Source of the DNA: Borreliella garinii
Lineage (GTDB): Bacteria > Spirochaetota > Spirochaetia > JABEVK01
Reading direction: 5' to 3'
Length of the DNA: 34,892 nt
Assembly (NCBI GenBank): GCA_020720765.1
Contig: DYOB01000017.1
Span: 1 to 34,892, forward strand
Part shown: one piece after another, positions 1 through 34,892 of the stretch
How the letters are laid out: each line of letters starts with the position of its first letter
Numbering within the stretch: the stretch's first letter is position 1
Program-made: the position numbers and the translations under genes
Notes under the pieces: generated by a model
Told to the model about the DNA's origin: nothing
The model's database searches: none
What the model saw: only the letters and a program-made list of their open reading frames with translations

Positions 1-51
1 GAACTACGAGATGACACAGACGCTAGTTCCAATTGGATCTACCAACTTCTC

Positions 52-1407
52 GTGTCGCCATGGGCAACAAAGTATCACACAGTTCAACCTCAAGTAAATT
101 CCTGCGGTCTCAAGCGCAACAGGCTCTTAGGGGGGCTTTTAAGTTTCCTAATGATTATTTCACTTTTCATCCATGGGTTAGTCAGTGATAGGCAAATTCT
201 CGAAACTCAGACGGTGGATTCCATCGTCAACGATTTCGGCGGTTCTTTTTCCCTAGCTGGTCCCATCCTCGCAATACCTGCGACATACCAGGTTAGAAAT
301 TCGAATAATCGGTTAGAAACGGTCTCAACCTTTCTGTATATCTATCCTAACCAAATCACGGCAACGGGAACCTTAAAAATGGAGGACAAACGAAGAGGTA
401 TTTTCCATGCCCCCCTCTACCAGGGAAATTTGGAAATGGAAGGCTCACTTATTTGGGAAGAAGAATACTTCCGCAATCCTCAAAACCAGAACTTAAGCGT
501 GAATTATGGGCAAGCCAGTATTCTTTTTCTCATCGAAGACCCTCGTACCCTGAGTGGAACACCAAATTTTTCTGTCGATGGTGAAACTTTAGAATTTCGT
601 GGGGGGAATTCCATCCACGCCAGCACGTACCACGTTCTCGAAGCACCGTTTCCCATCAGCGGTTCTCAAAAGGCCTTGTGGAATTTCAAAGTGGATTTTC
701 ATGGAGGAAAAAACGTAAACTTTTTTCCCCTGGGTTCTGAATTTGAATTAAACCTTGAATCGGATTGGAATTCTCCGGCTTTTGAAGGGGCCTATTTACC
801 CCTGGATCATACTATCAATTCGAATGGGTTCAATGCCAATTGGCAGATTGCCCAAAGCGCCCAAGGGATGCCCAGGAGTATGACGAGGGACTTCGGAAAT
901 ACTGAACTCGATAAAGGCAGGTCATTGACCACGAGATTTTTTCAACCGGTAGGAAACTATCAAATGATCTACCGATCCTTACAGTACGCTATACTTTTTC
1001 TCTTGGTACCCTTTACCTTGTTTTTCCTCTGGGAAGTCTTTGCCAACCTCAACCTCCACCCCATACAATACCTTCTCACCGGGATTGCAAACCTTGTTTT
1101 TTATGTTCTCTTTCTCTCCCTTTCAGAATATATGAGTATTCTGCTTGCTTATAGCCTTGCAGCTTCGGCGTGTTCTCTGCTGATTATGTATTACGCTGTG
1201 AGCGTTCTAAAAACAGCTAGGCGCGGCTTGCTGATGCTCCTGGCACTGGGACTGCTGTACCTCTTTCTCTACTTTGTTCTGCAAAGCGAAGACTACGCGC
1301 TCATCTTGGGCTCCTTAATGCTCTTCGTCTTAGTCGCCATCGTGATGATCACGACAAGGAAAATCGAATGGGGAACTAAAAAATCAGAATTGGCTCCAAA
1401 GCCTTAG
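52..1407 (+). CDS. creD: CreD-family inner membrane protein (start uncertain, near window edge)
   Basis: C-terminal multi-TM region RSLQYAILFLLVPFTLFFLWEVFANLNLHPIQYLLTGIANLVFYVLFLSLSEYMSILLAY...LQSEDYALILGSLMLFVLVAIVMITTRKIEW is typical of CreD; GTG start at 52. Confidence 0.88.
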   Translation: MSPWATKYHTVQPQVNSCGLKRNRLLGGLLSFLMIISLFIHGLVSDRQILETQTVDSIVNDFGGSFSLAGPILAIPATYQVRNSNNRLETVSTFLYIYPNQITATGTLKMEDKRRGIFHAPLYQGNLEMEGSLIWEEEYFRNPQNQNLSVNYGQASILFLIEDPRTLSGTPNFSVDGETLEFRGGNSIHASTYHVLEAPFPISGSQKALWNFKVDFHGGKNVNFFPLGSEFELNLESDWNSPAFEGAYLPLDHTINSNGFNANWQIAQSAQGMPRSMTRDFGNTELDKGRSLTTRFFQPVGNYQMIYRSLQYAILFLLVPFTLFFLWEVFANLNLHPIQYLLTGIANLVFYVLFLSLSEYMSILLAYSLAASACSLLIMYYAVSVLKTARRGLLMLLALGLLYLFLYFVLQSEDYALILGSLMLFVLVAIVMITTRKIEWGTKKSELAPKP

Positions 1408-1423
1408 ACGGTATTCGTTTAAG

Positions 1424-1466
1424 AAAGACTCCTGCGAAACCTTATTTCGGGAGTCTTTTCTTGTTT
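1424..1466 (+). terminator. Intrinsic terminator after creD
   Basis: Stem aaagactcc (1424-1432) pairs with ggagtcttt (1450-1458), with an inner cgaaa/tttcg pairing, followed by a T-rich tail ttcttgtttt. Confidence 0.7.
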
Positions 1467-1496
1467 TAACTTCCCGGATTTCCTATACTTCCGGGA
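1461..1496 (+). promoter_or_regulatory. Putative promoter of phnF, leaderless type
   Basis: TTGTTT (1461-1466), 17-nt spacer, TATACT (1484-1489), 6 nt, ATG at 1496. The 7-bp inverted repeat TCCCGGA (1472-1478)/TCCGGGA (1490-1496) flanks the -10. Confidence 0.55.
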
Positions 1497-2188
1497 TGAA
1501 TTGGACCGTCTTCGACCATCTTCTAAAAAATATTCTCAAGGGGACTTTCCAACCCGGAGAGTTGCTTCCCTCTGAAAATGAAATTGTGAGACAATTCCAA
1601 GTTCCAAGGCTTTCCGTGAGAAGAGCCTGCGAAACCTTGGAACACCTCGGATACCTTACGAGTCAGCAGGGAGTCGGGCGTCGTGTCAGGCCATCAAGGG
1701 CGCCTTTAGTTCTCAGTCTGGTGAGAGAAGAAAGTTTTAGCGATAAAATGGCGAGAAGTGGAAAAAAAATTGAGACACGCATAGTCGCCAGCAGACTTGT
1801 AAAAGCCCGTCCCAAGGTTCAAAAAATCTTAGGGCTTAGAGGGAAAAGTGTTTTTAAACTTGCCCGCCTGAGAATCCTGGGCAAAACTCCAGTAGCTATC
1901 CATATTTCTTACCTAGACCCCGAAAAGTTTCCGAGCCTTGAAGAAAAAGGCAGGGAGGTCACGAGCCTCTTTGCCTATTTCCGGTCGGAAGGTTTCGATC
2001 AATTCGAAAAGAAAAGGGCAAGATTGAGCATCACTTTTCCGACATCGAGGGAACACGAAATTCTAGACTGCCCCGCCCTTGTACCCTTGGTGATGATCGA
2101 ATCAGAAACCCTCGACGCCCGCAACCAATTTGTCTTACAATACACGAAAATCCTTTATAGAAGCGACCTCTTTGTTTATGAATTTTAA
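1496..2188 (+). CDS. phnF: GntR-family (HutC/PhnF-like) transcriptional regulator
   Basis: N-terminal wHTH motif GTFQPGELLPSENEIVRQFQVPRLSVRRACETLEHLGYL; UTRA-like C-terminus; adjacent to phnG. Confidence 0.88.
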   Translation: MNWTVFDHLLKNILKGTFQPGELLPSENEIVRQFQVPRLSVRRACETLEHLGYLTSQQGVGRRVRPSRAPLVLSLVREESFSDKMARSGKKIETRIVASRLVKARPKVQKILGLRGKSVFKLARLRILGKTPVAIHISYLDPEKFPSLEEKGREVTSLFAYFRSEGFDQFEKKRARLSITFPTSREHEILDCPALVPLVMIESETLDARNQFVLQYTKILYRSDLFVYEF

Positions 2189-2250
2189 GGTTCAATATTC
2201 ATTAGACGCTCATCAGAAATAAACAAATATTTCACAATTAACTCATCTTT

Positions 2251-2270
2251 CTAACTTGGCGCCAAGTTAG
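2251..2270. promoter_or_regulatory. Perfect 20-bp palindrome upstream of phnG, candidate PhnF operator
   Basis: CTAACTTGGC|GCCAAGTTAG, 9 nt upstream of the phnG ATG (2280), overlapping the candidate -10 TAGTTT (2268-2273). Confidence 0.65.
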
Positions 2271-2279
2271 TTTAACGCC

Positions 2280-2714
2280 ATGATCGGACGAAGACAGCGA
2301 ACAAGAATTCTCATACTCGAAGGCGGTGTACTTGCACACGAACTTGCTAATGAAATTCGCTCCCAACATACCATAACTGTCTTGGATGAAAGCGATGAAT
2401 GCCTGGTCATGATTAAAAACCGTGAGACTGCAAGAAACACTTCCTTTTACCTTGGGGAGGTGCTTGTGACCGAGGCGAAAGTTTTACTTAATGAGGTTAC
2501 AGGTTTGGGACTTATCCAAGGTCATTCATCAGAAAAAGCCCTTGATCTCGCAGTGATAGATGCGGCTTACCAAGCCCAACTGCCTAACGTGCATACCTGG
2601 GATCATAAGCTGCTTTCAGCTGAAAAACTTATAGAGGAAAAACGGCGGGAAGAAGATTTAAACATCCTGGCAAGCCGGGTGGAGTTTGAATCCATGGACA
2701 GGGAGTCAGAATGA
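2280..2714 (+). CDS. phnG: Phosphonate C-P lyase system protein PhnG
   Basis: CLVMIKNRETARNTSFYLGEVLVTEAKV...G.GLIQGHSSEKALDLAVIDAAYQAQLP matches PhnG; position in locus. Confidence 0.92.
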   Translation: MIGRRQRTRILILEGGVLAHELANEIRSQHTITVLDESDECLVMIKNRETARNTSFYLGEVLVTEAKVLLNEVTGLGLIQGHSSEKALDLAVIDAAYQAQLPNVHTWDHKLLSAEKLIEEKRREEDLNILASRVEFESMDRESE

Positions 2715-3313
2715 AAACCGACTGGACTCTTTTGACTCAGAGCTCGTTCCGCAAACTCCTAAAAGCGTTTTCCCAACCGGGATCAATCCAAGATTTAAGC
2801 GCAGAACTTAAGCAAATGGACCAGGCTATTCCCATAGAAAATATTCTCGTACTCGTGGCGAGAACCCTGCTGGACCCGGAAACTTCTTTTTCAGTTGTGG
2901 GCCGGGATACTGAGAATTGGGCAAGCTGGATCAATCGTTTAACTTATTGTCGTCCGGTTCCACCGGAACAACGATCATCCTTTGTCTTCACCGATGCGAG
3001 GACCGATTCCGGTTTCGTTTCTGATGCCGTTTCTCTAGCCGATTCCGGCGACCTAATTGATCCTCAGCTCGGGTCAACTGTCATCGTATTGGTTCAAGAT
3101 TTTATTGGAAAGGATGTTCTGTTAAGCGGTCCTGGAATCAAAACGACTACTTCCATAACCCTTCCCTTTTATGATCTGTGGAAGCAGGTACGGGACGAAA
3201 AAGTGAAAGAATTTCCTTTAGGAATCGATATGCTTTTCATCACACCAAAAGGTTCACTCATCGGGATTCCAAGAACCACTAAAATAACCCCGGTTTTTCA
3301 GGAGGTAAACTAA
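2711..3313 (+). CDS. phnH: Phosphonate C-P lyase system protein PhnH
   Basis: SSFRKLLKAFSQPGSIQDL N-terminal signature, LSGPGIKTTTSI motif; 4-nt overlap with phnG. Confidence 0.92.
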   Translation: MKTDWTLLTQSSFRKLLKAFSQPGSIQDLSAELKQMDQAIPIENILVLVARTLLDPETSFSVVGRDTENWASWINRLTYCRPVPPEQRSSFVFTDARTDSGFVSDAVSLADSGDLIDPQLGSTVIVLVQDFIGKDVLLSGPGIKTTTSITLPFYDLWKQVRDEKVKEFPLGIDMLFITPKGSLIGIPRTTKITPVFQEVN

Positions 3314-4467
3314 TGGCCTACGTTGCCGTGCGTGGTGGTGAAGCCGCGATAGATACCTCTGTCCTTCTTCTCGAGAAAAAAAACCTTGGTGATGGACTTC
3401 CCCTCGAACTAGAGAGCATTCGAAAAAGGCTTTGGTCCCTTGCCGACCAAATCATGTCGGAAAGCTCGCTTTATGATCCTCTTCTTGCGGCACTTGCTAT
3501 TAAACAAGGGGGAGGGAGCCCGGAAGAAGCGGTTTTTCTTTTGCGAGCCTTCCGGTCAACTGTACCCCGCAAGTTTTATACCCGTCTTGTCCTGCCTGAA
3601 AACATGCGTGTAAGCAGGCGCATCAGTTCGAGTTTTAAAGAAATCCCGGGTGGTCAAATTTTAGGCGGTTCCCCGGATTATTCCCATAGGATTCTTGATT
3701 TTTCGTTGGTCGTTGAAGACGGTGAATTGCTTAAAAACAAACTCCAGCATATGGAAAAAGAGTTGAAAAAACTGGTCAAGCAGTCCAAAAACTCCGGGAA
3801 ATCAACTTCTTTCTTGATAAATAATGAGACCTTAACGAGAATTCCCAAGGTGGCTGATTATTTGCGGAAAATAGGTTTCCTCCGTCACCATAAAGTCGAT
3901 GAAAGTGAACCTGATGATATCACAAAAAAAATATTGACTTTCCCCACTACACGGTCCCAGCGTCTCCAGACCTTAACCCGAGGGCAGACCGGTGCGGTTA
4001 CTGCCTTGGCCTACGCCTCCTTAAGGGGTTACGGGGGAGGCAATCTCCACCCGACTGTCGGAGAACTCCGCGTTGGAACCCTTCCCCTCTACGTCCCGGA
4101 CCCGCTTTCCGGCGAAGATCCCGAGGATGACTATTTTTTTGGAGAAATTGAAGTCACTGAAGTCGAATCACTTGTACCCTTTGTCCAGGAATCTATGGAT
4201 ATGCCGGGAAAGACCTCGATAGAATTTGACCTGGGTTACGGAATATGTTTTGGTCAAAATGATACCAAGGCCATTGCGATGAGTATTTTAGACAGCAGCC
4301 TCGAAAGACCCGATCCGAACTTTGCAGTGAGTGATGAAGAATTTGTCCTCCTTCATATTGACTGTGTGGAAGCCACGGGTTTTATCTCCCACCTAAAGCT
4401 GCCGCATTACGTGACCTTTCAAGCTAAGCTCAACTCTTTGAGAAAAGTGAAAGAGGAAAATTCATGA
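3313..4467 (+). CDS. phnI: C-P lyase core complex protein PhnI
   Basis: MAYVAVRGGEAAIDTS N-terminus, PTVGELRVGTLPLYVPDP, GYGICFGQNDTKAIAMSILDSSL. Confidence 0.95.
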   Translation: MAYVAVRGGEAAIDTSVLLLEKKNLGDGLPLELESIRKRLWSLADQIMSESSLYDPLLAALAIKQGGGSPEEAVFLLRAFRSTVPRKFYTRLVLPENMRVSRRISSSFKEIPGGQILGGSPDYSHRILDFSLVVEDGELLKNKLQHMEKELKKLVKQSKNSGKSTSFLINNETLTRIPKVADYLRKIGFLRHHKVDESEPDDITKKILTFPTTRSQRLQTLTRGQTGAVTALAYASLRGYGGGNLHPTVGELRVGTLPLYVPDPLSGEDPEDDYFFGEIEVTEVESLVPFVQESMDMPGKTSIEFDLGYGICFGQNDTKAIAMSILDSSLERPDPNFAVSDEEFVLLHIDCVEATGFISHLKLPHYVTFQAKLNSLRKVKEENS

Positions 4468-5288
4468 AAACACATTACGGTTTTTTTGATGAAGCAAGTA
4501 AAAGGGAAATCCGACGCACCATTCTCAAAGCGGTTTGCATACCGGGGTACCAGGTTCCTTTTGCCTCGCGCGAAATGCCCGTCGCAAGAGGATGGGGAAC
4601 CGGGGGTATCCAAGTTACGCTATCCCTTCTCGGCCCCGGTGATGTCTTAAAAGTTATAGACCAGGGAGCTGATGATTCTGTCAATGCCGTCAATATAAAA
4701 AAACTCGTCGCGAAAACCTCCCCAGACATTCAGACGACGACTTCAACCGAAAAAGCAACACTGATCCAGTCCCGACACAGAATACCTGAACACCCGTTAG
4801 AAGAAGATCAAATTCTTATTCTCCAGGTTCCAATTCCAGAGCCCTTGAGATTTGTTGAACCCAGCGAGTATAAAACAAAGGTCCTACATTCAGAAAAGAA
4901 CTACAGCGGTGCCTATCTTTCCCTTCTGGAGGAAGTTCTGAGATACGGAAGAATGACAACCGGCGCGGATCACCCTGTTATGGTTGAAGGCGGTTACGTT
5001 ATGGCACCGAGTCCCATCCCCAAGTGGGACAATTTTAAAATGGACCGGAACCCCGCCCTTGTTTTATTCGGTGCAGGAAGGGAAAAGAAAATTTATGCCA
5101 TACCCCCTTTTACTTCCGTAAAGTCCCTGGATTTCGAGGATGTCCCCTTTGAAAGGGAAGACTTTAAGGGAGCTGTGTGCCGGATCTGTGGAAAATCCAA
5201 AGTTTTTCTCGATGAAATGATAGACTCCGGCTCGGGTTCTGTCACCTACCAATGCAACGACACGAGTTATTGCAAGGAAGAACGATGA
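4464..5288 (+). CDS. phnJ: C-P lyase radical-SAM catalytic subunit PhnJ
   Basis: GYQVPFASREMPVARGWGTGGIQVTLSLLGPGDVLKVIDQGADDSVNAVNIKK and the PhnJ cysteine pattern CX2CX21C followed by NDTSYC. Confidence 0.96.
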   Translation: MKTHYGFFDEASKREIRRTILKAVCIPGYQVPFASREMPVARGWGTGGIQVTLSLLGPGDVLKVIDQGADDSVNAVNIKKLVAKTSPDIQTTTSTEKATLIQSRHRIPEHPLEEDQILILQVPIPEPLRFVEPSEYKTKVLHSEKNYSGAYLSLLEEVLRYGRMTTGADHPVMVEGGYVMAPSPIPKWDNFKMDRNPALVLFGAGREKKIYAIPPFTSVKSLDFEDVPFEREDFKGAVCRICGKSKVFLDEMIDSGSGSVTYQCNDTSYCKEER

Positions 5289-6070
5289 CAGAACAAAAAC
5301 CAATTTTACGGGTTCGCAATCTCAAACAGAGTTATCAAAATGGCTCAGGAATAATCCACGCCTTGCGGAATGTCTCTTTTAATCTATTCCCGGGAGAAAT
5401 TTTGGGAATAGTCGGGGAAAGCGGTTCGGGCAAGTCCACTCTCATGAGAGCCTTGTACCTGGATGAAGTTCCCCTGGAAGGAGAACTATTCTTGGAAAAC
5501 ATCGAGGAAGGACTTACAAATATTTTTACCCTAAGTTCACAGCGGCGCAGGAAAATTAAAAACCAGGTCCTGGGAAAAGTGTACCAAAACCCACGCGCTG
5601 GCCTCAAGATGGACTTTTCAGCTCTTGCCAACGTATGCGAAAAAATGATCGATGAGGGAAACCGTAACGTCGGTAAGATGACGCAGAGGGGGCGGGAATT
5701 ATTGGGGGCGGTAAAGATTCCCCTGACCAGGGAGAAGGATCCTCCGAAGAATTTCTCCGGAGGGATGCAACAGAGGGTACAAATTGCTAAAGCTCTTTCC
5801 AATAATCCTCCCATTCTTCTACTAGATGAAGTAACAACGGGTCTGGATCTTTCTGTGCAGGCAAAGGTTTTAGACATTATCAAGGAACTGCGTCATGCGA
5901 TGGGAATGAGTATCATCATCGTCTCCCATGATTTGGCTGTTGTGCGTCTTCTTGCAGACCGGACCCTGGTGATGCTTAACGGTGAAATTATTGAACATGG
6001 GTTGACAGATCAAATACTGGAAGACCCCCAGCACCCCTACTCTCAAGAATTGGTCCAGTCATTACTGTAA
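5285..6070 (+). CDS. phnK: Phosphonate C-P lyase ABC-type protein PhnK
   Basis: Walker A GESGSGKST, signature FSGGMQQRVQIAKAL, LLLDEVTTGLDLSVQAKVLD. ATGA overlap with phnJ makes 5285 the likely start rather than 5252. Confidence 0.93.
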   Translation: MTEQKPILRVRNLKQSYQNGSGIIHALRNVSFNLFPGEILGIVGESGSGKSTLMRALYLDEVPLEGELFLENIEEGLTNIFTLSSQRRRKIKNQVLGKVYQNPRAGLKMDFSALANVCEKMIDEGNRNVGKMTQRGRELLGAVKIPLTREKDPPKNFSGGMQQRVQIAKALSNNPPILLLDEVTTGLDLSVQAKVLDIIKELRHAMGMSIIIVSHDLAVVRLLADRTLVMLNGEIIEHGLTDQILEDPQHPYSQELVQSLL

Positions 6071-6085
6071 GGAGAAAAAAGTCGA

Positions 6086-7300
6086 ATGAGAAGTTTAATT
6101 CAACAGGGTTCGCATAAAGAAACACGGATCCTAAGAGGTGGAAGAATCGTCACCCCTGACGGAATTCTTGAAGAATATGAAATACATATCAAGGATGGTA
6201 TTATTTCAGAAATACGCCCTGAAACAACGGAAGAAACTGAACATACCTTAAACCTCGCCTCCTGTTACATTTTACCGGGGCTCATCGACATCCACAGCGA
6301 CTATATCGAACATATGGCCGCTCCGAGGCCTACCGCTATGCTGAACATCCCCCTAGCGTTAAGGGAATGCGAAAGGGAACTGATTTCACACGGTATTACC
6401 ACCATGTACCATTCCATTTCCCTCCATCAGAGTACGGATTTCCCAGACAATCCTATCCGCCAGCCGGAACAGATCGACAAATTGGTTTCCCTTATCAGCT
6501 CCAGCCGTGTCGGTCTCCACCAGATCCACCATAGATTTCATGCACGCTTCGAGGTGGACAATTTCGGTATGGTAGAAAAAATCAAATGTTATATTCAAAA
6601 CGGAGATATTCACCTGATTTCTTTTATGGATCACACGCCCGGTCAAGGCCAATACCGCAATATGGAAATCTTCCGTAAAACCCTTAAAGGCTACCGTGCC
6701 GGAATTACAGACTCCGATGTAGAGAGTTTAGTCAAGGAAAGACAGACCAAAGAAAAGCTGAGTTTAAACACCCTAAAAGAACTGGCCGACCTCGCTTTGG
6801 CACACGACGTTGCAATAGCATCACACGACGACGACACCCTGACAAAATTGGGACTGATGAAGGAAATGGGCGTGACAATCAGCGAATTCCCCATAACCAT
6901 GGAAGTCGCCGTGGAAGCACGCAGGTTGGGGATGCATACAGTACTTGGTGCTCCTAACATACTTTTGGGCGGCTCTCATTCCGGAAACCTCAGCGCGGAG
7001 AAGGCCATCCTCGAAGGCGCTGTGGACACCTTGTGCTCGGACTACTACCCCGCTTCCATGCTCCACGCTGTTTTTCAGATGCACCAGCGCCATAATCTAC
7101 CGCTCAGCGACTTGGTGAATTTAGTCTCGCTCAATCCTGCACGGGCAGTGGGAATCGGGGATATGACTGGCTCGATAACCGTGGGCAAACAAGCCGACTT
7201 GGTTATCGTCGAGCTTCTACCGGACGGCTATCCTTTCGTCCGTGATGTTTTAGTAGAAGGCTATCACCTCTTTTCTTCACGCTATCGAGGAATCCTATGA
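6086..7300 (+). CDS. phnM: Alpha-D-ribose 1-methylphosphonate 5-triphosphate diphosphatase PhnM
   Basis: Amidohydrolase motifs [45 protein letters not shown]-like SD. Confidence 0.94.
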
Positions 7301-7923
7301 ACGAAAAAGTTTTAGGCATAGAGCCATTTTTTCATCCGGGGTCCCAGATCAGTCAAAGCACGTTTGGTGTCTACACCGAAATAGGGCCTGAAAACTATTT
7401 CGAGAACGTCGCCTTCGGTGATTTTTCGTACTCAGGCCTTCATTGCTTCCTACAAAACACCGAGGTGGGAAAATTTGTGAATATCGCCGCCATGGTCAGG
7501 GTCGGCCCTACCAACCACCCCATGGAACGCCCCACAATGCACCATTTCACTTATAGAAGAAAACTTTATGGATTCTCCGAAACCGACGACGCTGATTTTT
7601 TTCATCAAAGACAGAACAAAAAAACCATCATCGGACACGATGTCTGGTTGGGTCATGCTAGTATAATTTTACCTGGTGTTAGGGTCGGTGACGGAGCCGT
7701 TGTCGGAAGCGGAACGATAGTGACGAAAGATGTACCGCCTTATGCAGTCGTCGTGGGAAACCCGGCAAGGGTAGCCCGCCTCCGGTTTAACGAAAAGGAA
7801 ATTGACCAGTTAAAAAACCTTCAATGGTGGAATTGGCCTGTGGATGTCATTCAGAAAAGGTTGGATTCATTTTCCTTAAATATCAATGATTTCCTTGAGT
7901 TGTATTCAAAGGAGTTTGTATGA
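7297..7923 (+). CDS. Left-handed beta-helix (hexapeptide) transferase, phosphonate-locus family (DapH/PhnO-like)
   Basis: [53 protein letters not shown] hexapeptide repeats; embedded between phnM and phnL with ATGA overlaps. Confidence 0.88.
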
Positions 7924-8621
7924 ACCCGCTTCTTGAAATTCATAACCTCTCTAAAACATTTAAACTTCATGCCCAGGAAAGATCCATAGTCGGTTGTAAT
8001 AATATTTCCTTCAGTATGAACTCCGGGGATTTTATCGGGATTACCGGAAAAAGCGGCAGCGGTAAATCAACGGTTCTCAAAATGATATACAGAACTTACC
8101 TGCCTCAGGAAGGGGAAATATTCTACGAATCCCTACTCTGGGGAAAGGTCAGTCTCTCAACACTCGATGAACAAAAGATCCTCTACCTGAGAAAAAAAGA
8201 GATAGGGTACGTGAGCCAATTTCTCCATGTCATACCCAGGACAACGGCAAGGGAAATTATCGAAAACGCGGTTCTGGAATCGGGGGGACTACCCGACGAG
8301 GCGCACGTTGAGGCTGTCCGAATGTTGCAGCATTTTGAACTCGCCGAAAGTTTATGGGATTCTTACCCTCAGACTTTTAGCGGCGGTGAAAAACTCAGGT
8401 TGAACATCGCCCGAGCCATGGTGAAACACCCCAGGCTCTTACTCTTGGACGAACCAACTGCGAGTCTGGATTCGAGCTCAAAACAAAAAGTCAGGGTGCT
8501 GATAGAACAATTAAAAAATGAAGGTACGACCATGCTGGGGATATTCCACGACCTGGAGTTTATGGAAGGTTTATGCGACCGGGAGTACGCGATGAGTTCC
8601 GGAAAGGCGGCCCAAACATGA
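7920..8621 (+). CDS. phnL: Phosphonate C-P lyase ABC-type protein PhnL
   Basis: Walker [25 protein letters not shown], signature [27 protein letters not shown]. Confidence 0.93.
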
Positions 8622-9511
8622 AAGCCGACCTTCATATGCATTCGCGTTATTCTGATGGTTCCGAGTCCCTGGAATCCTTGATGGAGATGGCTGTTAGACG
8701 GGGACTCACCCACGTTTCTGTCACCGACCATGACTCTACCCGTAGCCAGTTGGCTGCCGCGGAAGAAGCGCATCGCCATGGATTGGGCTATATCACGGGG
8801 ATTGAGATTTCTGCCAAGGATCCCGTTTCCAAAAGAAAAGTCCATATTTTGGGTTACGGGTTTCCCCTTCCTTCCCCGCGTTTGGAATCTTCAGTTCATA
8901 CGATCCTTAAACAAAGAGACTCGATGACGAGAAGGCAGGTTCAGATTCTCAGAGATCTCGGTTATCCGCTTTCTATTTCGGAAGTGGAAGATGAAGCGGG
9001 AAATCTTACCGTCCTTTATAAACAGCACATTATGGCCGTACTCGCAAGGAAGGGAATTGCGGATGGATTAAGGGGTGATTTTTATCAGAAGACCTTTAAG
9101 AATGGGGGACCTTGCGATCTTGAAATCACCTATATCGATGCCACCTTGGCAATCCAAGCGATAAGGGAGGCAGGAGGTTTTCCTGTTTTAGCCCACCCAG
9201 GTCAGGGTGAGGTCCAGGACCTCCTCCCCTTCCTGAAACTATCGGGTTTAGCGGGGGTGGAACTCGAACACCCGGATAACCCGCCAGGACTGAAAGCAGA
9301 ACTCAGGGAATGGGCTACGCAACTTAAAATCATTCTTACCGGAGGCAGCGATTACCATGGTTTTTACGGAAACGAGCCCGAAGTTGGAAGTTTCCTTGCC
9401 CCTGATGTGGATTTATTGACAGAATGGGCATTTTGTACAATGGGTAAATTGAGAGATTTAGTTAAATGCTCATGCAATAATAACCATTTGTTAACACTGT
9501 CTCACAGATAA
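8618..9511 (+). CDS. PHP-domain phosphoesterase, probably phosphoribosyl 1,2-cyclic phosphate phosphodiesterase (PhnPP-like)
   Basis: PHP motifs ADLHMHSRYSDG, VTDHDS, GIEIS, VLAHPGQ, GGSDYHG; ATGA overlap with phnL sets the start at 8618. Confidence 0.85.
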   Translation: MKADLHMHSRYSDGSESLESLMEMAVRRGLTHVSVTDHDSTRSQLAAAEEAHRHGLGYITGIEISAKDPVSKRKVHILGYGFPLPSPRLESSVHTILKQRDSMTRRQVQILRDLGYPLSISEVEDEAGNLTVLYKQHIMAVLARKGIADGLRGDFYQKTFKNGGPCDLEITYIDATLAIQAIREAGGFPVLAHPGQGEVQDLLPFLKLSGLAGVELEHPDNPPGLKAELREWATQLKIILTGGSDYHGFYGNEPEVGSFLAPDVDLLTEWAFCTMGKLRDLVKCSCNNNHLLTLSHR

Positions 9512-9534
9512 TGATAGTTAAGAAAACGAATAAA

Positions 9535-9551
9535 CCGTCTCGTTGAGGCGG
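9535..9551 (+). other. Short intercistronic stem-loop between the C-P lyase and transporter genes
   Basis: ccgtctc-gtt-gaggcgg, 7-bp stem (one G-T), not followed by a T-run. Confidence 0.45.
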
Positions 9552-9577
9552 AGAAGTATTGAAAAAGGAAGGTCATT

Positions 9578-10591
9578 ATGAAAATAATGAAGGCTGCTCT
9601 TGTAGCAGCTATGGCGTTGAGTTTTTTTACTGGATGTCAGTCGGCGGCCACTGGTCCGATCCGTATTGTCTGGTACCCCAATGAATCAGGTGAAGAGCTT
9701 CTTACCGCCCGCGAAGAAATCGGTAAGATTATCACCGCTGCGACCGGCCGCGAAGTTACCCACCAGCTGACCACCGACTACGCTATCGCCATCGAATCCA
9801 TTGTCAACGACAATGCAGATTTTGCTTGGCAGGGCGCCCAGGGTTACGTTGAATCCCACGCGAAGAACGAAAAGATTCTTCCCCTTGTCGTCAACAGCGG
9901 TGAATCCGGGACCTTAAACGATGCTTTGTATTACTCCTGGTTATCAGTTCGTCTTGGTGACGAAGGCATGTACAAGACCGGCGAAGAGTATTCCATCCTT
10001 AACATCAAAGGCAAACCCTTTTCCTTCGTTTCCACCAGCTCCACTTCCGGCGGAAAAGTACCTTCTGCGGGTATCGTGAATTTTTTCAAGAAACTTCCCG
10101 AAACTGCCGCCATCACCCAGGAAGAACTTTGGGAATCCGGTCCTTTCTTCAGCAAGGTTCTTTTCGGAAGCTCACACCAGGGATCAGCCGTCAACCTTCT
10201 CAGCGGAGTCGCTGACGTAGCCGCCTTTTGTGACGCTTGTGTAGCCAACTATGTAGAATTTGTTTCCGGAACTGAAAACCGTCCCGGTGCCATCTACAAG
10301 GTAAAAGACGGAGCCGACGAGCCTTTCGATAAATACGAAGGCCAACAGTTCGTCATTATTTCCGTGACCCCCGTTCTGAACGCACCCTTTGTTTATAACA
10401 GCGCCACCATTCCCGCAGACCAGGTAAAGGCTCTTGTCGAAGCTTTCAGCTCTGACGAAGTCGCCAACAACCCCGCTGTTTTTACACCTGCCGGCGGATC
10501 TGTCAAAGGCCTTTTCAAGAAAAAAGCCAACGAAAGGTTCTTAGCAGTTGAAGATAGCTGGTTCCAGCCCATCCGGGATCTTTCAAACTAA
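9578..10591 (+). CDS. phnD: Phosphonate ABC transporter substrate-binding lipoprotein PhnD
   Basis: Signal peptide with lipobox FTGC; IRIVWYPNESGEE...; followed by phnC and two phnE. Confidence 0.9.
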   Translation: MKIMKAALVAAMALSFFTGCQSAATGPIRIVWYPNESGEELLTAREEIGKIITAATGREVTHQLTTDYAIAIESIVNDNADFAWQGAQGYVESHAKNEKILPLVVNSGESGTLNDALYYSWLSVRLGDEGMYKTGEEYSILNIKGKPFSFVSTSSTSGGKVPSAGIVNFFKKLPETAAITQEELWESGPFFSKVLFGSSHQGSAVNLLSGVADVAAFCDACVANYVEFVSGTENRPGAIYKVKDGADEPFDKYEGQQFVIISVTPVLNAPFVYNSATIPADQVKALVEAFSSDEVANNPAVFTPAGGSVKGLFKKKANERFLAVEDSWFQPIRDLSN

Positions 10592-10602
10592 GGAAGTACA
10601 AA

Positions 10603-11364
10603 GTGGCCCTCCTTCAAATCAAAAACCTGACTAAATATTATAAAGATGTTCTGGCTCTGAACGATGTCAGTTTTAAGGTAAAGGAGGGCGAATTCCTCAG
10701 TATCATCGGCCCTTCCGGCGCAGGAAAATCAACCCTCCTGCGCTGTATTAACCGCATGATAGAACCGTCTTCCGGTGAGGTTTTTTTTGAAGAAGCCGAT
10801 ATCACCAAACTCAAGAAAAATCAGATGCGCATTGTAAGATCCCATATCGGGATGATTTTTCAGCATTACAACCTTGTAACTCGTTTGACCGTCTTTGAAA
10901 ATGTCCTTCATGGCCGGCTGGGATATAAATCAACCCTGGACGGCGTCCTTGGGAACTACACAGAGAAAGAAAAAAAGATGGCCGTTGAGATCTTAGGGAA
11001 GATCGGGCTTGAAGACCAAATGTACAAGCGCTGCGATACCCTGAGCGGCGGTCAAAAACAGCGTGTTGGCATCGCCAGGGCCCTGATACAGCACCCGAAA
11101 ATTATTCTCTGCGACGAACCTATTGCAAGTCTGGACCCCAGCTCGGCTAAAATCATTATGGACCACTTGAAACGCATTTCCAAGGAAATGGGCATTACCG
11201 TACTTTGCAACCTTCACCAGGTGGACGTGGCCATGAAATATTCGGACCGCATTATCGGTGTAAACTCAGGCCAGGTGATCTTTGAAGGGGGGCCTTCGGA
11301 ACTTTCGAAAAAACTTATTTACAAAATCTATGGGACCGAGGCCGGCGACCTCATCATGGATTGA
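10603..11364 (+). CDS. phnC: Phosphonate ABC transporter ATP-binding protein PhnC
   Basis: GTG start; Walker A GPSGAGKST, LSGGQKQRVGIARALIQHPKIILCDEPIASLDP, LHQVDVAMKYSDRIIG. Confidence 0.93.
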   Translation: MALLQIKNLTKYYKDVLALNDVSFKVKEGEFLSIIGPSGAGKSTLLRCINRMIEPSSGEVFFEEADITKLKKNQMRIVRSHIGMIFQHYNLVTRLTVFENVLHGRLGYKSTLDGVLGNYTEKEKKMAVEILGKIGLEDQMYKRCDTLSGGQKQRVGIARALIQHPKIILCDEPIASLDPSSAKIIMDHLKRISKEMGITVLCNLHQVDVAMKYSDRIIGVNSGQVIFEGGPSELSKKLIYKIYGTEAGDLIMD

Positions 11365-11365
11365 T

Positions 11366-12151
11366 ATGGAAAACAATCTTTTTTTCCAGCGCAATTTGAG
11401 AATGTCCCTGTTTATCCTGTTAATGGTAGTCTTAACGGTTATCAGTGGTATTGCAACCGAATTCTCGCTCATTAAGGCGGTTCTGGCGATTCCAAAATCT
11501 TTTATCTGGATGCTGAATAATTTTATCCCCGATGAAGACGCTCTTACAAGATTGCCAAAGATTATAAACCGTCTTTTTCAGACCATTTGGGTTTCCATTA
11601 GCGCTACAGGCATAGCTGCCATTTTTGCCTTGGGTTCAGCGGTCTTAGGTTCAAAAACAACACGACCAACAAAATGGGTCTCATCAGTTTTTCGAACTAT
11701 CGCAAGTGTTTTTCGGAATATGCCCCTAGCAGTCTGGGCCATGGTCTTTCTATTCAGCTTTGGACAAAATATGTTTACCGGTTTTCTTGCCCTCTTCTTC
11801 GTCACCTATGGATTTCTGGTCCGCGTCTTTATTGAATCCATCGATGAGGCGAGTTCGGCGAGTGTTGAAGCACTCAGAGCCACAGGTGCCACGTATTTTC
11901 AAATCATCACACAAGCGGTGATTCCCCAGACCCTTCCCCAGATTATCAGCTGGATCCTCTTCGCCCTTGAAACCAATATCCGCAGTTCTACCTTGGTGGG
12001 TATTCTTACTGGAACTGGAATTGGATTTTTGTTTAATACTTTTTATAAATCTCTCAACTATAAAGCAGCCGGTCTTGTAGTGATTGCGATTGTTGCGGTA
12101 GTTCTTGTGATCGATTTCGTTTCCGACAGAATCAGGAAGATCATCCTATGA
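11366..12151 (+). CDS. phnE: Phosphonate ABC transporter permease PhnE (1)
   Basis: BPD permease EAA loop SVEALRATGATYFQIITQAVIPQTLPQIISW; ATG at 11366 just after the phnC stop. Confidence 0.9.
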   Translation: MENNLFFQRNLRMSLFILLMVVLTVISGIATEFSLIKAVLAIPKSFIWMLNNFIPDEDALTRLPKIINRLFQTIWVSISATGIAAIFALGSAVLGSKTTRPTKWVSSVFRTIASVFRNMPLAVWAMVFLFSFGQNMFTGFLALFFVTYGFLVRVFIESIDEASSASVEALRATGATYFQIITQAVIPQTLPQIISWILFALETNIRSSTLVGILTGTGIGFLFNTFYKSLNYKAAGLVVIAIVAVVLVIDFVSDRIRKIIL

Positions 12152-12993
12152 ACGCACCAGCTATATTTGATAAAAATGGAAAAATACGAGTAAGACAATT
12201 TACCCTCAACTCTTTCTTGATCAATCTGGTTTTTTGGGCTCTTATCCTGGGTTCAATCCTTGGTCTTTTTCTTATCGATTATGAAGGTAAAGACCTATTT
12301 GCCGCTACTATTAAAGCTCTGGATGACTTTAAGGTTATGTTTGGCAATCCCCAAGTGGGCGGAGACGGGAGTATTCTAAGTTTTCTACGAAACCTGCGTG
12401 ACGTTGGTATCACCCTGGCCCTCGCTTTTCTTACCACGCTTATTGGCGGAATTATCGCGCTTGGCCTTGGCCTTCTAGCTGCTAAAAACCTTTCAAGCAA
12501 ACTTCAATCGACTCTGATCAAGCAGTTTGTCGCTTTTATACGTGCGGTCCCAACCGAACTCTGGGTTTTTATCTTTGCCATTGGTGCTGGTCTAGGAAGT
12601 GTCGCAGCTGTCGTGGGTATGACATTCCACACCATAGGGCATCTTATTAAGTCCTACTCCGAGGCTTTCGAAGAAATCGACGAGGGCGTTATCGAAGCCT
12701 TAAAAGCCAGCGGAGCCAACTGGCTTCAAATAGTTTTTCAGGCGGTTCTGCCTTCTAGTCTCACGTATATTTTATCCTGGACCTTCGTGCGTTTTGAAAT
12801 CAATTTCGTTATAGCGGTTGCCATGGGTGCTGCAGCTGGTGCCGGTGGAATAGGGTTTGAACTTTCTCAGTCGGCATATTATTACGCCAACATGAAACGC
12901 GTGGGTGCTGTAGCGCTTCTTATCCTGGCAGTCACAGCAATATTGGAAACCATTGCGGTTAAGCTTAAAGAAAAATTTCATCTTCAAGGATAA
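12148..12993 (+). CDS. phnE: Phosphonate ABC transporter permease PhnE (2)
   Basis: EAA loop VIEALKASGANWLQIVFQAVLPSSLTYILSW, multi-TM; ATGA overlap with the previous permease. Confidence 0.9.
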   Translation: MNAPAIFDKNGKIRVRQFTLNSFLINLVFWALILGSILGLFLIDYEGKDLFAATIKALDDFKVMFGNPQVGGDGSILSFLRNLRDVGITLALAFLTTLIGGIIALGLGLLAAKNLSSKLQSTLIKQFVAFIRAVPTELWVFIFAIGAGLGSVAAVVGMTFHTIGHLIKSYSEAFEEIDEGVIEALKASGANWLQIVFQAVLPSSLTYILSWTFVRFEINFVIAVAMGAAAGAGGIGFELSQSAYYYANMKRVGAVALLILAVTAILETIAVKLKEKFHLQG

Positions 12994-13557
12994 GTGGTGG
13001 AAGATATAGTTCGGCTTATCGTTATCTCTTCCCCAGATGAAAAAGCAGTAAAACCCTTATTAAAAGTTAGAAAAGAACTCAACGTTGCATTTGGATGCAG
13101 TGCTGCCCTGAGCTACCCCATTCATGTGACCCTCAGAACTGGTTTCCTCGTGCCCAGGTTTCAACTTGATACCTTTTTTCAAGATTGGGAATTTTATCTC
13201 AAAAATTCGCACGGACCTACGATTGAAACAGAAGGTGTAGTTTCAGGGGAATACTCGTCCGAGGGCAGGTTGAAAGGATTTGTAGGACTTTCTGTTTTTC
13301 TTTCAAAAGAACTTAAAGATTTCCACATTTTTTTATTGGGTAAATCCGAGTTTCAAAAAGGTCCCCAACCCGCCTTCCACCCTCATGTGACCCTATTATT
13401 TGATGATTTTCCCCCGGAAAAAATAGCCCATGCCCTCGAATGGCTGGAAGAATGGCAAGAATCCTGGAAGAGACCCTGGGTCTGGAGAACTGATACTGTG
13501 GGAATGTACGTTCACGAAAACGGCTTCTGGGTTCCTAAAAAGGTGTGCCCTGTTTAA
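12994..13557 (+). CDS. 2H phosphoesterase / 2'-5' RNA ligase-like protein
   Basis: Two HxT motifs, HVTLRTG and HVTLLFD, about 90 residues apart; GTG start directly after the phnE stop. Confidence 0.75.
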   Translation: MVEDIVRLIVISSPDEKAVKPLLKVRKELNVAFGCSAALSYPIHVTLRTGFLVPRFQLDTFFQDWEFYLKNSHGPTIETEGVVSGEYSSEGRLKGFVGLSVFLSKELKDFHIFLLGKSEFQKGPQPAFHPHVTLLFDDFPPEKIAHALEWLEEWQESWKRPWVWRTDTVGMYVHENGFWVPKKVCPV

Positions 13558-13559
13558 GA

Positions 13560-14006
13560 CTAGGCTTGGGGAAGTTCGGGCAATTCGGACTGGAAGCCTT
13601 TCCATTTGCTGAAAAAATAGTCTTCCACGGCAGAGTCCTTATAAGGCCTCCCTTGGAAGGTGTGTTTACACCCCATGTAAGCTCCGCATTCGTAGGGTTT
13701 GGCGTCCTGAATGGAACAACGGCCATCCTCAGTGAGAAAAATACAACGTCCGCTTTCGTTCTCGTGGTGGTCTCGAGCCTTATGGCCCGGTTTTGTCACC
13801 GGTCTCTGACTTTTTAGTTTAGCTGGCGCTGGCACCCAGATGGTACGTCCCCTCACCTTTAGATGCTTGAGGATAAGGTATTTTTTATAGAGTTCCTCTT
13901 GGGATATTTGGAAGAAGGCGGCTAACCGGCTAGTTTGGCCGGGGAGAAACCGGCCGGGGTCGTGAAGACACGCACTCTGGCATTCAACGCACGTACAAGA
14001 TTCCAT
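13560..14006 (-). CDS. YkgJ-family cysteine-cluster protein
   Basis: Cysteine pattern CTCVECQSACL...GRCIFLTEDGRCSIQDAKPYECGAYMGC. Confidence 0.8.
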   Translation of the reverse strand: MESCTCVECQSACLHDPGRFLPGQTSRLAAFFQISQEELYKKYLILKHLKVRGRTIWVPAPAKLKSQRPVTKPGHKARDHHENESGRCIFLTEDGRCSIQDAKPYECGAYMGCKHTFQGRPYKDSAVEDYFFSKWKGFQSELPELPQA

Positions 14007-14066
14007 ACCTAAACATAACCATCAGGAGGCTGTATGGCTATCATTATCCTATGGTATAGTTCCTAA

Positions 14067-14624
14067 ATGAATGACAAGTCCTCACTCAGAAAGCAATTTA
14101 TAAATCTGCTTAAATCCAAGACTCATAATGAAATGAAACTTGCTGCAGAACATGCAGTCCAACGATTTCTTGAAAAACATGAGTTAAAGGGAAACTTGCT
14201 TATCTATAAAGCAATGAAGATTGAAATACCACTCGATAATGAACTTCAAACGCTGTCTGGAAACCAAGTCCGTCTTTACTATCCGAGGTGCGTCGATGGA
14301 AATATTCGATTTTATCTAAACTCTAAGGACCAATTTTCCCTGGATGAAGAATGTATTCAAGCTCCACCGCTAGATTCGGAACAGTGGAACGGCCAAGTGG
14401 GCTTTCTCTTAATCCCCGCTTTAGCGTGTGATCTTCATGGTTACCGTCTAGGTCATGGAGGTGGCTATTACGATAGGTTTCTCGATCAACCCGAGGTCCG
14501 CGTCCTTACAAAAATCCTTGTTGCCTTGGAAGACCAAGTGGTGGAATCCCTGCCCCGTGACCCTTGGGACAGACCTGCTCAAGCCATCCTCACCCCTGAG
14601 CGCTTCTTTAAAATTCCTATTTGA
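14067..14624 (+). CDS. 5-formyltetrahydrofolate cyclo-ligase
   Basis: LLIPALACDLHGYRLGHGGGYYDRFL motif; N-terminal LRKQFINLL. Confidence 0.92.
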   Translation: MNDKSSLRKQFINLLKSKTHNEMKLAAEHAVQRFLEKHELKGNLLIYKAMKIEIPLDNELQTLSGNQVRLYYPRCVDGNIRFYLNSKDQFSLDEECIQAPPLDSEQWNGQVGFLLIPALACDLHGYRLGHGGGYYDRFLDQPEVRVLTKILVALEDQVVESLPRDPWDRPAQAILTPERFFKIPI

Positions 14625-14660
14625 GTTGATTTTCCACGCTTAGTCGAGTATCATAGGCTT

Positions 14661-15245
14661 ATGGGTGAAATTAAAGCAGCATGGGAATTGGCAATGGAAA
14701 GGTCCGAAGGCCTGAGTGTCGATAAAGAAGAAATTAAAAAGAAAGAACTCTTTCAAAAGGGCCGCGCACTGGGTTTAAAATCCTTGGATAATGATTTGGA
14801 ATGGCTTAAATCAGAAATCACTGTTCTGAATTCTTATTCCTCACCTGAAAAGGCTTCCTTCCTCCAAGGTTGTGTCGAAGCCTTACTTTCAAATTATCAG
14901 CTTCTCTTATCCACCCAGGTTCAACCGTCTCAAAAGATCCCGGAGATATTTAAAACACTTACTGGAAAGGATGCAGAAAAGTCTTTTTCCCAACTCACCC
15001 AGGTGGTAACCCAGTTTACAGAAGAGCTCGAAAGGCTCCGCGAAGCCATTCTCAAACAGATGGGACCGAGGCTTCAACAGCGCGCCGAACAGGTTGCCCG
15101 GCAGCAAGGTGTCCCACTCCAGTACGCTATGGAAAGGGATCCAGAATACCTTAAAGTGTTTAATCAGAATCTTGAGATGATCCGCTCCCAATACTCAGAT
15201 TATCTCGAAAAAATCAAGGTTGAAGTCCGGAGTTTTGTGGTTTAG
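14661..15245 (+). CDS. Conserved-looking coiled protein of unknown function
   Basis: Intact 194-aa ORF with own promoter-like element; no family recognised. Confidence 0.65.
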   Translation: MGEIKAAWELAMERSEGLSVDKEEIKKKELFQKGRALGLKSLDNDLEWLKSEITVLNSYSSPEKASFLQGCVEALLSNYQLLLSTQVQPSQKIPEIFKTLTGKDAEKSFSQLTQVVTQFTEELERLREAILKQMGPRLQQRAEQVARQQGVPLQYAMERDPEYLKVFNQNLEMIRSQYSDYLEKIKVEVRSFVV

Positions 15246-15299
15246 AGCAATATTTCCTGTTTACTCGACTTTTCTAGTCGGATATGTTAGTCTAAAGGC

Positions 15300-18200
15300 A
15301 TGAGCAACTCCCCAAGTATAGATAAATTGAAAGAACTTTATCAAGTGATGCGTCAGGCTCGAGAAGCGGATCTTATCGAACAGGAATACACAGGAAGAGG
15401 CGAGGCTTTCTTCCACGTCAGCGGCGCAGGACACGAAGCCAGTGCGGCCCTGAATTCATTTCTCGGCCCCCAAGACTGGCTCCATGTACATTATAGGGAC
15501 AAAGCCCTGATGATGGCACGGGGAATCCCTCCAAGTCAATTTTTTTTAGCACTGTTTAACAAAGACGGGTCCCACAGCAGGGGCCGTCAAATGAACGCCC
15601 ACATGAGTTCACCCGAACTTAAAATCATGAGCTTAACGGGTCCGGTAGGGAATAATGCCCTCCATGCGGTCGGAGCAGCGAATGCAATAAAAGATAACCT
15701 CGGGAAACCCATCGTCGTTTGCTCTCTCGGTGACGGCATGACTCAACAAGGTGAAGTCCTCGAAGGCGTGGCCCACGCAGTGAGGGCAACCCTTCCTGTC
15801 CTCTTTCTCATTCAGGATAACCAGTTTGCGATTTCCACAACTACCGCCGGGAAAACATTCTATGACAGACCAGAGGGTCAGGCTAAAGAATTCTACGGAA
15901 TCCCTATCCGACGGGTAGACGGAAGAGACCCGATAGTGGCATGGAATGAATTTGAAAGTACTGTCGCAGATATAAGGGCGACAAGAAAACCTGCAATTTT
16001 AGTCTTCTATGTCGATAGGCTCGACAGCCATACGAACGCCGATGACCACCGTGTTTATAGGCCCGAGGAAGAACTTACTGCTCTCCGCTTAAAGAGCGAC
16101 CCCATATTAAGGCTTCAAAAGCATATGGAGGGTCTGGGTGTTCCTTCAGACTATTTTGATAAAACAACCGAATCTTTACGTACCGAACTCCGCCTGGAAG
16201 CCAAGAAGGCCCAGCGTAGCACCGAGCCGAGTGCGACCCATACAGCATTAAAACCCTTAGATGCCAGATTCTTTGACCCGAGCCAGGAGTATAGGGGCAA
16301 CCCGCTTCCCGATGCTGAGAAGCTGAATATGCTGGAGGCCATCAGGGAAACTCTAAAAAAACGAATGAAGAAGGACGAAAGGGTAACCCTTTTCGGCGAA
16401 GACCTAGAAGACCCTAAGGGCGATGTTTTTGGTATAACAAAAGGTTTGAGTACAGCTTACCCAGGACGTGTCAATAACTCCCCACTCGCAGAAGCAAGTA
16501 TTATCGGTTTGAGTATAGGTGAGGCAATGGCTGGAAGACGTCCCGTCGCCTTCCTCCAGTTTGCCGATTTCCTTCCCATAGCTTATAACCAGATAGTCAG
16601 CGAACTCGCCAGCATGTTCTGGAGAACCGACGGGGGCTGGCAGGTTCCGGTTATCGTGATGATCACCTGCGGAGGATACCGCCCCGGTTTGGGCCCCTTT
16701 CACGCTTCGAGTTACGAGGCTCTAGCCGTCCATACACCGGGTGTTGATGTGATGATGCCATCCACTGCGGGTGACGCAGCGGGACTGCTCAACACCGCGT
16801 TTGAAAGCGGACGCCCTACCCTTTTCTTCTATCCGAAAAACTGTCTGAACGACCCGGCACAAGCGACAAGCATGGATGTTGAAAAGCATTTTATACCCTT
16901 AGGAATAGCAAGAAAGGTAAGAGCAGGCCGGGATATCACGATGGTAGCCTGGGGAAATACGGTTTCCTTATGCCGGAAAGCCGCGGATCTTCTAGCGACA
17001 GCAGGTGTAGAGGCTGAAATACTTGACCTGCGAACCCTTCTACCTTGGGACCGTAAACAAGTTCTGAATTCCGTTGAAAAAACACGGCGTATGGTTGTTG
17101 TCCACGAGGACAACAAGAGTTCGGGTTTGGGTGCAGAAGTAATGGCGGAAATTCTCGAGTATTCTTCTTTTCCCATCCAGGCGAAAAGAGTGGTCAGGGA
17201 CGATACCTTCGTACCATGTAACTATGCAAATCAACTCGAAGTTCTTCCCGGTTATAAACGAATCGTAGATACTTGTGTGGAAATGTTATCGGGTACAATC
17301 ACATGGAGACTGGACGCAGCGCCAGTAGCGGGAACCTTCCTCGTACCCGCCATCGGGTCCAGTCCTTCCGATGAAAGCATCACAGTAGTCAAGTGGAATA
17401 TTTCCAAGGGAGCTTCGATAGAAGAAGGACAACTGATAGCCGAACTCGAAGCAGATAAGGCAGCCCTTGATCTCAGATCACCAGTTGGCGGCTTGGTCGA
17501 GGAAATATTAGTCCCCGAAGGCGACACAGTGGGCGTCGGTGCAAGTTTACTCATGGTAAGGTTAGCTGGGGACGATGTGGTCATCAAACCCATCACCCGT
17601 GAAGAACCGGGTACTCCCATTATCACCGGGATCAATCTCAAACCCACAAATCAAAAATCAGAATTGGCCGGAACTACACCCGGTCTTCCAAGGCTCGCTC
17701 AGGTGGCGGTGAAAAAAGGTTCAAGGATCATGACCAACGAGGCCATAAGCCAGCTCTGCCCAGCCTGGGGAGCCGACGAAATACTTAAACGTGTAGGAAT
17801 AGAAACAAGACCATGGGTTGCCGAAGGTGAAAATGCACTAACCCTATCCGTAGCGGCTGTTAAAGATTTATTGAATAAAACCCATATTTTACCTCAGCAT
17901 TTAGATATGATTATATGTGCGACTGGGACCCCCTTACATACAAGCCCAAGTCTTGCTGCCATGGTTCAAAACCAGCTTTCGCTAGAATATGGTGCACTCG
18001 AAATGACCTGTTTCGACTTCAGCGCAGCGTGTTCAGGTTATATCTACGGTCTTCAGATAGCCCATGATTTTTTAGCACAAAAGCCGGACGGTAAGATACT
18101 CCTTATTACAACTGAGGTTCTCAGCCCCAGGATCGATGTCAACGACACAGGGACGGCCCCAATCTTCTCTGATGCCTCAACAGCAAGCCTTCTTGTGGGA

Positions 18201-18647
18201 CCCCAGGTTACCGAGTTTGAGGGAGGCTTTACCTTCCGACGGCCTGTTATGGGGGCAAAAGGCGAAGACGGAAATTACCTCAAAGTCCCGGTCAGTACCC
18301 AGGAATTTATTGTGATGGATGGGCCCAAAGTTTACCTCGAAGCAGTCGAAGCCATGACCAAGATGACTAAAGACGCCCTTGTCGAGGCTCATCTGAATAC
18401 GGACGACCTTGACCTTGTTATTCCGCACCAGGCCAACCAGAGGATTATCAACGCTGTAAGGCAAAAACTCAAACTTCCAGATGAGAAAATCTTCAGCAAT
18501 ATCCGTCACAATGGAAATAGTTCAAGCTGTACCATCCCGATAGGTATTCTCGATGTTTGGAAAGATATCAAACCGCGATCCCGCGTGGCTCTCGTTGCTT
18601 TTGGCGGTGGATTTACCTACGGCGCTGTCATCATGGATCATGTATGA
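15300..18647 (+). CDS. Fusion protein: 2-oxoacid dehydrogenase E1 alpha + E1 beta + lipoyl domain + 3-oxoacyl-ACP synthase III
   Basis: TPP motif GDGMTQQGEV...QDNQFAIST (E1alpha); E1beta segment RVTLFGEDLEDPKGDVFGITKGL...RVNNSPLAEASIIGLSIGEAMAGRRPVAFLQFADF; lipoyl motif ELEADKAALDLRSPVGG (Lys720); KASIII active-site Cys911 (SAACSGYIYGLQ), His1043 (IPHQANQRI), Asn1073 (NGNSSS). Confidence 0.9.
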   Translation: MSNSPSIDKLKELYQVMRQAREADLIEQEYTGRGEAFFHVSGAGHEASAALNSFLGPQDWLHVHYRDKALMMARGIPPSQFFLALFNKDGSHSRGRQMNAHMSSPELKIMSLTGPVGNNALHAVGAANAIKDNLGKPIVVCSLGDGMTQQGEVLEGVAHAVRATLPVLFLIQDNQFAISTTTAGKTFYDRPEGQAKEFYGIPIRRVDGRDPIVAWNEFESTVADIRATRKPAILVFYVDRLDSHTNADDHRVYRPEEELTALRLKSDPILRLQKHMEGLGVPSDYFDKTTESLRTELRLEAKKAQRSTEPSATHTALKPLDARFFDPSQEYRGNPLPDAEKLNMLEAIRETLKKRMKKDERVTLFGEDLEDPKGDVFGITKGLSTAYPGRVNNSPLAEASIIGLSIGEAMAGRRPVAFLQFADFLPIAYNQIVSELASMFWRTDGGWQVPVIVMITCGGYRPGLGPFHASSYEALAVHTPGVDVMMPSTAGDAAGLLNTAFESGRPTLFFYPKNCLNDPAQATSMDVEKHFIPLGIARKVRAGRDITMVAWGNTVSLCRKAADLLATAGVEAEILDLRTLLPWDRKQVLNSVEKTRRMVVVHEDNKSSGLGAEVMAEILEYSSFPIQAKRVVRDDTFVPCNYANQLEVLPGYKRIVDTCVEMLSGTITWRLDAAPVAGTFLVPAIGSSPSDESITVVKWNISKGASIEEGQLIAELEADKAALDLRSPVGGLVEEILVPEGDTVGVGASLLMVRLAGDDVVIKPITREEPGTPIITGINLKPTNQKSELAGTTPGLPRLAQVAVKKGSRIMTNEAISQLCPAWGADEILKRVGIETRPWVAEGENALTLSVAAVKDLLNKTHILPQHLDMIICATGTPLHTSPSLAAMVQNQLSLEYGALEMTCFDFSAACSGYIYGLQIAHDFLAQKPDGKILLITTEVLSPRIDVNDTGTAPIFSDASTASLLVGPQVTEFEGGFTFRRPVMGAKGEDGNYLKVPVSTQEFIVMDGPKVYLEAVEAMTKMTKDALVEAHLNTDDLDLVIPHQANQRIINAVRQKLKLPDEKIFSNIRHNGNSSSCTIPIGILDVWKDIKPRSRVALVAFGGGFTYGAVIMDHV

Positions 18648-19183
18648 AAAATGTCCTTATAGCTTACTCGACTAAAACAGGAACAACTGAGGAAATTGCA
18701 AAAACCATGGCTACTCAACTTCTAGGTTTAGGGATTGAATCCGATGTCAAAAAAATCGGTGAGATCCGAAATATCGAACCCTATAATTGTATCATCATTG
18801 GAGCGCCGGTTCAGGGGATGAAATGGCATCCCGATGCCTTGGATTTTGTTCAAACCCATAAGAACCAATTTCAAAGACGCTTGGTAGGTTTTTTTCTTTC
18901 GTCGTATCTTTACAATACGGGCCGACCGTCCATCAGAAATCAAATCCCAAAAATACTCACCCAACTAGCCAACATTGTCCAACCAGATCTCACTGGTATT
19001 TTTGGAGGACGTGTAGAAAAACCCATGCCATGGGTAGCAAGGCTTCTCTTAGGAGTTCCTAAAGATGCTGAACTTGATACCATTCAATGGGAAGGTATCA
19101 CGGAGTGGACAAAAGAATTGGCAAAAAAAATTGAATACAAGCAACAAAAGGATAAAAAAATTCTGATGAACATCCTTGATTAA
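18644..19183 (+). CDS. Flavodoxin-domain protein
   Basis: MKNVLIAYSTKTGTTEEIAKTMA...NCIIIGAPVQGMKWHPDAL; ATGA overlap with the upstream fusion gene. Confidence 0.82.
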   Translation: MKNVLIAYSTKTGTTEEIAKTMATQLLGLGIESDVKKIGEIRNIEPYNCIIIGAPVQGMKWHPDALDFVQTHKNQFQRRLVGFFLSSYLYNTGRPSIRNQIPKILTQLANIVQPDLTGIFGGRVEKPMPWVARLLLGVPKDAELDTIQWEGITEWTKELAKKIEYKQQKDKKILMNILD

Positions 19184-19214
19184 TATTTTTAAATTATTAA
19201 CTTAGAATTATTCT

Positions 19215-19721
19215 ATGAAAATAAAATAGATAATTGAGATATTGGACTCACTTCTGAATCTAGAAAAGAAGTTTCTAATTTTTTAAACGTCTTACTTGCC
19301 GACCTACATATTTATTGGTCTAAGCTTCACAACCTTCATTGGAATGTGACCGGACCCAATTTTTTTTGCACTTCATTCCAAACTTGAAGAACTCTACGAC
19401 CAGGCGAACGAGGACCTCGATGCCGTTGCGGAAAGAATTCTTATGTTGGGCCACAGACCCCTTGCAGCACTGAATGAATTTCTCAATAAAACCGCAATGA
19501 AGGAGCTGGAGAGCAGAGAGTACAAGGGAGAAGAAATTATAGAAATCGTTTTAAATGATATGTCATTTCTTCTCAAATCCTTACAAAAGGGGTAACCTTA
19601 GCCCAAAAAAATGGCGATGAAGAAACTGTAGATATCCTCATTGGTTACATTTCCTCTGCAGAAAAAATATATGGATGTGGAGAAGTATGCTTTAAAGGCC
19701 TATTCCGACTTTTCCCAGTGA
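19215..19721 (+). pseudogene. Frameshifted Dps/ferritin-like (DNA-starvation protein) pseudogene
   Basis: Piecewise translation gives SRKEVSNFLNVLLADLHIYWSKLHNLHWNVTGPNFF / ALHSKLEELYDQANEDLDAVAERILMLGHRPLAALNEFL / VTLAQKNGDEETVDILIGYISSAEK / YMDVEKYALKAYSDFSQ*, broken by indels at T8 (~19370), G4 (~19590) and A6 (~19665), plus an early TAG after the ATG. Confidence 0.85.
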
Positions 19722-20299
19722 AGACCCCTCACTGATACGTGTGGAGGATTGAGAAACTGTTTTAACCGAGGATCCGAAAGGAACTCGGCTTTCTTTTTTA
19801 GTTGATTCTGGTAAAGTTCTACGGGTATTGATGTCACGGCGACTTTTCCAGGATCAAAACCTTCTACAAAGAATTCCAGCCTTCCTTGATTAATCTCTTT
19901 GAAAATTAGAGAGACATTCTTGTGCATTTTGAGTAAGAATCCAAATTTTAAATATTCTATCACTTGATCATCCAGACCTTCTCTCCATAATAAAACTTTT
20001 TCAGCGAGTTCAGGGTAACCAACCGTTAAACGATTCACCTTTTCCTCAAAAGTGTAAGTTCCCGCCAGAACCTGCTCGCGATACTCCTCGGGTAGAAACA
20101 AAACGCAGAAATCGCCATTTACTGTGGAAATAATAGCCCTTTCCTCCAGCTTATGGACAAGCCCGCAGGCGGGACAGGTGAGGTAAAAAAGCTCACCTTT
20201 TAGAAGTTTTCCAAGAATACCTTCCGGACCGTCCAGGAGAAAGTGGTCAGGAAAAGTATGAATAATCTGCTCCCCGCAAAGACATTCGTAAGTGTTCAT
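19700..20299 (-). CDS. CpXC-domain protein
   Basis: N-terminal CLCGEQ...FYLTCPACGLVH zinc-binding pairs. Confidence 0.72.
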   Translation of the reverse strand: MNTYECLCGEQIIHTFPDHFLLDGPEGILGKLLKGELFYLTCPACGLVHKLEERAIISTVNGDFCVLFLPEEYREQVLAGTYTFEEKVNRLTVGYPELAEKVLLWREGLDDQVIEYLKFGFLLKMHKNVSLIFKEINQGRLEFFVEGFDPGKVAVTSIPVELYQNQLKKKAEFLSDPRLKQFLNPPHVSVRGLHWEKSE

Positions 20300-21657
20300 C
20301 CGGCCCGCCCCAGAAGAAAAAGAACATCGCTAAAAACAGAGAAGAGAAGTAATGAAACAATGATAAACACGCCAACCTGTTGAAATCTCAGCATCGTAAG
20401 GGGCTTGAGGTGCTTTCTACGCAGGAGTTCAGCGAAACTCACAAGGATAAGCCCTCCATCCAAGGCTGGAATGGGAAGAAGATTCATTACAAAGAGGGCT
20501 ATTCCAATAAGACTAAAAAGTTGGGCAATATTGGCAAAACCCAACTCAGTGGTCTCGATAAAACCCTGTGCTGCGGCTTGCCCGAAAATATAGGTGGTCC
20601 TTATGGGCCCTGAGACGGCTCTGTCGAGATTTTTCCCCTGGAAAAGTCCAACGAGCGATCGAAGACCTTGTTTGATAACCCAAAGGGTTTTGGAAAAACT
20701 AAACTCAAAAGCCTTTAGAGGGTTAAGCCCAGGACGGATTATAGTAGGAGGGTCAAAATTAAAACCAAAGATCATTTCTCCTGAATTACCGAGCTCGGGA
20801 CGGAGCTTAAAAGAAAGTTCCTGCCCATCCCTAATAACAAGAACCTGGTACTCAGCAAGCTTCTTCTCGAGTTCGGGTTGAATCTGCCCCAACGAAATAA
20901 GTTTTTGGTTGTTCACTTGGAGAATTCTGTCACCAGTTACGAACCCGGCTCTCTCCGCTGGACTCCCAGGTGTCACTGAACTGACCAGAGGTTCTTGAAA
21001 AGGATTGACACCAATGATATAGCTTCCTTCCTGAGAAAGCACGGGAGTCACCTCGGTAAAACCGAAATTTCCATCCCTGGAGTATCGAATTTTAAGTGTC
21101 CTGCCGCCGGAACCCGAAACAAGACTCTGAAGGTCGTCAAAGGTATAAATAGCTTGACCGTCGATTTCAATCAGTGTGTCGCCTCTTTGAAGTCCTGATT
21201 CATCCACGGGAAACCTTTCGCCTTCCACCCTATCCTGCCAGAAAATTCTTGAAGGAAGTTCTTTTACAGGATAACCGGTCATTCCCAGAATAAAATAGAG
21301 AAGAATTGCAGTGATAAGGTTTGCGAAAGGCCCAGCAAATCCAATAACAATACGCCGCCAAGGTGCCGCAAAATAGAAACTCCCAGGTTCAGGGACAATG
21401 TCCGTTTTATTCTCCAAGGCTTTCTGAAGATCGTGTTCACCTTTCATTTTACAGTATCCGCCCAAGGGCAAAGCAGAAAGCCGAAACTCCGTTCCTAACC
21501 AAGGGCGTTTAAAAAGAACCGGTCCCCAACCCACCGAAAATGCTTCAACCTTCACCCCTAAAAACCTAGCCGCAAGGAAGTGGCCGAATTCATGGATGGT
21601 GACGAGAATACTCAAGCCCAGTATTCCTAAGAGGATAAAGAGAAATGATGTCATCAC
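20296..21657 (-). CDS. rseP: RIP metalloprotease, site-2 protease family
   Basis: TIHEFGHFLAAR (HExxH), PDZ-like region, NLLPIPALDGG motif; located after cdsA. Confidence 0.93.
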   Translation of the reverse strand: MMTSFLFILLGILGLSILVTIHEFGHFLAARFLGVKVEAFSVGWGPVLFKRPWLGTEFRLSALPLGGYCKMKGEHDLQKALENKTDIVPEPGSFYFAAPWRRIVIGFAGPFANLITAILLYFILGMTGYPVKELPSRIFWQDRVEGERFPVDESGLQRGDTLIEIDGQAIYTFDDLQSLVSGSGGRTLKIRYSRDGNFGFTEVTPVLSQEGSYIIGVNPFQEPLVSSVTPGSPAERAGFVTGDRILQVNNQKLISLGQIQPELEKKLAEYQVLVIRDGQELSFKLRPELGNSGEMIFGFNFDPPTIIRPGLNPLKAFEFSFSKTLWVIKQGLRSLVGLFQGKNLDRAVSGPIRTTYIFGQAAAQGFIETTELGFANIAQLFSLIGIALFVMNLLPIPALDGGLILVSFAELLRRKHLKPLTMLRFQQVGVFIIVSLLLFSVFSDVLFLLGRAG

Positions 21658-22502
21658 ATACCCAGCCTTTTCATCTGATCAAGATAAAGAAAATAAACAG
21701 GAGCGGCAAAGAGCAAGCTATCGATCGAGTCCAGCATGCCGCCTCTGCCGGGGATGGCCGTCCCAGAATCTTTAAGGCCGGAGCTTCTTTTCAACGCAGA
21801 TTCAAAGAGATCACCGAGTATGGTTGCTAATCCAACTGCGGTTCCAAAGACCCCTGCGTAAACCATTGAACCGAAGACATCGGGTCTTAAGTAGGCAGCA
21901 GTGCAGAGGATAACCGGTGAAATGATAAGACCGCCTATAAAACCTGCAAGACTTTTATTGGGACTGACCCTCAGAAGAACTTTTGATTTCCTCCCGAATA
22001 AGTTTCCGGCAACGTATGCGCCGGCGTCATTCCCTAATGTCACCAGAAGAAAAACTAGAAGGTACAGTGAGGCCTGGGGAAAACTGCTTATTTTAACCAA
22101 AAAGTACGAGAATAGACCGGGGTAGATCAAAATAGCCAAGTTACCGGTAACTTTATGAACGATAGACTCCAAGGAAGGAGTTCTGTAGGCGAAAACGTGC
22201 CTGGAGAAAACGATGATGATCAGCAAGGCGATAATCGTAAAAAAATGCCCCTGCTCCAACCAGCCGGCTTTTTCTGCGTAGCCAAAAACAGGCAACAAGG
22301 CACCAAAAAGCGGTGTTAAAAATCTGTTGATGGGAAAGCCTTTTATTTCAAGGATCCCTGCCATCTCCTGTGCTCCCACAATAGAAGCCCAAACAATTAA
22401 AATATTGATAACAAGGTGGAGTTGGAAATCCCAAAATACGACAAACATAAGGGCTGGAAATACGGTAAAAAAAAGAAGAAGGCGGGCAAGAAAGCGCTTC
22501 AT
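21654..22502 (-). CDS. cdsA: Phosphatidate cytidylyltransferase
   Basis: SPNKSLAGFIGG... and C-terminal KRSSGLKDSGTAIPGRGGMLDSIDSLLFAAPVYF signature. Confidence 0.93.
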   Translation of the reverse strand: MKRFLARLLLFFTVFPALMFVVFWDFQLHLVINILIVWASIVGAQEMAGILEIKGFPINRFLTPLFGALLPVFGYAEKAGWLEQGHFFTIIALLIIIVFSRHVFAYRTPSLESIVHKVTGNLAILIYPGLFSYFLVKISSFPQASLYLLVFLLVTLGNDAGAYVAGNLFGRKSKVLLRVSPNKSLAGFIGGLIISPVILCTAAYLRPDVFGSMVYAGVFGTAVGLATILGDLFESALKRSSGLKDSGTAIPGRGGMLDSIDSLLFAAPVYFLYLDQMKRLGM

Positions 22503-23182
22503 TCTCCCCCACCGCCAAAATTTCTGATACGTTCCGAGTATTCTTTTATGGACTTATCAAATTCCAGTGTGGTGAAATCCGGCCAACAACGATCGCTAAA
22601 ACAAAACTCAGCGTATGCCGCCTTCCATAACATAAAATTGCTTAATCGTTTCTCTCCGGCTGTTCTAATAACCAAGTCAAGGTCGGGCAATTCGGGATGA
22701 TCGAGAAAAGCACAGATATCCGAGTTAGGAGGTGCTCCCGAGAGATGCCATTTTTTAGCTGCACGTAAGATTTCATCCCTACCGCCGTAATTGATAAGAA
22801 GGTTTACCGTGAGTTTCGTGTTATTTTTTGTCGTTTCGCCAACTTCGCTGATATCCTTTTGGATATCAGGTGGGAGTGCGGAGATATCTCCACTATGCAA
22901 CACACGAATGGAGTTCTCTTCGTAGAATTTCATTTCTTTTTTTAAACTCTGGCGTAGGAGACCCATAAGAAAAGACACCTCTCTTTCGGTTCTTCTCCAA
23001 TTTTCAGTGGAAAAAACGTAAAGGGAGAGAAAGGGAATACCAAGATTGGCACAGTGCAGGATTAATTCTTTTGCGCGTCGGAGTCCTTCTGCATGACCTT
23101 CATTCCGTGGAAGGCCACGGGCGTTTGCCCAGCGACCATTTCCATCCATAATGATTCCGAGGTGCTGCGGCAGTCGAGCCAA
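22499..23182 (-). CDS. uppS: Undecaprenyl diphosphate synthase
   Basis: HLGIIMDGNGRWANARGLPRNEGH, YVFSTENWRR, DLVIRTAGEKRLSNFMLWKAAYAEFCF. Confidence 0.94.
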   Translation of the reverse strand: MARLPQHLGIIMDGNGRWANARGLPRNEGHAEGLRRAKELILHCANLGIPFLSLYVFSTENWRRTEREVSFLMGLLRQSLKKEMKFYEENSIRVLHSGDISALPPDIQKDISEVGETTKNNTKLTVNLLINYGGRDEILRAAKKWHLSGAPPNSDICAFLDHPELPDLDLVIRTAGEKRLSNFMLWKAAYAEFCFSDRCWPDFTTLEFDKSIKEYSERIRNFGGGGE

Positions 23183-23737
23183 TCAGACCTCCATAATTTC
23201 TTTTTCTTTATCCGCGACGACGTGGTCCACTTCTTTCACATAATGATCGGTGAGTTTTTGAAGGTCTTCCTGGGCTTTTTTGGATTCATCTTCAGTAATA
23301 TCACCGTCTTTCTGTTCTTTTTTTATACTCTCAAGGGCGTCACGGCGAATGTTTCTGACCGCAACCCTTATAGATTCAGCCATTGATTTAGCCTGTTTTA
23401 CTAAATCCTTCCTTCTCTCTTCTGTGAGGGGAGGAAAATTCAGTCTGATGACTTTGCCGTCATTGCTGGGGGTGATTCCTATTTCTGAGGCTAGAAGTGC
23501 TTTTTCGATATCTGTCATCACTCCCTTATCCCAAGGCTGTATGACGACCATCCGCGCTTCCGGAACTGAAATATTGGCAACCTGGTTTAGTGGCGTTTTA
23601 GTACCATAAGCGTCGACCATTACTCTTTCGAAAAGGGCTGTGGTAGCTCTGCCTGTCCGAAGTGTAGCGAACTCGTCTCCCAAATTTTTGAGAGACTTTT
23701 TCATTTTGACCTCAGCTTCTTGTCTGGAAAGACTCAT
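23183..23737 (-). CDS. frr: Ribosome recycling factor
   Basis: LATLRTGRATTALFERVMVDAYGTKTPLNQVANISVPEARMVVIQPWDK... typical RRF. Confidence 0.95.
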   Translation of the reverse strand: MSLSRQEAEVKMKKSLKNLGDEFATLRTGRATTALFERVMVDAYGTKTPLNQVANISVPEARMVVIQPWDKGVMTDIEKALLASEIGITPSNDGKVIRLNFPPLTEERRKDLVKQAKSMAESIRVAVRNIRRDALESIKKEQKDGDITEDESKKAQEDLQKLTDHYVKEVDHVVADKEKEIMEV

Positions 23738-23738
23738 C

Positions 23739-24569
23739 TTAGCCTCCTATGGCCATCATGCCCATAGCCTTTAATACGAACTCACAATTCAATTCTTTAG
23801 AAGCAACTTCCGCAGCTTTCTCCACGGAAATCTTATCATCTTTTAAGTAGGCCTGCTTTAGGAAAACAATTTCATTGAAATGTTTATTGAGCTTCCCTTC
23901 AATGATTTTTCCCAGCGCTGCCTCAGGTTTTCCAAGACCTTCCGCTTGGACCCGGAAGATACCTTCTTGTTCTTTTTTATACTCTGCCGAAATGTCGGCG
24001 TCAGAAAAGAAGGTAGGATCGTTTGCGACGACATGGAGGGCGAAATCCTTAGCGGTCTGGATCACCGCCGGGTCGGAAGGTGATTTCCCCGTGACTTTAG
24101 CGGCTACGTACGAGCCTTTGCGGCCCTCGTCACCGTGGAGGTAGACAAATGCCACGTCATCAGAAGCGAGAGCTCTAAAAACAGCTTTCTTTAAGCCGAT
24201 GTTCTCTTTAATAACCGAACCGATATTGGCAAGGTCCGCATTCTGGGTTTCATTGAGCTCGGTAATCCCTGAATCTGCGATTTGTTTAACGAGCTTCTTT
24301 CCAAAATCTGCAAAGGTTTCGTTTCTAGCCACAAAGTCCGTCTCACAGCTTAAAAGGATCATGGCGAGTCCTTTAGAACCTATAGTACCGAAGACACGGC
24401 CTTCATTGGCTTCTCTTCCCGCACGCTTTGCAACGGAGGCTAGACCTATTTCCTTCAGGTGTCTTTCGGCCTTCTCAAAATCGCCACCGGAAACTTCGAG
24501 GGCCTTCTTACAGTCGCCGAAACCGGCGCCGGTAATATCACGTAGTTTTTTTACATCAGCAGGACTCAT
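23739..24569 (-). CDS. tsf: Elongation factor Ts
   Basis: VKKLRDITGAGFGDCKKAL N-terminus, LLSCETDFVARNE. Confidence 0.95.
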   Translation of the reverse strand: MSPADVKKLRDITGAGFGDCKKALEVSGGDFEKAERHLKEIGLASVAKRAGREANEGRVFGTIGSKGLAMILLSCETDFVARNETFADFGKKLVKQIADSGITELNETQNADLANIGSVIKENIGLKKAVFRALASDDVAFVYLHGDEGRKGSYVAAKVTGKSPSDPAVIQTAKDFALHVVANDPTFFSDADISAEYKKEQEGIFRVQAEGLGKPEAALGKIIEGKLNKHFNEIVFLKQAYLKDDKISVEKAAEVASKELNCEFVLKAMGMMAIGG

Positions 24570-24578
24570 GGTTACTCC

Positions 24579-25382
24579 TTAAATATCTTCGTCTTCTTCA
24601 TAGGTAATAGTCGTTAATTCCTCGTCCTTCGGGGCCATAGGAATATCACCCTGGGTAATGTTTTCGTCTTCCTGTAGCGAGTCGATCACCGTCAAACCAA
24701 TCTCATTATCCGCTTCTACAACAGCATTTGCAATGATCTGGGCAAAGAGGCTGATGGCCCTGATGGCATCGTCATTGCCTGGAATCGGAAAGGTGATCCC
24801 TTCTGGGTTGCAGTTTGTATCAACAACCGCGATCACCGGGATCCCTAGGGTATTGGCTTCTGCCACTGCGATAGCCTCTTTTTTAGGGTCAATAATAAAG
24901 ATAATTCCGGGAACTTCCTTCATATCCTTGATACCACCCAGGGTCTTCTCAAGTTTTTCACTTTCTTTCTGGAGCTGAGAAACTTCTTTTTTCGTCATAT
25001 GACCAAAAGTTCCGTCAATTTCCATCTTTTCGATTTTTTTAAGTCTGAGAATCGAACGTTTGATGGTTGTAAAGTTGGTCAACATTCCGCCTGGCCAACG
25101 GTTTTTTACAAAGTACATGCCACAGCGCTGTGCTTCAGATTCAATGGCTTGTTGAGCTTGTTTTTTTGTCCCGACAAAAAGAACCGATTTCCCTTCAAGA
25201 ACAGCCTTACGAACGGCGTCGTAAGCTTCTTTTATGGCCTGAATCGTCTTCTGCAGGTCAATGATATGGATCCCGTTGCGTTCAGCGAAGATAAATTTCT
25301 TCATCCGGGGATCCCAGCGTTTCGTCTGGTGACCGAAATGTACACCCGACTCCAATAAGTTCTTCATGGTCACTACTGCCAT
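24579..25382 (-). CDS. rpsB: 30S ribosomal protein S2
   Basis: [46 protein letters not shown]; the 25490 start in the ORF track is upstream of an SD (aaggag), so 25382 is preferred. Confidence 0.95.
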
Positions 25383-25455
25383 GTGAGTCTCCTTTCCCTC
25401 CGCGTTGCCGCGGTCCTTCTCAGTTATCTCAGCCCAGGGCCGGAATGTCAGACAC

Positions 25456-26058
25456 CTAAGTATCCGCGTATATTGTAGCGAGTATTTCATAAAACACTCG
25501 GATTGGCAAGCCTACCACGTTGGAAAAGCTTCCGTGAATTTCTTTCACTAGGATTTCACCTGATTCTTGGATACGGTAACCGCCCGCTACGCCCATCCAT
25601 TCATCCGTGGAAAGGTAGAAATCTATCAGTTCAGGTTCCAGTTTTGAGAATTTTACCTTAGATATCTCGTGCCTTACCACTGTCTTTTTATTTCTTTTCA
25701 CACAAAGCCCGGTAATAACCTCGTGGGTTCGCCCGGAAAGTGCTTTTAAAAAACCCGACGCTTCCCGGACATCACGAGGCTGCCCCAAGATCTTCCCATC
25801 CAGGAGTACCGTTGTATCGGCGCATAAAAGCGGACGGGGGTCTTCAGGGTATAGTTTTTTGAGGGACTCGGCTTTTTCCCTGGCTAGGAATACGGCGAGT
25901 TTTTCAGGTGCTACGCCCGAGGCAAGCTGTTCCTCGTCCAAATTGTGCGATTGAACTGAAAAAGATAATCCAAACTTTTCAAAGTACTGTCTTCTCCGGG
26001 GCGAGCCGCTCCCGAGAATCCAAGATTCGCTTTGAGCAAGTGCCAGAACGCCTTTCAT
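25456..26058 (-). CDS. maf: Maf-family nucleotide pyrophosphatase
   Basis: [50 protein letters not shown]. Confidence 0.92.
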
Positions 26059-27152
26059 TGGGTATTAACACGGAGTATCTGTGTTTTTATCCTGAGTTGT
26101 CTTTGAACCGATGCTTCGAGGGAAACTCGGAAATCAGGATCATTTCCCCATGCTGCTTCGATTGCCTCCTTCACCTCGTAGGGATCAATACTCATAACAG
26201 CGACGTCTGCTCCGGCTCGAAGGGCCTTTAAAGATGCTTCCCCAGGGGTGTAATGGTGGGTAACTGCACCCATGTCCAAGGCGTCTGTTATGATAAGTCC
26301 TTGAAACCGCCATTGATCCCGGAGAATTCCTTTAAGAATACGGGAAGAGAAAGTCACCGGTAGGCCTTCAGGTTCCACTGAGGGCCAGGTCACGTGGGCT
26401 ACCATCAGGACCTCAGCTCCTATATTGATACCTTCACGGAAGACGCGTCCTTCGAGTCCCTGCCATTCCTGCATCGACTGTTTAAGTTCTACTATTTCGA
26501 CATGAGTATCCACCCGGGTTGAACCCAAGCCTGGAAAATGTTTCAGCGTCGAGGCTACACCTACTTCACGGAAACCCCGGACCCAATCTGAAACTAGTGC
26601 TGAAACCCTAACGGGATCTTTTCCGAAACTTCTATAGCGGAGAGGATTTCCATCGACAAGGTTAAGATCGGCGACGGGAGCAAGGTTGAGGTTGATTCCC
26701 ACTGCTTTAATGTCCGTGGCGAAGGAAAAAATTTCCCGCCTAAAGGCTTCGGGTGTCAAGGATGCCCAACCTGAGGCGGAAGGACGCCGCCTGAAACGCA
26801 TGGCGGAAATATTTCCAAGCCGGCTTACTCCTCCTCCTTCTTCATCTAAAGAAATGAGAAGCGGTACAGCCGACAGCGCCTGAAGATCCCTGATAAAACG
26901 GATTAACTGGTCCCGACCAGAAAGATTTTCCTGAAAAAGGATAATTCCTCCCGGCTGAATATCCAGCATAAGTTTTCTGACTTCCGGCGTAAGCGTATGA
27001 ATGTTGGATCCAGCTATGGGTGGACGAAGAGCCAACCATTGAAGTTGTCCAATTTTCTGAGAAATACTTAAAGTTAGAAAATCTGGAACTGATTGGGATG
27101 AAACATCAAAAATAAAAACCGTAATAAGAGAAAGCATCAAAAAACGAAACAT
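26055..27152 (-). CDS. Glycoside hydrolase family 3 (beta-N-acetylhexosaminidase-like)
   Basis: KHFPGLGSTRVDTH, LISLDEEGGGVSRL, GLIITDALDMGAV; N-terminal signal peptide. Confidence 0.88.
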   Translation of the reverse strand: MFRFLMLSLITVFIFDVSSQSVPDFLTLSISQKIGQLQWLALRPPIAGSNIHTLTPEVRKLMLDIQPGGIILFQENLSGRDQLIRFIRDLQALSAVPLLISLDEEGGGVSRLGNISAMRFRRRPSASGWASLTPEAFRREIFSFATDIKAVGINLNLAPVADLNLVDGNPLRYRSFGKDPVRVSALVSDWVRGFREVGVASTLKHFPGLGSTRVDTHVEIVELKQSMQEWQGLEGRVFREGINIGAEVLMVAHVTWPSVEPEGLPVTFSSRILKGILRDQWRFQGLIITDALDMGAVTHHYTPGEASLKALRAGADVAVMSIDPYEVKEAIEAAWGNDPDFRVSLEASVQRQLRIKTQILRVNTQ

Positions 27153-27177
27153 TGGGATGGCCCCTGTTGTGGTTAAT

Positions 27178-27252
27178 TGATCGAGGCGGGATTCGAACCC
27201 ACGACCTTTTGCTCCGGAGGCAAACGCTCTATCCAGGCTGAGCTACTCGACC
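27178..27252 (-). tRNA. tRNA-Arg (anticodon CCG)
   Basis: Minus-strand cloverleaf GGTCGAG.TA.GCTC..GAGC.G.TTTGC-CTCCGGA-GCAAA.AGGTC.GTGGG-TTCGAAT-CCCGC.CTCGATC.A; no encoded CCA. Confidence 0.93.
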
Positions 27253-27268
27253 AGTAAAGGAATTATAC

Positions 27269-27697
27269 CTATTCAAACTCGATTTGAACAGTCCCGGAAG
27301 AACCAGAATCGCTAAAAATATTTCCATAACCCGGCAGATCAGTTGAAAATGTACGGTTCGAGAGATGGGGTTGGAAAACCGGTGTTCTTTCTCCGGGTAT
27401 TAATCGGATTTTTCTTCCATTTTTTGATAAGTATATTGCTGAACCCGTATGTAAAGAGTTATACCGGTTATTAAAGGTGCCGGTGCCGTTGGTGAGTTGG
27501 AGGCTACCTTCTTGAAAGTGCACTATCAAGTTCATAACTTTTTCTACCCTTGCGGTCCCTGAACGCAGCTCGAGCACTGGTACTTCCGAATTCTGATAGG
27601 TGAATTCGGCCCCAGGACTGAACTGAATGTATTCAGGTATATCCTGACTAAAAAGTTCAACGGTCATCATTAAGAATAAAAAAACAATGAGCTTCAT
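27269..27697 (-). CDS. Secreted protein of unknown function, possibly FecR-like
   Basis: Signal peptide MKLIVFLFLMMTVELFSQ; ELRSGTARVEKV...VHFQEGSLQLTNGTGTF. Start placed at 27697 rather than 27802. Confidence 0.6.
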   Translation of the reverse strand: MKLIVFLFLMMTVELFSQDIPEYIQFSPGAEFTYQNSEVPVLELRSGTARVEKVMNLIVHFQEGSLQLTNGTGTFNNRYNSLHTGSAIYLSKNGRKIRLIPGERTPVFQPHLSNRTFSTDLPGYGNIFSDSGSSGTVQIEFE

Positions 27698-27707
27698 TCT
27701 TACCCTC

Positions 27708-29366
27708 CTAAAAATCCCATCGGGCCGAAAAATTTCCACCCCAAATGAATAAGTCCGATCCTTGAGAAAATGCACCAGCTGAGTTTGGAACAAAAAATCC
27801 ACCTTCTATGACAATCTCGGTCTCAGCCCAAATATCCCAGACTGCCTCCAAGGAAACTTCAGACCCCAGATAGAGTGAACTTCCCCCAGTTTCTACCGTG
27901 GATACAGATACCGGACCGTTTTGAACCCTGAAAAACGACTGGATTCCCAAACTCACATACCCTGTTTCCTCAGGAAAAATAAGAGTAGGTGACCAAATCC
28001 ATTCAAACCCTCCACCCGCCAAGTTACCCCAATCCGGAGTAAAAAATTTTCCAGGTGAAGGTGCCCCCCAAGACCGGTATTGAAAAAATGTTTCTCCTTG
28101 GCCGCTTACCCGAGTTCCTTCCCGAAAATCATTCCGTGCATCCGTATCCCCTGTACTGAAAAAAATCTTTGTGGAAAGTTTCCATTCACTGGACTCAGGC
28201 TGCCAAATTCCCTTGATTTCAGAGGCCATGGCCGTGACCCTATACTCCCTATATGTAAGTTTTTCCTCGGAGAAATAAAGAGTATCCACAAATTGAAAGG
28301 CAAAAGATGAAAGGATCTGTAAATCCTGTCCTAGGCGCCAATCCAAAAAGAGCGAACCAGCGACGCCTTCGTAAAGTCCTCCTTCAAGAGGAGTGTACAA
28401 GGTTGATCCTGCCAAAATCAAACGGTTCGGGGTAACTGTTTTTCTAAAATCCGTCTGGATTACGCCAGCAATTTCAAAGGAAAAACTATCACTGATATAA
28501 AGACCTGCAACAACTGAGGACAGAAGACGCGGGGGGCCGAAGTAGTTTTCTTCGTTAAAGAAATCTGTAACATCCCCTGAGGTTATCATAGGAAGCGCCG
28601 AGAATTTGTCGAGAAACCCGCTGTAGCCAGTTTGCAAGATAAGTTTAAAACTCTCACCTAAGAATAAAATGCGGAAACCATCGAGAATCTGTGAATAGAT
28701 CAATCCGGAAGATTCCCCCTGTAAAAAACGGCCTAACTCAAATCCTGAGCTGTGATACCAGGTCGAGGACGGGAAAATAGACAATGTGTAACTCAGGGAA
28801 TGGAGTTCAGGATAAAATTTTGATGGAGTTTCTGGTTCATAGCGGTATTGAACCCCAAACTGAAGGGAGACTCCATGATCCCTATCCCCAATACTTAAAC
28901 CCAGACGGCTGAGGAAATGAAAAAAATAACCGTTACTGTAGGGAATTCCATAACCTGTAAAAACAAGATTACTGAAGTTCCAATCCCACCAGCGCGGAAT
29001 CGAATCTTTTATCCAGACTTGGGGGGTCTCGCGGCTTGCATAATATGCGCTTTTCCATTCGTCTCCGGTGAGAACGTCATGAGGGAGCTTTTCGGTCCCC
29101 AACCATCCACGTTCAAGTGCCTCTTCAAACATACCATCCTTCGTTTCCAACCAGGAAAAGAACCTGTGCCTGTAATAACCCTGGGCTAACCAAAGAAGTT
29201 GTACGGCGTTCGATGCCGTCAAGGTATCCTCATCGGCTAGACCTAGGATAGAAAGATCAGGGTTCTCGGATTCCGAAAATATCTTCACTGCTTGCCCAAC
29301 TGTTAGATCCTGGGAAAAAATAAAAAAAGAGGAAACCGAAAAAAGAAAAACGAAGAGCGCTTTCAC
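27708..29366 (-). CDS. Predicted outer-membrane beta-barrel protein
   Basis: GTG start at 29366 gives signal peptide MKALFVFLFSVSSFFIFSQ; many alternating aromatic/polar strands; C-terminal FSARWDF ending in Phe. Confidence 0.65.
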   Translation of the reverse strand: MKALFVFLFSVSSFFIFSQDLTVGQAVKIFSESENPDLSILGLADEDTLTASNAVQLLWLAQGYYRHRFFSWLETKDGMFEEALERGWLGTEKLPHDVLTGDEWKSAYYASRETPQVWIKDSIPRWWDWNFSNLVFTGYGIPYSNGYFFHFLSRLGLSIGDRDHGVSLQFGVQYRYEPETPSKFYPELHSLSYTLSIFPSSTWYHSSGFELGRFLQGESSGLIYSQILDGFRILFLGESFKLILQTGYSGFLDKFSALPMITSGDVTDFFNEENYFGPPRLLSSVVAGLYISDSFSFEIAGVIQTDFRKTVTPNRLILAGSTLYTPLEGGLYEGVAGSLFLDWRLGQDLQILSSFAFQFVDTLYFSEEKLTYREYRVTAMASEIKGIWQPESSEWKLSTKIFFSTGDTDARNDFREGTRVSGQGETFFQYRSWGAPSPGKFFTPDWGNLAGGGFEWIWSPTLIFPEETGYVSLGIQSFFRVQNGPVSVSTVETGGSSLYLGSEVSLEAVWDIWAETEIVIEGGFFVPNSAGAFSQGSDLFIWGGNFSARWDF

Positions 29367-29402
29367 ACTTATATTATATCTCCATTTATGCGCATCTTTC
29401 AA
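29367..29402 (-). promoter_or_regulatory. Putative promoter of the beta-barrel gene, leaderless type
   Basis: On the minus strand TTGAAA (29402-29397), 18-nt spacer, TATAAT (29378-29373), ATAAGT, GTG start at 29366. Confidence 0.6.
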
Positions 29403-29442
29403 TGTCGAGGTTTCTATGCTATTTTAACTTTTGGAGGGAAAC

Positions 29443-30186
29443 GTGTTACTAAATATAGTTTATGCCATCTATTTCTGGGTTTTTATGTTTGCAGCCTACA
29501 TTTTATTTATCCCTGAACGCATCTTTTGGCTTATAAAGGCTGAAAGAACCAGGCGCCGATGGGTTCAATTTACAAGTTGGATCTGTTCAACAGCTCTGTT
29601 ACGCGGTGGCTGGGCCGGCATCAATGTCTATCAAAAGGAAAAATTCCCCAAACAGAGAAAAGATCTTTGCATAGTCAGCAACCATCAAGCCTACGCCGAT
29701 ATTCTTGTTCTCCAGGAAACCTTACCCTGCCCGGCCGGCTACATAGCCAAGGAATCCCTCTCCAGGATTCCTATCGTCAACACCTGGATGCGCGCACTGA
29801 ATTGTTTTTTCCTTAAGCGGAATAATATGCGAAGCGGGATCGAAGCCATCCGGTATGGTGCTAAAATGATACGTTCAGGCTTCGCTATGATCATATTTCC
29901 CGAAGGAACACGGAGCAGGAAATCCGAGATGAACGAATTTAAAAAGGGCTCCTTGAAACTCGCCTCGGAAAGCAAGGGGCTTCTTGTCCCGGTGACCATA
30001 GAAGGAACTTACAAACTTCTCGAACAATACGGAAAAATACGCCGTTGCAATGTCTCGGTGATGTATCACGACCCTATAGACTGTGCCAATCTTACCAAGG
30101 AAGAAGAACGGGAACTCCCCATGCGTGTTGAAAATATCATCCGCGAGGGGCAGAAGAAATTACTAGCGGTTAAAAAACTTGGCTAA
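29443..30186 (+). CDS. plsC: 1-acyl-sn-glycerol-3-phosphate acyltransferase
   Basis: VSNHQAYADILVLQ (HX4D) and FPEGTRSRKSEMNEFKKGS; GTG at 29443 sits after SD ggaggg. Confidence 0.88.
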   Translation: MLLNIVYAIYFWVFMFAAYILFIPERIFWLIKAERTRRRWVQFTSWICSTALLRGGWAGINVYQKEKFPKQRKDLCIVSNHQAYADILVLQETLPCPAGYIAKESLSRIPIVNTWMRALNCFFLKRNNMRSGIEAIRYGAKMIRSGFAMIIFPEGTRSRKSEMNEFKKGSLKLASESKGLLVPVTIEGTYKLLEQYGKIRRCNVSVMYHDPIDCANLTKEEERELPMRVENIIREGQKKLLAVKKLG

Positions 30187-31975
30187 AGCACCTGCAGTTT
30201 ACGACGAAAGCAAGATCAAGACCCTAAGCTCCCTCGAGCATATCCGCTTGCGGAGTGGTATGTATATTGGAAGACTCGGTGACGGTACAAACCACGACGA
30301 TGGTATCTACATCCTGATCAAAGAGGTGATCGATAATGCTATCGACGAGTTTATCATGGGGTACGGAAAACGCATTGATATAGCGTTGGAGAACAACCTA
30401 ATCAGCGTCAGGGATTTCGGAAGGGGCATTCCTTTAGGTAAAGTAGTCGAGTGTGTCAGCATCATCAACACGGGAGCGAAATACAACGATGAGGTATTCC
30501 AGTTTTCTGTGGGACTCAACGGCGTGGGTACAAAAGCCGTCAACGCACTTTCCGATCATTTTTTGGTTAGGTCCCACCGCGAAGGCAAGTTTTTCCAGGC
30601 GGCTTTCTCGAAGGGTGTCGTTGTCGAAGAACTTAAAGGCGTCACCAAGGAAACTGACGGCACCCTTGTTGAATTCCGGCCGGATCCCGCTATTTTCCAG
30701 GAATTCACCTTTAACCTTGAATTTATTGAAAAACGTCTATGGATCTACGCGTGTCTGAACAGCGGACTGAAACTCTATTTTAATAAAAATAAGTTTGAGG
30801 CTAAAAACGGACTCCTGGATTTTCTTACTGCAGAGGTAGGCGACACGACCACTTATCCCATAGTGCATTACAAGGCCGATAAACTCGAGTTTGCCCTGAC
30901 CCATACAGACTCCTACGGGGAAACTTACTGGAGTTTCGTGAATGGACAGTATACCTCGGACGGGGGCACCCACCTTTCCGCCTTCCGGGAAGGGATTCTC
31001 AAGGGTGTCAATGGATTTTTCCAGGCTGATTTTAACGGACTGGACGTCAGAGAAGGAATTGCCGGAGCCATCGCTGTAAAACTGATGAATCCTGTATTTG
31101 AAAGCCAGACGAAAAACAAACTCGGCAACACGGATATCCGTTCAGGAATTGTCAATGAGGTAAAACAAGCGGTGGAGGATTTTCTGCATAAGAATCCCGA
31201 AAGTTCGAGGATTCTCAAAGAACGGGTCCTGCACAACGAAAAGCTCCGCAAGGAACTTGCCCTAGTAAAAAAAGAAGCCAAAGAAAATGCAAAAAAAATT
31301 GCCCTGAAAATTCCCAACCTTAAGGATTGCAAGTACCACCTCGAGGACGGAATCAAGGGGGAACCCACCATGATATTCCTGACCGAAGGACAGAGCGCCT
31401 CGGGCTCCATGGTGAGCGCCCGCGACCCGATGACACAGGCGATTTTTTCTTTACGCGGGAAGCCTCAAAATATGTTTGATAAACGACGCGGCGAAATCTA
31501 TAAAAATGAAGAACTCTATTTTATGATGATGGCGCTGGGGATAGAAAATGACGTGGAGGGCTTGAGATACGGAAAAATTGTCATCGCGACGGATGCCGAC
31601 TTCGATGGTTTCCACATCCGCAACCTCTTACTCACTTTTTTTCTCGAATACTTCGAAGAACTCGTAGTTTCCGGAAAAATCTATATCCTCGAGACACCTC
31701 TGTTCAGGGTACGCAATAAAAAAGAAACTGTTTATTGTTATAGCGAGAAAGATCGGGACGAAGCTATGAAAACTATCTCCAGCCCGGAAGTTACACGGTT
31801 CAAGGGCCTCGGTGAAATCTCGCCGAACGAGTTCCATCCTTTTATCCACCCTCAAACAATGAAACTTGTAGAAGTAGGTCTGAAAAGTATTAAGACCATC
31901 AAACAGACCCTGGAATTCTACATGGGGAAAAATACGCCCGACCGAAGGACTTATATCATGGAGAATTTGATTTAA
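30179..31975 (+). CDS. parE: Type IIA DNA topoisomerase subunit B (topoisomerase IV ParE-like)
   Basis: TTG start; VIDNAIDEF, GRGIPLG, GLNGVGTKAVNALS, LTEGQSASGSMV, ATDADFDGFHIR. Confidence 0.88.
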   Translation: MAKAPAVYDESKIKTLSSLEHIRLRSGMYIGRLGDGTNHDDGIYILIKEVIDNAIDEFIMGYGKRIDIALENNLISVRDFGRGIPLGKVVECVSIINTGAKYNDEVFQFSVGLNGVGTKAVNALSDHFLVRSHREGKFFQAAFSKGVVVEELKGVTKETDGTLVEFRPDPAIFQEFTFNLEFIEKRLWIYACLNSGLKLYFNKNKFEAKNGLLDFLTAEVGDTTTYPIVHYKADKLEFALTHTDSYGETYWSFVNGQYTSDGGTHLSAFREGILKGVNGFFQADFNGLDVREGIAGAIAVKLMNPVFESQTKNKLGNTDIRSGIVNEVKQAVEDFLHKNPESSRILKERVLHNEKLRKELALVKKEAKENAKKIALKIPNLKDCKYHLEDGIKGEPTMIFLTEGQSASGSMVSARDPMTQAIFSLRGKPQNMFDKRRGEIYKNEELYFMMMALGIENDVEGLRYGKIVIATDADFDGFHIRNLLLTFFLEYFEELVVSGKIYILETPLFRVRNKKETVYCYSEKDRDEAMKTISSPEVTRFKGLGEISPNEFHPFIHPQTMKLVEVGLKSIKTIKQTLEFYMGKNTPDRRTYIMENLI

Positions 31976-33939
31976 TGGCCTACGCACACAAAATCTTCGA
32001 CCAAAATTTTCTTGAATACGCTAGCTATGTCATTAAGGACCGCGCCATCCCCGAGCTTAAAGACGGTCTTAAACCCGTTCAAAGACGTATCCTCCATTCT
32101 CTCTTCGAACTCGACGACGGCAAGTTTCATAAGGTAGCCAATGTCGTCGGCCATTGTATGAAATACCACCCGCATGGAGATGCTAGTATCTATGAGGCCT
32201 TGGTTAGTATAGCCCAGAAAGAACTTCTGATTGATAAGCAGGGGAATTTCGGAAATATTTATACTGGTGACGTAGCTAGCGCCGCCCGGTATATCGAATG
32301 CCGTCTTTTGAACTTCGCCAAGGAAATACTTTTCAACCCTGATATCACTGTTTTTACCGAAAGCTATGACGGCCGTAACCGTGAACCCGTTGTCTTTCCT
32401 GCCAAGGTTCCCCTAGTGATCATCCTCGGAGCCGAGGGGATCGCCGTGGGGATGAGTACGAAAATCCTCCCCCATAACTTCCACGAAGTCCTCGGCGGTG
32501 TAAAAACCCTGCTCCAGGGCGGCACCCCTCAGATTTTTCCAGACTTCAACACCGCCGGCATCCTCGATGCCACCGATTATAAGGACGGAATGGGTTCGGT
32601 GCGCGTCAGGGCAAAACTCGATACATCGGACCCTAAACGCATAGTCATACGCGAAATTCCCTTTGGCACAACGACAGAAAAACTGATGAACTCGATAGAA
32701 GCCGCCGCTAAGAAAGGAAAGATCAAGATAGCGGGGATCAACGATTTTACCTCAGATAATGTCGAAGTGGAAATCAGGTTACCCAAAGGAGTTTACGCCG
32801 CAGATATCGTCGACGCCTTGTGGGCCTTCACCGAGTGCGAAATCACCCACCACGTCAACCTTCTCGTTATACACGAGAACACCCCCGTCACCATGACAGT
32901 CACAGAACTTTTAAAGTACCACGCCGGACAACTCCTGCAGGTCCTGAAAAAAGAACTTGAGTTTGAAGAACGCGATCTCAAAGATAAACTGCACGCAAGG
33001 ACCTTAGAACAGATTTTTATTGAAGAACGCATTTATAAACAGATTGAAACGATGAAGACCCAGGAAACCGTGGTAACAGCTGTTATCGAAGGTTTTATTC
33101 CCTTCCAGAACCAAATTAAACGCGAGGTTACCCATGAAGACGTTGAAAGGCTTTTAAGAATACCTATCAGAAGAATTTCACTTTATGATATCGAGAAAGC
33201 CCGCAAGGAAATGGCGGAAATCAAGGCCAGATTGAAAGAGATACGTACCGCGCTTTCCAACCTGACCGAATACGCTATCGGATGGCTTGATAAAATTCTG
33301 GGTAAAACGAAGGGCATGTTTCCACGTCTTACCGAGGTGACAAGTTTTCAAAAAATCGACGTCAGGGTTGCGGCTATCCGTGATAAAAAATTGCGCTACG
33401 ACAAAGCAACCGGTTATGCCGGTATCACAGTCAGTACAGGAACTGTCGTTTCTGAAGTCTCCGATGTCGACCGTATTCTGATAATCGGAAAAGACGCTGT
33501 GTATACTATTATTGATGTCCCTCAAAAAGTTTTTATCGGGAAAGGCGTCCTTTTTATCGGTATCGCGGACAAGGATATTCTTGCAAACACGATTTTCAGT
33601 CTGGCTTACCGTCAGAAATCCACGGGGTTTGTTTACCTCAAACGCTTTGTTATCGAAGGCTGGATTCTCGGAAAGAAATACCCTTTACTTCCCGACGACG
33701 CTTTACCCATGAAACTCACCCTGCGCCAGGATTTGGACATCCGTTTGGAATACAGGCAGAAATCCCTCCTGAGGGTTCCTGAGGAAACCTTTCCGCTCCG
33801 AGATTTTCTGGTAAAAAATCCCACTGCACTTGGAAAGCGTCTAACACAAAAGGAAGTGATGAACGTTAGGTTTGTCAAACCCGGACTTTCAGAGGAAATC
33901 GAAGAGGAAAGTGAAGTCGAAGAAGGGGGTGAACCCTGA
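31975..33939 (+). CDS. parC: Type IIA DNA topoisomerase subunit A (topoisomerase IV ParC-like)
   Basis: YVIKDRAIPELKDGLKPVQRRILHSL, HPHGDASIYEALV, AARYIECRL. Confidence 0.88.
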   Translation: MAYAHKIFDQNFLEYASYVIKDRAIPELKDGLKPVQRRILHSLFELDDGKFHKVANVVGHCMKYHPHGDASIYEALVSIAQKELLIDKQGNFGNIYTGDVASAARYIECRLLNFAKEILFNPDITVFTESYDGRNREPVVFPAKVPLVIILGAEGIAVGMSTKILPHNFHEVLGGVKTLLQGGTPQIFPDFNTAGILDATDYKDGMGSVRVRAKLDTSDPKRIVIREIPFGTTTEKLMNSIEAAAKKGKIKIAGINDFTSDNVEVEIRLPKGVYAADIVDALWAFTECEITHHVNLLVIHENTPVTMTVTELLKYHAGQLLQVLKKELEFEERDLKDKLHARTLEQIFIEERIYKQIETMKTQETVVTAVIEGFIPFQNQIKREVTHEDVERLLRIPIRRISLYDIEKARKEMAEIKARLKEIRTALSNLTEYAIGWLDKILGKTKGMFPRLTEVTSFQKIDVRVAAIRDKKLRYDKATGYAGITVSTGTVVSEVSDVDRILIIGKDAVYTIIDVPQKVFIGKGVLFIGIADKDILANTIFSLAYRQKSTGFVYLKRFVIEGWILGKKYPLLPDDALPMKLTLRQDLDIRLEYRQKSLLRVPEETFPLRDFLVKNPTALGKRLTQKEVMNVRFVKPGLSEEIEEESEVEEGGEP

Positions 33940-34202
33940 CCATCCAGGAAATTGTAGCTTGGGTTTACCGCGCACGGCTCGAACTTCTGGCTGAGGGTCG
34001 GAAACCCGCTTGGGTTTTACTGAGTCATGAACGTTACCGAGAACTTCAAGCCTGGCACCGCCAGCTGGGTGAGCTCCATATAGGAGATTATATCAACGCT
34101 GACAGGCTTTTCGAACTCGAAATAGCCTTGGATAATACCCAGGATTTTCTCGTCTTGGATGAAGAAAGGAAACCGTGTGTTATTCCTGATCTATCCGGTT
34201 AA
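33936..34202 (+). CDS. Short ORF (about 88 aa) of unknown function with non-canonical start, coupled to parC
   Basis: Open frame LTIQEIVAWVYRARLELLAEGRKPAWVLLSHERYRELQAWHRQLGELHIGDYINADRLFELEIALDNTQDFLVLDEERKPCVIPDLSG*; CTG overlaps the parC TGA; absent from the supplied ORF track because it has no ATG/GTG/TTG near its start. Confidence 0.5.
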   Translation: MTIQEIVAWVYRARLELLAEGRKPAWVLLSHERYRELQAWHRQLGELHIGDYINADRLFELEIALDNTQDFLVLDEERKPCVIPDLSG

Positions 34203-34581
34203 AAAACAATAGGACTGTGTTTGTCGCAGGTTTGGTTACCGCGCATCTTTTTATGCCATAAAGCGCAGATGCCCTCTTCCTGGACATCGGTTTATATTTT
34301 ATTCTCGGCTTTCATCAAAGTCCTGCTGCCTTTCCATTGAATGCACGTATAACAATACGTCTTGGTTCGTGAATGTAGATATCTTCCCACTTTAACTCCT
34401 TACTTTAAGTATCGGGTAGATATTGACGAATATAGGGGCCCCTTCTAAAAACTTAACGGTTATCTCCAAAAGCCGATATGATGGAACTCTTTTACGGTTT
34501 TAATCCAAGAAGTAGCTTTTACGATGGTTGACCCCTCGGTTTTGCCGTTTTCTTGTTACTTTTCGGCCTCATTGAGAATAT

Positions 34582-34830
34582 TTAGGTAGACCTCGCCCTT
34601 TGAAGTCTGGTGTAACGCATCAGGTTGTACACCAAGTTCATGAGTCCCGTCGTAAAGCTGATCCGCAAGTATCCTTTCGCTTTGAGATACATTCTGTTCA
34701 TGGCAATTTCCATATGGCCAAAGACATGCTCGACTCTTGCCCGCACTTTGCTTATTTTCTCATTCCACTTTTCGTCCCGCGCTGTTAAGGGCTTATTCTT
34801 CGCTGCCTTCCTCATGATACCTGATTTCAT
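34582..34830 (-). mobile_element. IS5-like transposase C-terminal remnant
   Basis: NKPLTARDEKWNEKISKVRARVEHVFGHMEIAMNRMYLKAKGYLRISFTTGLMNLVYNLMRY resembles IS5-family DDE transposase C-termini; upstream frame interrupted by a stop, so 5' truncated. Confidence 0.75.
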
Positions 34831-34892
34831 TCCTAATCCTTAGATAGTGCCCCCGATAGTGGTCAAAACAAAAATTTGAGGAAATTCAGGCT

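Follow-up and report, generated by a model that had tools for sequence, protein, structure and literature searches.

Can one polypeptide decarboxylate a 2-oxoacid, load the acyl group on its own lipoyl arm and pass it straight to a ketosynthase cysteine? This was raised by a first-pass annotation of the stretch of DNA analyzed here (34,892 nt, hereafter the window), which described a single ORF with both E1 halves of a 2-oxoacid dehydrogenase, a lipoyl domain and a KASIII domain. It proposed acyl transfer without free acyl-CoA as a way of priming fatty acid synthesis, and called for a domain search and a search for the same architecture elsewhere. Its description of the protein was borne out: translation gave one uninterrupted 1115-aa reading frame from ATG to stop codon with zero internal stops, and Pfam placed both E1 halves, the lipoyl domain and KASIII in this one chain, every domain above its curated cut-off (Table 1). 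The lipoyl lysine lies in the DKA motif where it had been placed, and the KASIII triad is intact when aligned with E. coli FabH (reference sequence identical to 1hn9). The claim that no E2 acyltransferase core separates the lipoyl and KASIII domains also held, because neither 2-oxoacid_dh (PF00198, the E2 core) nor E3_binding (PF02817, PSBD) matched the fusion protein, even at E ≤ 5. No E2 core was found in the operon of the fusion, whose neighbors in the window are 5-FCL, DUF6657 and flavodoxin genes.

Table 1. Positions of the fusion gene, its domains and its key residues in the window (aa, amino acids of the ORF).
Feature	Position	Strand	Remarks
E1α-E1β-lipoyl-KASIII fusion, whole ORF	15300..18647	+	1115 aa, ATG start; same architecture in 80 named loci
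E1α domain (E1_dh, PF00676), aa 15-310	15342..16229	+	131.7 bits; TPP motif G144-D145-G146...N174; catalytic-type His244
E1β: Transket_pyr (aa 341-516) and Transketolase_C (aa 537-647)	16320..17240	+	Conserved Glu398 (TPP activation) and His468
Lipoyl domain (Biotin_lipoyl, PF00364), aa 680-751	17337..17552	+	Pfam, 59 bits
Lys720, predicted lipoylation site	17457..17459	+	Within EADKA; invariant in 81/81 fusions
Linker between lipoyl and KASIII domains, aa 752-799	17553..17696	+	Occupies the position of PSBD and core in an E2 chain
KASIII domain (PF08545 and PF08541), aa 800-1113	17697..18638	+	Structural match; Pfam ACP_syn_III aa 905-966, ACP_syn_III_C aa 1029-1112 (87.7 bits)
Glu827, E. coli FabH Trp32 position (CoA adenine stacking)	17778..17780	+	Trp in 0/80 fusions
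Cys911, KASIII nucleophile (E. coli FabH C112)	18030..18032	+	Alignment
Thr950, E. coli FabH Arg151 position (CoA adenine clamp)	18147..18149	+	Arg replaced in fusions
His1043, KASIII triad (E. coli FabH H244)	18426..18428	+	Alignment
Asn1073, KASIII triad (E. coli FabH N274)	18516..18518	+	Alignment

An AlphaFold2 model of the fusion (mean pLDDT 92.0, pTM 0.71) showed E1-like and KASIII folds. The KASIII part matched Aquifex FabH (2ebd) with a TM score of 0.94 and the E1β part matched Thermus BCDH (1um9) with a TM score of 0.91; the BCDH E1β was the closest solved relative. The least confident stretch (low pLDDT) was aa 784–793, inside the linker between the lipoyl and KASIII domains, which measures 45–83 residues across the family, a length that would be ample for a swinging lipoyl domain. 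Lys720, Cys911, His1043 and Asn1073, together with the E1 residues His244, Glu398 and His468, were invariant across 81 aligned fusions, and synonymous sites were saturated in a dN/dS comparison with the nearest copy. The NCBIfam fabH model scored the fusion at 220.6 bits, under its curated cut-off of 292.1 bits, and the named E1 families of NCBIfam scored it far under every cut-off, the best-scoring E1 models being those of PDH.

The search for this architecture in other genomes found it in no fewer than 80 named loci: among named genomes there were 294 relatives, the best 80 of which were essentially full-length fusions (one of them, L066, cut off at a contig end) from eight phyla: Spirochaetota (37), Planctomycetota (21), Verrucomicrobiota (8), Kiritimatiellota (6), Pseudomonadota (3; Accumulibacter twice and Marinobacter halodurans), Lentisphaerota (3), Cyanobacteriota (1) and Sumerlaeota (1). 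Many of the hosts are metagenome bins, so that an isolated, unexpected host like the cyanobacterium may reflect a binning error. Of 395 sampled genomes from the class of the window genome, which is Spirochaetia to judge by its named relatives, 68, belonging by our own count to 15 families, held the fusion, with some copies ending at contig ends. The patchy spread over eight phyla suggests transfer. No description of an E1-lipoyl-KASIII fusion was found in open-access papers, which does not exclude one elsewhere.

In FabH of the E. coli type, Trp32 and Arg151 sandwich the adenine of CoA, which also contacts Thr28 (PMC4606726). None of the 80 fusions has Trp at the Trp32 position, which is occupied by Asp (61), Glu (9), Ala (7) or other residues (3); Arg151 has given way to other residues, in most cases Phe or Pro, and Thr28 is lost too. 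The triad is unchanged, and the equivalent of Arg249 (E. coli FabH numbering; R1048 in the fusion) is kept in 80/80. Both Trp32 and Arg151 were retained in all 23 stand-alone FabHs from fusion-bearing Spirochaetia genomes. As a control outside the Spirochaetia, 17 other genomes with the fusion were examined: their top-scoring KASIII had Trp32 in all 17, and three further, more divergent and specialized KASIIIs in non-Spirochaetia fusion genomes were without it. To judge from these alignments, loss of Trp32 appears to mark a KASIII that has departed from ordinary acyl-CoA use, that is, a changed donor and not lipoyl as such; for the fusion, the obvious candidate for the new acyl donor is its own lipoyl domain.

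A second architecture couples the same domains. This two-gene operon, first met in genome G020, encodes a single-chain E1 (approximately 660 aa) and, after it, a second protein (approximately 500 aa) with a lipoyl domain, a subunit-binding-like segment and KASIII. It was found in six Spirochaetia genomes (G016, G018, G020, G043, G044 and G068), the two genes being on different contigs in G044. E3_binding (PF02817) scored above cut-off in two of the five full-length lipoyl-KASIII copies (6.3e-9 and 2.8e-7), and a similar motif starting with SPR was visible in the remaining ones. By this apparent domain order, the lipoyl-(PSBD)-KASIII protein is an E2 chain with KASIII in place of the catalytic core. 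Its Trp32 position is Tyr in 6/6 and Arg151 is kept. In the E1 tree, the two-gene E1s grouped with ordinary E1s, and a single clade of two-gene and fusion E1s was rejected (p-AU 0.0001, read with a long-branch warning; the LPK_G043 row was left out of the final E1 tests). The KASIII tree split the fusions from both other groups at 100/100 and, being unrooted, fits a shared as well as a separate origin of the two systems. The lipoyl-KASIII coupling is best read as having at least two origins. The 68 genomes that hold the fusion include none of these six, a number too small for a test of mutual exclusion.

The closest E1s to the fusion (37–39% identity), identified in a plasmid search, came from Streptomyces, where their genes lie directly upstream of a PKS/NRPS megasynthase. 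This megasynthase begins with lipoyl, 2-oxoacid_dh and phosphopantetheine carrier domains detected by Pfam, followed by a ketosynthase recognized by reading the sequence. The genes around these E1s probably represent streptogramin clusters; assembly of one streptogramin, pristinamycin II, has been described as starting from isobutyryl-CoA loaded on SnaE1 (PMC6963833). The fusion and Streptomyces E1s formed a joint clade with support of 100/97.8, thereby placing the fusion E1 in a branch that feeds acyl groups into carrier-protein pathways. This kinship with E1s of likely isobutyrate-loading PKS clusters is the one hint about the substrate, and faintly favors a branched 2-oxoacid, such as 2-oxoisovalerate, over pyruvate.

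As a whole, this information indicates that the fusion is probably a self-contained CoA-independent 2-oxoacid:malonyl-ACP condensing enzyme, for which the best name would be putative CoA-independent 2-oxoacid:malonyl-ACP synthase. Considering that its catalytic residues are intact, the E1 part would decarboxylate the 2-oxoacid on TPP and reductively acylate the Lys720 lipoyl group. Being flexible, the lipoyl domain would then swing to KASIII, where the acyl group would move onto Cys911, a step suggested by the fusion itself, by the missing CoA site and by the two-gene operon. His1043 and Asn1073 would drive decarboxylative condensation with malonyl-ACP, as the intact His/Asn pair suggests, giving 3-oxoacyl-ACP, and dihydrolipoyl would be re-oxidized by the ordinary E3 of the cell. 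The predicted net reaction is 2-oxoacid + malonyl-ACP + NAD+ → 3-oxoacyl-ACP + 2 CO2 + NADH. The genome of the window supplies an E3 (lipoamide_DH, 528 bits) and a lipoate ligase homolog. Direct transfer from lipoyl to the KASIII cysteine, the central proposal of the first-pass annotation, is thus favored by the lost CoA clamp, the lipoyl-(PSBD)-KASIII operon and the E1 kinship with PKS-loading systems, and is weakened by the presence of a separate E2 in the genome.

The role in fatty acid priming is less certain, since an ordinary FabH is also present in nearly all fusion genomes. Only two of those examined, G053 and G412 (the genome of L085), were without another PF08541 match. Neither is closed, and two such genomes are too few for a claim, so the idea of the fusion as the sole KASIII was dropped. 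Since a separate E2 is present as well, the fusion is an addition and not a replacement. The same lipoyl-to-KASIII chemistry might therefore be used to make a specialized lipid, a pigment or a secondary metabolite instead of fatty acids in general, a possibility that we hold tentatively and that overlaps with the condensing-enzyme reading, which leaves the pathway open, so that the two probabilities are not additive. The patchy eight-phylum spread and the PKS/NRPS clusters around the sister E1s are consistent with a special product, as is closed genome G052, in which both of the two fusion copies are broken. If G052 is Salinispira pacifica, which contains iso-C15:0 (PMC4511686), iso-branched fatty acids would not require the fusion. 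On the other hand, the genes flanking the fusion in the window did not form a recognizable biosynthetic cluster, and no neighbor family recurred across phyla; the only widely recurring neighbor was a divergent aconitase-like gene at 19 spirochaete loci. Since the neighborhood comparison found no operon partner conserved across phyla, the single gene seems to be sufficient.

The separate E2 also bears on whether CoA takes part after all: an E2 core elsewhere in the cell could take the acyl group from the fused lipoyl domain and form acyl-CoA, for KASIII to use as a normal FabH does. Every one of the 53 fusion genomes checked contained at least one E2 core (21/21 in Spirochaetia and 32/32 elsewhere), none being without, and the triad and Arg249 equivalent are those of a normal FabH. 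The first-pass annotation had counted against itself a separate E2 core in complex with the fusion protein. Such a core does exist in the genome of the window, on contig C106, but it belongs to a full PDH operon that also encodes an E1α of its own (463 bits, above cut-off), E1β, E3 and a lipoate ligase homolog, and no evidence tying this operon to the fusion was found. The fusion has no PSBD with which to dock on an E2 complex, no E2 gene was recognized as a recurrent neighbor of the fusion, and the CoA-adenine residues lost from 80/80 fusions are kept in FabHs of the same genomes. We consider this CoA-dependent route unlikely.

It is likewise improbable that the KASIII part acts as an acyltransferase only, placing the lipoyl-bound acyl group on the phosphopantetheine of ACP for another ketosynthase to condense, like the apparent E2-ACP loading arm of Streptomyces. 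The closest E1s do come from that lipoyl-E2-ACP loading system, and some KASIII relatives act as acyltransferases. However, KASIIIs that have turned acyltransferase usually lose part of the His/Asn pair, and all 81 sequences retain His1043/Asn1073, the decarboxylating pair. An accidental or assembly-born fusion of unrelated enzymes was ruled out by the intact fusion in several single-contig genomes (G013, G031 and G038) and the same domain order in eight phyla.

We return to the condensing-enzyme reading, and lean towards a new activity that evolved at least twice: a 3-oxoacyl-ACP synthase, oxidative and dependent on lipoyl, that would start acyl chains straight from 2-oxoacids, with a ketosynthase standing where the E2 core would be and no CoA thioester formed. 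The fusion would be filed neither as a 2-oxoacid dehydrogenase complex, since the E2 core is absent, nor as a FabH, given its altered CoA site and its score under the fabH cut-off; it appears to combine the front half of a 2-oxoacid dehydrogenase with FabH chemistry. If so, ketosynthases would have lipoate as a further direct acyl donor besides CoA and ACP, and bacteria could start acyl chains from 2-oxoacids of amino acid or glycolytic origin by a CoA-free route. Eight phyla, Planctomycetota, Spirochaetota and Verrucomicrobiota among them, would then possess a compact one-protein, two-reaction machine, which could also be a tool for making chosen starter units, such as iso-branched ones.

Each part of the fusion has a counterpart among known systems. 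The α2β2 E1s (Thermus BCDH, 1um9; Bacillus PDH, 1w85) share its E1α and E1β folds, the TPP motif, His244, Glu398 and His468, whereas the fusion carries both subunits in one chain, has its own lipoyl domain and has KASIII instead of docking on E2. FabH (Aquifex, 2ebd; E. coli, 1hn9) shares the fold, the Cys-His-Asn triad and Arg249, but the fusion is without Trp32, Thr28 and Arg151, has Thr or Ser at position 87 and brings its own attached acyl donor. As in E2 (lipoyl-PSBD-core), a lipoyl domain precedes the catalytic domain that receives the acyl group, and the two-gene spirochaete version keeps even the PSBD; in the fusion the core is KASIII, and the predicted acceptor is a cysteine and then malonyl-ACP, not CoA. 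The Streptomyces system, a single-chain E1 with a lipoyl-2-oxoacid_dh-ACP-KS protein, has E1s of the sister clade and, to judge from its domain order, a lipoyl domain feeding a carrier-protein pathway; unlike the fusion, it keeps an E2-type core, loads the ACP of a PKS/NRPS and has no KASIII in the stretch examined.

Six Spirochaetia genomes carry a two-gene operon that encodes a single-chain E1 and a lipoyl-(E3-binding)-KASIII protein, and the latter is an E2 with KASIII as its core. In the closed 3.78-Mb genome G052, both of the two copies of the E1alpha-E1beta-lipoyl-KASIII fusion are interrupted by frame changes, thereby indicating that the fusion system can be lost. A divergently oriented gene, labeled aconitase-like from its sequence and not from a family search, adjoins the fusion in 19 spirochaete loci (L034, L038–L046 and others).

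Within the window, the phosphonate genes comprise a GntR regulator, PhnG, H, I and J, ABC proteins, an amidohydrolase and a PHP-domain protein. The Dps/ferritin-like stretch reads through only by switching frames and is therefore broken or mis-sequenced; in the rpsB run, pyrH is absent between tsf and frr.

Coordinates of features in the window and in loci (L) of other genomes
Feature	Location	Strand	Remark
Phosphonate C-P lyase operon with phosphonate ABC transporter	window 1496-12990		
Dps/ferritin-like coding stretch	window 19230-19710	+	by eye
rpsB-tsf-frr-uppS-cdsA-M50 protease run	window 19700-25490	-	
Interrupted fusion copy	L156:826-4342		G052
Interrupted fusion copy	L157:1171-3393		G052
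Two-gene E1 + lipoyl-(E3-binding)-KASIII operon	L158:1263-4781		G020
Same two-gene system, further loci	L180, L181, L182, L183, L184, L185		
Single-chain E1 + PKS/NRPS megasynthase	L192:14956-32091		Streptomyces linear plasmid
Single-chain E1 + PKS/NRPS megasynthase	L193:14905-31935		Streptomyces linear plasmid
Single-chain E1 + PKS/NRPS megasynthase	L194:11953-25953		Streptomyces linear plasmid

On Streptomyces linear plasmids, a single-chain E1 is followed by a PKS/NRPS megasynthase. In the two of these loci that were read (L192 and L193), the megasynthase starts with lipoyl-E2 core-ACP-KS, which is likely to be the starter-loading arm of streptogramin-like clusters.
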